NCBI RefSeq assembly: GCF_004138485.1
Contig: NZ_RYEV01000009.1
Location: 310,001-374,000, forward strand
Direction of reading: 5' to 3'
DNA: 64,000 nt
From: Peristeroidobacter soli
Lineage (GTDB): Bacteria; Pseudomonadota; Gammaproteobacteria; Steroidobacterales; Steroidobacteraceae
The notes beneath the pieces are model-generated. The model was not told the origin of the DNA. It was given only the letters and a program-made list of their open reading frames with translations, and ran no database searches. The position numbers were made by a program, and so were the translations under genes. Positions 1 to 64,000 of this stretch are shown here, in pieces (within the stretch, counting starts at the first letter, position 1; each line of letters begins with the position of its first letter).

Positions 1-1226
1 ACGATCTCCTGCGAGCCGAGCGCTCGCTCATCGATCTGCGGATTGGAGCGTGTGAGACGTCGTACGGGATCGAATCGCCCGGTGCCGTCGCGCCGTGCGA
101 CGAACACATCGTTGGGATGCGTCGGCGTGTTGATCGTCGCGGCAAGCGTGCGTCCGTCCGCCGAGAACGACGGCGCGCCCGAGAATATTCCGTTCGGTGC
201 CGCCAGCACCTTGCGGGCACCGGAGCGCAGATCGATGGATTGCAGCGTGGTCGCCTGCTTCTCCTCGACGATCAGTGCCAGCGTATTCGGCTGGCCAGGC
301 AGCGGGCCGAGCCACGTCGCAGTTGCCTCGTACCCCTCGGTGAGATTGCGCGCCGGTCCCTTCCCATCGGCCGGTGCAATCCAAACATCGCTGTACCAGG
401 GATCGAACACGACCGCGGAGCCCAACCATGCAATCTGCGTCCCATCCGGCGACCAGCTCGGAAACGCCACCCAACCGACCGTTTCAGTGACTCGTTCAGG
501 TTCGCCGCCTCGTGCGTCCACGATAAAAGGTCGGGCATGTAACATCTCATCGTCGACGGATGGCGTCGGTGCCGCGATGAGTGCGAGGCGATCCCCGTTC
601 GGCGACCAGGCGAAGTAGTGAACACTCATGGTTTCCGGTGTGACCGGCCAGGTTCGACCGCCGGCGAGTTCGACGATATGCAGGCGAATCTGTCCCACCG
701 GCTCGCCGAAGAGGGTCCAATCCTCGCCCGCATCGAAGGCCTGTTGTTGCTGCCGCGAGCGTCCCTCTCGTGAGGTGAACGCGATGCGTGTGCCGTCAGG
801 CGACCAGACGAATGCCTCGACGCCCCGAGCAACTGCCGTGATCACTCGCGCCTCGCCACTGGAAGCGTCCCGCACGAATACTTGAGGAACTTGCGTCGAT
901 GTCGCCCGGCCGATCCACGCGATTCGTCGTCCATCCGGCGCCCACGCAGGACGCGTAGCATCCGAATGCACGTCCGTCAGCAGCTCGGGATGCTCACGCT
1001 TCGTCGCCGAGGTCCAGAGTGCCCCGCGCCTGACGGCTCTCGACTCTGAGGTCGTCGCTGGAGATTCGGCACGATAGAGCACGCGCGAACCATCCGGCGA
1101 CAGCGCCACGTTCGACACCGTAACCACCGACAACACCGTCTCGGGCGTTGTAAATGTTTGTGCTTCGCCAAGCGCGGCTTGCAAACCGATCAAGCTCAGC
1201 ACGAGTCCGGGCAATGAGGAAGTCAT
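1..1226 (-). CDS. S9 family peptidase, N-terminal beta-propeller part (3' end beyond window)
   Basis: The 408 visible residues start with a signal peptide (MTSSLPGLVLSLIGLQAALG) and continue as repeated WD40/TolB-like blades of the form 'SPDG.RI', typical of the N-terminal propeller of secreted prolyl-oligopeptidase/DPP-type serine peptidases. The catalytic alpha/beta-hydrolase domain would lie beyond base 1 and is not visible, so activity cannot be judged. The start ATG (1226-1224) overlaps the stop of the upstream M24 gene by 4 bp, giving a translationally coupled operon with the peptide transporter and M24 protein. It probably trims peptides in the periplasm. A non-enzymatic TolB-like propeller protein is the alternative if the hydrolase domain is missing. 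Confidence 0.85.
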   Translation of the reverse strand, partial: MTSSLPGLVLSLIGLQAALGEAQTFTTPETVLSVVTVSNVALSPDGSRVLYRAESPATTSESRAVRRGALWTSATKREHPELLTDVHSDATRPAWAPDGRRIAWIGRATSTQVPQVFVRDASSGEARVITAVARGVEAFVWSPDGTRIAFTSREGRSRQQQQAFDAGEDWTLFGEPVGQIRLHIVELAGGRTWPVTPETMSVHYFAWSPNGDRLALIAAPTPSVDDEMLHARPFIVDARGGEPERVTETVGWVAFPSWSPDGTQIAWLGSAVVFDPWYSDVWIAPADGKGPARNLTEGYEATATWLGPLPGQPNTLALIVEEKQATTLQSIDLRSGARKVLAAPNGIFSGAPSFSADGRTLAATINTPTHPNDVFVARRDGTGRFDPVRRLTRSNPQIDERALGSQEI

Positions 1227-2419
1227 GCTTTGATCAGAAGCGCTCTTGGGAACGACGAAAATACTTCGACCTCGCCCTCCGTCACGCGCACCGTCTCACT
1301 CAGCTCGAACCCCCAGCGATCCATCCACATGCCCAGAATGATATGAAATGTCATGTCCGGCTGCAGCACCGTCGCATCGCCCGATTGCAAGCTCGCGCTC
1401 TTGTCGATCCACGAGGTGAGCGGATAGCCGATGCCGATCGAGTAACCGATACGCGACTCCTTGGCGAGCCCTGCCCGCTTGAGCAGACCGTTCCAGTGAT
1501 CGGCCACTTCGCCGCAGGTGGTACCAGCCCGCATGCGCACCAGGACTTCGGACATGCCATCGATCGTCACCTCGGCACAGCGCTGCAGCTCAGCCGGCGG
1601 CCGCCCAAGAAAGAAACTGCGTGACAGACCGGCGTGATATCCATGGCGACAGCCGCCGAGCTCTATACTCACCAGCTGTTGGGAGTGATAGCGTTCATCG
1701 GTCCACCCGAGATGAGGTGCCGACGTTCGCTCGCCGCTGGGCATCGCAAGGCCTCCTTGCATCGTGAGGTGACCGGCGTAGCCTTCCGTGCCCGACACCA
1801 GCGCCGAATACACCTTCGCGGCTACGTCACACTCGCGAACGCCGACCTCGATGGCCTCGTGGGCCGCTTGCATGGCCCGTTGCGAAATCTGCGCCGCCTG
1901 CCGGAGGTAATCGATCTCCGCTTTCGACTTCACCAGCCGCGCTCGATTGACGAGCAGATCCGCATCGACCCAGCGTGCCTCCGGCAGTGCGTGCTTCAAC
2001 TGATCGGCGCAGCGTGGCGTCAGCGGCGCACTGTCCATTTCCAGCCCGAACACGCGCCGTTCCCAACCTTTGTCTCGCAGCACCTTGCCGATGAACTCCA
2101 TCGGATGCCGCGCCGACACCCCGATGTAACTTTCCGGATAACCGAACAACCGATCCTCGCCCATGAACGCGGTGAAACGCGCGCACGCCACGTCCATCTT
2201 GCGTCCGAGCCATAGCGGTTCGTTCTCGTCCAACGCCACCGCGACCATCTGATGCGTGTAGTAAGAGAACGCGTTGTAGCCGGTCAGATAATTCATGTTG
2301 GCGGGATCGCTGATCAGCAACACATCGATGCGCGCACCGGCCATGAGTTGCTTGACCGCTGCAACGCGACGCTGAAACTCCGCCGTGGTGAACGCCAGCA
2401 CGATTGTCGACTCAGCCAT
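1223..2419 (-). CDS. M24/creatinase-fold hydrolase, DoeA/EutD (ectoine hydrolase)-like
   Basis: A 398-aa protein with a creatinase N-domain (SDPANMNYLTGYN) and an M24 'pita-bread' C-domain. The C-terminal stretch MTFHIILGMWMDRWGFELSE closely resembles ectoine hydrolases DoeA/EutD. In metal-dependent M24 peptidases two Asp ligands sit in a D-(x)n-SD-x-TRTF pattern. Here the region reads IELGG...YHAGLSRSFF, so the first Asp is Glu and the second is absent, as in non-metallo creatinase-like members. The start was set at ATG 2419 because GGAGGAG lies 7 nt upstream; an in-frame ATG at 2440 has no such site. It overlaps the transporter stop by 8 bp. Substrate could be an N-acyl amino acid or ectoine-like amide rather than Xaa-Pro peptides. 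Confidence 0.85.
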   Translation of the reverse strand: MAESTIVLAFTTAEFQRRVAAVKQLMAGARIDVLLISDPANMNYLTGYNAFSYYTHQMVAVALDENEPLWLGRKMDVACARFTAFMGEDRLFGYPESYIGVSARHPMEFIGKVLRDKGWERRVFGLEMDSAPLTPRCADQLKHALPEARWVDADLLVNRARLVKSKAEIDYLRQAAQISQRAMQAAHEAIEVGVRECDVAAKVYSALVSGTEGYAGHLTMQGGLAMPSGERTSAPHLGWTDERYHSQQLVSIELGGCRHGYHAGLSRSFFLGRPPAELQRCAEVTIDGMSEVLVRMRAGTTCGEVADHWNGLLKRAGLAKESRIGYSIGIGYPLTSWIDKSASLQSGDATVLQPDMTFHIILGMWMDRWGFELSETVRVTEGEVEVFSSFPRALLIKA

Positions 2420-3812
2420 CGTTACTCTCCTCCGCTCCATGCATGTATCGCTTCAACCAAGGGGTCATCGCCGCAAGCGCCAGCGCCGTCAGTGCGCAGC
2501 TCACGGCCAACTGAGTGAACACCATTTGAAATGAGTAGTGCTCTGCCAGCCTGCCGATGTAGCTCGTGAGCCAGGTACCGATGCCGATGCAGACATACCA
2601 TCCACCTACCAGCAGCGGTCGATAGCGCAACGGCGCGAGCTTGCTGGTGAGCGAGATCTGGTTCGCCCACACCAGTGAATCGCCCAATCCGAACAGCACA
2701 TACGCGGCGATCAGCCACAGCACGCTCGGCAAGGTCGTAGCGCTGTTGATTTCCGCGGCAACCAACACCGAGTAACCCACCGCGAGCGAGGCAATACCGA
2801 GCGCGAGTTTGTACGAAGCACTGGGATTGCGTTGACGGCGCGCCAGGCGCCGCCATGCCAGGCTGAGCAGCGGCACACAAACGAAGAAGCTCCAGAGATT
2901 GACGGTTTGCAGCCAGGTCGCCGGCACTTCGAAGCCGCCGATGACGCGGTCGAGACGATCTCTCGAGTACAGCGTCAACATGCCGAACATCTGATAAAAG
3001 GCCGCTGCGTAGAGGATTGTGAATATGCCCTGCGCGCCGACGACGCCGATGCGCTGCCAGTCCATCCTCCCCAGCGGCCGAGTGTCGGCAGGCTCGCTCC
3101 CCGGCACAGTCGTACCGATGTCGCCGAGCCATTCGCGCTGTTTCAAGAGATACGCCGCCATCCCGAGCGCCATGGCGACGGCGGCGGCCCCGAAGCCGTA
3201 GTGCCAACTCACACGCTCGCCGAGATAACCGACGATGATTGCGCCGAACGCGGCGCCAACGTAGATCGCCACGAAGAACCATGTGAAGCCTTCGTCACGG
3301 CGCGCGCCCCCTTCAGGGTAGAGGCCTGCGACCATCGAAGAGATGGCCGGCTTGAGCAAGCCGGTGCCGAGCAGCACCGACCCCAGACCGCTCAAGAAGA
3401 TCGCCGTCTCCGCCGCATTCGTTCCCGACTCGGGATGACTCAGATGCGCCACGGCCATCAACAGGTGTCCGCAGAGAATCACCGTGCCGCCCGCCGCAAC
3501 ACATCGGCGCTCGCTCACCAGAGTGTTGGCAATCCAAGCACCGACTGCCGGCAGTGCGAACGCAAGCCCGGCGTACCAGCTGTAAAGCTGCAGGGCCGGA
3601 CCGCTCTCCCACCCCCAGCCACCGGTGTCGGTCGACGCGGTGAGGAACAACACCAGCAAGCCGACCAGGCCCCAATAGCTGAAACGTTCCCACATCTCGA
3701 CGAACGCGACGAGGAACATTCCGCGGGGGTGACCCAGCCAAGTCGCTCCAGCCCCCGCCCGCACCGCCCCGCTCTCAAGCGTGTCGGCAGACACCACGGA
3801 ATTGATTGACAT
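2412..3812 (-). CDS. POT/PTR2 family proton-coupled oligopeptide transporter
   Basis: A 466-aa inner-membrane MFS-type protein with about 12-14 hydrophobic helices. The N-terminal signature EMWERFSYWG (residues about 39-48) matches the ExxERFxYYG proton-coupling motif of the POT family, which imports di- and tripeptides with protons. It is the first gene of the minus-strand operon with the M24 hydrolase and the S9 peptidase, which fits extracytoplasmic digestion, uptake and intracellular hydrolysis of small peptides. The extended N-terminus (about 28 residues before the first helix) is unremarkable. Confidence in family is high; the substrate range is inferred. Confidence 0.93.
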   Translation of the reverse strand: MSINSVVSADTLESGAVRAGAGATWLGHPRGMFLVAFVEMWERFSYWGLVGLLVLFLTASTDTGGWGWESGPALQLYSWYAGLAFALPAVGAWIANTLVSERRCVAAGGTVILCGHLLMAVAHLSHPESGTNAAETAIFLSGLGSVLLGTGLLKPAISSMVAGLYPEGGARRDEGFTWFFVAIYVGAAFGAIIVGYLGERVSWHYGFGAAAVAMALGMAAYLLKQREWLGDIGTTVPGSEPADTRPLGRMDWQRIGVVGAQGIFTILYAAAFYQMFGMLTLYSRDRLDRVIGGFEVPATWLQTVNLWSFFVCVPLLSLAWRRLARRQRNPSASYKLALGIASLAVGYSVLVAAEINSATTLPSVLWLIAAYVLFGLGDSLVWANQISLTSKLAPLRYRPLLVGGWYVCIGIGTWLTSYIGRLAEHYSFQMVFTQLAVSCALTALALAAMTPWLKRYMHGAEESNDG

Positions 3813-3837
3813 CAGCTCGAGGTAACTCCACGGCGTC

Positions 3838-4047
3838 AGTGACAGGGATTCGCGCAGGCCAGGTCGCGAACCTCATCAAGACACCTGACGAGGAGAAAGC
3901 GGAACCGAGGGTCAGAAGATGGCCATGCCGCTCGATGAGATGGCCGGTCGGATAGTCGCGCCCGAAAGCGACGATGGCCTGCGGTAAATCCTCGAGCTCA
4001 CGGACCCGTTCGAGTCGCGAAGGAACCTTTGCGCAGTACGCGCCCAT
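3838..4047 (-). pseudogene. Remnant of an AraC-family regulator N-terminal (cupin) domain
   Basis: The minus-strand frame from ATG 4047 reads LEDLPQAIVAFGRDYPTGHL, then IERHGH...SSGV. This matches the start of AraC-type cupin domains (pattern 'VVAxGxDYPxGHxIxxHxHxRxQLLYxxSGVM'). The similarity stops after about 60 residues, the expected strand sequence is scrambled after 'SSGV', and no helix-turn-helix domain follows. I read it as a decayed or truncated regulator left upstream of the transporter operon. The alternative is a chance resemblance in a spacer. Confidence 0.45.
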
Positions 4048-4430
4048 GAACGCTTCCGGATGGCAGTGCCGGTCACTGCCTCGCGAATCGATATAGCTCA
4101 GCCGGCTTGCCAAAGAATCGCGCAAATCGGCCGCATACTATCGAGGAAGCGACAAGAAATATCCTTGCCTCATGCCGCCTCCCCCGGCACGCCGGGCGAA
4201 TATCCAGCTGCCGCGCAGACAATCTCAGATGCGGGATTTCCAAGGCTTGGCGTCGAGACTTCGCAGCAGCGTGTTTTGCCGACTGGAGACAACGTCGCGA
4301 TCGATGTACGCCTGCTGCATGTGACGTGTGCCGCTTTCGAGCTTGAACGCGCGGCGCGCGTGGCAACTGCACTGAGGTCGCGATAGCAGCGCCGCCCCGA
4401 TGGATTCGATAACCTGTGACGGCCACATTC
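4048..4430. other. Intergenic spacer with no supported gene
   Basis: About 380 bases between the AraC-like remnant and the end of the BON-domain gene. Open frames exist on both strands (for example minus 4225-4446, 73 codons), but none shows recognisable similarity, a good ribosome binding site or consistent codon use. It may contain further decayed sequence. Confidence 0.4.
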
Positions 4431-5756
4431 TTACGGGACGACCCACGCAAACGGGCCCATGTCGAGATACGGATTGAACGGAAGCGCGCCGCGTCCATTG
4501 GCCACGACGATATCGTTCTCAACCGCATGGACCCCGCGAATCGATGCTGCGACGGTATCGGCGATCTGTCGCGCCAACCAGTTACTTGCCTCTCCTTCCA
4601 GGGTCACCGCGCCATCCAGAACGCTGATGCCGATCACGGCATCGCGCGTGGCGCTATTGCGCTCCAATGCGCGGTCGATTCTTGCTTCGATCTCCGCATC
4701 CGAGAACAGCTGCGCCGTCGCCGGCACCTGCAGCTGACTATCGACCGAACCCACGCCGCGCACGGCATGGGTAAGTCCGAGCGCAACCCGCTTCGCCAGC
4801 AGACTGTCGACTGCTCCGCTGAGGGTCACCTCTGCATGCTGTACAGCCACCTCGACAGTGGAATCACGCAGTCGCGGATCGGCCTGCAGCGCTCGACGAA
4901 TGATCGCGGCAAGCTGCTCATCAGAAACAAGTTCGAACTTTCCCAGCGAATCCTCCGACACTTCTTCGATTCGTCGGTCGACCACTTTGAGCTGAGATGC
5001 ATTGACATTCTTCGCACCGGCGACCCAACTCAAGGCAATCGATCTACGCCGTGCGGCCGCGCTATCGACCTTGCCGGCGAGCATCACGACACCGTCCATC
5101 GCAGCGACGTCAATGCGACGGCCATCCACATACGCATCCCAGGCGAGTGCCTGACGGGCATCGGCGACGAGTTGTCGATCCGACGGGCGATGGGAACTGG
5201 CGATTCGTATTCTGTTGGCAACGGCCGTGACCCCAATGATGCTTCTCACGACTTCCTCGGCGAACTGGCGCTCGACATGGCCGGCGACCACCCCCTCGAG
5301 AGTGACCCGTCCCGAAGCATCGGCCGAAACGTCGATCGAGTTGCCCGCCGTGGCCGGGTCGGTGAGCAATGCATAGCGAACATCCGATTCGAGCCGTTGT
5401 GTATCGGCTTCACGCGCTTGGCGGACGCTGAGTCGATTGACGACGCGACGAACTCCGGGAACCGTCTCGGCGACGTAGGTCGCGCGATCGGAGGCGAGCA
5501 GTAGCGACTGACTACCGGTGAGGGTGACGACGCCGTCGTCAGTCCGTATGTCCAGGCCACTTAGCTCGACAATGGGATCTTCTTTCAAGGCGTTGAGTAC
5601 ATCCGCTGCCAGTCTCGAATGAACAATCGCTTCCGGAAGCGCTTGTCCGGTCGCCGGAGTTGCGTCGCGGACCACCATCGTGGTCTCGGCGCTCGCCGCG
5701 AGCGCCATTCCCAACTGGGCTGAAATCATCGCGAACAACAGGGTCAGCCGTGACAT
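4431..5756 (-). CDS. Secreted protein with five BON domains
   Basis: A 441-aa protein with a Sec signal peptide (SRLTLLFAMISAQLGMALAA) followed by five BON modules of about 60-65 residues, each with the pattern 'V.L.G.V.....R..A......GV..V.N.L.V'. Single- and double-BON proteins (OsmY, BON lipoproteins) sit in the periplasm and bind phospholipid or stabilise the envelope. Five copies is long for the family. The start was set at ATG 5756, preceded by GGGAGG at 5-nt spacing, rather than the in-frame codon at 5795. The neighbouring MarR gene (stop 5922) is on the same strand upstream, so the two could be co-transcribed or the BON gene could be a target. A role in osmotic or envelope stress is inferred. 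Confidence 0.85.
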   Translation of the reverse strand: MSRLTLLFAMISAQLGMALAASAETTMVVRDATPATGQALPEAIVHSRLAADVLNALKEDPIVELSGLDIRTDDGVVTLTGSQSLLLASDRATYVAETVPGVRRVVNRLSVRQAREADTQRLESDVRYALLTDPATAGNSIDVSADASGRVTLEGVVAGHVERQFAEEVVRSIIGVTAVANRIRIASSHRPSDRQLVADARQALAWDAYVDGRRIDVAAMDGVVMLAGKVDSAAARRRSIALSWVAGAKNVNASQLKVVDRRIEEVSEDSLGKFELVSDEQLAAIIRRALQADPRLRDSTVEVAVQHAEVTLSGAVDSLLAKRVALGLTHAVRGVGSVDSQLQVPATAQLFSDAEIEARIDRALERNSATRDAVIGISVLDGAVTLEGEASNWLARQIADTVAASIRGVHAVENDIVVANGRGALPFNPYLDMGPFAWVVP

Positions 5757-5921
5757 GGCGCCTCCCAACAGATGTCTTCTTTTAGAGACAGTCAAAGTCG
5801 AGGTGAGTTCGCCCCAATCCAGCGCCCGGTCATATCAATTTTGAATCAATTATATCGATTGCAACGTATTTCGATGCCAGCCGGGAATGAAGCCCCGCTG
5901 GAACTGACGCGCTCGGTAGCG

Positions 5922-6419
5922 CTACAGCTCGGCCATCGGGCGCTCAGCCGCCGCTTCGTCCTTGATGTCCAACGCCGCAATGATCTTCTGCAACCCGGAA
6001 TGCAGCCGCGCCAGCTCCGTTCGCGACAGCTCGGCGATGGCCTCGGGCAGGACGCCTTCGGCTGGCCCGGGAGACCGCGCGACAATCTGCTTGCCACTTG
6101 CTGTCACCGACAATAGAACCCGGCGTTGATCATCGGACCCGCGCACTTTCTTGAGAGCGCCGCGCCGGACCAATTTCTCGACCAGCTGGCTACAGGTCGA
6201 TTGATGAATTGAAAGCTTTTCAGCCAGCTCGGAAACCCCGATCCCGTCCGCCCTCAAGACCTCGTGAAGAATCCACAACTGAGAGCCCGACAGGCCACAG
6301 ACTTCCTGCACCTGCCGGAAGTGCTGGCGCACCGAGCCGTAAATCACGCGAAAGCTCTTCAGAACGGCGACCCCTACGTCCTGCTGCCGGCGGCGAACCG
6401 CGCGCTGTTTGCTTTTCAT
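5922..6419 (-). CDS. MarR family transcriptional regulator
   Basis: A 165-aa protein with a winged helix-turn-helix: recognition region LSIHQSTCSQLVEKLVRRGA and wing KKVRGSDDQRRVLLSVTASG, the classical MarR 'D.R' wing. MarR dimers usually repress a nearby or divergent gene and release DNA on binding phenolic or oxidant ligands. Flanking helices form the dimer interface. Start ATG 6419 was chosen; an in-frame GTG at 6434 immediately abuts the GAGAGG Shine-Dalgarno-like sequence, so either could be used. It is divergent from the DUF5985 operon and upstream of the BON gene, both candidate targets. Confidence 0.88.
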   Translation of the reverse strand: MKSKQRAVRRRQQDVGVAVLKSFRVIYGSVRQHFRQVQEVCGLSGSQLWILHEVLRADGIGVSELAEKLSIHQSTCSQLVEKLVRRGALKKVRGSDDQRRVLLSVTASGKQIVARSPGPAEGVLPEAIAELSRTELARLHSGLQKIIAALDIKDEAAAERPMAEL

Positions 6420-6575
6420 AAAGTGAAGCGACACCCTCTCGTGACCCGTGACGGAGCGATGATATCAGGGGCAAGCACGCCGACGCATATGTCAAGGGTG
6501 GTATCACCGGGGCGGAATGTAGTAAAACTGCCGGCGAAATTACATTGGTACCCATTGATTCCGGCAAAAGACCGC

Positions 6576-6965
6576 GTGACCACGGATGCGACCGACATCT
6601 CCGATCGAGTGCTTCGCTTCCTGGCGGAGAACATAGATACGGTGCCGCAGCTCGAAGCGCTGCTGTTGCTTTGGCAGGAGCCGTCCAAATCCTGGACGGC
6701 TGACGAGATCGCGGGCCGCGTCTACGTGACTCGTGAGACCGGCCAGCTGATTCTCCGCGCGCTGCAAGCACGGCGGTTGGCGACCAGCGACGACCTGCTG
6801 CTGTTCCGCTATTCCAAGGACTGGGATGAGTCCGGAACGCTCATCGACGAACTTGCAACGACCTATCGGCGACATTTGGTACGCATCGCCACCTTGATTC
6901 ACAACGGCGCCTCGTCGTCCGTACGCGACTTTGCCCGGGCATTCGACCTGAAGAGGGATCGTTAG
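6576..6965 (+). CDS. Hypothetical winged-helix-like protein, first gene of the DUF5985 operon
   Basis: About 129 residues, all soluble. The segment SWTADEIAGRVYVTRETGQL followed by ILRALQARRLA looks like a helix-turn-helix with a short wing, and the C-terminal half is helical (DELATTYRRHLVRIATLIHN). I recognise no named family. Its TAG stop is one base before the next ATG, so it is translated with the two small membrane proteins downstream, and a regulatory or partner role for them is plausible. The start is uncertain: GTG 6576 was chosen because the DNA upstream is more AT-rich and reads like promoter sequence, but in-frame ATGs at 6489 and 6459 are possible. Confidence 0.65.
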   Translation: MTTDATDISDRVLRFLAENIDTVPQLEALLLLWQEPSKSWTADEIAGRVYVTRETGQLILRALQARRLATSDDLLLFRYSKDWDESGTLIDELATTYRRHLVRIATLIHNGASSSVRDFARAFDLKRDR

Positions 6966-6966
6966 C

Positions 6967-7227
6967 ATGCCCTATGCGGTGAACATCCTTGGCACGATCA
7001 CGGTGGCGCTATGCGCCATCCTGTTGCTACGTAGCTATTTCAAGAAACGCACCCGCCTCTTGCTTTGGAGTGGCCTGTGCTTTGCCGGACTGACGCTGTC
7101 CAACGCGCTGCTGTTCATCGATCTGGCCGTAGTTCCGCACATCAGCCTCTACACCTGGCGTCTCGGTGCGGCCGCAGCCTCGATTCTCCTCTTGCTCTAC
7201 GGATTGGTTTTCGAGAGCGACTCATGA
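6967..7227 (+). CDS. DUF5985 family small membrane protein
   Basis: An 86-aa protein made almost wholly of three hydrophobic helices (residues about 4-23, 34-53 and 62-82), with a basic loop SYFKKRTRLL after the first. This size and layout match the DUF5985 family of inner-membrane proteins of unknown function, which are often encoded as tandem pairs. The ATG follows the preceding stop by one base and its own TGA overlaps the next ATG, so the three genes form a coupled operon. No catalytic residues are evident. Confidence 0.75.
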   Translation: MPYAVNILGTITVALCAILLLRSYFKKRTRLLLWSGLCFAGLTLSNALLFIDLAVVPHISLYTWRLGAAAASILLLLYGLVFESDS

Positions 7228-7478
7228 TCGAAGGATTCCTGCTCGGCATCATCGTGACCGGCTCGGCGACTGCCGCAGCCTTCTTCTTGCGCTTCTGGCG
7301 ACAAACGCGGGACACTCTGTTCCTCGCATTCGCGATTGCCTTTCTGGTCGAAGCCGGCAACCGCACGGCGTTCCTCTGGCTGGACAACCCGCATGAAGGA
7401 ACGCCCGCAGTCTATCTGGTCAGACTGGTGTCGTATCTGCTGATACTCACCGCCATCGTAATGAAGAATCGCGCCTAG
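7224..7478 (+). CDS. DUF5985 family small membrane protein, second copy
   Basis: An 84-aa protein with three predicted transmembrane helices (MIEGFLLGIIVTGSATAAAF, the LAFAIAFLVEAG region, and LVRLVSYLLILTAIV). It is homologous in plan to the preceding gene and starts within its stop (ATGA overlap at 7224-7227), so stoichiometric co-translation and a heteromeric membrane complex are likely. A charged loop (RQTRDT; GNRTAF) is conserved in this type of protein. Function unknown. Confidence 0.75.
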   Translation: MIEGFLLGIIVTGSATAAAFFLRFWRQTRDTLFLAFAIAFLVEAGNRTAFLWLDNPHEGTPAVYLVRLVSYLLILTAIVMKNRA

Positions 7479-7545
7479 AGCCCCCCCCCGGCGCGCCGAC
7501 TTTCACCTCAGCTCTGCGTGCCGCGTTTGCGCCGCCGAGGGAACC

Positions 7546-7568
7546 ATTGGCAAAATATTGATACCAAT
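7546..7568. promoter_or_regulatory. Imperfect ATTGG/CCAAT dyad upstream of the MscS gene
   Basis: Two inverted ATTGG and CCAAT pentamers lie 13 bases apart around an AT-rich core containing TATTG-ATAC-CAATA, 84 nt before the MscS ATG. The AT content contrasts with the flanking GC-rich DNA, so it could be an operator and/or promoter. This is a sequence observation only. Confidence 0.3.
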
Positions 7569-7651
7569 ACTTCCTTCCCCCGTCGCGCCCCTGCACGCGC
7601 ACGGCCCCCGGCTCGATAGAGCCGCACATTTTCCCTTGCGAGAGGTTAACG

Positions 7652-8785
7652 ATGACTGACTACTCCAACCTGGCTCAGCTGCCGCTGTTCAGCAACTCGC
7701 TGCTGGACTGGTCCCTGGCGCTCGCGATCGCCGCCATCGCGCTATTCGTTATGCTGATGGCGCGCCGTGGCATACGTGCCTACTACAAACGTATGCAGGC
7801 GACCGCCGAGACCGAGCTGTTGGAAATTCCGCTGCAAGTGTTGAGTCGATCCACGCTGCTCACCCTGCTGGTCGTGGCGCTGTATATCGGCGCCCAGTGG
7901 CTGACAATGGGCCCCAAGACACAGCAAGTGCTCGGCTCGGCGGTCACCATTGCACTGTTCTGGCAGGTCGGCATCTGGATGATGGCCGCCGCATCCATAT
8001 GGCTCGAGCGCAAGCGTCAACGCAGTCTCGCCGCAGACCGTGCCGCCATCGGCTCGCTCGGCATCATCAGTTTCGTGGTCAACGTCGTCATTTGGGCGAT
8101 GATGCTGCTGTTGACGCTGGACAACCTCGGCATCGACATCACCGCGCTGATCGCCGGCCTCGGCATCGGCGGCATCGCCGTGGCACTGGCCGTGCAGAAC
8201 GTGCTCGGCGATCTGTTCGCCTCCTTGTCCATCACTCTGGATCGGCCGTTCGTGATCGGGGACTTTCTGATCGTTGGCGACTTCATGGGCAGCGTCGAAT
8301 ATATCGGCATCAAGAGCACGCGACTGCGCAGCCTGAGCGGCGAGCAGATCATCATTTCCAACAGCGACCTGCTCGGCAGTCGCGTTCGAAATTACGGGCG
8401 CATGCAGGAACGGCGCGTCGTATTCGCGACCAGCATCACTCGCGAGACGCCTATCGAATTGGTGGAGCAGATTCCCGCGCTGATCCGCAAGATCGTTGAG
8501 GACCAAGCCGATACGCGCTTCGATCGCAGCCACTTTGCCAAGCATGCGGCCACCTCGCTCGACTTCGAGACGGTCTACTACGTGCTCTCCGCCGACTACA
8601 ACAAGTACATGGACACCCAGCAGGCTATCAACCTGCGCTTGCATCGCGAGCTACAGCAAAGCGGCGCGGAGTTCGCATACCCCACGCAAAAGCTGTACCT
8701 GTCTTCTCAGGAGAGCCCTGCTGACGACGACGACAGCCCCGCCGCCAGGGGGCGCAATCGAGCCGAGCGACCTGAGGCGGCCTGA
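7652..8785 (+). CDS. MscS-family mechanosensitive ion channel
   Basis: A 377-aa inner-membrane protein. Four hydrophobic helices lead into the MscS core: a glycine/alanine-rich pore helix (ITALIAGLGIGGIAVALAVQ, residues about 164-183) and the beta domain beginning DRPFVIGDFLIVGDFMGSVE, then 'STRLRSLSGEQIIISNSDLL'. MscS channels open under membrane tension and release solutes on hypo-osmotic shock. GAGAGG lies just upstream of the ATG. The C-terminus ends in an acidic/basic low-complexity tail. The divergently placed trehalose synthase fits an osmotic-adaptation neighbourhood. Confidence 0.93.
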   Translation: MTDYSNLAQLPLFSNSLLDWSLALAIAAIALFVMLMARRGIRAYYKRMQATAETELLEIPLQVLSRSTLLTLLVVALYIGAQWLTMGPKTQQVLGSAVTIALFWQVGIWMMAAASIWLERKRQRSLAADRAAIGSLGIISFVVNVVIWAMMLLLTLDNLGIDITALIAGLGIGGIAVALAVQNVLGDLFASLSITLDRPFVIGDFLIVGDFMGSVEYIGIKSTRLRSLSGEQIIISNSDLLGSRVRNYGRMQERRVVFATSITRETPIELVEQIPALIRKIVEDQADTRFDRSHFAKHAATSLDFETVYYVLSADYNKYMDTQQAINLRLHRELQQSGAEFAYPTQKLYLSSQESPADDDDSPAARGRNRAERPEAA

Positions 8786-8896
8786 GGCGATGCACAGGCG
8801 CATCGATGATTCCACGCCGTCGTGTTCGCGCTTCAAAATACGACGATCGTGGATGTCCCTACTCGACGCCTCGGCCGCAAGTTACAGCTTTCGGTG

Positions 8897-10282
8897 TCAG
8901 GTTTCGGCCTTCGACGCTCGCAGTGCCGCCATGAAGCGATCGGCCCATGCATGGATGCTGTGCTCCCGAAGAGTCTCGAGCAACTGAGCATGACGCTCAC
9001 GACGCTCCCCGAGCGACATGTGCAATGCCGTCTGCAAAGCGTGCCCCAAAGCGCGTGGGTCGTAAGGATTGATCTGCAGCGCGGACGTGAGTTCACGCGC
9101 CGCTCCAGCCAGAGTCGAGAGCACCAGCACGCCCGGATCGTGCGGATCCTGAGCGGCAAGATACTCCTTGGCGACCAGGTTCATTCCATCGCGCAGCGGG
9201 GTGACCAGCCCCACGTGCGCCGAGCGCAGAAATCCCATCATCACGTTGTGCGCGAAGTTGCGGTTCAAGTATCTGATCGGCGTCCAGTCGGTATCGGCGA
9301 AGCGGCCGTTGGTCCGGCCCGCCGCCTGTTCCAGCGCACCGCGGATTTCGGCATACGACGGCACATCCTTGCGTGACAACGGCGCGATTTGCAGATACGT
9401 CAGCCGGCCGCAGTTGTCGGGAAACATTTCCAGGAACCGCTCGTATGCGGTAAAGCGCTCGACCAGTCCCTTGCTGTAGTCCAGACGATCGACCCCGATC
9501 ACGAGCTTGCGCCCCGAGAGACTGTCGACCATTCGCTGGACGACCTCGCTGGCGCGCGCTGCAATCGCCTCTTGCTGAATCGCATCGACATCGACGCCAA
9601 TGGGAAACACGCCGCAACGGACCGTTCGGTCGCCGATGTTCAGGTGCCCTTCGTCCACTACGCACTGCCTGCCGAACACGTGCGCGGCCGCGGTGAAGAA
9701 CGAATCGAGATCGCTCTGCGTCTGAAACCCGATAACGTCGTAGGCGACCAGGTCGCGCACCAACTCGGAGAATGTGGGCAGCACGCGCAGCGTTTCGATG
9801 TATGGAAACGGAATGTGCAAGAAGAAGCCAAGTGGCACCCGCACCCCCAGCTCTCGAAGCCGACACGCGAGCGGTATCAGATGATAATCGTGGGCCCAGA
9901 CGATATCGTCCGGTTTCAACAGCGGCTGCAGCTTCCGTGCGAACTGCCGATTCACGTCCTCATAGGCCGCGTACTCCTCGGGCTGAAAACGGAATTTGCT
10001 CGGCATGTAGTGGAACAGTGGCCACAGCGCGCCATTGGCAAAGCCACCGTAGTAGCGCAAAAACTGTTCGCGGCGCAGTTCGATCGTGGCGTAATTCACG
10101 CCTTCGCGTCGATCGAGCGCCGCTTCGCCGGGCTCCTGCTCGGTGAGCTCACCGCCCCAGCCGAACCACAGGCCGCCGGTTCCCTTCAAGGCGCTGAGAA
10201 TCCCCACCGCCAGTCCCCCTGGCGCTGCCGTCCGGCGCGGCACACTGACGCGATTTGAAACGCAAACGAGCCGTTCAGTCAT
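8897..10282 (-). CDS. otsA: Alpha,alpha-trehalose-phosphate synthase (UDP/GDP-glucose)
   Basis: A 461-aa GT20 enzyme that joins UDP-glucose and glucose-6-phosphate to give trehalose-6-phosphate in the cytoplasm. Visible signatures are VSNRVSVP with GGLAVG near the N-terminus, VWAHDYHLIPLA, GFFLHIPFPYIETLRVLP, GVDRLDYSKGLVERF, and LRDGMNLVAKEYLAAQ near the C-terminus, all at the usual spacing for OtsA. The start was set at ATG 10282; a longer frame to 10351 adds 23 residues with no family resemblance. No trehalose-6-phosphate phosphatase (otsB) is adjacent, so the second step must be encoded elsewhere. Confidence 0.95.
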   Translation of the reverse strand: MTERLVCVSNRVSVPRRTAAPGGLAVGILSALKGTGGLWFGWGGELTEQEPGEAALDRREGVNYATIELRREQFLRYYGGFANGALWPLFHYMPSKFRFQPEEYAAYEDVNRQFARKLQPLLKPDDIVWAHDYHLIPLACRLRELGVRVPLGFFLHIPFPYIETLRVLPTFSELVRDLVAYDVIGFQTQSDLDSFFTAAAHVFGRQCVVDEGHLNIGDRTVRCGVFPIGVDVDAIQQEAIAARASEVVQRMVDSLSGRKLVIGVDRLDYSKGLVERFTAYERFLEMFPDNCGRLTYLQIAPLSRKDVPSYAEIRGALEQAAGRTNGRFADTDWTPIRYLNRNFAHNVMMGFLRSAHVGLVTPLRDGMNLVAKEYLAAQDPHDPGVLVLSTLAGAARELTSALQINPYDPRALGHALQTALHMSLGERRERHAQLLETLREHSIHAWADRFMAALRASKAET

Positions 10283-10686
10283 CCCGCGCGCCCATGCGGC
10301 GCGCAGACGAATACGTTCTTTTTCACAATCTTCTCCCGCTATCAGCGCCAAACGCAGTGCCCCCTCCCCGACGAACAGGCGACTGCATTTGGCGACAACG
10401 AGACCTTACTTCTATTTGGCGCTCAGCTCAACCCCGAAGCCCAATTTGCGCCCCCATGCCGGGAGACAATGCATTGGCGCCAATGCATTGCCGGACGCAT
10501 CGCGAAACGCCGGCTCAGCGTCTGATATATTGGCCTCCAATGAATTTGTATCCATTCGATAGATGACATCGGTGGATCTTTCGACTCATTGGAACAGCCG
10601 CCGCGACTCGGCGTTATCGGATGGCTACGTTGGCGTTCGCACTACAAGGCACGCGCCCATACTTCCGCCCGCCCAAGGAGGCCGAG
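10283..10686. other. Non-coding spacer upstream of otsA carrying ATTGG/CCAAT repeats
   Basis: About 400 bases with no credible gene. It contains the 24-bp perfect palindrome at 10467-10490, a second small dyad ATTGG-CCT-CCAAT around 10525-10538, and ATTTGGCG repeats near 10385 and 10412. The local AT richness and repeated half-sites suggest a regulatory region shared by otsA (minus) and the small lipoprotein (plus). Confidence 0.5.
10467..10490. promoter_or_regulatory. 24-bp perfect palindrome (candidate operator)
   Basis: The 12-base half CAATGCATTGGC is followed directly by its exact reverse complement, centred on GCGC. A perfect 24-bp inverted repeat without a loop is the form of a dimeric-repressor operator (the LacI family uses such CG-centred sites), not of a terminator, as no T-run follows. 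It lies 184 bp upstream of the otsA start and about 200 bp upstream of the lipoprotein start. The regulator is not identified in the window. Confidence 0.5.
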
Positions 10687-10839
10687 ATGAATGTCGTGAA
10701 CACTTCCACCGTGCTGTTGAGCGCGGCCGTCCTGCTCTTGACGGCCGCTTGCTCCAGGCAAGCTGAACAGGTTTCTTCCGGCACGAAACAGGTCAGCGAC
10801 GTGATCAGCCTACGCAGGTCGCGCAGGCCGACGACCTGA
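10687..10839 (+). CDS. Small putative lipoprotein
   Basis: A 50-aa reading frame with a lipoprotein signal peptide and lipobox (LLLTAAC; predicted lipidated Cys at residue 20), preceded by AAGGAGG at 8-nt spacing. That is a strong translation start. The mature part is only about 30 residues (RQAEQVSSGTKQVSDVISL, then an arginine-rich tail). The end runs into the decayed channel-like sequence on the opposite strand, so the C-terminus may be a truncation or fusion artefact. Family not recognised; entericidin-like small lipoproteins are a loose comparison. Confidence 0.55.
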   Translation: MNVVNTSTVLLSAAVLLLTAACSRQAEQVSSGTKQVSDVISLRRSRRPTT

Positions 10840-10975
10840 TCGCGATCAAGCCAGAACACCGTGATCACAAGAACGAACAGGAACAGCACGAGCGGCCGCC
10901 CGCAGCAACAGCGTCCGACGCTCGCTGTGCTCGCCGCCGACGAACAGGCGGCGCCCGGGAACTTGCAGGCGACGA
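10839..10975 (-). pseudogene. Frameshifted remnant of a potassium-channel-family protein
   Basis: On the minus strand one frame reads RLQVPGRRLFVGGEHSERR, then TLLLRAA (about 10972-10893). A one-base shift then continues into LVLFLFVLVITVFWLDRD (10892-10839). Together these resemble the N-terminus and first membrane helix of bacterial two-helix K+ channels, in which 'FWLDRDGL' precedes the pore loop. The pore (TTVGYGD) is missing, no start codon other than TTG is present, and the frame is broken. This is inferred from pattern memory, so the family call is tentative while the broken-frame reading is firmer. Confidence 0.45.
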
Positions 10976-11073
10976 TTCAGCGTGTCGGCCGCCGGTTGCA
11001 ATGGTTAATACTCACGATGCTGACATCCAAAGGCGGCTGCGCCCGTTCGCGCCGGTATCGACATCTGACGTTC

Positions 11074-12345
11074 TTACAGCAGGAGAAACGCCGCAGCCGC
11101 GACGAACGTAGGCCCAAGCGCGCCGAGAAACAATCCGAGCGCACCGATGGTCTCGTTCGAAAAGCCGGCTTTGAGCAGCGACGCTCCAGCCGGGTTCGGG
11201 GCATTGGCAATCACGGTCAAACCGCCGCCCGCGACCGCGCCCGCCACCAACATGTACTTCGCCTGATCCGAGATACCCGCGATCAACGAGCCCAGATAGG
11301 TGAGCGCGGCGTTATCGGTAATCGCGGTGAGGCCCAAGGCGCCGAAGAACAATGCAAGCGGCTGCAATGCCGACACGATGGGCTGCAGCCACCACTGCTG
11401 CATCCCTCCGAGCACGACCAGGCCCGCGAGAAAGAAACCGACCAGCAATGCCTCTTTGATGATCAGCGGACTTTGGAAACGCTCATACGCCGTGGTGAAT
11501 CCCAGAAACAGTAGAAAGATACCGATGAACGCGATCGGATGATGCGCCATGGCGACCACCGCGGCGAGCAGAATGACGTGAACGGCGATGATCGGCAGTG
11601 GCATCGTATCGTCGGTAGAACGACGCATCGCATCGCCCTGAGAGGCCCGCGGCAGCTGCTTCCTCAGCAGGATAGTTGCCACGCTTGCATTGACGAATAC
11701 CGCCAACACGGCTTTCCATCCGAACTGATGCAACATGAACGTGCTGTCCCACTGCCATGTCGATGCGACCATCAGCACGGGCGGAGCCGCGTAGGCCGTC
11801 AAGGTGCCGCCGACGGACACGTTCACGAATAGCACGCCCAATGCGAGGTACTTGGAACGCTCCGGCAGCTCCGGCCGGAACACCAGCGGGGCCAGCGTCA
11901 GCGCGGCGAGCGTCATCGCCGCCGGCTCGGTGATCAACGAGCCCAGTAACGGAATGATGGACAAGCCCAACCAGACTCGCGCCAGCACCTCGTCGAACGG
12001 ACACACGCGCGCCAGCGCACCGATGAATCGGGACACCACATGCAATATCGGCTTCGAGGCTGCCAACACCATGATGACGAAGACGAACAGCGGCTCGGCG
12101 AAATTGCGGGATTCGGCATAGCTCAGCGCGCTCTCGGCGCCGTCGAGGAGCGCCAGCAGCGCGATGAACACGATGGCCCAGAAGCCGAACACGATCTCGA
12201 CTTCGCCCAGCAGATGGAACACGCCGGCATGCGAGGGAAACCGGAGTGACAGCCTCTCGAGCTGTTTCACAGAGAACGTATGCAGCAGCGCCAACGCGAA
12301 AATAACGGCTGCGACGATCTGAATGGTGGAGTTTGCAAAAGTCAT
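11074..12345 (-). CDS. Putative Na+/H+ antiporter (NhaD/ArsB-like, 11-13 helices)
   Basis: A 423-aa polytopic inner-membrane protein of the ion-transporter type annotated 'putative Na+/H+ antiporter'. Recognisable regions are EIVFGFWAIVF, LLGSLITEPAAMTLAALTLA (residues about 144-163), FVNVSVGGTLTAYAAPPVLM and LGLTAITDNAALTYLGSLI. The last, with a buried TDNA in a discontinuous helix, is typical of the Na+/H+ antiporter and citrate-transporter clan. ATG 12345 was chosen; ATG 12378 would add 11 hydrophilic residues. Neither has a strong ribosome binding site. Gene debris flanks it on both sides. Ion specificity is inferred. Confidence 0.8.
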   Translation of the reverse strand: MTFANSTIQIVAAVIFALALLHTFSVKQLERLSLRFPSHAGVFHLLGEVEIVFGFWAIVFIALLALLDGAESALSYAESRNFAEPLFVFVIMVLAASKPILHVVSRFIGALARVCPFDEVLARVWLGLSIIPLLGSLITEPAAMTLAALTLAPLVFRPELPERSKYLALGVLFVNVSVGGTLTAYAAPPVLMVASTWQWDSTFMLHQFGWKAVLAVFVNASVATILLRKQLPRASQGDAMRRSTDDTMPLPIIAVHVILLAAVVAMAHHPIAFIGIFLLFLGFTTAYERFQSPLIIKEALLVGFFLAGLVVLGGMQQWWLQPIVSALQPLALFFGALGLTAITDNAALTYLGSLIAGISDQAKYMLVAGAVAGGGLTVIANAPNPAGASLLKAGFSNETIGALGLFLGALGPTFVAAAAFLLL

Positions 12346-12463
12346 GCGCGCGCAGCCACTGCGTGGCGGCCCGACCATCGCGATTGCCTGTCGAAGAGGA
12401 AGGTCGTCGACACCCGGACGCGAATTCTAGCGGGTCCTTCCAAATGACTCCAGGCCCAGGCGC

Positions 12464-12571
12464 CGGCCCGAAGGCGGCCAGGTGATCGCCACCAGCGTCA
12501 CCTCCGGATTCATGGCCCCCTTCAAGCTCGCGTTGTTCGTGGCGTTGTTCATATCGATACCGTACGCGCTC
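12464..12571 (+). pseudogene. TatC fragment
   Basis: The plus-strand frame reads RPEGGQVIATSVTSGFMAPF, then KLALFVALFISIPYAL. This corresponds to the internal TatC stretch '(P)xGxxMIATxVxSPFxTPFKLxLxVxxFxxxPxxL', the periplasmic loop and third helix of the twin-arginine translocase subunit. The resemblance ends abruptly after PYAL; the following 'YQxWAFxAPGLxxHE' is absent. Only about 36 residues remain and there is no start codon context, so this is a dead fragment. An intact tatC should exist elsewhere in the genome. Confidence 0.6.
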
Positions 12572-12613
12572 ACCCGCGCGATCATCTCGCGCACTTGCGC
12601 CGGCACGCCCGGT

Positions 12614-12700
12614 TCACCGCAGGCCGGCCAGCACCGCCTCTGCGTCGGCCATTTGCGGCACGAGCTTCGGATGCACGAAGCTCGTGACCTCGAACCTTCC
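12614..12700 (-). pseudogene. Hydroxymethylglutaryl-CoA lyase fragment
   Basis: The minus-strand frame from 12700 reads GRFEVTSFVHPKLVPQMADA, then EAVLAGLR and stop. HMG-CoA lyases of the MvaB/YngG type carry the near-identical stretch 'xxEVTSFVxPKxVPQMADAxEVLAGL' after the first catalytic loop. Only 28 residues are left; the N-terminal GPRDGLQNE segment and everything after the match are missing. It lies next to the TatC fragment in the opposite orientation. Confidence 0.6.
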
Positions 12701-12802
12701 CGGACGAGGACTTCATTTTATCAAGAAATTTTCGGGTTGAATGATCCTCGCCGCGTTGTTCCAGCTTGCGCTTGTAGAGCGCGACGCAGCCGTCGCAGAT
12801 GG

Positions 12803-15148
12803 TTACCGAACCCCCAAATAACGATCCAGCCATTGCAGCCGACGTTCCCAGAAGTCGGCGATATTGTCCGGCCTCTGCAGAACATGACCCTCGCCTTCAT
12901 AGTCACGCAGTTCGGCGGTTTTACCCAAGCGCCGAAGCATGGCAAAGACGGCGCCACTGTCGGCAGCGATCCCGTCGTCGGTGCCCCGCCCGATCAATAG
13001 CGGAGTCTGCACGCGGTCGAGGAAAAATGACGGCGAATTCTCGAGGTAGCGCAACGGCTGTTCCCACGGCGTGGCGCGCATGCCACCCTGGCCGCGCTCG
13101 TAATAACCGATGTTGTACGCTTCGCCACTTTCGAAACGAGCATAGCTCTCGAAAAGATTGGAGGCGCCAGCGCCGGTCATGACGGCGGCCTTGAAACGCG
13201 TCGTGTGCGTGATCAATGACATCGTGTTGTAGCCCCCAAAACTCTGCCCCATGACCGCGAGTCGCTCAGGATCCGCGATGCCCAACTCGATCACTTTGTT
13301 GACCCCGGGCATCACGGCGTCGAGGACGTCCGCAATCGGTGCGCCCCCCTTCATGGGAACATCCGGGAACAGGACTGCGTAGCCGCGCGTCGCCAGCATC
13401 TGCATGTTGAACACGGGCCCCCAGCCAAAGCCGAATCGATTGAGCGCATCCGAGCCGTAGCTGCCACCGTATACCCAGACGACTAGCGGCAAGCGTTGTG
13501 CGGTGTGCGCACCAGGCGGCATCAGCAACGTGCCTTGCAGCCCCTCCCCCTTCGCGGAACGCCAATCGATCAGCTGCGTCTTGCCCATCTCGACCGCCGC
13601 CAATTGCGGATGGAATTTGGAGAGCTGCCGCGACTTGCCGCTGTTTACATCGAGTAGATAAAGCTCGTGAGGATGCGCCGCATCCTCCCTGAAGTAGGCA
13701 ACCTGCGAGCCGCCCGACGCGCTCGCGAGCAGTCGCTGCCCGATACGAGCGTCGTACTCAGCGATGCGGGTCGTTCTTCCGGAGCGCGGCTCGAGACGAT
13801 AGAACCCTTGCTGCTTCGACTGCGGCGCGTGCGTCCGCAGGATCATCGTGTCTTCACCCTTCGGCGACCAATAGGTGTTACGAGACGATTGCATCACGAT
13901 GTCTTCGATGCGCCGGTCGCCGACGGTAGCCAAGGCTCTGCCCGGGCGGCCATCCGCGGGCAATTCCCAGATGCGACTTGTTTGTTTCGCATCTTCCATC
14001 CCTTGCGGTGTATCCAGCACATAGACATGCGCTGTATCCCGACTCCACAGTGGCGGCCCCCAGCGCACGCCTTGCAGCTTCTCACCGGCAGGTAGCGTCA
14101 TCGCGGTCTTGGAACCGTCGTTCACGGCGACGACATAGGCGCTCCAATCCCGGAATCCTTCGCCGCCGCGCGACACATATGCGATTCGATCGCCCACCGG
14201 CGACCAGCTGAATTCCGCTGGATCTTCGGGAACGACGCCGTCGTCGAGCACGGTTTCGGCACCATCGCGCAATGAGTAAACACGCAGCGCGAAGCGAGCG
14301 AACTGGGTGTTGGGAACGAGGCCGACCGCGCCCAGGATGGCCACGCTCGCGCCGTCGGGCGATATCGCATGCCGCAGCGGATAAACGCGCTTTGCAATTC
14401 GCCGCAGGCGACCGTCGGCGAGGTCTACGCTGACCAGATCGGACAGATATCGATAATCGAGAAATGCGGAACTGTTCGCAGGCTTCGCGCCGGCGGCGGA
14501 CGGCTCCGTGGAATGAACGCTTACCCGCAGGGTATTCGCGCCGGGTTTCTCGAACTTCCGCCGATAGTCGGCGTTGAATTGTGAGATATCGTCGAGCGTC
14601 ATGCCCTCAGGCAGGGTCTTGAACACGATACGCGTGCCGTCCGGCGTCCATTCCGGACGATCACTGTTACGGAACATTCGTACGGTGGCATCGGAGAGCT
14701 TTCGCACTTGCCCCGTGCTTCGTTCCCACAACCACACCGCCGCTTTGCCGTCGCGATCGGAGTAGAACGCAAAGTGTCGACCGTCGGGCGACCAACTGCC
14801 ACTCCAACTGGCACCGTGCTCCGACGACAACTTCACGACCTTGCCCGTCGCCACTTCCATGAGCTGCGCGCGGAACACCGCGAGCCCCGCCCACATCGGA
14901 TAACCGCTCGCGGTGAAAGTTTGCGAGGGATACTCATACTCCAGCGATTCCCGAGTATCGGATGTATCGAACGCCAGCCAGCGTCCGTCCGGCGATGCCT
15001 GGATGCCATTGAAATAGTCGACATCGAGCTCGCTCACGACTGCCTGCACCGGCAACGCGACCGCATGTGTTTGTGCCACGGCGACGATGGCGACGAGCAT
15101 GCTGGCGCAAACCTGCAGCGCGCGATTGCGCAAGGAAATAACAAACAT
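12803..15148 (-). CDS. S9 family peptidase (prolyl-oligopeptidase/DPP-type), secreted
   Basis: A 781-aa protein with a signal peptide (about residues 1-30, ending VAVAQTHAVA), a beta-propeller with several 'SPDG' blades, and a C-terminal alpha/beta hydrolase. The catalytic Ser is in VMGQSFGGYN (about Ser636), the acid in GRGTDDG (about 724), and the His in EGEGHVL (about His755). Such enzymes cleave short peptides, often after Pro, in the periplasm. It follows the TonB receptor stop by 13 nt and is the last gene of the sigma-FecR-receptor-peptidase operon, so it likely digests the receptor's peptide cargo. Start ATG 15148 begins the signal peptide; the longer frame upstream overlaps the receptor gene. 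Confidence 0.92.
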   Translation of the reverse strand: MFVISLRNRALQVCASMLVAIVAVAQTHAVALPVQAVVSELDVDYFNGIQASPDGRWLAFDTSDTRESLEYEYPSQTFTASGYPMWAGLAVFRAQLMEVATGKVVKLSSEHGASWSGSWSPDGRHFAFYSDRDGKAAVWLWERSTGQVRKLSDATVRMFRNSDRPEWTPDGTRIVFKTLPEGMTLDDISQFNADYRRKFEKPGANTLRVSVHSTEPSAAGAKPANSSAFLDYRYLSDLVSVDLADGRLRRIAKRVYPLRHAISPDGASVAILGAVGLVPNTQFARFALRVYSLRDGAETVLDDGVVPEDPAEFSWSPVGDRIAYVSRGGEGFRDWSAYVVAVNDGSKTAMTLPAGEKLQGVRWGPPLWSRDTAHVYVLDTPQGMEDAKQTSRIWELPADGRPGRALATVGDRRIEDIVMQSSRNTYWSPKGEDTMILRTHAPQSKQQGFYRLEPRSGRTTRIAEYDARIGQRLLASASGGSQVAYFREDAAHPHELYLLDVNSGKSRQLSKFHPQLAAVEMGKTQLIDWRSAKGEGLQGTLLMPPGAHTAQRLPLVVWVYGGSYGSDALNRFGFGWGPVFNMQMLATRGYAVLFPDVPMKGGAPIADVLDAVMPGVNKVIELGIADPERLAVMGQSFGGYNTMSLITHTTRFKAAVMTGAGASNLFESYARFESGEAYNIGYYERGQGGMRATPWEQPLRYLENSPSFFLDRVQTPLLIGRGTDDGIAADSGAVFAMLRRLGKTAELRDYEGEGHVLQRPDNIADFWERRLQWLDRYLGVR

Positions 15149-15161
15149 GGATGCTTGCCTC

Positions 15162-18011
15162 TTACAACCGCAGCCCGGCCTGGACCCACAGATAGCGCCC
15201 GGTGAGCTCGTACATGAACGGATCGTAGCCATTGAAGCCGAGCCCGCTGTCGGAGTACTCCGGCAGCTTGTTCAAAACATTGCGGGCACCTCCCGAGATC
15301 ATCAGCCGCGACCACAAGGCGGAGTCCGGGGCGAACCTCTGGCCCAGCTCGAAACGGGCGCTCAAATCGAGATACCAGAAATCGCCGAGCTGTTTTGGAT
15401 CGGGCCGCACGCTGGCCACGTCTCGATACGGACCGGTGTAGCGACCGACGACGCCGACCTGCGCATTCCTGCCCTCCCAGCTCAAACCCGCTGTACCCTT
15501 CCAACGCGGTGCGAACGAGCCTTGGTCGTTCGCTTTCGAAACGGCGTCCTGCGTGCCGGCTCCTGGCGTGAACTCATAGTCATAGTGATAGACGTAGGCG
15601 AGCGCGAGCGACGGCCGCCATTTGCCGAGCGCTGTGGCTTTGCTCCAGTCGACCTGCAAGTCGACGCCCGACTCATCCATGAAGCCGAAATTCCCGATCG
15701 ACTGATCGAGATAGATCAGACGGCCGACGCCGTATGGATCGCCGGGCTCGACGGGCGCACGAATGGCACGGCCCGGATAGAGATCGGGCTCGGCGAGGAT
15801 GGCATTCGCGCCCGCACTCACGAAGCCGTTGTCCAGCCGCATATGCCACTGCGTCAGCATGATGTCGAGCTGCGGCGTCGGCGAATAGACCAGCCCCAGG
15901 TTGCGCGACCAGCCCGTTTCCGGACGCAGCTTCTCATTGCCGCCGTACGCCTGCGTGACCATGACTGTTTCATTGCCGCGCAATGGATCTCTGATCGGCG
16001 ATTCAAACGTCGTGGTGGGCGCGTAAAGGTTGTACAGCGTGGGCGGCTTGAATGCGGTGCTATATGACGCACGCAGCAGGAGATGATCGATGGGGCGAAA
16101 TTCCAAGCCGGTGCCGACGCTGGTACGACCGCCGAAGTCGGCGTAGTCGTCGTAGCGCAATGCCACTTGCAACGCCAGCACGTCGGCGCCTGCGCGTTGA
16201 CCGCCGCCATACAGCGGCGCGCGCAGCTCCGCAAACGCGGCCTTCTGATTGCGATCGAAGCTGAAGTTGTCGCCGACCTCTCCCTGCGGCTGCTCGGATG
16301 AGAAGACACTACGCTGGAATTCCGCGCCGAGCACCGCTTCGATCGTGCCGCCGGCCCACTGACCGAGCGGCCCGCGCACGAACGCGTTGGCTGAATCCAC
16401 CGAGCCCTCGAACTTGCGCGGCGCCTGACTGAAGAAGCGGCGCTGCAGATCGACGTTGCCGCCCGCGCCATCTGCAAAAGGCGTGAAGCTGCCGTCCGCC
16501 ACTGCGGCGTTGAGTGCCACCGAGTCCACGGCCACAAATCCAGTAGGAATATTGGAAGTATCCCGCGACGTCCACGCGGCTGCTTCCCAGCTCCAGTTGC
16601 TGAACAGACTGCCGCGTGCGCCCAGCAACGGGCGGAAATAATCCGTGTCCTGGCATTGGCCGCAAATGCGGCCGATTTGCTCGAACAGATAATTCAGCGA
16701 GACTGCCTGGCCGAAAGGATTGTTGGGACTGTCGGCCGGCACGCGTATCACCGCGACCGGCGGGTAGACGTAGAGTTGCTTGCGCTCTTTGCTATAAAGA
16801 AACTCCGCGAACAATTCCGTGTTTTCGCTGAGCTCAAACGTACCGGAGGCGAACGCACCATAACGCTCGGCTGGCGCCAGCATGGAATAGTACGGACTGA
16901 ACGAGACTTGATTGATCTGCCCGGCGGTTGCCGCGAAGTCCGCGGGTGTCAGGCCCACACCGGAGCTGCCGGCCGGTACTGCCGCACAATTGCTGGCGAG
17001 TCCACTGAGGTTGCTGCCATCCTGCGTGCAAACAGTCGCGGGATTGCCGTAAGGCAGGCGAAAGTCCTGGCCACCGTACGGAGTGAAGTCCTGCGTCGAC
17101 GTGACTGCGCGCTCGCTCCCGCGCAGTTCGCTGTTGCGCATGTAAGTTGCGATGACCGAACCGGACCAGCGTTCGCCCTTGGCACCCGCCGCCACGCTGT
17201 AATGTTGCTCATCGTAGGCACCGTCGCTGGTCTGGGCGAAGCGAGTGTTGAACTCCACGTCTTCGATACCCTGCCGAAGCACCACGTTGACGATGCCGCC
17301 GAGCGCGTCGCCGCCATAGACCGCGGATGAACCTGACGGCAGCACTTCGATGCGCTCGATCGCGCTCATCGGGATCGCACCGAGGTCGAAGAAGGAACCG
17401 CTGCCGGCCGAGCCCGACGAATGCACCCGCCGGCCATTGATCAATACGAGAGTCGTGCCGGCCGGCAAACCGCGCAGCTGCACGGTCGAGGAACCGTTGG
17501 CGTGTTGGTATTGGCCGGTCATCGTCGTCTGCACCGAGACCGACGGCAGCGTATTGAGGAATTCAGTGACGGACCCCGCCCCGGAGCGCTCGATGCGCGG
17601 GCGATCGTACACTTCGACCGGTACTGCCGATTCAGCTGCGGTTTGCAGCAAGCGCGAGGCGACCACGATTTCTTCGATCGTCGGGCCGAGATCGGTGGTC
17701 GGAGATCGTTCGGAGCGGATGGCGATCGTGCGCTCGTCGACGCGCTGAAACGTGAGGCCGGTGCCCGCCAGCATGCGCGTCAGCGCCTCATCGGGCTCGA
17801 GCTTGCCGGTAACGGCATGCGTGCGCACGTTGCGGACCAGCTCATAGTCGAACAATGTTTGCAGCTTCGCGGCGCGACCGAATTCGCGCAGCATCTTCGC
17901 CGCCGCGCCTTCGGACAGCTCGAACATTTGCGGCTCGGCGAGGGCACCGCTCAACGGCGCGGCCATCAGGATCAAGCTCGCGCAGCCGAGCCACCAGCGA
18001 TTCATCGCCAT
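15162..18011 (-). CDS. TonB-dependent receptor with N-terminal STN signalling domain
   Basis: A 949-aa outer-membrane transporter. After the signal peptide (to about residue 26) comes a secretin/TonB short N-terminal domain (residues about 29-97, FELSEGAAAKMLREFGRAAK to RTIAIRS), which talks to a FecR anti-sigma factor. A plug domain follows (GSVTEFLNTLPSVSVQ; TLVLINGRRVHSSG; IERIEVLPSGSSAVYGGDAL) and a beta-barrel ends in the aromatic-rich strand WVQAGLRL. The upstream FecR and ECF sigma genes complete a surface-signalling relay. GGGGA precedes ATG 18011. The downstream S9 peptidase suggests that a peptide is imported; iron-siderophore import is the alternative. Confidence 0.93.
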   Translation of the reverse strand: MAMNRWWLGCASLILMAAPLSGALAEPQMFELSEGAAAKMLREFGRAAKLQTLFDYELVRNVRTHAVTGKLEPDEALTRMLAGTGLTFQRVDERTIAIRSERSPTTDLGPTIEEIVVASRLLQTAAESAVPVEVYDRPRIERSGAGSVTEFLNTLPSVSVQTTMTGQYQHANGSSTVQLRGLPAGTTLVLINGRRVHSSGSAGSGSFFDLGAIPMSAIERIEVLPSGSSAVYGGDALGGIVNVVLRQGIEDVEFNTRFAQTSDGAYDEQHYSVAAGAKGERWSGSVIATYMRNSELRGSERAVTSTQDFTPYGGQDFRLPYGNPATVCTQDGSNLSGLASNCAAVPAGSSGVGLTPADFAATAGQINQVSFSPYYSMLAPAERYGAFASGTFELSENTELFAEFLYSKERKQLYVYPPVAVIRVPADSPNNPFGQAVSLNYLFEQIGRICGQCQDTDYFRPLLGARGSLFSNWSWEAAAWTSRDTSNIPTGFVAVDSVALNAAVADGSFTPFADGAGGNVDLQRRFFSQAPRKFEGSVDSANAFVRGPLGQWAGGTIEAVLGAEFQRSVFSSEQPQGEVGDNFSFDRNQKAAFAELRAPLYGGGQRAGADVLALQVALRYDDYADFGGRTSVGTGLEFRPIDHLLLRASYSTAFKPPTLYNLYAPTTTFESPIRDPLRGNETVMVTQAYGGNEKLRPETGWSRNLGLVYSPTPQLDIMLTQWHMRLDNGFVSAGANAILAEPDLYPGRAIRAPVEPGDPYGVGRLIYLDQSIGNFGFMDESGVDLQVDWSKATALGKWRPSLALAYVYHYDYEFTPGAGTQDAVSKANDQGSFAPRWKGTAGLSWEGRNAQVGVVGRYTGPYRDVASVRPDPKQLGDFWYLDLSARFELGQRFAPDSALWSRLMISGGARNVLNKLPEYSDSGLGFNGYDPFMYELTGRYLWVQAGLRL

Positions 18012-18081
18012 ACGTTCCCCATTCTTTTTGTGAGCAGCTCATGCGCTGCACTCAATAGGACGAACGATCGCGCAATCGCCT

Positions 18082-19038
18082 CTACTGCTCGCGACGTTTG
18101 CTCAGTACGATCAGCGAATCCGAGTGCTGTGCCTCGATGGCAAACGAAGCGCGCAACGCACGCACGAAGCCGTCCGGATCGGTCGCACGAAAATTTCCAC
18201 CGATCCGTAACGATGCCAGTTCGGGATCGGCGATCTGGAGCTGACGATTGTTGTAACGATTGAACTCCGCCACGGCGTCGCCGAGCCGCAGATCGTCGAA
18301 TACCAGATCGCCCACTTGCCAGGCCAACAGTCGCGAGACTTCCGGCTGCGCCACGCGCTCGACTTTCACGCCCGCTCGCTTGGCGTGCGCCAGATGCATC
18401 GCTGCGATCGGCTCAGGGCGCTGCGAACCGAGCGACACGGTCCCTTCGGTGACGAGCACTTCGACATCGTCCGGTTGGCGTATGCGAACTGTAAAGGCCG
18501 TGCCCACGGCACGAACTACAGTTCCCGATGCGATGACATCGAACGGTCGCTGCTTATCGTGCGCGACAGTGAAATGCGCCTCTCCATGCAGCAGGCGCAC
18601 CTCGCGACGAGCGTCGGTAAAGCGCACGCTGACCTTGCTATCCGTGTTGAGCTGGAGGACCGAACCGTCGGCAAGCAGCACGCGGCGAAAGTCGCCAACA
18701 TCGGTTGTGTAAGTGTCAGTTGCCAATAGGTGCCATGTGATCAAACCAATGGTCACCAGCAGCATCGCCGCGGCGGCGAAGCGGATCGTGGATCCACGCA
18801 CACCTGAAGTACGAGAGCGAAGCACGCCGGGGTCGACGCTGGCATCGCCGGGCCGCCACGACTTCAAACCGTCGGCGCTGCGCCAGGCTCGTTCGAGCGC
18901 CAGATAGGCGGTCCGGTGGCGCGCATCGGCGGCCAGCCACGCTTCGAAATCCCGGCGGGTCGTAGCACACTCTTCCATGCGATCGCGGCACACCAGCCAA
19001 CGGGCGGCCTGATCGTCGACGTCAGTACCTGACTTCAT
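18082..19038 (-). CDS. FecR family anti-sigma factor / signal transducer
   Basis: A 318-aa protein. The N-terminal cytoplasmic DUF4880-type domain (RRDFEAWLAADARHRTAYLA) binds the sigma factor. One membrane helix follows (FAAAAMLLVTIGLITWHLLA). The periplasmic FecR domain (YTTDVGDFRRVLLADGSVLQ; EAHFTVAHD; VRAVGTAFTVR; VLVTEGTVSLG) and a C-terminal STN-like segment (LGDAVAEFNRYNNRQLQIAD) contact the receptor. Its ATG overlaps the sigma stop (ATGA), so the two are co-translated. It probably holds the sigma inactive until the receptor is occupied. Confidence 0.93.
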   Translation of the reverse strand: MKSGTDVDDQAARWLVCRDRMEECATTRRDFEAWLAADARHRTAYLALERAWRSADGLKSWRPGDASVDPGVLRSRTSGVRGSTIRFAAAAMLLVTIGLITWHLLATDTYTTDVGDFRRVLLADGSVLQLNTDSKVSVRFTDARREVRLLHGEAHFTVAHDKQRPFDVIASGTVVRAVGTAFTVRIRQPDDVEVLVTEGTVSLGSQRPEPIAAMHLAHAKRAGVKVERVAQPEVSRLLAWQVGDLVFDDLRLGDAVAEFNRYNNRQLQIADPELASLRIGGNFRATDPDGFVRALRASFAIEAQHSDSLIVLSKRREQ

Positions 19039-19610
19039 TGTCTTGCTCTCCGGCGCCAGCGCTGCAGCCAGGACTCCGGCGCGCGAGTCGCGCCCGGTGT
19101 ATCCGCCGCCATGCCCGCCGCACAACGCTTGACCGCTTTGACGAGATGCGCTTCAACCGTCGATATCGAGATACCAAAGTGATTTGCAATTTCCTTCTGC
19201 GACCAGCCATAGACCTTACGTAGCGTGAACACTTCGGCACAGCGCGCCGGCAACTCGGCCACCACCGCCGCTAGGCGCAGCAACTCTTGATGCGCATTCA
19301 CGATTTCGTCGACGCGCGATTCGCAATGTTCGGCGTACAGCGAATCGAGATCCTCGACCGCATCTATCGGCACCACCCGACGGCGACGCATCCAATCGAT
19401 GGCCACATTGCGCGCCGTGGTCAGCGCGAAGCGCTGTATCGCATCGACTCTCAGACGGCGTTCGGACGGCAGACTCAACAGCCTTGCGTAGGTCTCCTGC
19501 AGCAGGTCTTCAAGATCCGCCGATTTGGGCGCGAATCTATGCAAGTACGCACGCAGCAGCCCCTCCAAGCGCAGGATGTCGAGGACGTAGCTGTCATCGG
19601 AGTAGGCCAC
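19035..19610 (-). CDS. ECF RNA polymerase sigma factor (FecI-like)
   Basis: A 191-aa sigma-70 family protein with only regions 2 and 4. Region 2 includes DLEDLLQETYARLLSLP and RFALTTARNVAIDWMRRRR. Region 4 has LPARCAEVFTLRKVYGWSQK followed by the helix-turn-helix EIANHFGISISTVEAHLVKA. This is the classical FecI layout. The start is GTG 19610; no strong ribosome binding site is visible. It heads the operon with FecR, the TonB receptor and the S9 peptidase and presumably drives it. The promoter motif of the second ECF module was not found upstream, so the two sigmas likely differ in specificity. Confidence 0.93.
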   Translation of the reverse strand: MAYSDDSYVLDILRLEGLLRAYLHRFAPKSADLEDLLQETYARLLSLPSERRLRVDAIQRFALTTARNVAIDWMRRRRVVPIDAVEDLDSLYAEHCESRVDEIVNAHQELLRLAAVVAELPARCAEVFTLRKVYGWSQKEIANHFGISISTVEAHLVKAVKRCAAGMAADTPGATRAPESWLQRWRRRARQ

Positions 19611-19846
19611 TGTGCGCGGAGTCTACGTCGCAAGCACGCTGGCCACTACGGGGCGCAGCAGGATTTTCCGCGCAGTAGAGGAATGCTCGAACGCATCCGT
19701 CTAGGCCGATGCAATGACACACCGGATACGAGACCCAAGGTCGGGGCCTAGCTGGATCAACCACTTGTTGATCGAGCCGCTGTCGCGACCGGATCGGTTC
19801 GACGCCCGAGGGGAGTAACGGGCGGGGTGATCCGGTCAGCAATGAC

Positions 19847-22183
19847 ATGATGCCCCTCCACGGATTCGTTGCGATTTGCCTGGGCCTGGTGAGCGGCGCC
19901 GTAGGCGCGGCTCCACCGACGCCGTCCACCGACCTTCCATTCAAAGGCAAGATCGAGGTTCGTAGCCGGGATTCGATTCCCGCCTGGCCAGCGCCGCGTC
20001 AGGCGCCGAGCCGCGCGCCAAACATCTTGGTCGTACTGCTCGACGACATCGGCTTCGGCGACACCAGTACGTTTGGAGGCGTGGCGCAAACGCCTGAACT
20101 GGACCAGTTGGCGGCGCAGGGGTTGAGGTACAACAACTTCCACACCACCGGGATGTGCTCGCCGACGCGGGCTGCATTGCTGACCGGCCGCAACCACCAT
20201 CGGGTCGGATTCGGCATGATCGCGGATTGGCCCAGCGGCTTTCCCGGCTACGATTCAGTTTGGAAACAGAGCACGGCCTCGATCGCCGAGGTTTTACGTG
20301 AGCATGGCTACAGCACGGCCGCGTTCGGCAAGTGGCACAACACGCCCGATTGGGAGATCCTGCCCACCGGTCCGTTCGAGCGTTGGCCGACGGGCCTGGG
20401 ATTCGACTATTTCTACGGCTTCATGGGGCCGGCCGGGGCGGAGAATCAGTGGGAGCCGACCAAGTTATATCGCAATACCGCGGCTGTGGATCCCCCGCGG
20501 TCAGCTTCCGCCGGATATCACCTGACCACCGACATTACCGATGAGGCGATTCGCTGGGTGCAGACTCACGAATCGGTGGCGTCGGACAAACCGTATTTTC
20601 TCTACTTCGCGCCAGGTGCCGTGCACAGTCCGCATCATGCGCCGGCTGAATGGATTCAGCGGTACCGCGGAAAATTCGATCAGGGGTGGGACGCGCTGAA
20701 CCGCGACATATTTGCGCGTCAGAAAAAGCTCGGCGTCGTCCCCGCCAACGCGATGCTTACGCCGCGGCCGGCGGAGGTTCCTGCTTGGGAGTCGCTGACG
20801 GCCAGTCAGCGGCAGCTCTATGCCCGGCAGATGGAAGTCTACGCCGGCTTCATCGCTCACACCGACCACGAAGTGGGCAGGCTGCTGCAAGTCGTGCGAT
20901 CGACGGCAGATTCCGACAACACCCTGATTCTCTACATCGTCGGAGATAACGGCGCAGCCGGCATTGGCCCCGTGGATGGCTACACCTCCGGAGCGCGAAC
21001 GGTGCAAGAGCAACTGCGTCGCGCGGATGAACTGGGCGGTCCGGCAGTTACGTTCAACTACTATTCGCGCGGCTGGGCCTGGGCAGGCAACACGCCATTC
21101 CGTTACTGGAAGAGCGTTGCTTCACATCTAGGCAGCGTGCGTACGCCGCTCGTGGTGTCATGGCCGGCGCACATCAAAGACAAAGATGGATTGCGAAGCC
21201 AGTTCACTCACGTCAATGACGTGGCCGCGACGCTTTACGAAGTGAGCGGCATCACGCCGCCGAGCGTGGTGAACGGTGTCGCTCAACAGCCGCTCGATGG
21301 CGTCAGCTTCTCCGCTACGTTCGACAGTGCCGCCGTCCTCTCGTCCCATCGCACCCAATATTTCGAGATCCTGGGCAGTCGCGCGCTCTATCACGACGGT
21401 TGGATCGCGACGGCGCGCCATGAATTGCCCGATAAATGGTGGACCGCCACTCACGACCCCGACAGCGACCACGTCAGGGATCGATGGGAGCTGTACGATC
21501 TCTCGACGGACTTTACCGAGGCCACGGATCTCTCCGGGAAATATCCGGACAAGCTGACCGAATTGAAACGTTTGTTCGATCAGGAAGCACGCAAGAATTT
21601 TGTCTATCCGTTGGGCGCATCGTTGTCCGGCAATGGCAAGCCGACGGCGCTCGCGGCAAAAGAACATTTTGTCTACTACCCGGGGACCGGGCGCATTCCA
21701 GTGGCGGCCGTGCCCGATCTCGCACGACGCGACTATCGAATGGAGGCGGACCTGACGATTCCGCCCGACGGGGCGCAAGGAGTGATTGCGTCCATTGGCG
21801 ATCGCACCGGCGGGATGAGCTGGTATGTGAAGGAAGGTCACGCGATCTTCGAGAGTCGAGCGGGCGGTCGTCCAAGCGTGCTCGAGTCGCGCGATCCGTT
21901 ACCTCGCGGCGAGCTGACAGTGGCGTTCGAGTTCATTCAGGATCGAGCCAAGGCCCCCGGTTTCGGCATCGGGCGGTTGTACGTCGACGGCGAACTCACC
22001 AGCGAAGCGGCGCTCCAGATGGAGAAGGGCTCGGACGCCGCGCTCTATATCGGCAGCGCAGGCAGCTCGTCGGTCAGCAGCGCTTTCTCGCCGCCCTTCG
22101 CATTCAGCGGCACCCTGCACCAGCTCAGACTCACGCTGCTCGAAGCGCCGGCGATCTCGTTTCAAAAAAACGCCGCGCCTTGA
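19847..22183 (+). CDS. Arylsulfatase, exported
   Basis: A 778-aa sulfatase with a signal peptide (to about residue 22). The metal-binding start LVVLLDDIGFGD (Asp66/Asp67) is followed by the sulfatase signature CSPTRAALLTGRN (Cys104), where Cys is converted to formylglycine by a maturase not seen here. Later motifs AFGKWHN and GDNGA fit the family. A C-terminal beta-sandwich of about 150 residues (HFVYYPGTGRIP onward) resembles a LamG-like domain common to large bacterial arylsulfatases. It hydrolyses sulfate esters to release sulfate. A start at ATG 19850 is equally possible. It converges on a sulfotransferase with a 2-bp gap. Confidence 0.92.
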   Translation: MMPLHGFVAICLGLVSGAVGAAPPTPSTDLPFKGKIEVRSRDSIPAWPAPRQAPSRAPNILVVLLDDIGFGDTSTFGGVAQTPELDQLAAQGLRYNNFHTTGMCSPTRAALLTGRNHHRVGFGMIADWPSGFPGYDSVWKQSTASIAEVLREHGYSTAAFGKWHNTPDWEILPTGPFERWPTGLGFDYFYGFMGPAGAENQWEPTKLYRNTAAVDPPRSASAGYHLTTDITDEAIRWVQTHESVASDKPYFLYFAPGAVHSPHHAPAEWIQRYRGKFDQGWDALNRDIFARQKKLGVVPANAMLTPRPAEVPAWESLTASQRQLYARQMEVYAGFIAHTDHEVGRLLQVVRSTADSDNTLILYIVGDNGAAGIGPVDGYTSGARTVQEQLRRADELGGPAVTFNYYSRGWAWAGNTPFRYWKSVASHLGSVRTPLVVSWPAHIKDKDGLRSQFTHVNDVAATLYEVSGITPPSVVNGVAQQPLDGVSFSATFDSAAVLSSHRTQYFEILGSRALYHDGWIATARHELPDKWWTATHDPDSDHVRDRWELYDLSTDFTEATDLSGKYPDKLTELKRLFDQEARKNFVYPLGASLSGNGKPTALAAKEHFVYYPGTGRIPVAAVPDLARRDYRMEADLTIPPDGAQGVIASIGDRTGGMSWYVKEGHAIFESRAGGRPSVLESRDPLPRGELTVAFEFIQDRAKAPGFGIGRLYVDGELTSEAALQMEKGSDAALYIGSAGSSSVSSAFSPPFAFSGTLHQLRLTLLEAPAISFQKNAAP

Positions 22184-22185
22184 TC

Positions 22186-23121
22186 TCAGAAGTCCCGTCC
22201 GGCAATCCAGACCGTGGCGTTTTCCGCCAGGGTGTTGGGGTTGCGAGCGCTCGCAACCGCCTTGAATGCTTCGAACTCTTCGTTCGCCATCCTGAAGCTG
22301 CGCTCGAACGCGTGGTAGGCCTGGTAAATTTCATCGAGCGCGTCAACGTCGAGAGGTCGATCCCGAGCCGCCAGGCGCAGCGCTTCGTACACCCGCCGGG
22401 TCCAGGAGTATCCAAAGGTTTCCTTGATCGCCCCGGCGCATCTCTGCCGATACAGGCCAGGCGTCAGAAACTCGTCGATGGCGGTTTCATCCGGCGTCAG
22501 CTCGATCGCCAGCGCATTCTGAAGTCGGGGAATCTGCGCACGCCAGTCCGCCACCAGATTCCGATACTCGATGAAGACACGAGGCAGGCCGCGAGAATAG
22601 CGCTCGGCCAACAGGTTCAGCTTCAGCCAGGCCGCGTTCGCCCACTCGACCGACATCGTCACGCCGCCTCTCTTCCCCATGCTGGCCATCGATGCATGCC
22701 ACTCTCCGGGGTGACGAATACAGATGGCCACCTTGGTGGAGAATCCCTCCCGGCGCGCGGCTTCCAGCCAGAACTGCATCAGTGTCGTAATACTCGGATT
22801 CTTCACCACCAGCGCATCCGCACGAGGACAGCGGCTCAAGAAAGACTGCAGTTGCCGCACGAAATCTTCCTTGACCTGTTCCTCCAGGGCGCATTCTTGA
22901 AAACGCACGGTGGGGTCGCTGGCGAACGTGCCGTGCTGGATCTCGAAAGATCTGTTCAGCATGGCGCCTTCAACAGGTTCCCAGTACCCCTTTGGATTGT
23001 CGCTGTGGGAACCCCGCACCGCCTCGGGGAGCGTACAGCCGCACAGTGACAGAACCCGGGTCAGGGCGGAGGTGCCGGAGCGTCCGGCACCGATGATGAA
23101 TACGATGGCCTTCTCGGGCAT
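22186..23121 (-). CDS. PAPS-dependent sulfotransferase family protein
   Basis: A 311-aa cytoplasmic protein. The N-terminal strand-loop-helix AIVFIIGAGRSGTSALTRVL is the 5'-phosphosulfate binding loop of PAPS sulfotransferases. VAICIRHPGEWHASMA corresponds to the 3'-phosphate region with the conserved Arg-x-P. It would transfer sulfate from PAPS to an unknown acceptor. It lies 95 nt downstream of the S9 peptidase on the same strand and could be the last gene of the receptor-peptidase operon, or have its own promoter. Head-to-head closeness to an arylsulfatase (gene ends 2 bp apart) is notable. Confidence 0.85.
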   Translation of the reverse strand: MPEKAIVFIIGAGRSGTSALTRVLSLCGCTLPEAVRGSHSDNPKGYWEPVEGAMLNRSFEIQHGTFASDPTVRFQECALEEQVKEDFVRQLQSFLSRCPRADALVVKNPSITTLMQFWLEAARREGFSTKVAICIRHPGEWHASMASMGKRGGVTMSVEWANAAWLKLNLLAERYSRGLPRVFIEYRNLVADWRAQIPRLQNALAIELTPDETAIDEFLTPGLYRQRCAGAIKETFGYSWTRRVYEALRLAARDRPLDVDALDEIYQAYHAFERSFRMANEEFEAFKAVASARNPNTLAENATVWIAGRDF

Positions 23122-23216
23122 GTGCGTCTCGCGGGCACGAGTGACAGTCTGGTCACAAGTTCAGCATCGCCGTTTTGAAATGCGGTTCAAGCCGACATTG
23201 CCTGAGGACGCGAGCC

Positions 23217-25901
23217 TCACCGGTGCGGTGGCGGTGTCAGTGATGGGGTTATTGGAAGCGCGATGCGCCGGTCGTTCTCGATGAACCATTCCACCGTGCG
23301 CGGCGACGCCCCCTGGCGCGAAGCTCCCCGCTCTGCCGCCCACACGATATTGCCATCCTCGGCTCTGGTCACATCGAGCCACTGGTCGTACCAGGCCAGG
23401 ACGCTCGCCGTGGATTGCCGAACGTTCGCCGGGCTGGAGATGCCGTGCCCTTCGCCCCTGTAGCGCAGGAACTTCACCTCTTTACGCTGCAGATATAACG
23501 CCGTGAACATCATTTCGTATTGCATGAAGTTGATGGCATCCATGTCCGAATGAATCATCAGCAGCGGCGTCGTGATCTGCTTGGCATGGAATAACGGACT
23601 GTTGCTGAGATATCGGTCCGGATTCGCGTACGGGCTCACGCCCAGTCCGAAATCGCCGCCGTCGACTTCATAGCGGACCGAATCGCCGATGTAGGGAATC
23701 AGGTCGGTGTAGAAGTGGTGATAGATCGTGCTCTGGAAATAATCCGAGTACATATCGGACCAGCCGTTGCCCGAGACCACGGCCTTGAACCTCGGCGTCT
23801 GGGTCGCGACCCACAGCGATGAGAAGCCGCCCTGACTGAACCCGAACAGTCCCACCCGGTCCGCATCCGCATAGCCTTGCGCAATCAACGCATCCACGGC
23901 GGGCAACACCACGTCGGTCATTCCGGCGATCGGGCCGGCGACGGTGCGAATCAACTCACTCGGCGTCGTGGGCTGAACCACGATGTAGCCCCGCGCCGCG
24001 AGGATGTTCGGCTCCCACGGCCTCATGTGCTCACCGATATCGTCGATGGCGCGACTCGACGCCAGCCCACAGCGCGGGCGGATGCCGGGATAGACGTCGA
24101 CAATGAGTGGATAACGACGACCCGGCTGATAATCCGGCGGCAGCAGCGCGCAACTCTCCAGCTCCCATGGACCGAGATGCGACTGGACCGTGTACTTGAA
24201 CTGCAGCCACTCGCCCGGTGTGACGGACGCAAGATGCTCGTTGATCTTCGCCAACTGCTGCTGCCGGCCCGACGCGTCTCGCAACAGCAGCTGCGTGACG
24301 GCACCCTTGCGTTGACGGAACAATGCGGTGTGACGCTGCGCCGATCCGGCCATCAGGATGGCATCGGCACCGGGCGAGGTCACGACCGATACGACATCGT
24401 TCGTCTGATCCAACAGCGCCACTCGCAGCGTGTCGGCAGTCTCTTCGATGAACGAGGCGGACGAAGGGAACGGATCGTGCGCCGTGCTCCAGCGCACTGG
24501 ATTCGGATGGTTCCATTTTCCTGGCGCGCGTGCAGTGAGCTTGCGCGGAGCCCGTCCTGGGGAGACCCGCCACACCGCACCGTCGGCCAGCACCGTCAAT
24601 GAATGCGCGTCGGCATTCACCGGAATCGGTGAGATCGAGCCGAGCTTGCCTGTGAGCTTCAGCGCCTCGCCCTTCGCATCGAGCAGGAACCAATGCGGCG
24701 GCGTCGCGCGGACCGTCTTGAAACTGTCTTCGGTCGAGTACGTAAATCGAGGCGCGGCCCGGCGATCCGCCTGCTCGCGCGCGAACACGGCCAGCTTGCC
24801 GTCGATCCACAGCGCGCGCTCCGGCTTTTCAGCGAAGCCTCGCTCGCGCTCGGGGACCAGATCCAGCCCGGTATGCGCATACGGGACGATGGCGCCGGTG
24901 TTTGCTTCCAGCGCATGGAACATTCCCTGGCGCGCGCCGGCCCCCTTCTCCCATGCGAAGAACGCCAGCCGATCCGAATCTTCCGCCCACGCCAGAGTGA
25001 CTGGAAACACATCCTTGTCCGGCACCAGGCGCTGGCCGGCGCCGCCCTGCTTCAGGTCGAACAAATAGAGCTGGGAGCGCGTGAGCACCCAATCCACATC
25101 CGCGACTCCGGGCTGGGGTTGCACGCGCCGGAGCTGACGCAGCCCGGCGAGAAAGCGGCCGTCGTGAGAGGGCTCGAGATTCTCGTAGAGACCGTCCGCC
25201 ATTTGACGCAACTCGCCGGTGCTCGCGTTGGCGCGCAACAGGCGTCCCGGCAGAAATGCATCGTCCTGATCCTGCACATGGCTGCTGACCTCGCTGCCCG
25301 TCGGCTCGACACCCCGCCACGCCTTCTGCCATTCCTGCGCCAGCCGTTCGCCGGTGTGACGACGCAGACTGATGGTGGCAGGCTGATCCCCTTCAGGCAG
25401 CGCGGAGAATACGAACTCGTCGTTGGCGATCCAGGCGGATCGGTGCCGCCCCATGAGCGGCACGGCGGGGGCAACGTTGAACGTCGTCACCTTGCGCAGC
25501 TCCAAGTCATACGCGCCGAGCTCGATCCGTCCGGCCGTCGCGGTGTAGAACAGCAAATAGCGCCCGTTCGGCGAAAAGCCTTCCAGCCAATAGGACTTGA
25601 GCGGATCGGCGGCAAACAACGGCGCCGCGCTGGGCCGGGTCGCGCTCAGATCCACCGCCATCAGTCGCGCGCCGGTGCCTTCGCAAGCACAGAAGCGCCC
25701 GATCCCATAATCCGGCAATTGATCGTAACGAGGGGTCTGCTCCCAGACGATCCAGCGTCCGCCCGGATCGACGGCGGTGTTGTAACCGATCGTCTCCAGC
25801 TGCAACTGGTCCGTGACTGTGTAGGGACGGGCGCCGGCCGCGAACGAGAACAACGCGGCGGTGAGGAGCACGAGCCGAAGCATCGGGGGACGCGCGTTCA
25901 T
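23217..25901 (-). CDS. S9 family (prolyl oligopeptidase) peptidase, secreted
   Basis: An 894-aa protein: signal peptide (LRLVLLTAALFSFAAGA), long beta-propeller region (PNGRYLLFYTA; ANDEFVFSALPEG; EDSDRLAFFAWE) and a C-terminal alpha/beta hydrolase with Ser in FGFSQGGFSS (about Ser689), acid in IHSDMDA (about 786-788) and His in RGEGHGIS (about His819). The ATG at 25901 overlaps the stop of the TonB receptor (ATGA), so transporter and peptidase are made together from one promoter. It probably processes the imported peptide in the periplasm, next to the isopeptidase encoded across the module. About 45 residues after the hydrolase are low-complexity. Confidence 0.92.
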   Translation of the reverse strand: MNARPPMLRLVLLTAALFSFAAGARPYTVTDQLQLETIGYNTAVDPGGRWIVWEQTPRYDQLPDYGIGRFCACEGTGARLMAVDLSATRPSAAPLFAADPLKSYWLEGFSPNGRYLLFYTATAGRIELGAYDLELRKVTTFNVAPAVPLMGRHRSAWIANDEFVFSALPEGDQPATISLRRHTGERLAQEWQKAWRGVEPTGSEVSSHVQDQDDAFLPGRLLRANASTGELRQMADGLYENLEPSHDGRFLAGLRQLRRVQPQPGVADVDWVLTRSQLYLFDLKQGGAGQRLVPDKDVFPVTLAWAEDSDRLAFFAWEKGAGARQGMFHALEANTGAIVPYAHTGLDLVPERERGFAEKPERALWIDGKLAVFAREQADRRAAPRFTYSTEDSFKTVRATPPHWFLLDAKGEALKLTGKLGSISPIPVNADAHSLTVLADGAVWRVSPGRAPRKLTARAPGKWNHPNPVRWSTAHDPFPSSASFIEETADTLRVALLDQTNDVVSVVTSPGADAILMAGSAQRHTALFRQRKGAVTQLLLRDASGRQQQLAKINEHLASVTPGEWLQFKYTVQSHLGPWELESCALLPPDYQPGRRYPLIVDVYPGIRPRCGLASSRAIDDIGEHMRPWEPNILAARGYIVVQPTTPSELIRTVAGPIAGMTDVVLPAVDALIAQGYADADRVGLFGFSQGGFSSLWVATQTPRFKAVVSGNGWSDMYSDYFQSTIYHHFYTDLIPYIGDSVRYEVDGGDFGLGVSPYANPDRYLSNSPLFHAKQITTPLLMIHSDMDAINFMQYEMMFTALYLQRKEVKFLRYRGEGHGISSPANVRQSTASVLAWYDQWLDVTRAEDGNIVWAAERGASRQGASPRTVEWFIENDRRIALPITPSLTPPPHR

Positions 25902-28777
25902 CGCCACGCCTTCACGATGCGCACGGCGGTGTAACGGCCGAGCGGCTGGGCATTGGTCACGTCGAAGCGCAGGCCGCTCATGCCGCCGCGGAACGCTGGC
26001 GGATCGCGATCGAACAGATTGTTGACGACGAAAGTGAGATTCAGATTCCGAAGCCACTCGGCCGAGGCGAGCTGCGCGCCATCGACGCGCAGCGTCGCAT
26101 CGACCGTCGTCCAGGACGAGATGCCGCTCGCCGGAGTGGTGAAGGGATTCGAGTAGCTGTCCGTGTAGTTGACGAACGCGGTGGCCGAATATGCACCACG
26201 CTCCCAACCCATGCTGCCCCTCAATCGAAACGCCACCGGCTTACCCACTTCGTTCAGCAACTCGAACGCCGGACTCGTCACGGTCACGCTGCGGTCATGC
26301 TGGAGCGTGTAGGTGCCGTTCAATCCGAAGTTCAGGCCGCCCACGGCGGTGTGCAAGCGGGTGGCGATCTGCAGATCGATACCGTTGAGCTTCTCGACCG
26401 CGATATTGCTGGTGCGGTTGTCGAACACCACCAGGTTCGGGAACACGGAGAAGATGTTCTGCGCGTGACGGTCGAAGCTGGTGCCGGTGTAGTTGTAGTA
26501 CAGATCGTCGCGGGTCCGGGCATCGATCTGTGCGATGAGCGCCGCGTCCGGGCTGCGATGGACCAGGCCGGCGAAGCGATCCTGGTTCACCAGCACCAGG
26601 TCCTGATCGGTTTCGCTGATGGCCGGCTGATCGATACGTTCCTTGTAGGAGATCTCGAAATAGCTGAGCGAGATTCGGGTGCCGGGCACGAAACTCGGCT
26701 CCAGGTCGACGCCGACGCTCCACGTGCTCGCCTTCTCCGGGCCGAGGTCGGTGTCGTTACCGGTCCAGTTCAAAACGGGCGTGAGTCCACCCGTGGTCGG
26801 ATCCATGCGATTTCGAATCAGCACCACGCTGTCCGGTATCAGCTCGATGAGCGCCGGCGCACGGAACGCTCGCGAGTAGGCGCCTCGCAGCGTCACCGTC
26901 TCGACGGGTTGCAGAACGATGCCGGCCTGTGGATTGACGGTGTCGCCGAAATCGTCGTAGTCGTCGTAGCGGCCGGCCAGCGTCAGTTCGAGTTTTCGCA
27001 ACCCGCGTCGCGTGCCCTGCTCCACCAGCGGCACCAGCAACTCAGCGAACGCCGAGCGCACGGTGCGCTCGGCATCGGCGTATGCGATACCCGCGGACCT
27101 GTCGTGCAGAGCATAGGACTCACGGCGCGCCTCGACACCAATGGCGGCCCGCGGCGTCACTCCTGCAAGAGTAAACAGCGGCCCGTCCGCTATCACCGAA
27201 CCTACCGTCACACGCGCCAGGCTGTCGCGATCGCTCAGATAGTCGGTGGAGAAATAGCCCGCGTCGTAATGGACAGCTTGCCGCGAGTCGGAGTGCGCCT
27301 CGCTGCGGCTGCCATCCACCTTCAGTTCCCACTCGCCGAGTCCCAGCCGCGCGCCGAGCGAAACGCTGTACTGCTCGTTGGTGTTGTCGTCCGCGAACAC
27401 GCTCGAGGTCGGCGCGCCGCCGACGAGCGTCTCTTGTACCGCCTGCATATTCTTATGCGAGTACAGAGCGTCGCCGTGCAGCTCGAGGTTGTCGGTCGCC
27501 TCGAAACTTCCGGACAGCAACGCGGAGTGACGCTTGCTGCGCGGCTGGAGCACCATGCGCAGCGGCGTGCCGCCATAACCGTCGGGTGCGGTCATCAGGC
27601 CGGCATCGACCGCGTCGAAGGGCCAGTCCGACGAGTAATCATAGGAGGCGGCAAATCCGCCGCGCGCCAGTTCCATGCCGGTGATGGTGCTGAACTGCAG
27701 ATGCTCCGCCCCATCGCGGGTGCCGCCGTATTCGATCTGACTTTCCACGCCGTCGAACTGCCGCCGCGTGACCAGGTTGACCACGCCGGCGACCGCGTCG
27801 GCGCCGTACACCGCCGAACGCCCGCCGGTAACGATCTCGACGCGTTCGATCGCCGACAACGGAATCGCCGACACGTCGACGATGCGCCCGAAGGAGCTGC
27901 CCGCCCGCCGCTGTCCATTGACCAGTGTGAGCGTGGAGTCGGCGCCGAGCCCGCGCAGATCGATGCCGGTGGCACGATCGATGTTCTGAACCGCCAGGCG
28001 CGATCCGCCCTCTCTGGCGTGCTGACCGGACGGACTGATGCCGTTGAAGTTCTGCGGCAGGCTGGCGAACAACTGCTCCACCGACGAATAGCCGGTCTTG
28101 GCAATCTCTTCGCGACTGAACTGCAGCGTCGGTGTGGAGGCCTCCTGCACGCCGCGAATGTGAGTGCCGGTGATGAGCACTTCCTCGAGGCTCGCTTCCT
28201 TGAGGGGGTCGCCGGGCTCGCTGCGGTTGCCTTCGGTCAGGCCACTGCGCGAAGTGCCGTCCGGCTCGGAGGCACGCGGGTCGTCCGAGCCCGCACTGGC
28301 CTGCGCGATCCGAGTGAGAGACGCGTCGCGCTCGGCCCGGCTCGTCGAGTGATCCTGGGAACTCTCCGAGCCGCGAACCGCGACGCGTATCGCGACCGTT
28401 CTGCTGTCGAGATATTCCGCCTCCAGGCCGGCGGGTTCGAGCAGCCGCCTCAATGCCTCCTGCGCGGTGTAGCGGCCGGACAAGGCCGCCGCCATGATCC
28501 CTCGACCGACCTTGGTCTCGACGATGATCGTGAGGCCCGACTGCTCGCCCAGTCGGGTCAGCGCCTCGCTCATCGGCATCGTCTGAATGTCGAAGGCGAT
28601 GGTGGGTGCCGGGTTGTCCGCCGCCGCCTGGACTGAGCTCTGCGCGGCGGGCGAAGCCACTGCCGGCGTGGCGGCAAGCGCCATGGCCTGGGCCAGCGTC
28701 CAGGTGATCGCTGTCGTTACACTGAGCTTCGCCGTCGGGCGAAACGATGGCGCTGCCGCCTGTTTGAAACTGTGCAT
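25898..28777 (-). CDS. TonB-dependent receptor with STN domain (AtxF-like context)
   Basis: A 959-aa outer-membrane receptor: signal peptide (to about residue 42), STN domain (residues about 57-130, IAFDIQTMPMSEALTRLGEQ to RTVAIRV), then a linker rich in Ser/Glu and a plug (STPTLQFSREEIAKTGYSSV; TLTLVNGQRRAGSSFGRIVD; IERVEIVTGGRSAVYGADAV). The barrel ends TAVRIVKAW. The STN domain and the divergent sigma/FecR pair make it a signalling transporter. Its promoter motif lies 48 nt upstream. Together with an Atxe2-like isopeptidase this resembles the receptor/isopeptidase pairs of lasso-peptide loci, so a threaded or cyclised peptide is the suspected cargo. Confidence 0.93.
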   Translation of the reverse strand: MHSFKQAAAPSFRPTAKLSVTTAITWTLAQAMALAATPAVASPAAQSSVQAAADNPAPTIAFDIQTMPMSEALTRLGEQSGLTIIVETKVGRGIMAAALSGRYTAQEALRRLLEPAGLEAEYLDSRTVAIRVAVRGSESSQDHSTSRAERDASLTRIAQASAGSDDPRASEPDGTSRSGLTEGNRSEPGDPLKEASLEEVLITGTHIRGVQEASTPTLQFSREEIAKTGYSSVEQLFASLPQNFNGISPSGQHAREGGSRLAVQNIDRATGIDLRGLGADSTLTLVNGQRRAGSSFGRIVDVSAIPLSAIERVEIVTGGRSAVYGADAVAGVVNLVTRRQFDGVESQIEYGGTRDGAEHLQFSTITGMELARGGFAASYDYSSDWPFDAVDAGLMTAPDGYGGTPLRMVLQPRSKRHSALLSGSFEATDNLELHGDALYSHKNMQAVQETLVGGAPTSSVFADDNTNEQYSVSLGARLGLGEWELKVDGSRSEAHSDSRQAVHYDAGYFSTDYLSDRDSLARVTVGSVIADGPLFTLAGVTPRAAIGVEARRESYALHDRSAGIAYADAERTVRSAFAELLVPLVEQGTRRGLRKLELTLAGRYDDYDDFGDTVNPQAGIVLQPVETVTLRGAYSRAFRAPALIELIPDSVVLIRNRMDPTTGGLTPVLNWTGNDTDLGPEKASTWSVGVDLEPSFVPGTRISLSYFEISYKERIDQPAISETDQDLVLVNQDRFAGLVHRSPDAALIAQIDARTRDDLYYNYTGTSFDRHAQNIFSVFPNLVVFDNRTSNIAVEKLNGIDLQIATRLHTAVGGLNFGLNGTYTLQHDRSVTVTSPAFELLNEVGKPVAFRLRGSMGWERGAYSATAFVNYTDSYSNPFTTPASGISSWTTVDATLRVDGAQLASAEWLRNLNLTFVVNNLFDRDPPAFRGGMSGLRFDVTNAQPLGRYTAVRIVKAWR

Positions 28778-28825
28778 GACTGTCGTCGACTCCCCGTGCA
28801 GGCGCTATTGTTACGCCCTTACCCA

Positions 28826-28859
28826 CTAAGTCTGGCGCGGCGCCTCGTTCGGGTACGGG
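28826..28859 (-). promoter_or_regulatory. ECF-type promoter P2 for the receptor-peptidase operon
   Basis: Read on the minus strand: CCCGTACCCGA, 16 bases, GACTTAG. The GACTTAG block ends 48 nt before the TonB-receptor ATG. The same two blocks with the same 16-base gap occur upstream of the isopeptidase and, on the other strand, of the sigma gene. The arrangement (upstream block about -35, GACTTA about -10) fits an ECF sigma promoter. Confidence 0.75.
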
Positions 28860-28888
28860 TATGCCCGATTACTTTTTTTGCTCCGACT

Positions 28889-28920
28889 CGTACCCGCACC
28901 CCCTGCCGCAAACGACTTAT
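28889..28920 (+). promoter_or_regulatory. ECF-type promoter P1 for the sigma-FecR operon (autoregulatory)
   Basis: Plus strand: CGTACCCGC, 16 bases, GACTTAT, ending 43 nt before the proposed CTG start of the sigma gene. It sits back to back with promoter P2, so the module fires divergently from about 100 bp. Matching of both blocks and exact spacing to P2 and P3 supports autoregulation by the adjacent ECF sigma. Confidence 0.72.
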
Positions 28921-28963
28921 CCTGTGTATGGCCGTTCCGTAGCATCGGCCGGGAGAACGTTCG

Positions 28964-29530
28964 CTGCCAGAACCCTCGGACAACGATCAACCGAAGCTCC
29001 TCGAGGAAGCGTATCAGCGCTACCGGGCCGAGCTGCGGCAGCTCTTTGCCCGCAGGCTGCGCGATCCGCAGGCGGTGGACGATCTGATCCAGGCGATGTA
29101 CGTCTCGCTGAAGAAGACCCGGCCGGCCGACGCTATCCGCGATCCGCGCCGCTATCTGTTCGGCATGGCATGGCACCTGCTGCACGACGCGAACCGGCGG
29201 ATCGCCAGCGAACGCGGTCATCTGGTGGGCTGCAACTTCGATGAGTTCGACGCGCATGCCGAACGTTCCAACCGCCTCTGGGTCGAGGACGACAGCTCAT
29301 CGGACTATCAACGCGCCGAATTCGACCGGTTGCTCGCGCAACTGCCGGCCGCCTGTCAGGTGGCGGTGCTGCGCCAGTACCGCGACAATCGCTCCTATGC
29401 GGAGATCGCCAAAGAGCTTGGCGTCACCTCGCACGCAGTGAAGAAATACATCATGCGTGCGCTCAATCACTTTCGTATGCATTTCAAAACGCTCCAGCTC
29501 GACGCCCGCCAGGAAGGAAAACGCGGATGA
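28964..29530 (+). CDS. ECF RNA polymerase sigma factor (proposed CTG start)
   Basis: A 188-aa sigma if started at CTG 28964. Region 2 is EEAYQRYRAELRQLFARRLR with DPQAVDDLIQAMYVSLKKTR and RRYLFGMAWHLLHDANRR. Region 4 is LPAACQVAVLRQYRDNRSYA with the helix-turn-helix EIAKELGVTSHAVKKYIMRA. The first in-frame ATG is at 29075, inside region 2, so starting there would delete half the domain. Upstream the frame is open only back to 28943. CTG 28964 is preceded by GGGAGA at 7-nt spacing and is 43 nt from promoter P1, matching the 5' leaders of the other two units. It is co-translated with FecR (ATGA). Confidence 0.88.
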   Translation: MPEPSDNDQPKLLEEAYQRYRAELRQLFARRLRDPQAVDDLIQAMYVSLKKTRPADAIRDPRRYLFGMAWHLLHDANRRIASERGHLVGCNFDEFDAHAERSNRLWVEDDSSSDYQRAEFDRLLAQLPAACQVAVLRQYRDNRSYAEIAKELGVTSHAVKKYIMRALNHFRMHFKTLQLDARQEGKRG

Positions 29531-30618
29531 GCAGCAACGACGATTTCGATCCACGCAGCGATGCGGAGCTCGGCGAACAAGCCGCCGAGTGGCTGCTGCG
29601 CCTGGAACAAACGGCCGACGATCCGGACGGCGGGTATCCGAACGAGCACGCCCGCAATACAGCGTTCTTCGACTGGCTGGCACTGTCTCCGGGGCATCTG
29701 CGCACCTTCCTCGAAACGATCGAGATGCATCGACGCATGCGCATGATCGACGCGGACCGCATGATCCAGGTGGAGGCGTTAATACGGCAGCGGGCCGATG
29801 TGATTCCGCTGCGAAAAGAGAAAGCGGCGCGCATGGAGCATCGACCGCCAGTCTCCACGCGCGAAGATCCCGAGCATACAACGACGACAACGGAGGCACG
29901 CGGGCGCGCACCGCTGCGCGTTGCCGCCGCAGTCACGCTCTGCATTCTGGGCGCGGGAGGCTACTTGTGGTCGCAGGCTCCGCACGTGTACACCACCAAT
30001 GTCGGCGAGCAACGCAGTACCAAGCTCGAAGATGGCTCGTTCATCTATCTCAACACGGATTCGAAGGTCGAAGTCGACCTGACCAAGCACGCTCGCAACA
30101 TCCGGCTGGTGCGGGGCGAGGCGTTGTTCATCGTGGAGCACGACTCTTCGCGGCCGTTCACGGTTGCAGCCGGCGGCACTTCGGTGCGCGCACTCGGCAC
30201 TCAGTTCAATGTCAGACGGCGCGAGCAAGGAGCCGATGTGGCCGTCGTGGAAGGCAGCGTGCAAGTGACGGCGATAGATGTGCAGTCCGACGTCCCGCCT
30301 CGCAAGCTCGCGGCCGGCGAAGATGTCAGAGTGGAAAAAGGACAATTCGCCGCTCGCGCCGGCCAATCCGTGGCGGACACTCTCGCCTGGAGACAGCGCC
30401 GGCTCGTGTTCCACGACGCGCCGTTGGCCGACGTCGCGGCGGAGTTCAATCGCTACAACCGCACGAAGATTCGCATCGAGGGCGACGACGCAAGACAGAT
30501 CCTGTTATCGGGAATCTTCGATGCGGACCGGCCGCAGGCGTTGATGCTGTATGCCGCCAGCAATGCCGACCTGGCCGTGGAACCCGTCGGCAACGACTGG
30601 GTGATTCGCGAGCGCTGA
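29527..30618 (+). CDS. FecR family anti-sigma factor / signal transducer
   Basis: A 363-aa protein: N-terminal sigma-binding domain (NTAFFDWLALSPGHLRTFLE), a Glu/Thr-rich linker, one membrane helix (RVAAAVTLCILGAGGYLWSQ, about 136-155), and a periplasmic FecR domain (YTTNVGEQRSTKLEDGSFIY; GEALFIVEHDSSRPF; VRALGTQFNVR; VAVVEGSVQV). A C-terminal STN-like segment follows (LADVAAEFNRYNRTKIRIEG). It overlaps the sigma stop by 4 bp. By analogy with AtxI-type regulators in lasso loci it would keep the sigma inactive until the receptor STN domain signals cargo binding. Confidence 0.93.
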   Translation: MSSNDDFDPRSDAELGEQAAEWLLRLEQTADDPDGGYPNEHARNTAFFDWLALSPGHLRTFLETIEMHRRMRMIDADRMIQVEALIRQRADVIPLRKEKAARMEHRPPVSTREDPEHTTTTTEARGRAPLRVAAAVTLCILGAGGYLWSQAPHVYTTNVGEQRSTKLEDGSFIYLNTDSKVEVDLTKHARNIRLVRGEALFIVEHDSSRPFTVAAGGTSVRALGTQFNVRRREQGADVAVVEGSVQVTAIDVQSDVPPRKLAAGEDVRVEKGQFAARAGQSVADTLAWRQRRLVFHDAPLADVAAEFNRYNRTKIRIEGDDARQILLSGIFDADRPQALMLYAASNADLAVEPVGNDWVIRER

Positions 30619-30656
30619 GCCGCGAATCACCCGTGCCTGAATCGGGGCGGTCGCCT

Positions 30657-32831
30657 TCAGCGCTGCGCACTCTCGCAGTACCAAGGTGACCCGTTCGCGC
30701 TGGGTTGTGCCCCGCCCTCGCCAAACAACCGGCACTGATTGCCGCGCATGGTCCGCCACCGCTCGTACTGAGCGGCATCGCCGGACAGGTTGCTCTCGAC
30801 CCCTCGCAGCCAGAAATTCAGCCAGTCGATGTTCCGATGATAGATGGCGAGTCGATGCGCCGGCTGCCACTTGATGTGATATTCGTCGGGATGCACATAC
30901 ATCTCGACGCTGCGCCCGGCACGATCGAGCGCACTGAAAGTCTCCGCCGAGCCGCCGATGACTTCATGGTCCGCGACGTTCAGCAACAACGGCGCAGTGA
31001 TGCGATCCGTGTTGTAAACGACGGATAGCGAGCGCCAGCGTTCGCTGTAGGGATCGCCCAACCCCCACTTTTCCCACGCACGCCAGCCGCCGCCTGCCTG
31101 TGTCATGAACACATCCGAGGGCACCATGGCCGCGCTGCTGGCGATCGCGACGGTCAGGGCCGGCATGTTGAACAAGGCGTAGTTCGTCGTCTCGGCCCCG
31201 AACGACAATCCGGTCAACGCCACGCGCCGCCCGTCGATATCGCCACGCTCCAGGAGTTTGCGCACCAGCGCATCGAGCCCGGCCTGAACGAGCCGTTTTT
31301 CCGAGTCGTTCTTACGCAAGGCGCTATTCAATTCACCCGGCACGAGCGTCGCGAGAAGATTGCCATCCATGGGCGCGTCGACACAAAGCACTGCGACCCC
31401 CTGCCCGGCCAGCGGCAGGATCGGATATTCGTCGCCGACTCCGCCGCGCAGGAATCCTGAACAGCGATAGGTGACCATCGCGAGCGGCAAGCGCTGGCCG
31501 GCGAGATCGTCGCGCCTCACCAGAAAGCCGCGGATGGTCACACTGGGCGAAGCGAGCGCATCGATCTGCGTCACTGTATAACCGCCAGCACGCCGCGCGA
31601 CGGACTCGTTCGGATCGTACAGCGTTCGCAAAGTGCCGCGCTCCACATCGATCGCGACCAGTCGCGTGGGTTTTCTCAGCTCCTCGTGGAAGCAGACCAG
31701 ATCACGGCCGCTCAGCGCGCAATCCGGGACCAGCGAGCGCGTCTCCGCTACAAATATCCGACGCACTGCCCCGGAGCGAACATTCCAGGCGTAAAGCGTC
31801 TGCGGGCCTGGCAGGATCGACTCCGATCGGACGAACAGCACTTCATCCTTACGCCACAGCGCGGTGCTGAAACGAACGCCCGTACACTCAGGCGCACCAC
31901 ATACAACAGGCTTGCTCGAAGGCGTCAGCGCGGCGACGAGTGTCACCGGAGGATACGTGCCTTGCATCGCTGGATTGCGCGCCTCGAACCAGGCGCGTCG
32001 ACCTTTATCATCGGTCGCGCGCGGTTCGCGCTCGTTAGCAGGCGTCGGCGTTGACCCTGCACTCGCCTGCTCCGCCGGAATCTCCTGATAGCGCAGCGTG
32101 CGCAGGTCCACGCTGAAATTTCGTTCTTGTGCGTCGTGGGTACTCGACTTCCTCGCCATGGTGCGAGCATCCACTCCAAAGTCGCGCGGCACCACCGGTC
32201 GTGTCGATATCGGCAGTGAGAAACGCTCATCGAACAAGAACCCCGACAGCCCCTCTCGTTGCAGCTCGGCCTGCGCGCGCTCGGGATCCGGGCCCACGTT
32301 CACGACCAGGGAAGCGCCGTCAGTACTCACTTCGATGCGCTGAATCTCACCATTGAAATCCGCCACCTGCTGCGTGGCGCGATCCGCTATCGAAGTGCGC
32401 CACAACTCGCTGCGGCCGTTGTGATCTTTTCGATAGAACAGCGCGGCGCCGTCCGGCGACCACAGCGGCTTCGGATGCACGATGTGACCGTTGATGTAGC
32501 CGTACAGATTGGGAAGGATCGGATCGCCGGCGTCGGCGAGCTCACGAACCTCGCCGGTCGCTATGGAGACCAGCATCCAGCGCTGCACATAACTGTTGGC
32601 ACTGGGGTCGCCGCGCCGCGCGACGAAAGCGGCCAGTCGCCCATCGGGCGAGATCGACATCGCCTCGAGATCCGTCAATGTGGCCAGGTCCTCCGCCGTA
32701 ACTCCGGGCGCAGTTTGCGCCCGGAGTGGCAGCGAGAGACCGCCGACAAACAAGGTGAGCGCCACGATGGCGCCGCGAACGGCGGCCGCCGTGTGCAGCC
32801 TGGTTTCCGCTATCCGTCTTGAACCGTGCAT
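30657..32831 (-). CDS. Atxe2-like lasso peptide isopeptidase / S9-type hydrolase
   Basis: A 724-aa exported protein (signal region residues about 17-39). It has an N-terminal beta-propeller and a C-terminal hydrolase with nucleophile Ser543 in LTGLSFGAETTN, acidic Asp621/Glu623 in NVADHEVIGG, and His652 in HPDEYHIKWQPAHRLAIYHR. That last block, followed by NIDWLNFWLRG and QYERWRTMR, is the hallmark I associate with Atxe2-family isopeptidases, which cleave the macrolactam bond of lasso peptides. It has its own copy of the module promoter 44 nt upstream and a GGGAAG at 8 nt. It converges on the FecR gene. If not a lasso isopeptidase, it is an S9 peptidase for another cyclic or branched peptide. 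Confidence 0.82.
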   Translation of the reverse strand: MHGSRRIAETRLHTAAAVRGAIVALTLFVGGLSLPLRAQTAPGVTAEDLATLTDLEAMSISPDGRLAAFVARRGDPSANSYVQRWMLVSIATGEVRELADAGDPILPNLYGYINGHIVHPKPLWSPDGAALFYRKDHNGRSELWRTSIADRATQQVADFNGEIQRIEVSTDGASLVVNVGPDPERAQAELQREGLSGFLFDERFSLPISTRPVVPRDFGVDARTMARKSSTHDAQERNFSVDLRTLRYQEIPAEQASAGSTPTPANEREPRATDDKGRRAWFEARNPAMQGTYPPVTLVAALTPSSKPVVCGAPECTGVRFSTALWRKDEVLFVRSESILPGPQTLYAWNVRSGAVRRIFVAETRSLVPDCALSGRDLVCFHEELRKPTRLVAIDVERGTLRTLYDPNESVARRAGGYTVTQIDALASPSVTIRGFLVRRDDLAGQRLPLAMVTYRCSGFLRGGVGDEYPILPLAGQGVAVLCVDAPMDGNLLATLVPGELNSALRKNDSEKRLVQAGLDALVRKLLERGDIDGRRVALTGLSFGAETTNYALFNMPALTVAIASSAAMVPSDVFMTQAGGGWRAWEKWGLGDPYSERWRSLSVVYNTDRITAPLLLNVADHEVIGGSAETFSALDRAGRSVEMYVHPDEYHIKWQPAHRLAIYHRNIDWLNFWLRGVESNLSGDAAQYERWRTMRGNQCRLFGEGGAQPSANGSPWYCESAQR

Positions 32832-32875
32832 CGATGTGACTTCCCGGGTTTGGCACTATGGATGTGCCTCATCAG

Positions 32876-32909
32876 CTAAGTCGCTTTTCCGCACGGGGTC
32901 GGGTACGGG
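32876..32909 (-). promoter_or_regulatory. ECF-type promoter P3 for the isopeptidase gene
   Basis: Minus strand: CCCGTACCCGA, 16 bases, GACTTAG, ending 44 nt before the isopeptidase ATG. The blocks are identical in sequence and spacing to P2, while the 16 intervening bases are unrelated (A/C/G-rich here, GC-rich in P2). That argues for functional conservation rather than recent duplication. Confidence 0.75.
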
Positions 32910-32919
32910 AATGGGTCAC

Positions 32920-34968
32920 TCACCAGATCTTTACGCGCTCTTGCGGTGGCAGATATAACTTATCGGACGGCCGCACATTGAACGCCGCATACCACTCGTC
33001 CATGTTGCGCACGGCACCGTTCACACGGAAATACGATGGGCTGTGAGTGTCCGAAAGCACCAGCCTGCGCAGGTACTCGTCGCGATACTTGGCGCGCCAG
33101 ACCTGCGCCCAGGAGAGGAAGAACCGCTGCTCACCGGAAAGGCCTTCGAGCACAGGCGCGGGCTTGCCGTGCAACGACAGGCGGTAGGCATGCAACGCCA
33201 TGTTCAAACCGCCCAGATCGCCGATATTCTCGCCGATCGTGATCTCGCCGTTGACGTTCAGGCCTGGCAGCGCTTCGAACGCGGCGTATTGCGCCACCAG
33301 TTTTCGGGTCTGCGCGGTGAACGCAGCCTCGTCGGCGCCGGTCCACCAATCGTTCAAGCTGCCGTCGGCGGCGAACTTGCGCCCCTGATCGTCGAAGCCG
33401 TGGCCGATCTCGTGGCCGATGACCGCACCGATCGCGCCATAGTTCACCGCATCGTCGGCGTTCGGATCGAAGAACGGCGGCTGCAGAATCGCGGCCGGGA
33501 ACACGATCTCGTTGTTCAACGGGTTGTAGTACGCATTCACGCGCTGGGGCGTCATGAACCACTCGTTGCGATCGACCGGTTGATCCAGCCGCGCGAGGTC
33601 GCGACGCCATTCCCACAACTGGACCCGTTTGACGTTGTCGATCAGATCGCCGCGCCGGACTTCGAGCGTCGAATAGTCCTTCCATTGGTCGGGATAGCCG
33701 ATTTTGGTGACGAACGTGCTCAACTTCTCCAGCGCGCGCTGGCGCGTGTCATCGCCGAGCCAGCTGGACTGTTCCAGGCGTTGTTTCAATGCCGCGCGCA
33801 AATTCGCAACCAATGTTTGCATCTTGGCCTTGGACTCGGCCGGGAAATGTCGCTCCACATACATCCGGCCGGCCAACTCACCGACGCCCTGATTGACGAG
33901 CGCCACGCCGCGCTTCCAGCGATCGCGCTGCGCGGGCTGGCCATTCAGCACCTGACCATAGAACGCAAACTGCGCATCGTCGAAACGCTTCGGCAGGTGG
34001 TTGGCGTGCCCGCTCAGCAGGTGGAACGTCAGATAGGCCTGCAAGGTCTCGAGCGAGGCGCGCTCGATGAGCTTTGCGACATCGCGGATCGCAGTAGCCG
34101 GCCCGAGCACGAACTGCTCTCGCGAGGGAATTTCCAGCGCCTCGAAGAACGCCTGCCATTCGAAACCCGGCGCGTAGGCGAGCAACTGCGCCTTGCTGTA
34201 TGGGTTGTAGGTCGCATTGGCATCGCGCAAGCGCTCGATGGGCCAGTGCGCTTGCGCGAGCGCCGTTTCGAAAGCCAGGACGTCCCTGGCCTTGGCCGAC
34301 GCCCCGCTTACATCGCCCAGGGTCAGCATGCGCTCGATGTAGCCGAGATATTGCTCGCGCACTTCCTTGAGCTTCGGGTCGTCCTTCACGTAGTAGTCGC
34401 GATTGGGCAAGCCCAGTCCCGACTGACTGATCTTGAGCGAATAGCGATCGGGCTGTTTCGCATCCGGCGTCGCATAGATCCCAAGCGGCGACTGCATGCC
34501 CGGGGCACCAAACAGCGCGGCGATGGCCTTCTTGTCGCGCGCCGCCTCGATTCTCGACCGGTCCTTCGCGATCGGCTCGAGCCCCGCCGCCTCGATGGCG
34601 GCCTCATCCATGAAGCTTGCATAGTAGTCGCCGACTTGCTGGGACGGCGAACCTTGCGCGCCCCGCGCAGCGGCTGCGGCCTCGATGAGAGCGCGCATCT
34701 GCAGTTCCGTATCGTCGGCGAGCTTTTCGAACACCCCGTAGGAAGTCTTGTCCGCGGGAATCTCGAAGCCTGAAAACCATTTGCCGCTGGCATGCGCGAA
34801 GAAGTCGTCGCCCGGCTGCACGGCCGGATCGCCGGCAGTGAGATCCAGACCGAACGGACCAATGGCGGCAGTGGCAGCCGCCGTGCGCGGCTGGTCGTTC
34901 ATGCCGCAGGATGCGATCAGAATGGCGGCGGGCAACGCCAGCCAATGTTTGCTGAGTCGATGTGTCAA
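32920..34968 (-). CDS. M13 family metallopeptidase (neprilysin/PepO-like) lipoprotein
   Basis: About 682 aa. The zinc site HEIGHGFDDQG and the third ligand motif GENIGDLGGLNMALHAY, 58 residues later, are the M13 hallmarks; NAYYNPLNNEIVFPAAILQP is the substrate-cleft strand. A lipobox (AILIASC) makes it a periplasmic lipoprotein that cleaves oligopeptides. The start was set at TTG 34968, preceded by AAGGA at 9-nt spacing, which gives a compact lipoprotein signal. The frame also continues to ATG 35067, two bases after the kinase stop, so co-transcription with the two-component system is possible. The isopeptidase promoter P3 lies in front of its 3' end. Confidence 0.92.
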   Translation of the reverse strand: MTHRLSKHWLALPAAILIASCGMNDQPRTAAATAAIGPFGLDLTAGDPAVQPGDDFFAHASGKWFSGFEIPADKTSYGVFEKLADDTELQMRALIEAAAAARGAQGSPSQQVGDYYASFMDEAAIEAAGLEPIAKDRSRIEAARDKKAIAALFGAPGMQSPLGIYATPDAKQPDRYSLKISQSGLGLPNRDYYVKDDPKLKEVREQYLGYIERMLTLGDVSGASAKARDVLAFETALAQAHWPIERLRDANATYNPYSKAQLLAYAPGFEWQAFFEALEIPSREQFVLGPATAIRDVAKLIERASLETLQAYLTFHLLSGHANHLPKRFDDAQFAFYGQVLNGQPAQRDRWKRGVALVNQGVGELAGRMYVERHFPAESKAKMQTLVANLRAALKQRLEQSSWLGDDTRQRALEKLSTFVTKIGYPDQWKDYSTLEVRRGDLIDNVKRVQLWEWRRDLARLDQPVDRNEWFMTPQRVNAYYNPLNNEIVFPAAILQPPFFDPNADDAVNYGAIGAVIGHEIGHGFDDQGRKFAADGSLNDWWTGADEAAFTAQTRKLVAQYAAFEALPGLNVNGEITIGENIGDLGGLNMALHAYRLSLHGKPAPVLEGLSGEQRFFLSWAQVWRAKYRDEYLRRLVLSDTHSPSYFRVNGAVRNMDEWYAAFNVRPSDKLYLPPQERVKIW

Positions 34969-35069
34969 GACTGTCAATCCTTGTTGAGATTTGGTGATGA
35001 AGCGAACAGCCGTTGCCGGTATCGGACGAGCGCGGACGGCGGCGTTCTGCAGTATTTTTTTGAGCAACG

Positions 35070-36497
35070 CTACGCCGGCTGGTCCCAGCGCACCGTTGCC
35101 TCCAGGCCGCCGTCTCGATGATTGCTCAACTGTACGGTCGCGCCGTTTCTGTCCGCGAGCATGCGGGCGATCGTCAATCCCAGGCCCGCTCCGCCGGTCT
35201 CGCGCGAGCGCGATCGGTCCACCCGCACGAAGGGATCGAACACGCGCTCCAGCATCTCCGGCGGCAACCCCGGCCCGTGGTCCCGGACGCGCACCACGAC
35301 GGACTGTCCGTGACGCTCCGAAGAAACGAGCGCCGAACCGCCATACTTGACCGCGTTCTCCAGCAAGTTGGAAAACAGGCGCCGCGTCGCGAGCGGCCGG
35401 ACACTCAGCACCGCCCGGCTGCCGCCCACGAAGCTGGCATCGCTGCCGGCATCGACGGCGTCTTCGACCAGACTTTCGAGCAACGAGTCCAGATCCAGGC
35501 GCACACGCGGCTCGGCCGTATCCGCGCTACGTGCGAGCTCCAGCCCCTCATCGATCAGCGCCTTCATTTCCCGCAGATCCGTCACCAGTCGCTCGCGCAG
35601 CTCCGGGTCGTCGACCCGCTCCATTCGCAAACGCAAGCGCGTCAGCGGCGTTTGCAGATCGTGGGTGATGGCGGCGAGCATTCTGGTGCGCTCGACCAGG
35701 TGATCCTGGAGCTGCTTTTGCATGGCGTTGAAGGCTTGAGCGGCCTGCCGCAGCTCGGTCGGGCCGTGCACCGGAAGCGGTGGCCGATCGAGATTCTGTC
35801 CGAGCTCGGAAGCCGCATCGGACAACCGGATCAGCGGTCGCGTCGCGAATCGCGCAACCACATAGGCGAGCGTCACGATAGCCAATGCGAGCAGCACGAT
35901 GCCGGTCGGCTGGAACAAGGGGCTGCGCTCGCGCTCACCCCAGATCGTGCCCAGGCTCAACTTCATGACCTCGCCGTCACTCAGGCGCAGCTCGACGATC
36001 CGACACTGCGGTGGCACGGATCGAGTTCTCCTGGGCGGCTGGCTGCGCGTTCCCCAAGCGAGCTCCAGCGCTTGCCGGACCTCTTTGCTCTCCCAGACTT
36101 TGCGCAGTTCCTCCGACGCGCGCGCCTCGGAGGAGAAACAGGTTTCCAGAGCGCTGTGGTAAATGCCCGCGTGCGCCGAAACACCGCCACGCGCAGCCAG
36201 AACGCTCTCCAGCGCCGCATCTCGTTGCCCAGCCTTCGCATCCGGCGCGAGCTTGATTCCACCCGGGCCGGCGCTGACAAAAAGCTTCGGGCGTATCTCG
36301 GCGGGAACGTTATCCAGCAGCACCGAGTACACCTCGATCTGATCGGCGGCGCCCTCGAGCCACTGTCGCTGGAAGTCGCGCTCCGCGATGTAGGAAGTGA
36401 CGATGGCCGCGAACACCGCCGCCGCCGCCATGCCCAATGCCAGCATCGCGAAGATCCGGCCCGTCATGGACCGGAAGAAGCTCCGCACCCCGCTCAT
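35070..36497 (-). CDS. Sensor histidine kinase (EnvZ-like, HAMP)
   Basis: A 475-aa kinase with two membrane helices (about residues 13-36 and 199-216) bracketing a periplasmic domain of about 160 residues. A HAMP linker follows, then the phospho-acceptor His279 in ITHDLQTPLTRLRLRME and an ATPase domain (N box LLENAVKYG; G1 VRDHGPGLP; F box DPFVRVDRSRS; G2 GAGLGLTI). It phosphorylates the response regulator whose gene overlaps it by 4 bp (ATGA). It lies divergent from the MacAB-type export operon, reminiscent of MacRS-MacABC in Stenotrophomonas, so it probably senses an exported toxic compound or envelope stress. Confidence 0.93.
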   Translation of the reverse strand: MSGVRSFFRSMTGRIFAMLALGMAAAAVFAAIVTSYIAERDFQRQWLEGAADQIEVYSVLLDNVPAEIRPKLFVSAGPGGIKLAPDAKAGQRDAALESVLAARGGVSAHAGIYHSALETCFSSEARASEELRKVWESKEVRQALELAWGTRSQPPRRTRSVPPQCRIVELRLSDGEVMKLSLGTIWGERERSPLFQPTGIVLLALAIVTLAYVVARFATRPLIRLSDAASELGQNLDRPPLPVHGPTELRQAAQAFNAMQKQLQDHLVERTRMLAAITHDLQTPLTRLRLRMERVDDPELRERLVTDLREMKALIDEGLELARSADTAEPRVRLDLDSLLESLVEDAVDAGSDASFVGGSRAVLSVRPLATRRLFSNLLENAVKYGGSALVSSERHGQSVVVRVRDHGPGLPPEMLERVFDPFVRVDRSRSRETGGAGLGLTIARMLADRNGATVQLSNHRDGGLEATVRWDQPA

Positions 36498-37222
36498 TTC
36501 ATGCTCACAGCGGCCGCCAGCACATAACCCTCGTTGCGTACCGTCTTGATCAAGGCGGACTCCGCTTGATCGTCGCCGAGCTTGTGGCGCAGACGGCTCA
36601 CCTGAAGATCGATGGCCCGGTGCTGGGATTCGTAGGGTCGTCCGGTGCTGAGCGACACCAATTGCTCGCGGGTGAGCACCCGGTTGGGATGCGAAATGAA
36701 CACTCGCAACAGCCGGAACTCGGCCCCCGAGAGCACCACGACCCGCCCGCGCGGATCGATCAAGTGCCGCTTCTGAAGATCCAGGGTCCAGCCGGAGAAC
36801 TGCGCGACTCCGCCACTGATGGCCTGCAGGTTGGCTGGCAGCGAATGCGTCCGGCGCAGCACGTTACGAATGCGAGCCAGCAACTCGCGAGGCTCGAAGG
36901 GTTTCGTGAGGTAGTCATCCGCCCCCATCTCCAGTCCCAGCACGCGGTCGATGGGCTCGCTGCGCGCCGTGAGCATGATCACGGGCGTGCTGGCCCGCGA
37001 CCGCAGCTCGCGACACAGCGCCAGGCCGTCCTCCCTGGGCAAATTCAGGTCGAGCACGATCAGGTCCGCGTGCTCGCGATCCAGCGTGCGCCGCATCTCC
37101 TGACCGTTGCTCGCGGTGCTGACGCTGTAGCCCGCCTTGCTCAATTGCTCGGCCAACATGAGCCGGATGTCGTTGTCATCGTCGACGACCAGCAATCGAT
37201 GCCCGGAACCCTGCTCACTCAT
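36494..37222 (-). CDS. OmpR/PhoB-family response regulator
   Basis: A 242-aa regulator. The receiver domain has an acidic pocket VVDDDND, the phospho-acceptor Asp58 in IVLDLNLPREDG, and the conserved Lys in LTKPFEPREL. The C-terminal winged helix (VVLSGAEFRLLRVFISHPNR; SQHRAIDLQVSRLRHKLGDD) is OmpR-type. It is the first gene of the minus-strand operon with the kinase and is divergent from macA, which is its likely target through the intergenic inverted repeat. Confidence 0.95.
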   Translation of the reverse strand: MSEQGSGHRLLVVDDDNDIRLMLAEQLSKAGYSVSTASNGQEMRRTLDREHADLIVLDLNLPREDGLALCRELRSRASTPVIMLTARSEPIDRVLGLEMGADDYLTKPFEPRELLARIRNVLRRTHSLPANLQAISGGVAQFSGWTLDLQKRHLIDPRGRVVVLSGAEFRLLRVFISHPNRVLTREQLVSLSTGRPYESQHRAIDLQVSRLRHKLGDDQAESALIKTVRNEGYVLAAAVSMK

Positions 37223-37305
37223 GCGCTCATATTCGCACGCGTTGCGCCGCTTGGCACCAGGGCAATTGTCACCTCATGTGTCGCCCGGATCCGCTTGATA
37301 CAAAA

Positions 37306-37338
37306 CGTTACACACGGCCGGCGGCTCGACACGTAACG
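37306..37338. promoter_or_regulatory. Inverted repeat between the response regulator and macA
   Basis: CGTTAC (37306-37311) and its exact reverse complement GTAACG (37333-37338) are separated by 21 bases in the roughly 200-bp divergent spacer. They lie about 80-110 bp from both starts, a plausible site for the OmpR-type regulator controlling its own operon and the export operon. Short half-sites make this a weak call. Confidence 0.35.
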
Positions 37339-37419
37339 ACACATTCCGTGAGTTGAGCACCGGCCGCGGCTCCGGCCACACTGAGCTCAGGCCCGCTCGA
37401 CCACGCTCATCCCACACGC

Positions 37420-38613
37420 ATGAAGCTCGCATCCTCACTTTCCACTCGCCGCCGAGTCCTTGCAGTGGCCGTCTGTCTGGCACTGGCGAGCGGCGCAACC
37501 CTGGGGCTCGCCCGTCCCACCAAGGATCCGACTCTGTTCGCGACGGCGCCCGCCGTCGTCGCCGACATCGAGGAGACCGTGATCGCGGCGGGATTGCTCG
37601 AAGCGTCCCGGATGGTGAGCGTCGGCGCGCAGGTGTCCGGCCAGATCCGATCGTTGCATGTCGACCTCGGCGATGAGGTCAAGGCCGGCGATCTCATCGC
37701 CGAGATCGACTCCACCACGCAGCAGAACGACGTGCGCGATGCGCGGGCTGCGCTGACGGCGGCTCGGGCGGAGCGAAGCATGGAACTGGCCACATTGAAA
37801 CGAATGGACCTTGCGTTCGCGCGTCAGAAAATGATGTTGGCCGAGGACGCCACCTCGCAGGCGGAATTCGAGCTCGCCGAAGCGGAGCTCGACGCGACGC
37901 GCGCACGGATCGAGGCACTCGATGCGCAGATCGAACAACGCCAGACGCGACTCGATACGACATTGGCGAACCTCGGGTACACGAAGATCCGCGCACCGAT
38001 GGACGGCGTCGTCGTGGCTGTGGTCGTGAAGGAAGGTCAGACAGTGAACGCGATGCAGGCCGCACCGACTCTGGTCAAGCTCGCGCAACTGGACATGATG
38101 ACCGTGCACGCGGAAATCTCCGAAGCCGACGTGGTCAAGATCGAGGCGGGACAGCCGGTGTACTTCACCATTCTCGGCAAGCCCGAAAAACGTTTCACTG
38201 GAACCCTGCGCACGATCGAACCGGCACCCAAATCCCTGGAAATCGAAACCTCGATGAGCAGCGCGAGCACCGCTGGCAACTCCAACAACGCCATCTACTA
38301 CAACGCGCTTTTCGAAGTGCCAAACCCCGCTCGCGAGCTGCGCATCTCCATGACGGCGCAGGTGTACATCGTGTTGAACGCCGCGACCGCCGCCCTGACG
38401 ATCCCTTCGGTGGCACTCGGCGAGCGCACGTCGGACGGGCGTTACACGGTGCGCGTGCTGGATGCACAGAGGGCGCCCAGCATGCGCGCGGTGGAAATCG
38501 GTATCAACAATCGCGACGTCGCCCAGGTGATCCACGGTCTGCACGCGGGTGAGCAAGTGATCGTCGGCGAAGCGGCGCCGGGACAGAATCGATCGTCACC
38601 GTTCTTGATGTGA
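37420..38613 (+). CDS. macA: MacA-like periplasmic adaptor (HlyD/RND family)
   Basis: A 397-aa membrane-fusion protein: N-terminal membrane anchor or signal (RRVLAVAVCLALASGATLGL), lipoyl half (SVGAQVSGQIRSLHVDLGDE), a coiled-coil hairpin (about residues 104-180, rich in A/E/R), the second lipoyl half (TKIRAPMDGVVVAVVVKEGQ), a beta-barrel, and the MP domain near the end. It links the MacB ATPase to an outer-membrane channel to export macrolides, peptides or other compounds. The three genes of the operon overlap by 4 bp each. The gene symbol follows MacA because of the MacB partner. Confidence 0.9.
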   Translation: MKLASSLSTRRRVLAVAVCLALASGATLGLARPTKDPTLFATAPAVVADIEETVIAAGLLEASRMVSVGAQVSGQIRSLHVDLGDEVKAGDLIAEIDSTTQQNDVRDARAALTAARAERSMELATLKRMDLAFARQKMMLAEDATSQAEFELAEAELDATRARIEALDAQIEQRQTRLDTTLANLGYTKIRAPMDGVVVAVVVKEGQTVNAMQAAPTLVKLAQLDMMTVHAEISEADVVKIEAGQPVYFTILGKPEKRFTGTLRTIEPAPKSLEIETSMSSASTAGNSNNAIYYNALFEVPNPARELRISMTAQVYIVLNAATAALTIPSVALGERTSDGRYTVRVLDAQRAPSMRAVEIGINNRDVAQVIHGLHAGEQVIVGEAAPGQNRSSPFLM

Positions 38614-40562
38614 GCATGGCTGAACCACTCCTGCAGCTGCGCGCGGTTCGACGCGAATTTCCCGCCGGCAACGAAACCGTCGCGGTGCTCAAGGGCATCG
38701 ACCTGAGCATCGACGCCGGCCAGATGGTCGCCATCGTCGGTGCCTCCGGCTCGGGCAAGTCCACGCTCATGAACATCCTCGGCTGCCTCGACCGGCCGAC
38801 CGGCGGCGACTATCTGATTGCCGGACGCTCAACCGCACTGATGAGCGCCGATCAGCTCGCACAACTGCGGCGTGAGCATCTCGGTTTCATCTTTCAGCGA
38901 TATCACCTGTTGGGCGATCTGACCGCCCTGGGCAACGTCGAGGTGCCGGCGGTCTATGCCGGTCGCACGCGTGCGGAGCGCCACGCGCAAGCACGGCAGC
39001 TCCTGTCCCGGCTCGGGCTCGAGGAGCGCATGTTCCACAAGCCATCGCAACTCTCCGGCGGACAGCAACAGCGCGTCAGCATCGCTCGCTCACTGATGAA
39101 CGGCGGCCATGTGATTCTCGCCGACGAGCCTACCGGCGCGCTCGATAGCCGCTCCGGTGCCGAGGTAATGAAGATTCTCTCCGAGCTGCATTCGGAGGGT
39201 CGCACGGTCATTCTCGTGACTCACGATATGGCCATCGCCGAGCACGCCGATCGCATCATCGTGATCCAGGATGGTCAGATCGTGGCGGATCGCCAGCAGC
39301 GACCGGCGCGCTCGACTGCGCCCCCAGGAACGCAGCCGCCCGCATCGAGCGCGAACCGCTGGCAGGCCCTCAAGGATCGCTTCGCCGAATCGTTTCGAAT
39401 GGCGCTGCTTGCCATGGGCGCGCACAAGATGCGCACCTTTCTCACGATGCTGGGCATCATCATCGGCACCGCTTCCGTGGTCCTCGTCGTTGCGCTCGGC
39501 AATGCCTCCCAGCAGCGCATCCTCAAGAGCATCAGCTCACTGGGCACGGACACGATCGAGGTATTTCCCGGCGCCGGCTGGGGAGATCTGCGCGCCGGGC
39601 GCGTGCAAACATTATTGCCTGCGGACGCCGATGCGTTGAGTCGGCAAAGCTATGTCGACAGCGTGACCCCGGCACTCAACACCCAAGTCACGGCTCGCTA
39701 CGGCAACCTCTCGGTCAACGCGCAGGTCAATGGCGTGGGCCATTCATACTTCCGCGTCAAGGGCATGACGATCCTGGCGGGCCGCGCGTTCGCAGCGAAT
39801 GCGCGAAACCTGGAACAAGTGGCGGTCATCGACGAAACGTCAGTCGCCGGTTTACTCGGCCACGACGCCTCGGATCCGATCGGTAAAGTCATCCTGCTCG
39901 GCAAGGTCCCCTGCCGCATCGTCGGCGTCGCGCGCCAGGCCTTCGGTCGGTCGCCCGGCAGCAATCTGACGGTGTGGCTGCCGTACGCAACTGTGATGGC
40001 CCGCATGCTCGGGCAAGGTCATTTGTCAAACATCACTGTTCGCATCGCCGCCGACACCCCCGTCACGGCCGCCGAACAAGCCGTCACCAGGTTGCTCACG
40101 CAGCGGCACGGCCGCAAAGACTTCTTCCTGCAGAATGCAGCGCAAATGCGCGAGACGATCGAGTCGACCACGAAGGCGACGACCCTGCTCATCAGTTCGA
40201 TCGCCGCGATCGCCCTGATCGTCGGCGGCATCGGTGTGATGAACATCATGCTCGTATCAGTGACCGAACGTACGCGCGAGATCGGCGTCCGCGTCGCGGT
40301 CGGTGGACGCCGCAGTGACATCTTGCAGCAGTTCTTGATCGAGGCCGTGCTCGTCTGTCTGCTCGGCGGCATCATCGGCGTCGCGCTGGCACTCGCGGCC
40401 GGCGTCGTCGGTCGCCTCTGGGGTGGTTTCGAGATGATCTTTTCGGCCGGATCGATCGTTGCGGCATTCGCCTGCTCGACGCTCATCGGCATCGTGTTCG
40501 GCTTTCTGCCCGCTCGCAACGCTGCGAACTTGAATCCCGTGGAGGCTCTGGCGCGCGAATGA
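38610..40562 (+). CDS. macB: MacB-like ABC exporter (fused ATPase and permease)
   Basis: A 650-aa protein. The N-terminal ATPase has Walker [21 protein letters not shown], signature [16 protein letters not shown], and Walker [15 protein letters not shown] with H-loop VTHD. The C-terminal permease has one helix ([20 protein letters not shown]), a large periplasmic domain and three more helices ([40 protein letters not shown]; the final FtsX-like helix). It uses ATP to drive mechanotransmission through MacA rather than moving substrate across the inner membrane. It starts at GTG 38610 inside the macA stop; ATG 38616 is an alternative. Confidence 0.95.
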
Positions 40563-41959
40563 ATGCGACAGTCCGTATTGCACTCGTCACTCTCGCTGCC
40601 GCCGGACTCTCGGCTTGCGTCAGCACGCCAGTGCGCGCGCCACTCGAGGATCTACGCGTTGCAGGTGAGTATGGGTTGGGAAATGCGACCAGGAACACGC
40701 CGAGCGTGACGGTCGATGCGACCGCTCTCGCACGTCGCGAGCCCACCGATGAACCGTGGTGGCACAGATCGGGCGACACGCGTCTGGAGCACCTCGTCTC
40801 CCGTGTGCTTGCAAGGAACACGGATCTTGTGACTGCCGGGCTGGCGTTACAGCGTGCACAGATCAGCGCGGGCCTGGCTCGCAATGAGCTCATTCCTCAG
40901 CCTCAGGCCGGGCTCGACAGTACGTACGGCAGGTCGCTTCAGCAAGGCGCGTCAGGGGCGCGAACCTACGATGCCTCGCTCGGCGTCACTTATCTCATCG
41001 ATCTTTGGGGCAAGCTGCGTCTGCAACGTGACATCGCTACCTGGGAGGCGCAGGCCACGGCTGAGGATCTACACGGCACCCGACTGGCGCTGATCGGCGC
41101 TGCAGCCTCGCTCTATTGGCAGCTCGCTTTTCTGAATCAACGGATCGCGGTCGGCGAGCGGACCCTCGCGGATCTCGAACGCACGTATGTGCTGGCTCGT
41201 TCTCAATACAACGCCGGCGCCGTGTCGCGCCTCGACCTGTTCGAAGCCGAGCAGACCCGACAGACCCAACGAGCGGTACAGAGCGAATTCGAGCAACGAC
41301 GCGTGGAGGTACGCAACGCGCTCACCGTCCTGCTCGATGGCGAGCCCTGGATGGACGAGCCCACCGAGCTGAGCGGCGGGCACGATGTCGACGTCGATCC
41401 TGGCCTGCCAGCCGAACTGCTGAGCAGACGTCCCGACCTGCGTGCCGCGGAGCTGCGGCTGCAAGCAAGCCTTGCAAACATCGGCGTCGTGGCCCGGAGT
41501 TACTATCCAACGCTCACATTGACTGCCGGCATCGCCGGCGCCAGCTCGCAATTGCGCGACGTGGTGTCCAATCCTATCGCCACGCTCGGCACAGGGCTGA
41601 CGCTGCCCTTCCTGCGCTGGAATGAGAGATCACTTAGCGTGCAGCTTGCCGGCGCCGATTACGAGATCGCCGCCAACGAGTTCCGCAGCACGCTCTATAC
41701 AGCCTTCAAAGAAGTGGACGACGCCCTCTCCGCTCGCGTGCAGCTCGCAGCACAGATTCAGAGCCGCGAGGCTTCACTCGACGCCGCGACTCATTCGACT
41801 CGATTGTATGAAGTTCGTTACCGAGCCGGCGCCGTCCCTCTGCGACACTGGCTCGACGCCAAGGAGCGCGAGCGCATGGCCGAGCTTGCGCTGGCCGAGG
41901 CACGCCTCCAGCAATTGCAGGTGGACATGCAGCTGATGCAGGCACTGGGAAATGGCTGA
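40559..41959 (+). CDS. NodT/TolC-family outer-membrane efflux lipoprotein
   Basis: A 466-aa protein with lipobox LSAC (Cys20) and two OEP repeats that form the trans-periplasmic alpha/beta barrel. The repeat hallmarks are AGLALQRAQISAGLARNELI and SRRPDLRAAELRLQASLANI, with YYPTLTLTAGI. This NodT type usually pairs with RND pumps; here it is co-translated with macAB (ATGA overlap), giving a complete tripartite exporter in one operon. The stop lies 20 bp from the convergent GTPase gene. Confidence 0.93.
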   Translation: MNATVRIALVTLAAAGLSACVSTPVRAPLEDLRVAGEYGLGNATRNTPSVTVDATALARREPTDEPWWHRSGDTRLEHLVSRVLARNTDLVTAGLALQRAQISAGLARNELIPQPQAGLDSTYGRSLQQGASGARTYDASLGVTYLIDLWGKLRLQRDIATWEAQATAEDLHGTRLALIGAAASLYWQLAFLNQRIAVGERTLADLERTYVLARSQYNAGAVSRLDLFEAEQTRQTQRAVQSEFEQRRVEVRNALTVLLDGEPWMDEPTELSGGHDVDVDPGLPAELLSRRPDLRAAELRLQASLANIGVVARSYYPTLTLTAGIAGASSQLRDVVSNPIATLGTGLTLPFLRWNERSLSVQLAGADYEIAANEFRSTLYTAFKEVDDALSARVQLAAQIQSREASLDAATHSTRLYEVRYRAGAVPLRHWLDAKERERMAELALAEARLQQLQVDMQLMQALGNG

Positions 41960-41979
41960 CCCGACGCGGGCCCGGACGT

Positions 41980-43392
41980 CTATGGCGAACGCGGCCCCAG
42001 ATCTTTCATGGCTGCGACGATCCACAGGATCAAGTCATCCCGCTGCGGCCCCGACAGTCCATGCTGTTCGCGAATGAGCTGAAAGGCGCTCGTGAAGTGG
42101 CGGCGCCGGCTCGCCTCGATGCTGCCGGCGAAATGTTCGCCGGCACCCGCATCCAGCACCAGCGATTCGCGTCGCGCATGATTCGTTTCCGCGACCAGCC
42201 GATGATGCAGGAGGGCGCGGCCGAGGATCACCCAGGGCAGATTGACGGCTGAGATCGGGCCGACAATGAGCCGGTGACCGCCGAGCGCGGAGCCCATCAG
42301 TCGAACTTTCGCCAGCCGGTTCGATCCCAGCATGGCTCCGAGCCCGCCGACGATCGCGCCGATGCCGGCGCCGAGCAGCAACGAAGCACCGCCTACCGCC
42401 GCGTCGATCGCGCCACCGGTCAGCGCGCCCGTGGCGGCGCCGGTCATCGACAGCTGCGTGTTCGACAGACCGAACATCGAGAAGCTGCGTTCAGAAAACA
42501 AATCTTCCGTGAGCAGCTCGAACTCCGAGGACTGCAGACGCAAGGCGGTGTGACGATACAGCTCCTGCACGGCGCGTCGAGCGGCGTGCTCGCGCTGTCG
42601 AATGCGCTTGCGCAAGCGTTCGGTGAGCTCCTGGCCGAGTTGCACTTGGTCGGCGCCCTCCGGACAAGGCGCGGATTCGCTATCCGACAACACTTCGATG
42701 AGCAGGTCCGCGATCTCGGCAGCGGCTCGCCGCTGCCGAGCGTCTCGATCTCTTTGCAGAATGTCGACGGCTTGCTCCAGCGAGCGAGCCCAGGACTGAT
42801 CGGCTTCCGCGAGCTCGCGAAATGCCCGCAGCAGCTCCAATCGTTTGCTGAAGTCCGCGCGCAACGCGTCGAATACTCGAACGATGGAAAAATACTGATT
42901 CAAGGCGCGCCGCCATTCCGCCACGTGATCGCCGGGGCCAATCATATTGATCAGCGCCATGCGCGGTTGTCCGGTCCAACGCAGGATTTCCATTTCCGCT
43001 TCGTACTCGGCGCCGTACGGATGCGCACCATCGACGACATAGAGGATGCCGGCCCCCGCGAGGATCGGTCGCAGCAGCTCGCACTCGTCCTGAAAGCGCG
43101 CATCGCCTTCATGGCTTGCAACGAACTCGCGCACCACGGCCGGACGTTCGCTGGCGCCACGCTCGTGCGCTTGCAACCATTCGAGCAGCGCGCGCGGCCG
43201 CTGAAAGCCGGGCGTGTCGACCAGCTCATAAAGCACGCGGCCGTCGCTCTGCATCTGAAAGCCACGAGCGTGCCGCGTGGTGCCGGGATCCGGCGAGACG
43301 ACGACCGTTTCGTCCTCCGCCAGCGTGGCGACGATGCTGCTCTTGCCCTTGTTCGGATGGCCGACGATGGCGAACGTCGGGTGCACGCTCAC
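41980..43392 (-). CDS. GTPase/DUF3482 domain protein
   Basis: A 470-aa protein. The N-terminal Era/TrmE-like G domain has G1 VGHPNKGKS (residues 10-18), a G2 threonine in PGTTRH and G3 DTPGF. The C-terminal DUF3482 region holds a long helical part and a glycine-rich hydrophobic hairpin (GAATGALTGGAIDAAVGGAS, then LLLGAGIGAIVGGLGAMLG), suggesting membrane association. Start GTG 43392 overlaps the DUF2868 stop (GTGA). The two genes are a conserved pair in proteobacteria; the cellular role is unknown. Confidence 0.9.
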   Translation of the reverse strand: MSVHPTFAIVGHPNKGKSSIVATLAEDETVVVSPDPGTTRHARGFQMQSDGRVLYELVDTPGFQRPRALLEWLQAHERGASERPAVVREFVASHEGDARFQDECELLRPILAGAGILYVVDGAHPYGAEYEAEMEILRWTGQPRMALINMIGPGDHVAEWRRALNQYFSIVRVFDALRADFSKRLELLRAFRELAEADQSWARSLEQAVDILQRDRDARQRRAAAEIADLLIEVLSDSESAPCPEGADQVQLGQELTERLRKRIRQREHAARRAVQELYRHTALRLQSSEFELLTEDLFSERSFSMFGLSNTQLSMTGAATGALTGGAIDAAVGGASLLLGAGIGAIVGGLGAMLGSNRLAKVRLMGSALGGHRLIVGPISAVNLPWVILGRALLHHRLVAETNHARRESLVLDAGAGEHFAGSIEASRRRHFTSAFQLIREQHGLSGPQRDDLILWIVAAMKDLGPRSP

Positions 43393-44861
43393 GCGCCGGT
43401 CTCCATGTACAACGCCGGATCGCCGACGCGCGCCGTCCAGCGCGACCAGATGGACCGCTGCGATTCGCTCGAAACATCGCCATTGGCGCCGACCGGCACC
43501 AGGATCAGTGAGCACTGCGAGCCGACCTTCGCCCGCAACGCCTGGATGAAATCCTGCAGGTCCAGCAGCGGCGCTTCCCAGCCGCGCACGTAAACGATCA
43601 AAGCCTCTGGTTGGAGCCCGGCGATTCGTTCGACGACTGCCGCGTCGGCCGCGATCGTTCGATTGCCTGCTGCCATCGCCTCCGTCACGCGCCATCGCAG
43701 ATGTTCGGCGGTCCAGCGATGCACTTCACCGAGCGGCAAGGCGCCGGACCAGACGACTACCGCGGCATCGCCGCTCATCGCCGGTGCTGGCCGCGCGTCC
43801 ACATCTGGGAAGACCGCTGCTGTTTCCTTTACGTCCGATCCCAGATGAACGTCGGCGGCACTCATCCGATCCAGCAATGCCCGCACTCGCGGATCATCCA
43901 AGAGCAGGTTGCGAGTGGCCGCGCGCAACCGAATCGAAGCGAGCAGCAGCAGACAGCAGCGCGGCAGCAGGCCGTAAGTCAAAAGTGCAGCCAACAGGAA
44001 GGGCCACCAGCCGGTCAGCTCAGACGCCGCGACGGCACTCGGCGGCGAGGCAGCCAGGCGAAAAAATCGCGAATGCTCGATCAACTCGGCAGACGGCACC
44101 GCGGCCGGCCAGAGCTCGCGCCAGGGGGCGGCCAGCAGCCGGGCCAGCCGATATACATCGGCATCGTCGAGGCGCAGCGTCGTACTCCAGCCAAACGCCA
44201 GATCGGTGAATGCGATCAGCACCAACGCGCAGACCAGCGCAGCCACGTTGAACGAGACCGCCGCGCACTGCGACCAGGTCAACATCTGCCAGCGGGCAAA
44301 GCGCCCCGCCGCCGGCCCACGAGCTTCGTGCCATACGAGTAAACGCGACCGCTCATCTTTCCGACCTGCCACGCGCCTATACAAAGCCGCGGCCAGAGCA
44401 CCGGGATTGAGCCCACTCAGCAGACTTTGCAACGCGCCGAGTCCCGGCACCTTCGGCAACATCAAGATGAGCGTCAATGCGATCAGCACGAGTTGCAACA
44501 CTGCCAGGACGGCGAGCACCGTCACGACATTCACCGGCCAGGTACCGTCATATCGAAACACCGCCGCAGCCGTGCCGGCACCGGCCAGTGCACCGATGAG
44601 CAACATCAGGAATGTGATGATTCCGCGCGCTCGCGACAGGTTGGCGGCGAACTCGGCATCCGGCGCGGCGGGCGGCGTGTCGCGTCGAACCGCCAGCCAC
44701 CAGTGACGCACTCGAGCGATCGGATCGGAACCGGGTAAGGTGGCCGCGATGCTGCGATCCCGCTCCAATCGGTCAGTGAGCGACCGCGTTCCGTCGGCTT
44801 CCAACCAAGCAGGAATTTCCAGAGCTTCATGGAATAGCGAGCCAGGCCGCGCGTCGTGCAT
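43389..44861 (-). CDS. DUF2868 family membrane protein
   Basis: A 490-aa protein with an N-terminal soluble segment, four clear membrane helices (IITFLMLLIGALAGAGTAAA; VVTVLAVLAVLQLVLIALTL; CAAVSFNVAALVCALVLIAF; WPFLLAALLTYGLLPRCCLL) and a C-terminal cytoplasmic domain (VVVWSGALPLGE; LIVYVRGWEAPLLDLQDFIQ). This arrangement is the DUF2868 family, which is regularly encoded immediately before the DUF3482 GTPase, as here with a 4-bp overlap. A membrane platform for the GTPase is inferred. Confidence 0.88.
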   Translation of the reverse strand: MHDARPGSLFHEALEIPAWLEADGTRSLTDRLERDRSIAATLPGSDPIARVRHWWLAVRRDTPPAAPDAEFAANLSRARGIITFLMLLIGALAGAGTAAAVFRYDGTWPVNVVTVLAVLAVLQLVLIALTLILMLPKVPGLGALQSLLSGLNPGALAAALYRRVAGRKDERSRLLVWHEARGPAAGRFARWQMLTWSQCAAVSFNVAALVCALVLIAFTDLAFGWSTTLRLDDADVYRLARLLAAPWRELWPAAVPSAELIEHSRFFRLAASPPSAVAASELTGWWPFLLAALLTYGLLPRCCLLLLASIRLRAATRNLLLDDPRVRALLDRMSAADVHLGSDVKETAAVFPDVDARPAPAMSGDAAVVVWSGALPLGEVHRWTAEHLRWRVTEAMAAGNRTIAADAAVVERIAGLQPEALIVYVRGWEAPLLDLQDFIQALRAKVGSQCSLILVPVGANGDVSSESQRSIWSRWTARVGDPALYMETGA

Positions 44862-45073
44862 CGAGCGATGATATCAGGGGTTCAGCGGATCGAGTGCGGC
44901 TGCCCCGGGCACGACGTAGGAAGGATGAGTACGCTCTTGAAAAACAGGCAGGTACGCGCTCGGGTGATGATTCAACCGCGCCGGACCTGCGTCACGAATG
45001 ACGATGATCCGCATGTCGCCGGAGGGGGCGGGTGCATTAGATTGGCACCACCGGTTCATCCCCACCTTCGACC

Positions 45074-45538
45074 ATGAGTCTCATTCATTGCATCTATGCG
45101 AGTAGCGCAACCCGCTCGTTCGAGGTTGCGGACATCCCGTCCCTGCTCGAACACGCGCGCGCCAAGAATGCCCGGCTGGGCATCACCGGCATGCTGCTTT
45201 ACATAGAAGGCAGCATATTCCAGGTCCTCGAAGGCGACGCCGGCTCAGTCGATTCGATCTACACCGCGATCAGTGCAGACCGTCGTCACGCGCGCGTGAC
45301 TCAAATCATCCGCGAGCCGATCGCCCATCGCGCTTTCGAAGACTGGACCATGGGATTCGAATCGCTCGATCGCGGTCAAGCCTCCCGGCTCCTCGGCGTG
45401 AACGACTTTTTCGCCACGGCCTCTTGCCTGGAGCGGATCAATCCCGGTCGCGCGAAGAAACTTCTCTTCGCATTTGCCTCTGGAAGATGGCGCGCGGATC
45501 AGACGGGTGTACACGTCGCTCGCGCGCGCGTCGCGTAA
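45074..45538 (+). CDS. BLUF-domain blue-light photoreceptor
   Basis: A 154-aa flavin-binding sensor. Key residues are at the canonical BLUF positions: Tyr8 (HCIYASSA), Asn32 (KNARLGITGMLLY) and Gln50 (GSIFQVLEGD), with Trp in FEDWTMGFE. These form the FAD hydrogen-bond network that switches on blue light. The C-terminal helices extend to residue 154. The next gene, in the +1 frame and overlapping it, encodes an EAL phosphodiesterase. Their combined length (about 400 aa) equals fused BLUF-EAL proteins such as BlrP1, so either this is a split two-subunit system or a frameshifted fusion. Confidence 0.92.
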   Translation: MSLIHCIYASSATRSFEVADIPSLLEHARAKNARLGITGMLLYIEGSIFQVLEGDAGSVDSIYTAISADRRHARVTQIIREPIAHRAFEDWTMGFESLDRGQASRLLGVNDFFATASCLERINPGRAKKLLFAFASGRWRADQTGVHVARARVA

Positions 45539-46283
45539 CGACGTGGTCTCATCGTCAATCAGCTTCGCATTCCAGCCGATTGCCGACATCGAGTCGCGCA
45601 CTGTGTTTGCCTACGAGGCGCTGGTGCGCGGCCCACGCGGTGAATCGGCACAGCATGTCTTCTCGACTGTGTCCTCGGGACAGCTCGCTGAGTTCGATCA
45701 CCATGCGAGAATCGCGGCGGTGAATCTTGCAAGTCGGCTGGGATTGAGCGCCAGGATCTCGCTCAATCTGCTGCCGGGTTCGTTGCACGCCTGCCCCGGC
45801 AGCCTCGATGAGCTGCTCGGGCGAGCGCAGGAGTCCGGCCTGGCGCTCGATCAGCTGCTCATCGAAGTCACAGAAAGCGAAGCCATCGAGCGACCGGGTG
45901 AGTTCATCGATCTGCTCAACCGCTACCGCGTGCATGGATTGCAACTGGCCATCGACGACTTCGGCGCCGGCTACGCGGGCTTGAATCTGTTGGCCGACTT
46001 CCAACCCGATCTGGTCAAGCTCGACATGCACCTGGTGCGGGATATCGATCGCGCCGGCCCCCGCCAAGCCATCGCAAAGGGCGTATTGCAGGTCTGCGAC
46101 GATCTCGGCATCGAAGTGATCGCGGAGGGCGTGGAGACGTTAGGAGAATATCACTGGTTCCGACGGGTCGGCGTTCGGCTGATGCAAGGCTATCTGCTCG
46201 CCCGCCCCTGCTTCGAGGCGCTCGAATTGCCGGCATTCCCCGAGCGGCTCGGCGGAACAGAAGTCATGGCGCGGGATCGGTGA
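45507..46283 (+). CDS. EAL-domain cyclic-di-GMP phosphodiesterase
   Basis: A 258-aa EAL domain. All catalytic landmarks are present: EALVRG (metal Glu), NLLPGSL (Asn), EVTESEAIE (Glu), DDFGAGYAGLNLL (loop 6 Asp-Asp), KLDMHLV (Lys/Asp) and IAEGVET (Glu). It should hydrolyse c-di-GMP to pGpG. The start is uncertain: GTG 45507 is chosen, but TTG 45474 and GTG 45543 (just after the BLUF stop) are in frame and none has a good ribosome binding site, which suits translational coupling to the BLUF gene. Light-controlled c-di-GMP turnover is inferred. Confidence 0.9.
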   Translation: MYTSLARASRNDVVSSSISFAFQPIADIESRTVFAYEALVRGPRGESAQHVFSTVSSGQLAEFDHHARIAAVNLASRLGLSARISLNLLPGSLHACPGSLDELLGRAQESGLALDQLLIEVTESEAIERPGEFIDLLNRYRVHGLQLAIDDFGAGYAGLNLLADFQPDLVKLDMHLVRDIDRAGPRQAIAKGVLQVCDDLGIEVIAEGVETLGEYHWFRRVGVRLMQGYLLARPCFEALELPAFPERLGGTEVMARDR

Positions 46284-46334
46284 TGAGTCGCGCGCCATGA
46301 GCCGTTCGTGGTGGTCCTGGGAGATACAGCGGCG

Positions 46335-46670
46335 CTAGCGCCCGCGTCGGGACAACTCCGCGATCTCCTCGTCGGTGATGCCGAGGATGGCCTCCTCGGC
46401 CTGATCGAGACCGCCGCCCAAGCCGGCCTCCTCCGAATTGACGATTCGATCGACGCCGATATCGCGGTCGACGACGCCTGGGTCGGCGTCGACTTCCGCA
46501 CTCAGGCGCTCGCCCGTGCCGGCTCTGTCCGAATCGCCCATTCCATCCAGACCGGCAAGATCCGACCCGGCGTCGGAGCTGTCGCTCGGACCGATGGACA
46601 GCCTTTCGGGTCCGGCCGCTATTTCATGCTCCGACAACGGGCCTGAATCGAGCACTTTACGCTTCGCCAT
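46335..46670 (-). CDS. Hypothetical small acidic protein
   Basis: A 111-aa strongly acidic protein rich in Asp, Gly, Ser and Glu (segments SDSSDAGSDLAGLDGMGD and EEAILGITDEEIAELSRRGR). The start ATG 46670 is preceded by GGAAGGAGAGG, one of the best ribosome binding sites in the window, which supports it as a real gene. The frame continues upstream to 46751 but without such a site. No family is recognised; the C-terminal ILGITDEEIAEL could be a short interaction helix. Confidence 0.6.
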   Translation of the reverse strand: MAKRKVLDSGPLSEHEIAAGPERLSIGPSDSSDAGSDLAGLDGMGDSDRAGTGERLSAEVDADPGVVDRDIGVDRIVNSEEAGLGGGLDQAEEAILGITDEEIAELSRRGR

Positions 46671-46863
46671 CACCCTCTCCTTCCCAGCCAGCGCAAATCC
46701 GCAGGCCGCAATGATCAACGCCGCGGCTACGTACCGGTTCCAGGCGCGCAACCGGTTCGCTCGCCGATCTTCAGCTGCCGCCTATCCCAATTGGGCGAAG
46801 CATGCGATCGAGCGTCATGGGGTCGGCAGATCATGCGAGGCAAGCTGCGCGTGATTCACTGTT

Positions 46864-47412
46864 CTAATGACCGCTGCGATCGCCCCGCCGTCCCGCTTCA
46901 TACAACGACCACGTGCGCCGCTCGGTTTCGTCGATCCAGGTCTCGATGAGGCTGGTCGTGGCGAAATCGCGATAGTCGCCGCACAGATCGTGAACTTCAC
47001 GCAGGCGGCCGACCATGGCTTTATTGTCTTCGCGCAGCTCCGCCAGCATGTCGGCCGCGTCGACGTAATCCGCATCGTTGTCGCTCACACGTTGCAAACG
47101 CGCGATGTGGCCGATCGAACGCAACGTCGGCCCGCCGATCTTGCGAATGCGCTCGGCGATGACGTCGGTCATGGCGAAGATCTGGCTCGCCTGCTCGTCG
47201 AACATCAAGTGATAATCCCGGAAATGTGGACCGCTCACGTGCCAATGAAAGTTCTTGGTCTTCATATACAACGCGAACGCATCGGCCAGCACCGCGTTCA
47301 TCGCGGCTGAGATATCGCGCGTCGCCTCGGGTTGCAGATCGGTCGGCGTGGCCATCGGTGCCTGGCGCCGATGGATGGCGGAATCGTTCTTGACAGCGTC
47401 GTTCTTGGCCAT
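46864..47412 (-). CDS. dps: Dps-family DNA-binding ferritin-like protein
   Basis: A 182-aa protein. The ferroxidase residues sit at the dimer interface: KTKNFHWHVSGPHFRDYHLM with FDEQASQIFAMTDVIAERIR (His, His, Asp, Glu positions of the Dps site). Dps dodecamers oxidise ferrous iron with peroxide and coat DNA in starvation. The N-terminal 25-30 residues are Lys/Arg-containing and disordered, suited to DNA contact. CTGGAG lies 9 nt upstream of ATG 47412. It neighbours an OsmC gene on the same strand, giving a peroxide-defence pair. Confidence 0.93.
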   Translation of the reverse strand: MAKNDAVKNDSAIHRRQAPMATPTDLQPEATRDISAAMNAVLADAFALYMKTKNFHWHVSGPHFRDYHLMFDEQASQIFAMTDVIAERIRKIGGPTLRSIGHIARLQRVSDNDADYVDAADMLAELREDNKAMVGRLREVHDLCGDYRDFATTSLIETWIDETERRTWSLYEAGRRGDRSGH

Positions 47413-47633
47413 GAGCTTGACTCCAGTATTGACTACCCGTTCATTGAACTGCGATCGCTGGTCCGTGGACATTGAGGAAGCCGCGTAACGCCTCGGTACT
47501 CCCTGCAGGTCGGCATCAGCTCGACCCTCCGGCGGACGGTGCGTAGCCATTGAGGAAATTTCCTCCTGGCCTGCGCCGTCACTCGCGTGCGAAATACAGG
47601 ACCGGATCGCCTGTTGCTCGCCGGGCACGAAAT

Positions 47634-48104
47634 TCAGCCCATCGCCCGCCCGGTATCGCGCTCGTCCTCGAACGCCTTGACGATCTCCATCTGCAGGTGG
47701 CGTTCGGCGCGCAGCGAGTTGGCAACCAGGCAGCCCTCTTCTGCTTTATTGAGTGCCCGCTCGCAAAGCACAGTGGATGCGTCCGCGGACACCGTGAGCG
47801 TCGCGTGAGTGACGACGCGAGTGAACTGCGTGACGCCCTCCCGCCGCTCGAGCGTCGCCTCCACATTGCAATCCAGTTGCGACCACTGCAACTGAGACGC
47901 CCGCGCAATGGCACGAAACGTCAGAATGAAACAGCTGGCGACCGCGGCCGCGAGCAGCGACTCCGGCGACCACCGGTCACCTGGACCATCGAACTGCGCC
48001 GGAGGCGCCACTGCCAACTGCTCCAGACCGGCGGCCGACACGGACACGTTACCTGCGGCACTCGCAGCCGCCGCGACCGAATAGAGATGAGGAAATGCTT
48101 GCAT
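47634..48104 (-). CDS. OsmC/Ohr-family peroxiredoxin-like protein
   Basis: A 156-aa protein. The OsmC fold shows WSPESLLAAAVASCFILTFR (first Cys, about 58) and LNKAEEGCLVANSLRAERHL (second Cys, about 125), the two cysteines that reduce organic hydroperoxides. The Arg/Glu partners are less clear. It lies 30 bp downstream of the hybrid kinase start region in the same direction and before Dps. Function in organic peroxide detoxification is family knowledge; the subgroup (OsmC or YhfA-like) is not settled. Confidence 0.88.
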   Translation of the reverse strand: MQAFPHLYSVAAAASAAGNVSVSAAGLEQLAVAPPAQFDGPGDRWSPESLLAAAVASCFILTFRAIARASQLQWSQLDCNVEATLERREGVTQFTRVVTHATLTVSADASTVLCERALNKAEEGCLVANSLRAERHLQMEIVKAFEDERDTGRAMG

Positions 48105-48135
48105 GATTCAACTACCGTTGTGTGGCCTTCTGTGT

Positions 48136-49947
48136 TCACGCCGCCGCACCATCCAACACTTTCCGGATGTGCGTCGACAGTTCTTCCGCATCCACTGGCT
48201 TGTGAAAGACGCGACAGGCGGCAATCGAGGCGCATCGCGGTGTCACCTTCATCGTGTCGCCGCTCAGCACTATCGCGGGAATCTCGCGATGACGCAGTTC
48301 ACGCAGCTCTTCGATCAGCTCCGCGCCATTGACCGTCGCATTGAGCTGAAAATCGCTGACGATCACATCCGGGGATTGATCCCATTGGCGCACGATGCTG
48401 AGCGCCTCCTCGGGCGAGCCGGCGGACTTCACTTCGTGTCCATCCATCGTGAGAAACAGCGCCGTCGCGTTACGCACGGCAACCTCATCATCCACCAGCA
48501 AGATGCGCCCGGCGCGAGCAATGCCCGGCGCGCTCCACACGGGCGGCTTGACCGTCTGCAGGCTCGCGACCGCCGCCTCGAGTTTCAGCGTAAAGGTCGT
48601 CCCCTTGCCGAGTCGCGAGCTGACGCCGATGGGAATATCCAGCAGCCTGGTCAATCGGTTCACGATCGACAAGCCCAGACCGAAGCCCTCGCGCGGCTCC
48701 TGGTTGCCGACGCGAATCTGATGGAACTCCTCGAAGATGCGCTCGAGCTGATCCTCCGGAATGCCGCGTCCGGTGTCCGACACCTCCAGCGTGACGACCT
48801 CGCCGTCACGGCGCGCTCGCACGCAGACGTGCCCCCGGGCCGTGTACCGTATCGCATTGGCGACCAGGTTCTGCACGATCTCACGAAGCAGCGTCGGATC
48901 TGTGCGCACCGCTTCGCTGGAGGGCTGCACCTCGAGCTGCAACTGCCTGGCCCGAGCCTGCGGTGAGAACTCGACTTGCAACGATGTCAACAAGCCCTCC
49001 AGCGACACATCCTCCACATGAGTCTGAATGACCCCCGACTCGATCATGCTGATGTTCAAGAGCCGGTTGACCAGACAGGACATGGCATCCACTGAGTCTT
49101 TCTGCGCGGCGACGATTGCCTGCGCCGGCGCGCTGAGCAGTTGGCCGCTCAATGCGGCGTTCAAGAGGGAGAGCGAATGCAATGGCTGACGCAGATCGTG
49201 ACTGGCGGCGGACAGAAAACGGGTCTTGCCGGCCGTCGACTCCGCGAGCGTGGCGTTCACCTCGTCGAGCTCGCGCACCGCCTCGGCGCGAGCGGCCATC
49301 TCTCGTTGAACCCGGAACAGCATCATCAACAGCAGCAGTACGGCCAGGATGAAAAGGGTCACGATCAGATAGAAATTGCGCTGCAGGCTGGCCTGCTCCT
49401 GCTGCTTGCGCTCGATGAGCAATCGCTCCTCTTCCGCCGACAGCGTTGCAAGGGTGCTGAATACATCGTTCATCGTTGCGATACCGTGCCCACGCTGAAT
49501 GAAGCCGATGGCGGCATCGATGCCGTCGTCGTGCCGCAGTTCCAGGCCACGATCGAGTTGCGCGCGTCGTTCGGCGACCAGCGGCTGCAGGTCTCTGAGG
49601 CGCCGCGCTTGTTGATCGTTGTCGGAGATCAGCTGTTGCAGCTCCCGCAACTGACCGTCCAGGCTCGCGGCGCCGGCGTTGTAGGGTTCGAGATAGGCAT
49701 CCTGTCCGGTCAGCAGAAAGCCCCGCTGTCCCGTTTCCATTTTGAGCAGCGACTGGCTCAACGCGGCCAGGGCCAGGCGCACATCCTGAGTGTGATCGGA
49801 CAGATCCGAAGTGGCGCGCACCTCATGCACGCTCAGCTGCGCCATCCAAAGAACCACCGCGAGCAACACGACGCTGGCGACGACGCTGGCGGCGTTTTTG
49901 CGGCCGAAACCGGCCAATGAAGCGGAGCCCACACGCATGTCGTTCAC
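48136..49947 (-). CDS. CHASE3 hybrid histidine kinase with receiver domain
   Basis: A 603-aa inner-membrane sensor: helix 1 (about residues 19-39), periplasmic CHASE3 domain (LAALSQSLLKMETGQRGFLL), helix 2 (NFYLIVTLFILAVLLLLMML), a coiled coil, HisKA with His250 in AASHDLRQPLHSLSLL, and an ATPase (N box VANAIRYTARG; G1 DTGRGIP; G2 GFGLGLSIV). A C-terminal receiver has its Asp in DVIVSDFQL. The SHDLRQPL kinase type with attached receiver resembles the soluble hybrid kinase at 56.5 kb, so they may share a phosphorelay. No output regulator gene is adjacent. Confidence 0.92.
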   Translation of the reverse strand: MNDMRVGSASLAGFGRKNAASVVASVVLLAVVLWMAQLSVHEVRATSDLSDHTQDVRLALAALSQSLLKMETGQRGFLLTGQDAYLEPYNAGAASLDGQLRELQQLISDNDQQARRLRDLQPLVAERRAQLDRGLELRHDDGIDAAIGFIQRGHGIATMNDVFSTLATLSAEEERLLIERKQQEQASLQRNFYLIVTLFILAVLLLLMMLFRVQREMAARAEAVRELDEVNATLAESTAGKTRFLSAASHDLRQPLHSLSLLNAALSGQLLSAPAQAIVAAQKDSVDAMSCLVNRLLNISMIESGVIQTHVEDVSLEGLLTSLQVEFSPQARARQLQLEVQPSSEAVRTDPTLLREIVQNLVANAIRYTARGHVCVRARRDGEVVTLEVSDTGRGIPEDQLERIFEEFHQIRVGNQEPREGFGLGLSIVNRLTRLLDIPIGVSSRLGKGTTFTLKLEAAVASLQTVKPPVWSAPGIARAGRILLVDDEVAVRNATALFLTMDGHEVKSAGSPEEALSIVRQWDQSPDVIVSDFQLNATVNGAELIEELRELRHREIPAIVLSGDTMKVTPRCASIAACRVFHKPVDAEELSTHIRKVLDGAAA

Positions 49948-50073
49948 GCCAACTTGCCAACATCTCCAATAACAACGCGCATCCGCTGCAACGGCGAGGT
50001 CTTCCTTGGCCGTCGCTCCGGGGTCGAACCACAGCCTAGCAATGCCCTCGAGAATTGAATTAAGGAGACCCGC

Positions 50074-53000
50074 CTAGTCGCCTTCGGGTGCGCGCGTCGG
50101 TACTGACCGACTGCCAGATGCTCCTCTATAGAACCAGTACTTGGTGAGTTCCGCGGCAGCGACGTACGCGAGGGTGATGATGACCAGTGTGCCGACCACT
50201 GTGAGCGGGATCGGCACGAAGCCGAGCGCACCGACGGCAGGCAGATAGGGAATGATCGGTGTCAGCACGGCCAGGATCAGCGTGGAGACCAGCAACACCG
50301 TACCCGGCCTGCTCTTGAAGAACGGACGGCGCGTACGGACCACCAGCGCAATCGCCAACTCCGTGAGCAGCGACTCGACGAACCACGCCGTTTGGAACAC
50401 CTCCGGCGAGGCGTGGAAGATCCACAGCAGCGCGCCGAAACACAGCAGATCGAACAGCGAGCTCAGCAATCCGAACTCGATCATGAAGCGGGCGATGAAC
50501 CGCATGTCCCAGCGTCTCGGCCGCTCGATCATCTCGCGGTCGACGTTGTCGCCGGCCATGCCCACCGCGGGAATATCCGACAGGAAATTGTTGAGCAGAA
50601 TCTGGCTCGCGGTGAGCGGCAGGAACGGCAGGAACAGCGAGGCGAGCGCCATGCTGACCATGTTGCCCAGATTCGCGCTGGTCGTGGTCAGCACATACTT
50701 GAGCGTATTGGCGAAGGTCCTGCGCCCCTCTTCCACGCCGCGACGGATCACGTCCAGATCGCGTTCGAGCAAGACGAAGTCGGCGGCCTCGCGCGCCACG
50801 TCGACGGCCTGCTCGACCGAGAGACTGGTATCGGCGGCATGCATCGCCGGCGCGTCGTTGATGCCGTCGCCCAAAAAGCCGACGACGCGCCCCGCTCGCT
50901 TGAGCGCGCGTATGATCCGCTCCTTCTGATTCGGATCGAGCTCGACGAACAGATCGGTGCGCGGCGCCTCGCGCCATAGCGCCGCATCGTCGAGCTGTTC
51001 GATCTGACTCCCTGTCAACACGTGCGCGGTGCTCAAGCCGACCAGTCCGGCGACATGCTCCGCGATCAATTTTGCATCGCCGGTGATGAGCTTGATCGTG
51101 ATGCCGAGCCGGCGCAGACCGTCGATGGCTTGCGAGGCGCCTTCCTTGGGACGATCGAGGAAAGTGAGAAAGCCGGCGAACCGCAGCTCCTGCTCGCAAT
51201 CACGACCGTACTTCTCGCGCCGCTCGAGCCGCTTGGTGGCGACGGCGAGCACTCTGATGCCGCCCCTTCCCCACTCGCCATAGCGTTCTTCCAACGCGGC
51301 ACGCGCTTGCCGATCCAGCGCCGAGCCGTCGGCGAGACAGGCGCAAGCATCCAGGACTTCATGGAACGCGCCCTTGGTAACCAGCAGCACCTCGCCGCCA
51401 CGCTCGACGATCACGCTGACGCGACGGCGCACGAAGTCGAAGGGAATCTCGGCAAGCTTGCTGAATTTTCCCAGATCCGGACCGCAAGCGTTCATGATGG
51501 CATCGTCCAGCGGGCTGGCCAGACCTGTTTCCAGCGCCGCGTTGATCGCACCCAGCTCGATGACGGCCTGAGCCTTCGCTCCGTGCGCGTCATAACCGCC
51601 TTCGAGACTGATGACGCCCTCGGTCAGAGTGCCAGTCTTGTCCGTACACAGCACATCCATGCTGCCGAGATTCTCGATGGCATTGAGATGCCGCACCAGC
51701 ACACCCCGGCTCGCGAGCATCTGCGCGCCGCGGGCGAGATTCACGCTCAGGATCGCCGGTAGCAACTCCGGGCTGAGTCCCACGGCCAGGGCAACGGCGA
51801 ACAGCAACGTTTCCACCACCGGTCGGCCGGCAAGCATATGCGCGACGAACACCACCAACACCATCACCAGCATGGCGACGGTGAGCAAGTAGCCAAACCG
51901 CATCACGCCGCGATCGAATTCGGTCTGAGGCGCGCGCCGCTGGAGATGTTTCGCGATGGCACCGAACTGAGTGCCGCCGCCGGTCGCCACCACCACGCAA
52001 CGCAGGGTGCCGCTGCGAACATTCGTGCCCAGATACACGCTGTTCGAGCGTTTGCTCAGAGGCGTGTCCGCCGGCAACACGCCCGGCCCCTTCTCCACCG
52101 GAAAGCTCTCGCCGGTCAGCGCCGATTCGCTGACGAAACAATCGGCGGCCTCGATGACCTGCGCATCCGCCGGTACCAGGCTGCCGGCGGCAAGCAGCAT
52201 CACATCGCCAGGTACGACTTCGTCGATCGGCAACCACTGTTCCTGCCCGTCGCGAAGCGCTTTGGTCCGCGTCTTGATGCGCGCATTGAGCGCCGCCGCC
52301 GCGGTGTGGGCGGAATATTCACGCCGGTAGCCTATGAGCGCACTGGCGCCGAGGATGACGCTCACGATCAGAGCATCCGTCAGCTCACCGGTCGCGGCGG
52401 CGATGATCGCCGCGAATAACAACAGCAACAGCAGAGGGCTGGCAAACTGTCTCAGCAGAATATCCAGCCGCGACATCGTTCGTGACGCGCGCAGCTCGTT
52501 CCGGCCGTATTGGCGAAGGCGTCGCTCCGCTTCATCGGACGACAGTCCTGATGCGCCGGTACCCAGTTGCTTGCAGACCTGATCCACCGGCTGGTTCCAG
52601 CACTCGCGCAGCGCGATGCGAGACGCAGGCGCTTCCGGAGCGAACATCCGTCGTGCCAGATATATCCCTGGCACCATGGGCAGCCAAAAGCTCAGTCCGC
52701 GAAACAGCAGCGTCGCGGAGAGCGCCACCGGCAACGGCACACCGATGAGCTGCAAAGTGAGCACCGAACTCGTCTCGAATGTGCCCAGACCGCCGGGCAG
52801 GACGCCGAGCGTTCGAAACAGGTTCGAGACCATGAAGCTCGCGAACACCGCGATGACCGACGACGTATGACCCAGCGCGGCGATCAACGCCCAGACAGTC
52901 GCCGCATCCAGCAACACGATCGCCGCTTGATACGCGCCCGACTCCAGCAACACCCGCCGATTGCGCGCCAGCTGCGGGTCGGACTCGGCGAGGGATTGAA

Positions 53001-53604
53001 CGATGGGTCGCAACAGTCGCGTGCGTGAAAGTGCGTTCGTGAAATGTCCGCTCGTGCCGGCAAACTTGAACAGCACGAACACCATCGCCGCGCAGCCCGC
53101 AAGGAACGCGAGGGCTGCGGCCGTCACGACGCCCCGGACAGCCACCGGCATCGGCAGCAGCATGAGTGCCGTCAGCAACAAGACGGCATACATTGCGAAG
53201 TACGATACGAGGCTGATGACGACGATGGCCATGACCGACGGCCTCGCCATGCCTCGCTGTTCGAAATATTTCGACACCGCCGCCGTGCCGCTGATCCCGG
53301 CGGACGGCAGCGCCTGGTCGATGAACAGTTTGGCCAGGCTCAGCCTGAAGGCCGTCCTCACCGACAGCGGAAATGCCGCCGGCCTGGCAACGACTCTCCA
53401 GATCTGCCCTTGCGCGACGTAGGTCGCCAGCTGCAACAGCACCGCCACGATCAACCAGGATGGACGCGCCTGCGTAGCGATGCGTGCGATCTCTTCGGTC
53501 TCGGAGAAATGCAGCGCCGCCACGCTCACGCCAACCACCAGCGCGATCCCCAGGCCCCAGGTCAGCCAGCGACTCGATCCAGTCCCGGCTGCCGCATCGG
53601 CCAT
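50074..53604 (-). CDS. Flippase-like (LPG-synthase TM) domain fused to an MgtA-type P-type ATPase
   Basis: A 1176-aa protein in two parts. Residues about 1-320 are a polytopic domain like the transmembrane part of lysylphosphatidylglycerol synthase/UPF0104 flippases (DQALPSAGISGTAAVSKYF; VLPGGLGTFETSSVLTLQL). Residues about 335-1176 are a P3B-like cation ATPase: N-terminal RQYGRNEL, TGES (497-500), VGLSPELLPAI membrane site, phosphorylated Asp655 in CTDKTGTLTEG, and hinge GDGINDAPAMH. The ATPase part matches Mg2+-importing MgtA/MgtB in its SPELLP motif. Fusion of a lipid-flippase-type domain to it is unusual. The ATG lies 4 bp from the nucleotidyltransferase stop. Confidence 0.9.
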   Translation of the reverse strand: MADAAAGTGSSRWLTWGLGIALVVGVSVAALHFSETEEIARIATQARPSWLIVAVLLQLATYVAQGQIWRVVARPAAFPLSVRTAFRLSLAKLFIDQALPSAGISGTAAVSKYFEQRGMARPSVMAIVVISLVSYFAMYAVLLLTALMLLPMPVAVRGVVTAAALAFLAGCAAMVFVLFKFAGTSGHFTNALSRTRLLRPIVQSLAESDPQLARNRRVLLESGAYQAAIVLLDAATVWALIAALGHTSSVIAVFASFMVSNLFRTLGVLPGGLGTFETSSVLTLQLIGVPLPVALSATLLFRGLSFWLPMVPGIYLARRMFAPEAPASRIALRECWNQPVDQVCKQLGTGASGLSSDEAERRLRQYGRNELRASRTMSRLDILLRQFASPLLLLLLFAAIIAAATGELTDALIVSVILGASALIGYRREYSAHTAAAALNARIKTRTKALRDGQEQWLPIDEVVPGDVMLLAAGSLVPADAQVIEAADCFVSESALTGESFPVEKGPGVLPADTPLSKRSNSVYLGTNVRSGTLRCVVVATGGGTQFGAIAKHLQRRAPQTEFDRGVMRFGYLLTVAMLVMVLVVFVAHMLAGRPVVETLLFAVALAVGLSPELLPAILSVNLARGAQMLASRGVLVRHLNAIENLGSMDVLCTDKTGTLTEGVISLEGGYDAHGAKAQAVIELGAINAALETGLASPLDDAIMNACGPDLGKFSKLAEIPFDFVRRRVSVIVERGGEVLLVTKGAFHEVLDACACLADGSALDRQARAALEERYGEWGRGGIRVLAVATKRLERREKYGRDCEQELRFAGFLTFLDRPKEGASQAIDGLRRLGITIKLITGDAKLIAEHVAGLVGLSTAHVLTGSQIEQLDDAALWREAPRTDLFVELDPNQKERIIRALKRAGRVVGFLGDGINDAPAMHAADTSLSVEQAVDVAREAADFVLLERDLDVIRRGVEEGRRTFANTLKYVLTTTSANLGNMVSMALASLFLPFLPLTASQILLNNFLSDIPAVGMAGDNVDREMIERPRRWDMRFIARFMIEFGLLSSLFDLLCFGALLWIFHASPEVFQTAWFVESLLTELAIALVVRTRRPFFKSRPGTVLLVSTLILAVLTPIIPYLPAVGALGFVPIPLTVVGTLVIITLAYVAAAELTKYWFYRGASGSRSVPTRAPEGD

Positions 53605-53608
53605 GACT

Positions 53609-54598
53609 TCAACCGGTGGCGTACATCGCTGGCATTCGGCCGGCGAGATTCAAGAAGGCCGAAGGATCGGCGTGTGAAGCGAACTCGGTTGCCTGCGCTT
53701 TGATCTTGCGCACGGTCTCAATCACCCGACGCGGCGTGCCGAGGTCGCTCCACCCGCAGGCGGGCACTTTGAGCACGCGTAGCGAATCGGGACTGCGTTG
53801 GAGGATATCCCGTGAGAAATCGATCGTCGGTGAGCGCGCGTACAGCTCGCTGAGTCGCTGCATCTGTGTCGATGCGGGCGCGCGGGTCACGATATGGCGC
53901 ATCTCCCCGACCAGATCCGGACAGGTCTGCTCGAAACGTCGCAACAGGGCCTGGCCGTTGGCCGCGAAGATGAATGAATTCCATACACCGCCTCGCGCAA
54001 TCAGGGCACGAGCGGTTGTGACATCGGGCTTCTCGACAAAGTCGCGGACTGCGCCCACGTCGCCGTTCCAGTCGGCAACGATGTAACCGAGCTCCGGATC
54101 CGCCTCTTCAGCGGTCATGCCCAGCAGCAATATGCTGTCGGGGGTGCGAGTGACTTCGCCCATCGCCTGGCGCAAGCTCGCGGCCAACACCAGCTCGTTG
54201 CTCACATAGTGATCCGAAGGTAACACCAGGAGGCTGGCGGCAGGATCCCGATGCAGGATCCGTAACAATGGCAAGAGAATTCCCTGCGCCGTGCCGCGGT
54301 TGCCGGGTTGACTGATCAAATTGCGCCCGGGAATTCTCAGATCGAGGTGCTGCCACCAGCGCCGGTGATGCTCCGACACGACGATCGCCGTCTGTTCAGG
54401 CGACGTCACCAGACTCGAACGGGTCACGGCATCGTGCAACAACGAGCCGCTGTGGCCCAGCGAACAGAACTGTTTGGGGACCGCGATCCCCGATGCCATT
54501 CGGGTCAGCGATTGCAAGCGCGTGCCCTCGCCGCCCGCCAGAATCAATGCCCAGTTGTGCCCGGCATCCCAATGAGTTTCCCAGCGCTGTGATGACAT
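53609..54598 (-). CDS. Sugar-nucleotidyltransferase (mannose-1-phosphate guanylyltransferase-like)
   Basis: A 329-aa enzyme with the nucleotidyltransferase signature ALILAGGEGTRLQSLTR (residues 17-33) and VPKQFCSL, the Lys-containing motif of GDP-mannose pyrophosphorylases; LVLPSDHYV and FVEKPD follow. It joins a nucleoside triphosphate to a hexose-1-phosphate. The C-terminal isomerase cupin of bifunctional ManC/AlgA is absent. The stop is 4 bp from the P-type ATPase start, so they form an operon. It is divergent from the PRPP synthetase. Confidence 0.85.
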   Translation of the reverse strand: MSSQRWETHWDAGHNWALILAGGEGTRLQSLTRMASGIAVPKQFCSLGHSGSLLHDAVTRSSLVTSPEQTAIVVSEHHRRWWQHLDLRIPGRNLISQPGNRGTAQGILLPLLRILHRDPAASLLVLPSDHYVSNELVLAASLRQAMGEVTRTPDSILLLGMTAEEADPELGYIVADWNGDVGAVRDFVEKPDVTTARALIARGGVWNSFIFAANGQALLRRFEQTCPDLVGEMRHIVTRAPASTQMQRLSELYARSPTIDFSRDILQRSPDSLRVLKVPACGWSDLGTPRRVIETVRKIKAQATEFASHADPSAFLNLAGRMPAMYATG

Positions 54599-54758
54599 CG
54601 AGGGTTCCCCCTGGGGTCGCTGTGGTGGATACCGCGAGACTGTCAGCTCCCGCGCCCGTCGACAGCCGTGAACGGCCCTGGGACGTTACGTAGTACACCG
54701 GAGTCGGTGCGTGGGTTCGCCGCTGGTTACCAGGACCGGGTCGGCGCAGAGTGCTTCC

Positions 54759-55706
54759 ATGCTGCTGTTCGCCCCCAAGGCATCTTTGGAGCTCGCCACT
54801 CGCGTCGCGGATGCACTTGGCGTCTGCTTGTCCCCCAGTGAGGAGCGCGAATTCGACGGCGGCGAGCACAAGATGCGATCGATGATCGACGTACGTAGTG
54901 AGGACGTCTTCGTCGTGCACAGCTTGCACGGCGATGCCGCTGCCTCGGCGAACGACAAGCTGTGTCGTCTATTGTTCTTCGCCGGTGCTCTGAAGGACGC
55001 CGGCGCTGAACGCGTGACCGCCGTGACTCCGTACCTTGCGTATGCGCGCAAGGATCGGCGCACGCAGCCGCGCGATCCCGTGACCACACGCTATGTGGCC
55101 GCGATGATGGAAGCCGCGGGGATCGATCGGACTGTCACCTTGGAAATTCACAATGAGGCGGCGTTCGACAACGCGTTTCGCCACCCTGCCGTGCGTCTCG
55201 ACGCCGTCGACTCATTTGCTCCCGAGATCGCCAGGGAAGTCCGGGATCAGCCGGTCATCGTGATGTCGCCCGACATCGGCGGCGTCAAACGCGCGCAGCG
55301 GCTCGGGGAATGTCTGGCTGGCACGCTGTCACGCGAGATCGATCTCGCATTCATGGAGAAACGACGTGCGAAGGGCGTGCTGTCGGGTGAAACGGTGGTC
55401 GGCGATCTCGACGGACGAGCGGTGGTCATCTATGACGACCTGATCGCGAGCGGCTCCACCATTCTGCGAGCGGCCCAGGCGGCTCGACGTGCCGGCGCCC
55501 GGTCGGTGCTCGTTGCAGCGGCCCACGCCGCGTTCATCCCGGCCGCCCTGCGATTGTTCGAATCGCACGTTGCCGACCAGATTCTGGTGACTGACTCGGT
55601 CTCGCTGCGTCCCGAGTTCACGCCATGGCTGAGCAAGGGGCTGCGCATTTGTTCCATAGCTCCGCTGTTGGCCCGAACCATCGCGGAGCTCCAGGAGGTT
55701 CCATGA
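54759..55706 (+). CDS. prs: Ribose-phosphate pyrophosphokinase (PRPP synthetase)
   Basis: A 315-aa enzyme making PRPP from ribose-5-phosphate and ATP. The flexible-loop and metal region is YLAYARKDRRTQPRDPVTTR, and the PRPP-binding loop is VVIYDDLIASGSTILRAA. Length equals typical Prs. It differs in detail from housekeeping enzymes (RKDRRTQPRDPVT instead of RQDRRxRSxRxPI), suggesting a second, stress-region paralogue. Start ATG 54759 was chosen; GTG 54711 is in frame but adds residues unlike the family. Its stop overlaps the ompW-like start. Confidence 0.88.
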   Translation: MLLFAPKASLELATRVADALGVCLSPSEEREFDGGEHKMRSMIDVRSEDVFVVHSLHGDAAASANDKLCRLLFFAGALKDAGAERVTAVTPYLAYARKDRRTQPRDPVTTRYVAAMMEAAGIDRTVTLEIHNEAAFDNAFRHPAVRLDAVDSFAPEIAREVRDQPVIVMSPDIGGVKRAQRLGECLAGTLSREIDLAFMEKRRAKGVLSGETVVGDLDGRAVVIYDDLIASGSTILRAAQAARRAGARSVLVAAAHAAFIPAALRLFESHVADQILVTDSVSLRPEFTPWLSKGLRICSIAPLLARTIAELQEVP

Positions 55707-56317
55707 ACACACGATTCGCGCTGTTGGGATGCTTGATCGCCGCCACGCTGGCCGCGTCCGCTCAGGCCGATGAGCAGGTGCCTCGTCACTGGATCGCACG
55801 GATCGGCGTGCATCCGGTCGACCCGCAGCCCGACAACCACTCGCAGTTCACGGTCGACAATGCAGCCGGGCTGTCCGCCGGCGCGACGTATCTGTTCACC
55901 AAACATTGGGCGGTCGAGCTGTTCTCGGCATTTCCCGCCGGCTTCGACCTTCACGACGCCGACGGAACACGAGTCGCGCGCTTCTCGATGGTTCCATCGA
56001 GTGCGACATTGCAGTATCACATCACCGACGCCAGCGGCATCTTTCGCGCCTACGTCGGTGCCGGCCTCTCCTACGCGTATCTCGGCGGCGAGCAGACGAA
56101 GGGCTCCCTCGGCGGTCAGACGCTGCGGCTCGACGATTCGACCGGTCTGGCTGCCGCCATCGGTCTGGACATGGACCTCGGCTCGAAATGGTTCGTGAAC
56201 ATCGACGCGCGCTGGATGGATATCGACTCCGCCATGAAGATCGACGGCGCCTCCCACGGCTCGCTCCAGCTCGATCCCTACATGTTCGGCCTGTCCGTGG
56301 GCCGACGACTTCGCTAG
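55703..56317 (+). CDS. ompW: OmpW-family outer-membrane protein
   Basis: A 204-aa protein with a signal peptide (cleavage after SAQA, about residue 22) and an 8-strand barrel. Family marks are WIARIGVHPVDPQ at the mature start, TYLFTKHWAVELFSAFP, the RAYVGAGLSYAYL strand and a terminal YMFGLSVGRRLR. OmpW forms a narrow hydrophobic channel for small apolar compounds and is often induced under oxygen limitation. CAGGAGG precedes the ATG, which overlaps the PRPP synthetase stop by 4 bp, an unusual operon pairing. Confidence 0.9.
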   Translation: MNTRFALLGCLIAATLAASAQADEQVPRHWIARIGVHPVDPQPDNHSQFTVDNAAGLSAGATYLFTKHWAVELFSAFPAGFDLHDADGTRVARFSMVPSSATLQYHITDASGIFRAYVGAGLSYAYLGGEQTKGSLGGQTLRLDDSTGLAAAIGLDMDLGSKWFVNIDARWMDIDSAMKIDGASHGSLQLDPYMFGLSVGRRLR

Positions 56318-56522
56318 CGAGAACCTCATGCGAGAGACCACGCCAGCCTCGCCAGACCAAAACGTTCCCGCCCCACGGATGGCCCGCTTCATTACAAAAC
56401 GACTAACGTCGATGGCGCCACTTGATACATCGGACTGAGGATGTACTATTTGCAACGGCGCTCGCGGACCGACCCCCGCCGCCCGTGGTTGTTCCGGTCG
56501 CCAGACGTCGGAGGACGGGCGG

Positions 56523-58085
56523 ATGACGATTCACCAGCAATTGCTCGCGGATTTGGTCGAGTTTGCTCCGGACGCCATGCTCATCGTAGACGCCTCCGGA
56601 CGGATCCTGTACGCCAATCAGCGCGTCACTCACGTCTTCGGCTATGAGCGGGACGAAATCGTCGATCGCAGTGTCGACATGCTGCTGCCGGAACGTCTGC
56701 GGCCAAAGCATGCTCATCACCGTCGCAACTTCGCGGAGGATCCACGTACGCGCCCCATGGGCGCGGGGCTCGACCTGCTGGGCCGTCGCGCCGATGGCAG
56801 CGAATTCCCCGTGGAAATCAGCCTCAGCCCGCTGCGCGACGGCCTGGCCGCGGCGGCAATCCGCGATGTCTCCGACCGCAAGCGCGTGGAGCAGGAGTTG
56901 ATCAACGCCCGCGAGGCCGCCGACCAGGCTCGCGAAGAAGCCGATCGCGCCAACCTGAGCAAGAGTCGTTTTCTAGCAACGGCCAGTCACGATTTGCGCC
57001 AGCCGTTGCAAGCGCTCGCGATGCTGCACGGGACACTGTGCCGCGTGGACATGCATCCCAACGGTCGCGAAGTGCTGGCCCAGCAGGGACACGCGATCGA
57101 CTCGATGAAGCGCTTGCTGAGCGCGCTGCTCGACATCAGCAAGCTGGAGTCGGGTGCGATCAGCCCGCAGCCCACGGATTTTCCCATTCATCAGTTGTTC
57201 GAGCTGCTCAGCGCCGAATTCTCGCCGGCGGCGCGCTCCAAAGGTCTGACATTGGTCGTCGAGCCGACGCAGCTGTGTACCCACACCGATCAGTCCCTGC
57301 TCGAACAGTTGTTGCGCAACCTGATCTCCAATGCCATCAAGTACACGCGTGCTGGAGCTGTCACTCTGCGAGCCACGCCGATTGCGAGCGGCGTGCGGAT
57401 CGAGATCTGCGACACCGGCGTGGGCATCCCCACGGATCAACTGGCTTACATCTTCGATGAGTTTTTCCAAGTCGGCGTGGCGAGGAACACGACGCGCGAA
57501 GGCTACGGGCTCGGGCTCGCGATCGTGCAGCGAATCGCGAAGCTCCTCGGCCTGCGGATCCACGTCCAATCCGAGCCGGGCAAAGGCTCGGCATTCACAT
57601 TGGAGTTGCCGCGTGCCGAAACATCGAAGTCGGACTGGCCCATGGACGCATCCGCCTCTGGCAATCACCTCGCGCGCCCCGCCCAGAGCGGCAAGATACT
57701 GGTCACCGAGGACGAGCCGAGCGTGCTGCTGGCCACCCGGCTGCTGCTGGAGCTGGAGGGGTATCAGGTCATTTCCGCCAGTAACCGGGAGGAAGCCCTG
57801 CAACGAGGTTGCGAACATCCCGACATCGACTTGCTGATCAGCGACTATCATCTGCAGGAAGACCAGACCGGGCTGAATGTCATTTCCGGGGTTCGCCAGC
57901 AGCTCGCCAGGAATATTCCGGCCATCCTGGTGACCGGCGACACCTCCAGCGCCATGCGCAAGCTGCCCGGTGACCGGCAGCTGCGGCTCGCCAGCAAACC
58001 CATCGACGCGGAGGAGTTGCTCACGTTGATGGACGAGCTGCTGCATACGCCGGACGCTCTCCGGCCTGCTGAGCGCTTACCTTAG
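56523..58085 (+). CDS. Soluble PAS hybrid histidine kinase with receiver domain
   Basis: A 520-aa cytoplasmic protein: N-terminal PAS (residues about 8-118; FAPDAMLIVDASGRILYANQ), coiled coil, HisKA His156 in ATASHDLRQPLQALAMLHG, ATPase (N box ISNAIKYTRAG; G1 DTGVGIP; G2 GYGLGLAIV), and a C-terminal receiver (EDEPSVLLATRLLL; DLLISDYHLQ). The PAS region shows no heme-His that I can assign. Its stop overlaps the end of the convergent kinase gene by 4 bp. The neighbourhood of oxygen- and energy-stress genes suggests it senses redox state or respiration. Confidence 0.92.
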   Translation: MTIHQQLLADLVEFAPDAMLIVDASGRILYANQRVTHVFGYERDEIVDRSVDMLLPERLRPKHAHHRRNFAEDPRTRPMGAGLDLLGRRADGSEFPVEISLSPLRDGLAAAAIRDVSDRKRVEQELINAREAADQAREEADRANLSKSRFLATASHDLRQPLQALAMLHGTLCRVDMHPNGREVLAQQGHAIDSMKRLLSALLDISKLESGAISPQPTDFPIHQLFELLSAEFSPAARSKGLTLVVEPTQLCTHTDQSLLEQLLRNLISNAIKYTRAGAVTLRATPIASGVRIEICDTGVGIPTDQLAYIFDEFFQVGVARNTTREGYGLGLAIVQRIAKLLGLRIHVQSEPGKGSAFTLELPRAETSKSDWPMDASASGNHLARPAQSGKILVTEDEPSVLLATRLLLELEGYQVISASNREEALQRGCEHPDIDLLISDYHLQEDQTGLNVISGVRQQLARNIPAILVTGDTSSAMRKLPGDRQLRLASKPIDAEELLTLMDELLHTPDALRPAERLP

Positions 58086-59113
58086 CTCGCGACGCTCCTC
58101 GCATGCCGCTCGGCCAGCGCAAGGTAGACATGTGCCTTGTCGGCCCAGGGAGCGAGCGAGGCGACCGTTGGATCCAGAATGTGCCACGCCAGGATCTTCG
58201 CACGCACCAACGCCCGACAGCTCTGATAGAAATCCAGCAAGCGCCGCGAGCATGCATCGCCGGCCTGGCTTTGACAGGCTGCGATGATCTGCCCGGCGAC
58301 TTCGGTCGCACCGGCCAACTCGCATTCCAGCCGCAGAAAGGCGAGCTCCTCGGCCGGATCCAGCACGCGCAGCTCGCGAGAGAATTCCAGCGAATCGATG
58401 ATACAAACGGGCGCGAGACAAATGTGCTCCGGCCGCAGGTCGCCGTGACATTCCACGATTCTGCCGGCCATCGCGCGCTTTGCCAGCTCGGGCCGCAACG
58501 AGTCCAGCGCCTCCTCGACAGCCGCGACCGCCGCATTCACCACCGCCAGATCCAGCTGCAACTCCGGCGCGCGCAATGCTTTGCCATCCATCGCCGTCCG
58601 CTCGACCAGTCGGCCCAGATAATAGTCCGCGGGCAGGAAATATCGGGGCTGCCGCTCGTAGAAACGGGCAAGCAGCGCTCCGACCTCCGCCAGCGCGCCC
58701 GGCGCAACCGCCTTGTCGGCGATCGCGCGCTCCAGCATATGGCGTGAAGGCAATCGCTTCATCCAGACCAGCCAGTCGACGATGTCGCCCTCGCCGTAGA
58801 CCTTGAGCTGCCCTCGCTCATCGAGCACCAGCGGCACGGCGTCCAGATAGACATCGGGCGCGAGCCGCCGGTTCAGACGCACTTCCTGCAGACAGTTGCG
58901 ATGACGATCCGCCAGCGAGCGCAGGTCCAACAGCGGGTACGCCGCCGGCTTCTTCATCTTGTACGCGTACTGGCCAACCAGAAACACCCAGGCGAAATGC
59001 GTTTCGATCAACTCCACCGCTGCCGCGGGTGCTGGATAGGACGCGACCGAGCACAGCGCTTGCAACTTCCGCGATGTGCTCACCGAACCGCTACGCTCGC
59101 CTGTCACGTCCAT
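58082..59113 (-). CDS. Aminoglycoside-phosphotransferase-fold kinase (COG2187-like)
   Basis: A 343-aa protein. Family marks are AWVFLVGQYAYKMKKPAAYP (nucleotide-binding Lys), the 'LDLRSLADRHRNCLQEVRLN' block that follows it in COG2187 proteins, and the catalytic loop IVECHGDLRPEHICL with IIDSLEFSRELRVLD as the metal loop. No second P-loop kinase domain is attached. The phosphorylated substrate is unknown. Start ATG 59113 has GAGG at 6-nt spacing. It is the last gene of the Hsp20-DUF2934-Usp run, 74 nt after the Usp stop. Confidence 0.82.
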   Translation of the reverse strand: MDVTGERSGSVSTSRKLQALCSVASYPAPAAAVELIETHFAWVFLVGQYAYKMKKPAAYPLLDLRSLADRHRNCLQEVRLNRRLAPDVYLDAVPLVLDERGQLKVYGEGDIVDWLVWMKRLPSRHMLERAIADKAVAPGALAEVGALLARFYERQPRYFLPADYYLGRLVERTAMDGKALRAPELQLDLAVVNAAVAAVEEALDSLRPELAKRAMAGRIVECHGDLRPEHICLAPVCIIDSLEFSRELRVLDPAEELAFLRLECELAGATEVAGQIIAACQSQAGDACSRRLLDFYQSCRALVRAKILAWHILDPTVASLAPWADKAHVYLALAERHARSVAS

Positions 59114-59187
59114 GCGCGGCCTCAACGCCAGTGAATGGTCTCGATCAACCGCTTGAGACCCTCATCGTGAGGATGGGCCAACATACG

Positions 59188-60126
59188 TTATAAAACGACC
59201 AGCTCCGCGAAGTCCGGCGTCTTGACGACCAGCATGTCGCACGGCAACTGCTCGAGCACCGCCTCGGCTGTACTCCCGACGATCAGGCGTTTCAAACGAC
59301 GGCGGGAGATGGCCCCCATCGCCATGATGTCGATTCCGTAGGCACGCGTGAGACGGCACAGCACTTCGTCGACGCCCCCCGTTTCCAGATGAATGTTGTC
59401 GCCCGGCAGTCGCAAGTCGGAGGTCAGCGCGATGAGCTCCTTGAGTTTCAGCTTGCGCTCCTCTTCCAGCGCCTCGGCGGGAATATCGATCAACAGCGGC
59501 GGCACGGTGACCGCCGCCGCCGCGATCATCGCAGCTGGAATGTAGGTATGGATGGCGTGCAGCTCACCGCCGAGCGCCTGCGCAAAGCGGGATGCTTCTT
59601 CCAGGATGGAACGATCCAGCAACCTCGGCTTGTCATCCAGGTGGCCGGGATCGAGCGCTGCACCGATGCGATACTTCGACGACCACGGCGTGGGCTTCAC
59701 CAGCAGCAGTGGCACCGGACAGCCGCGAATCAGCTCCCAGTCGGTGTTCGTCAAGAACGTCCGCTGCGCAACCGTGTGATGATGCGTGTCCTTGATCACG
59801 AGCCCGGCGCACGTATGCTTGACCCGTTCGAGCAACGCGACGTGCAGCGGATCGGCAGCGACGACCTCCGTCGTCACATCGATGCCGCGATCTCGCAATG
59901 GTGCCGCAAGCGACTCGAGCTGTTCCCGCAAGTCGACTTGAAACGGCGTTCGCGGCGACTCCCGCATGTGCTCCGCATAGCGCAGCTCTCGCGCGACCTT
60001 CGTATCGCAAATAAACAAGTCCAGCCTTGCCTCGAATTTTTCCGCGAGCAGAGCCCCTTTGGCAACAGCCGGCTGCTGTTTCGCGGTCGGATCGACGATG
60101 ACCAGGATGTTTCGAATCGGATTCAT
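59188..60126 (-). CDS. Tandem universal stress protein (UspE-like)
   Basis: A 312-aa protein with two Usp domains (about 1-145 and 150-305). The first starts IRNILVIVDPTAKQQPAVAK and ends CPVPLLLVKP. The second ends with the ATP-binding-type loop GAISRRRLKRLIVGSTAEAV and LPCDMLVVKTP. UspE-type proteins act in stress survival and adhesion. It sits 29 bp after the DUF2934 gene and shares layout with the second Usp at 61 kb, which is a diverged paralogue. Confidence 0.92.
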   Translation of the reverse strand: MNPIRNILVIVDPTAKQQPAVAKGALLAEKFEARLDLFICDTKVARELRYAEHMRESPRTPFQVDLREQLESLAAPLRDRGIDVTTEVVAADPLHVALLERVKHTCAGLVIKDTHHHTVAQRTFLTNTDWELIRGCPVPLLLVKPTPWSSKYRIGAALDPGHLDDKPRLLDRSILEEASRFAQALGGELHAIHTYIPAAMIAAAAVTVPPLLIDIPAEALEEERKLKLKELIALTSDLRLPGDNIHLETGGVDEVLCRLTRAYGIDIMAMGAISRRRLKRLIVGSTAEAVLEQLPCDMLVVKTPDFAELVVL

Positions 60127-60155
60127 GGTCGTTCCTCTTCAGGCAAGCGCGAAGG

Positions 60156-60440
60156 CTATGCTTCCGATATCGCGGCGCTGACCTGCAGGTCATGCACCAC
60201 TTCCGTTTCGGCCGCGAGCCAATCTTCCAACTCATGACCCGGCTCGAAGCCGCGCTCCTGCGCACGGAAGTAAGCAGCAGTCGCGATCATTTGATGCCGT
60301 TCAACGGCGCGACTGGCCGCTTCACTCGCAGCCATGCGGACGATTTCCGCGTGATCGACCCGAGGCTTACGTCGCGGCGTGATTTTCGGCGCGGACGTTC
60401 CGGGCTTGGGGAGATGAAGGCGTTTAGGTTGCGAGCTCAT
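60156..60440 (-). CDS. DUF2934 domain protein
   Basis: A 94-aa protein whose central part IATAAYFRAQERGFEPGHEL with EDWLAAE is the DUF2934 motif (a short helical domain of unknown function, common beside Usp and Hsp20 genes). The N-terminal 30 residues are basic and proline-rich (KRLHLPKPGTSAPKITPRRK), suggesting nucleic-acid contact or disorder. It is co-oriented, 18 bp after Hsp20. Confidence 0.85.
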   Translation of the reverse strand: MSSQPKRLHLPKPGTSAPKITPRRKPRVDHAEIVRMAASEAASRAVERHQMIATAAYFRAQERGFEPGHELEDWLAAETEVVHDLQVSAAISEA

Positions 60441-60458
60441 GACGTCACCTGCTGTCGC

Positions 60459-60896
60459 TTATTTCACCTCGACGGCAATCGACTGCTCCGGCTGGGTCGG
60501 CGCCGTCTTCGGGATCCGAACCCTCAGCACCCCGTCCTTGGACTCGGCGCGAATGTTCTTGGCATCGATGTTGTCCGGCAGCGAGAAGCTGCGGGAGAAC
60601 GTGCCGTAGAAACTCTCGACACGGATCTCGTTCTCGCCCTTCTGTTTCATTTCCTGGCGGCGCTCGCCGGAAATGGTGAGCAGCCCCTGCTCGAACGTGA
60701 CTTTGACGTCCTCTTTCTTCACTTCCGGCAGCTCGGCTTTGATGACGTACTCGGCGTCGGTCTCGCTGATATCGGCGACCGGGCGCCACGTGCTTTCATC
60801 CCCCTCGAAGCGGCGCATCGCGCGCGAGAAGAACGGCGAATATTGCCGGAACATATCTTCGACTTCGCGGAAGGGTTCCCAACGGGTAATGTTCAT
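60459..60896 (-). CDS. Hsp20/alpha-crystallin family small heat-shock protein
   Basis: A 145-aa holdase chaperone. The alpha-crystallin domain covers residues about 35-140 (WRPVADISETDAEYVIKAEL; TFEQGLLTISGERR; FSLPDNIDAKNIRAESKDGV), with the C-terminal VRIPKTAP. It forms oligomers that keep unfolding proteins soluble. It is the first gene of a minus-strand run (Hsp20, DUF2934, Usp, kinase) and has the 28-bp conserved element 69-96 nt upstream. Confidence 0.95.
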   Translation of the reverse strand: MNITRWEPFREVEDMFRQYSPFFSRAMRRFEGDESTWRPVADISETDAEYVIKAELPEVKKEDVKVTFEQGLLTISGERRQEMKQKGENEIRVESFYGTFSRSFSLPDNIDAKNIRAESKDGVLRVRIPKTAPTQPEQSIAVEVK

Positions 60897-60965
60897 GTCG
60901 CATCTCCGATGAAGTAAGGTTCACTGGTCTGCGCCTGAAATAATTGGCGCGGCACGTCGCGCTCG

Positions 60966-60993
60966 CCATTCGGGGAACGCCGTAAGCGCTACG
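60966..60993 (-). promoter_or_regulatory. Conserved 28-bp element, copy A (upstream of Hsp20)
   Basis: Plus-strand order: CCATT, CGGGGAAC, then GCCGTAAGCGCTACG. It matches copy B at 63110-63137 in 25 of 28 positions, and its invariant core CGGGGAA-n-GCCGTAAGCG-n-TACG ends 74 nt from the Hsp20 ATG against 73 nt for copy B. The GTAAGCGCTAC part is nearly self-complementary, as expected for a dimeric activator site. The regulator is unknown. Confidence 0.6.
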
Positions 60994-61020
60994 GGATCTC
61001 TGCGCCCCCGGACGCTCCTG

Positions 61021-61995
61021 TCACCCCGCGTGGTGCGCCGGCGCCCGCCTGCCCCTGTTGGCGGACAGCTCGCCCCGCCCAGTCGCGAGCCGCGGGCTCG
61101 GCGCGAGCTTCGGTACCTTGAAACTGCCTGGCTTGATCACCAGCAGATCGCAAGCAACCCGATCGATGACGCGCTCCGCTGTGTTGCCGACGACGGGATG
61201 CGTATCGACGCTTCGAGATACAGCCCCCATGACCAACAGATCTGCGCCGGCGCGGCGCTCGATCGCAGGAATGATGTCTTCGGGCGCACCGGCTTTCACT
61301 TCGCACGCGTCGGCGTCCACGCCATGCCGGGTCGCCAGATCCTGCACCGCCTGTCGGGTCCGTTCGACGATCAGTGAGCGAACCGACCGGCTGGAATCCG
61401 GGACGTGGCATGCATGAACCAGACTCAGCTGCCCGCCGAACTGCCCGGCAACGACACTGGCCGTATGCACCAGACGTTCATCGAGTGCCGCCGGCTTGTC
61501 GTGCGCGTGAAAGGGATCGACCGCGACGAGAATGGTCGGCCGCGGAGCAACCTCCGGCGATCGCACGAACCACACCGGACAGGGGCACTGACGGATCAAT
61601 TCCCAATCGGTGTTGGCCAGCAACCACCGGGCCAGCCGCCCGTGCCTGTGGCTCGCCGTGAGCAACAGGTCGGGCCTGGTTTTCAAAACCTGACGAACGA
61701 TGGCTTCATGCGCCGGATAGTCCCAGGTCGCGATGCATTTCGAGTCGCGGGCCCGAGTCAGGTCGACCAATGCTTCCATGCGCTCACGCCGCTGCCGAAG
61801 CGCCGAGGCAATGATCTGCGATCGCGATCCCATGGGAACATCGTTGACCGGCTGTGGCAGCATGAAGGAATTGAACAGCACCAGCCGAGCACCGGTGCGA
61901 AGTGACAAGGCCACGGCCTTGGTCAATGCGGGCTGATCCTCCGCGAAGGGATCGGCGATGACCACCATCAGCGTCTTCCACGCTCGTTTGCTCAT
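61021..61995 (-). CDS. Tandem universal stress protein
   Basis: A 324-aa protein with two Usp domains: the first begins WKTLMVVIADPFAEDQPALT and ends CPCPVWFVRSP; the second includes GAVSRSVDTHPVVGNTAERV and VACDLLVIKPG. A basic tail of about 30 residues (RGELSANRGRRAPAHH) follows. Start ATG 61995 has AGGAG at 6 nt. It follows the PduL gene by 22 nt, so it belongs to the CBS-PduL-Usp operon. It shares the motif ANTDWELIRQCP with the other Usp (TNTDWELIRGCP), showing close paralogy. Confidence 0.92.
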   Translation of the reverse strand: MSKRAWKTLMVVIADPFAEDQPALTKAVALSLRTGARLVLFNSFMLPQPVNDVPMGSRSQIIASALRQRRERMEALVDLTRARDSKCIATWDYPAHEAIVRQVLKTRPDLLLTASHRHGRLARWLLANTDWELIRQCPCPVWFVRSPEVAPRPTILVAVDPFHAHDKPAALDERLVHTASVVAGQFGGQLSLVHACHVPDSSRSVRSLIVERTRQAVQDLATRHGVDADACEVKAGAPEDIIPAIERRAGADLLVMGAVSRSVDTHPVVGNTAERVIDRVACDLLVIKPGSFKVPKLAPSPRLATGRGELSANRGRRAPAHHAG

Positions 61996-62017
61996 GGTTG
62001 CTCCTGTCACGCGCAAG

Positions 62018-62587
62018 TTACCCGACGATCTGCGCATGGCTGCCGTTGACCACGCCAGCTGCGTTCGCCTCATCGGTGTCCAGATGCAGCTCGAGCCGGA
62101 AGTCCGGCGCGACACGCACCGTGACATCGCCGAAGATCAGATCGCGTCCCTCGCTGTCGATCTTCACGCTCACTACCTGGCTGTTGCGGACGCCGAGCTG
62201 CCGGGCTTCCTCCGGGTTCATATGAATGTGACGGCGCGCTGTAATGACGCCGCCCGGCAACGTGATCGAACCCGCCGGACCGATCACTTGCAGCCCGGGC
62301 GTGTTCGCCACGTCTCCCGAGATACGCAACGGCGCGGCGATACCCAGGGTGCATTCGTCACTTCGCGACAGTTCGATCTGATCCCGATTTCGCGGCGGCC
62401 CCATCAGACGCACATGATCGATCCGCCCGCGCGGGCCAACCAGACTCACTGTTTCCTGTGCTGAGAACTGCCCGGTCTGCGACAGCCAGTGACGCACGTG
62501 CAGTTCGAATCCATCGCCGAACAGCGCACGCAACGTCGCTGCACTCAGATGCGCATGCCGCGCGGAAACCGCGATCGGAATATTCAC
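62018..62587 (-). CDS. PduL-like phosphate acyltransferase (phosphotransacylase)
   Basis: A 189-aa protein of the PduL family, which interconverts acyl-CoA and acyl phosphate. The two zinc-binding His motifs are seen: AVSARHAHLSAAT near the N-terminus and ITARRHIHMNPEEARQLG in the C-terminal half; MGPPRNRDQIELS and GPAGSITLPGG also match. With an acetate kinase it would conserve energy as ATP. No microcompartment genes are present. The start is probably GTG 62587, one base after the CBS stop; an in-frame upstream extension overlaps that gene. Confidence 0.88.
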   Translation of the reverse strand: MNIPIAVSARHAHLSAATLRALFGDGFELHVRHWLSQTGQFSAQETVSLVGPRGRIDHVRLMGPPRNRDQIELSRSDECTLGIAAPLRISGDVANTPGLQVIGPAGSITLPGGVITARRHIHMNPEEARQLGVRNSQVVSVKIDSEGRDLIFGDVTVRVAPDFRLELHLDTDEANAAGVVNGSHAQIVG

Positions 62588-62588
62588 C

Positions 62589-63041
62589 TCAACCCGCTCG
62601 CTGGCGTCGTTCCTGACGCTGCTCGTGCTTGACCGCGCCAGTAATGTCGCACATGAACGTCGTGATGACATCGAAGGCGTCATCCATCGCAACGACACCC
62701 GCCAGCCCGCCGCGGAGATCCACCACGGGAACGCGGCGGACTCCTGCCAACTGCATGGCTTGCAACACATCGCTCAGGTCTTCAGTCTCATTCGCGACGA
62801 CCAGATCGCGGCTCATCACGTCATCGACCGTGACCGTGTCTGGATCGACCCGCTGCGCCATGACTTCGACAACCAGATCGCGATCGGTCAGGACACCTAT
62901 GGGCCGACGCGTGTCGTCGCCAAGCCGATGCACGATCAGAAATCCCACATGATGCTCTCGCATCAATCGTGCCGCGGATGAGATGCTTTCGGTATTGGCA
63001 ATGGAGACGGCGCCACGTCGACAAACTTCACCGACTTTCAT
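62589..63041 (-). CDS. Two-CBS-domain protein
   Basis: A 150-aa protein consisting of a CBS pair: domain 1 (AARLMREHHVGFLIVHRLG; GVLTDRDLVVEVMA) and domain 2 (VDDVMSRDLVVANETEDLSD; VRRVPVVDLRGGLAGVVAMD). CBS pairs bind adenine nucleotides and report energy charge. The ATG at 63041 has GGAGG at 5-nt spacing. It is the first gene of the CBS-PduL-Usp operon and carries copy B of the 28-bp element upstream. Confidence 0.93.
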   Translation of the reverse strand: MKVGEVCRRGAVSIANTESISSAARLMREHHVGFLIVHRLGDDTRRPIGVLTDRDLVVEVMAQRVDPDTVTVDDVMSRDLVVANETEDLSDVLQAMQLAGVRRVPVVDLRGGLAGVVAMDDAFDVITTFMCDITGAVKHEQRQERRQRAG

Positions 63042-63109
63042 GACATCCTCCACGAGCCAGCGGGCTCTTGGCTACTTCGAGGAGTGTCGATCTGCGCGCC
63101 CCTGCGCAA

Positions 63110-63137
63110 CCATGCGGGGAAGGCCGTAAGCGGTACG
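63110..63137 (-). promoter_or_regulatory. Conserved 28-bp element, copy B (upstream of the CBS operon)
   Basis: Plus-strand order: CCATG, CGGGGAAG, then GCCGTAAGCGGTACG, 25/28 identical to copy A upstream of Hsp20. The core starts 73 nt from the CBS ATG. It lies in the 135-bp spacer behind the ApbE-like gene, so it is not coding. Same position relative to two stress operons suggests one shared regulator. Confidence 0.6.
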
Positions 63138-63188
63138 TGCCGTCACCCGTGGCTCGGGCTTGCGACGGCCGCTGTTTTTTTCACGCCA

Positions 63189-64000
63189 TCAAAGCGGCTG
63201 AATCCAGTACTTCGCGCCGCTCGCCCGCAAAAACTCCTCGCACTCGTTCCCACGCAGCATCGCGAGTGTCGTCAATGTGCCAGCTTGCGTGCACGTGTCG
63301 GCAGCGACCGTGATTGAATGAGGGGCGTCTGTCACGGGCCAGCCGGTGCGCGCGTCGATGATGTGCGAATAGCGACGACCCCGATGCAACACGAAGCGGC
63401 GTGAGTCGCCGCTCGTCGCGAGCCCGCCACGGGTCAGGTGCACGAGTCGCACCGCCTTTCCCGCCTGTCCCGCCGCCTCGATGCCGACTCGCCAGGGCTG
63501 TCCATCCTGACGCGGGTTTCGTACCGCCACATCGCCGCCGAAATTGATCAGGCAGCTGGAGCCCGGTGCGATCTGTTCGATCTGGGCCGCCGCCAGATCC
63601 ACCGCATATTCCTTGCCGATGCCGCCCAGGTCGATCTGCATGCCCGGCCGCAACTGCAGGACCGGTTTGCGCCACTGAACGTGCTGCCATCCGACGCACG
63701 TCATCACAGCGTCGATTTCCTCCTGCGAGGGAACGACACTGCCGCCGTCGAACGTCCAGACGGCGCGCAGCACGCCCGAGGTGATATCGAAACGGCCTTC
63801 CGACATCCTGGTCAAGGTCTCGGCGAAATCGATCAGGGCGGCGGACTCTTCGTCGAGCACGACCGCGCGTCCCGCGCTCGAGTTGATCGTGTGCACGACG
63901 CCGTCCGAGCGGTAGCGGCTGAACTTGAGCTCGATGCGCCAGGCGCAGGCGGCGGCGGCTTCGACGATCCGTCGCGCGACTGCCTCCGGGGCCCGTTCGA
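63189..64000 (-). CDS. FAD:protein FMN transferase (ApbE-like), 5' end beyond window
   Basis: The 269 visible C-terminal residues of an ApbE protein, which attaches FMN to threonine of target flavoproteins such as NqrC/RnfG. Marks are ELKFSRYRSDGVVHTIN, MQIDLGGIGKEYAVDLAA, SSCLINFGGDVAVRNP and RRYSHIIDARTGWPVTDAPH (metal-site Asp), then TLTTLAMLRG. The N-terminus, including any lipoprotein signal, is cut by the window edge. It is in the same direction as the stress operons and suggests flavinylated redox proteins just outside. Confidence 0.93.
   Translation of the reverse strand, partial: ERAPEAVARRIVEAAAACAWRIELKFSRYRSDGVVHTINSSAGRAVVLDEESAALIDFAETLTRMSEGRFDITSGVLRAVWTFDGGSVVPSQEEIDAVMTCVGWQHVQWRKPVLQLRPGMQIDLGGIGKEYAVDLAAAQIEQIAPGSSCLINFGGDVAVRNPRQDGQPWRVGIEAAGQAGKAVRLVHLTRGGLATSGDSRRFVLHRGRRYSHIIDARTGWPVTDAPHSITVAADTCTQAGTLTTLAMLRGNECEEFLRASGAKYWIQPL

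Follow-up and report, generated by a model that had tools for sequence, protein, structure and literature searches.

One putative promoter type upstream of an ECF sigma factor, a TonB receptor and a lasso peptide isopeptidase in Peristeroidobacter soli

The Peristeroidobacter soli window (the whole stretch of 64,000 nucleotides analysed here) carries the two-part motif CGTACCCG-N17-GACTTA upstream of an ECF sigma factor gene, a TonB-dependent receptor gene and an isopeptidase gene, which raises the question of whether the sigma factor reads all three sites, including the one in front of its own gene. As in FecI-FecR-FecA of E. coli and FecIRA-like systems, the locus combines an ECF sigma factor, a FecR-domain regulator and an STN-type TonB receptor with a target promoter, here a putative one, in front of the receptor gene (PMC9249621). 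In E. coli, according to that source, sigma70 reads fecIR, Fur controls it, autoregulation is absent and FecI controls a single promoter; two further papers describe FecI-like groups as non-autoregulating (PMC3817407, PMC8103513). A non-autoregulated FecIRA-like operon in Stenotrophomonas is termed atypical by its authors (PMC12772443); this wording implies that they expect autoregulation, and hence that the rule against it is less settled. In contrast to E. coli fec, one putative promoter type here precedes the sigma factor, the receptor and a third gene, and the accessory genes are peptidases. The self-matching putative promoter in front of the sigma factor gene would argue against non-autoregulation of the E. 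coli type.

We estimate a probability of about 0.85 that the locus is a cell-surface signalling module of the FecI/FecR/FecA type whose dedicated sigma factor is autoregulated. In the mechanism we propose, ligand at the TonB receptor would send a signal via the STN domain to FecR, which would then free or activate the sigma factor, and sigma-RNA polymerase would read three private promoters with a -35 element of CGTACCCG and a -10 element of GACTTA. The output of copy 1 would be more sigma and FecR, amounting to positive feedback, and that of copies 2 and 3 more receptor and S9 peptidase, and more isopeptidase, respectively. This reading draws on the sites themselves, their uniqueness and orientation, the partial conservation of the back-to-back pair and a link between the sigma recognition helix and the -35 element, all of which are observed in the sequence; from these we infer that the three sites are promoters read by the adjacent sigma factor.

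Gene content and motif copies

The sigma factor matched Sigma70_r2 with 25.4 bits (cut-off 24) and r4_2 with 49 bits (cut-off 25.7), and matched the NCBIfam FecI models below their cut-offs. The adjoining FecR gene overlaps it by 4 nt, and the STN domain of the receptor scored 29.7 bits (cut-off 28.4). The locus therefore contains an ECF sigma factor with regions 2 and 4, an adjoining FecR-domain regulator and an STN TonB receptor, as in FecI/FecR/FecA-type signalling. The true start of the S9 peptidase behind the receptor is probably near 25900. We observed no in-frame ATG, GTG or TTG between the stop codon upstream of the sigma factor frame (28940-28942) and its conserved part, and the sigma factor likely starts at the CTG at 28964, behind GGGAGAA. 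Such a start would perhaps result in low sigma synthesis.

Table 1. Genes and putative promoter elements of the module, in window coordinates
Feature	Position	Strand	Basis
ECF sigma factor	28964..29530	+	Pfam Sigma70_r2 and r4_2
FecR-type sigma regulator	29527..30618	+	Pfam FecR, 83.1 bits (cut-off 24)
TonB-dependent receptor, N-terminal STN signalling domain	25898..28777	-	Pfam STN, Plug, beta-barrel
S9 prolyl-oligopeptidase-type peptidase, behind receptor	23217..26207 (listed frame)	-	Pfam Peptidase_S9, 95.6 bits
AtxE2-family lasso peptide isopeptidase, convergent with FecR	30657..32831	-	NCBIfam NF033523
Promoter copy 1 (putative), sigma-FecR	28889..28919	+	Exact match; 44 nt before inferred CTG
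Promoter copy 2 (putative), TonB receptor and downstream S9 peptidase	28827..28857	-	49 nt before ATG at 28777
Promoter copy 3 (putative), isopeptidase	32877..32907	-	45 nt before ATG at 32831
31-bp stretch separating the two back-to-back -35 boxes, partly A/T-rich (ATTACTTTTTTTGC)	28858..28888	.	Sequence
OmpR-type response regulator	36494-37222		

A pattern search of the whole window found three exact copies of the motif, as the first-pass annotation of this DNA had reported, and 100 dinucleotide-shuffled versions of the window contained none. That annotation had placed the plus-strand site correctly and had rightly described copies 1 and 2 as back to back in the sigma/receptor spacer, whereas it had set both minus-strand sites one base too low. 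Distances from the -10 element to the start codon, for which it had given 43, 48 and 44 nt, are each one nucleotide longer: 44 nt for the sigma factor (assuming the CTG start), 49 nt for the receptor and 45 nt for the isopeptidase. All three copies are oriented toward gene starts 44-49 nt away. The 17-base spacers share 7, 3 and 6 bases in pairwise comparison, in agreement with the description of the intervening bases as unrelated.

We also scanned the genome (9,374,132 bases) and found the motif three times exactly, never with one mismatch and 28 times with two mismatches; the reversed pattern, used as a control, gave 122 matches with up to two mismatches. Scaling the 28 two-mismatch hits over the 819 two-mismatch variants leads to an expectation of ~0.03 exact genome matches. 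The two-mismatch hits look like background, with 25 of the 27 examined falling within open frames that are 150 codons or longer. A relaxed pattern, GTACCC-N17..19-GNCTTA, found the same three sites only in the whole genome, compared to 12 matches for its reversed control.

An exact search found no copy of the motif at the window's first ECF operon (sigma at 19035-19610, minus strand), from which it had been noted to be missing, and we observed no pair common to the upstream regions of sigma and those of the receptor or S9 peptidase in that operon. A sulfatase and a sulfotransferase are encoded between the two ECF modules (19847-23121). Elsewhere in the window, a 1,176-aa frame (50074-53604, minus strand) joins a lysylphosphatidylglycerol-synthase membrane domain to P-type cation ATPase domains that follow it, an unusual fusion if real.

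Related loci and the wider pattern of private pairs

We compared the locus with related modules in a genome of the same genus (G008) and a genome of the same family (G023). The sigma factor and FecR of the G008 locus are 57% and 56% identical to those of the window, and its receptor matches that of the window over the N-terminal part only (35%). In the divergent spacer of G008, CGTACCCG-N17-GTCTTA faces the sigma factor gene and CGTACCCG-N16-GTCTTA the receptor gene, with spacings counted by eye. The -35 pair is thus kept in this relative but the -10 element is altered, and since GTCTTA occurs on both sides, both copies depart from the window's -10 identically. The ATG of the G008 orthologue lies five bases past GTCTTA (L069 2401-2420), so its sigma transcript may either lack a leader or start further in. 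In G023, the module whose sigma factor is closest (39%) combines CCACCCG-N17 with GTCTTA toward the sigma factor and with ATCTTA toward the receptor. A second module, C150a, shows CGTACCCG and, equally spaced in both directions, GGTCTA; its sigma side reads CGTACCCG with GGTCTATA.

The G023 loci tested contain no match to the isopeptidase, and the contig that carries the G008 locus is 4,867 bp long. The M13 peptidase, histidine kinase and response regulator encoded upstream of the isopeptidase gave no matches at E up to 1e-6 in four related loci (L069, which is short, L070, L074 and L219), indicating that the surroundings of the module are not conserved. A class-level search for sigma orthologues (369 genomes, E up to 1e-28) returned the own genome only, and an order-level search (296 genomes) the own genome and G023 only; a search of genome contigs returned eight distant loci and no further close relative.

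The own genome (G000) has 104 FecR hits in 9.37 Mb, and its sigma/FecR/TonB modules represent a very large expansion. We searched the regions before each sigma factor and before its own receptor for an exact 7+6 base two-box match at equal spacing (14-18 nt). Such a match was present in 38 of 162 modules, compared to 82 of 10,916 cross-module pairings. The excess was found in each genome: 14/89 exact pairs versus 56/7,806 cross pairings in G000 (binomial p 4e-15), 6/20 versus 2/380 in G008 (p 8e-10) and 18/53 versus 24/2,730 in G023 (p 5e-24), the p values being rough because cross pairings are not independent. Exact pairs occur in divergent and collinear modules alike. The other 124 modules had no exact pair by this strict criterion. 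Among the 38 pairs, a few (L196 and L118 are examples) resemble coding-like sequence that matches by chance.

Own-genome modules were derived from the 104 FecR hits by dropping one partial hit (103), of which 99 have a sigma factor and 91 a receptor in range; part of the 43 hits in G008 and all but one of the 53 in G023 were taken. An earlier own-genome version with other search windows and a less clean profile gave 11/91 exact pairs versus 52/8,166 cross pairings, the difference in search windows accounting for the 91 versus 89 modules. With loosely placed search windows, sigma-receptor exact pairs numbered 12/157 versus 11/785 for cross pairings, and comparison of sigma factors with other genes gave no clear excess (15/1,003 versus 65/5,015). 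Among 29 divergent spacers (20 own, nine from G008 and G023), seven had exact pairs, compared to 5/812 cross pairings; the G008 orthologue escaped this test because of its two unequal spacings. Overall, the focal module is a clear instance of a recurrent design, with sigma factor and receptor under a common putative private promoter. The motif had been thought specific to this module; its sequence is indeed private, but the design is shared with other modules that have private pairs of their own.

Recognition helix, -35 element and alternative readers

Profile searches of the three genomes gave 189 hits, corresponding to 185 distinct sigma factors, of which 183 entered the dyad comparison below and 162 have a receptor. 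The recognition helix is TSHAVKKY in the focal sigma factor, TPHAVKKY in its G008 orthologue and TVHAVKKY in G023 C150a, and all three go with CGTACCCG. GTACCCG occurs within 200 nt upstream of three of the four HAV-helix sigma factors and two of the 181 others; this count includes the cases that suggested the rule, and only the fourth was absent from the table that suggested it, whose motifs were chosen by eye from automatic lists. Upstream of the fourth is CGTACCAA-N17-GTCTTA, repeated in part before its receptor. GGTATCC-like boxes accompany SR.[MQ].KKY helices in 12 of 12 cases, compared to 66 of 173 others under the same loose pattern, and a weaker rule pairs RM[VA]R helices with ATTTCC in only 4 of 11 cases (20/174 others).

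Across the 38 exact-pair modules, -35 similarity tracks recognition-helix similarity (Mantel rho 0.40, 0/2000 permutations), also when the test is partial on the rest of the sigma factor (0.32, 0/2000 permutations), although some of these modules are orthologues across genomes and not fully independent. For sigma factors that are <40% identical outside the helix, a dyad is shared by 41 of 283 pairs with 7-10 identical helix residues and by 1,349 of 15,284 pairs with fewer, which amounts to a modest association of dyad sharing with helix identity.

The covariation of the -35 element with the sigma helix is one of several points against the idea that the motif is a transcription-factor site, for example for the OmpR-type response regulator, and not a sigma promoter. 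That regulator and a histidine kinase are indeed encoded upstream of the M13 peptidase and isopeptidase; however, they are unmatched in the four related loci searched, one of them short, the two halves of the motif are unrelated, and every copy faces a start codon at a similar distance, so we regard this idea as improbable. Only slightly less improbable is that the promoters are real but common to, or mainly read by, another sigma factor of this genome. The 104 FecR hits, the many paralogous sigma factors and the similar -35 boxes of some sister modules (GTACCTA, TACCCCTTTG) would favour such sharing, but none of the 101 other own-genome sigma factors recovered has the HAV helix, and the full motif occurs nowhere else in the genome. 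Chance, or recent copying of a single regulatory cassette, would fit the adjacency of two copies but is very improbable in light of the ~0.03 exact matches expected and of the spacers, whose sharing of just 3-7 of 17 bases leaves no recent duplication visible.

Hence, we favour reading by the adjacent sigma factor. The self-contained regulon proposed for it in the first-pass annotation gains support, at the level of sequence, from the uniqueness of the motif, the -35 pair in G008 and the helix/-35 link. Those FecI-type sigma factors that have a private pair look autoregulated and insulated, and in this they resemble the orthogonal ECF pairs of Rhodius et al. (2013), with sigma-specific two-part promoters and insulated paralogues (PMC3817407). 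FecI-like groups were left out of that promoter-code work because they were held to be non-autoregulating (PMC3817407), whereas the FecI/FecR-type modules described here have likely self promoters. Modules with their own promoter two or three times would supply the training data that such work has lacked, and might yield many orthogonal pairs of sigma factor and promoter. A limited literature search brought up no paper in which we recognised an account of private promoter pairs for FecI/FecR modules.

The isopeptidase and its lasso context

The third putative target, annotated at first simply as an isopeptidase, belongs to the AtxE2 family of lasso peptide isopeptidases (NF033523, 536.7 bits, cut-off 400). 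It aligned with AtxE2 in the PDB over 660 residues (E 3.7e-79), and its S543, E623 and H652 align (counted by eye) with S527, E610 and H638 of AtxE2, which we take to be the Ser-Glu-His triad. Since the gene is convergent with FecR and lies behind the M13 peptidase, kinase and response regulator genes, it would be untied to the sigma factor unless it had its own promoter; copy 3 sits exactly where such a promoter would be needed, in the gap following the M13 peptidase stop.

Isopeptidase clusters are described as carrying TonB receptors and sigma/anti-sigma pairs, the role of the enzyme being unsettled (PMC9266682). Like the astexin, sphingopyxin and benenodin clusters (PMC9266682), the locus has an AtxE2-type isopeptidase beside a TonB receptor and a sigma/anti-sigma pair. 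By contrast with those clusters, no lasso B gene is near, an amendment to the initial picture of this target, and the isopeptidase gene is preceded by a separate copy of the module's putative promoter. PF13471 (lasso B) has only two matches in the genome, at C2:1056428 and C2:1398055, and none near the focal isopeptidase (the window is on C8), where we found no lasso-synthesis genes. This absence suggests import and opening of foreign lasso-like peptides, and the ligand would then be a lasso-like or other peptide, opened and digested by the isopeptidase and the S9 peptidase. With an isopeptidase under a receptor-linked sigma factor and away from lasso-synthesis genes, a role in uptake and opening becomes directly testable.

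Taken together, the results may point to a lineage with up to ~100 insulated, self-activating FecI-type switches per genome, in which each sigma factor would read only its own promoter through a helix-readable -35 code, the rule of FecI-like non-autoregulation would fail, and the focal locus would be a dedicated circuit through which foreign lasso peptides are sensed, taken up and opened; for this combined picture we put the odds slightly below even.

The genome has seven AtxE2-type isopeptidases above cut-off, on C1, C2, C3, C5 and C8, each near a sigma/FecR/receptor module, and only the one at C2:1052449 adjoins lasso B and C genes. In three cases (L161, L096, L115) the isopeptidase is directly behind the receptor on the same strand. 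In three others (L157, L134, L093) we found no convincing sigma-matched site upstream of the isopeptidase; 12-of-13 matches there were rejected as palindromic or coding-like. The focal isopeptidase is the only one of the seven for which an own copy of the putative module promoter was found. At L117 (G000:C2:1388055-1398381), where no isopeptidase scored above cut-off, a tandem pair of FecR genes lies behind one sigma factor, and a second sigma/FecR/TonB set has an Asn-synthase-type gene and the second PF13471 match next to it.
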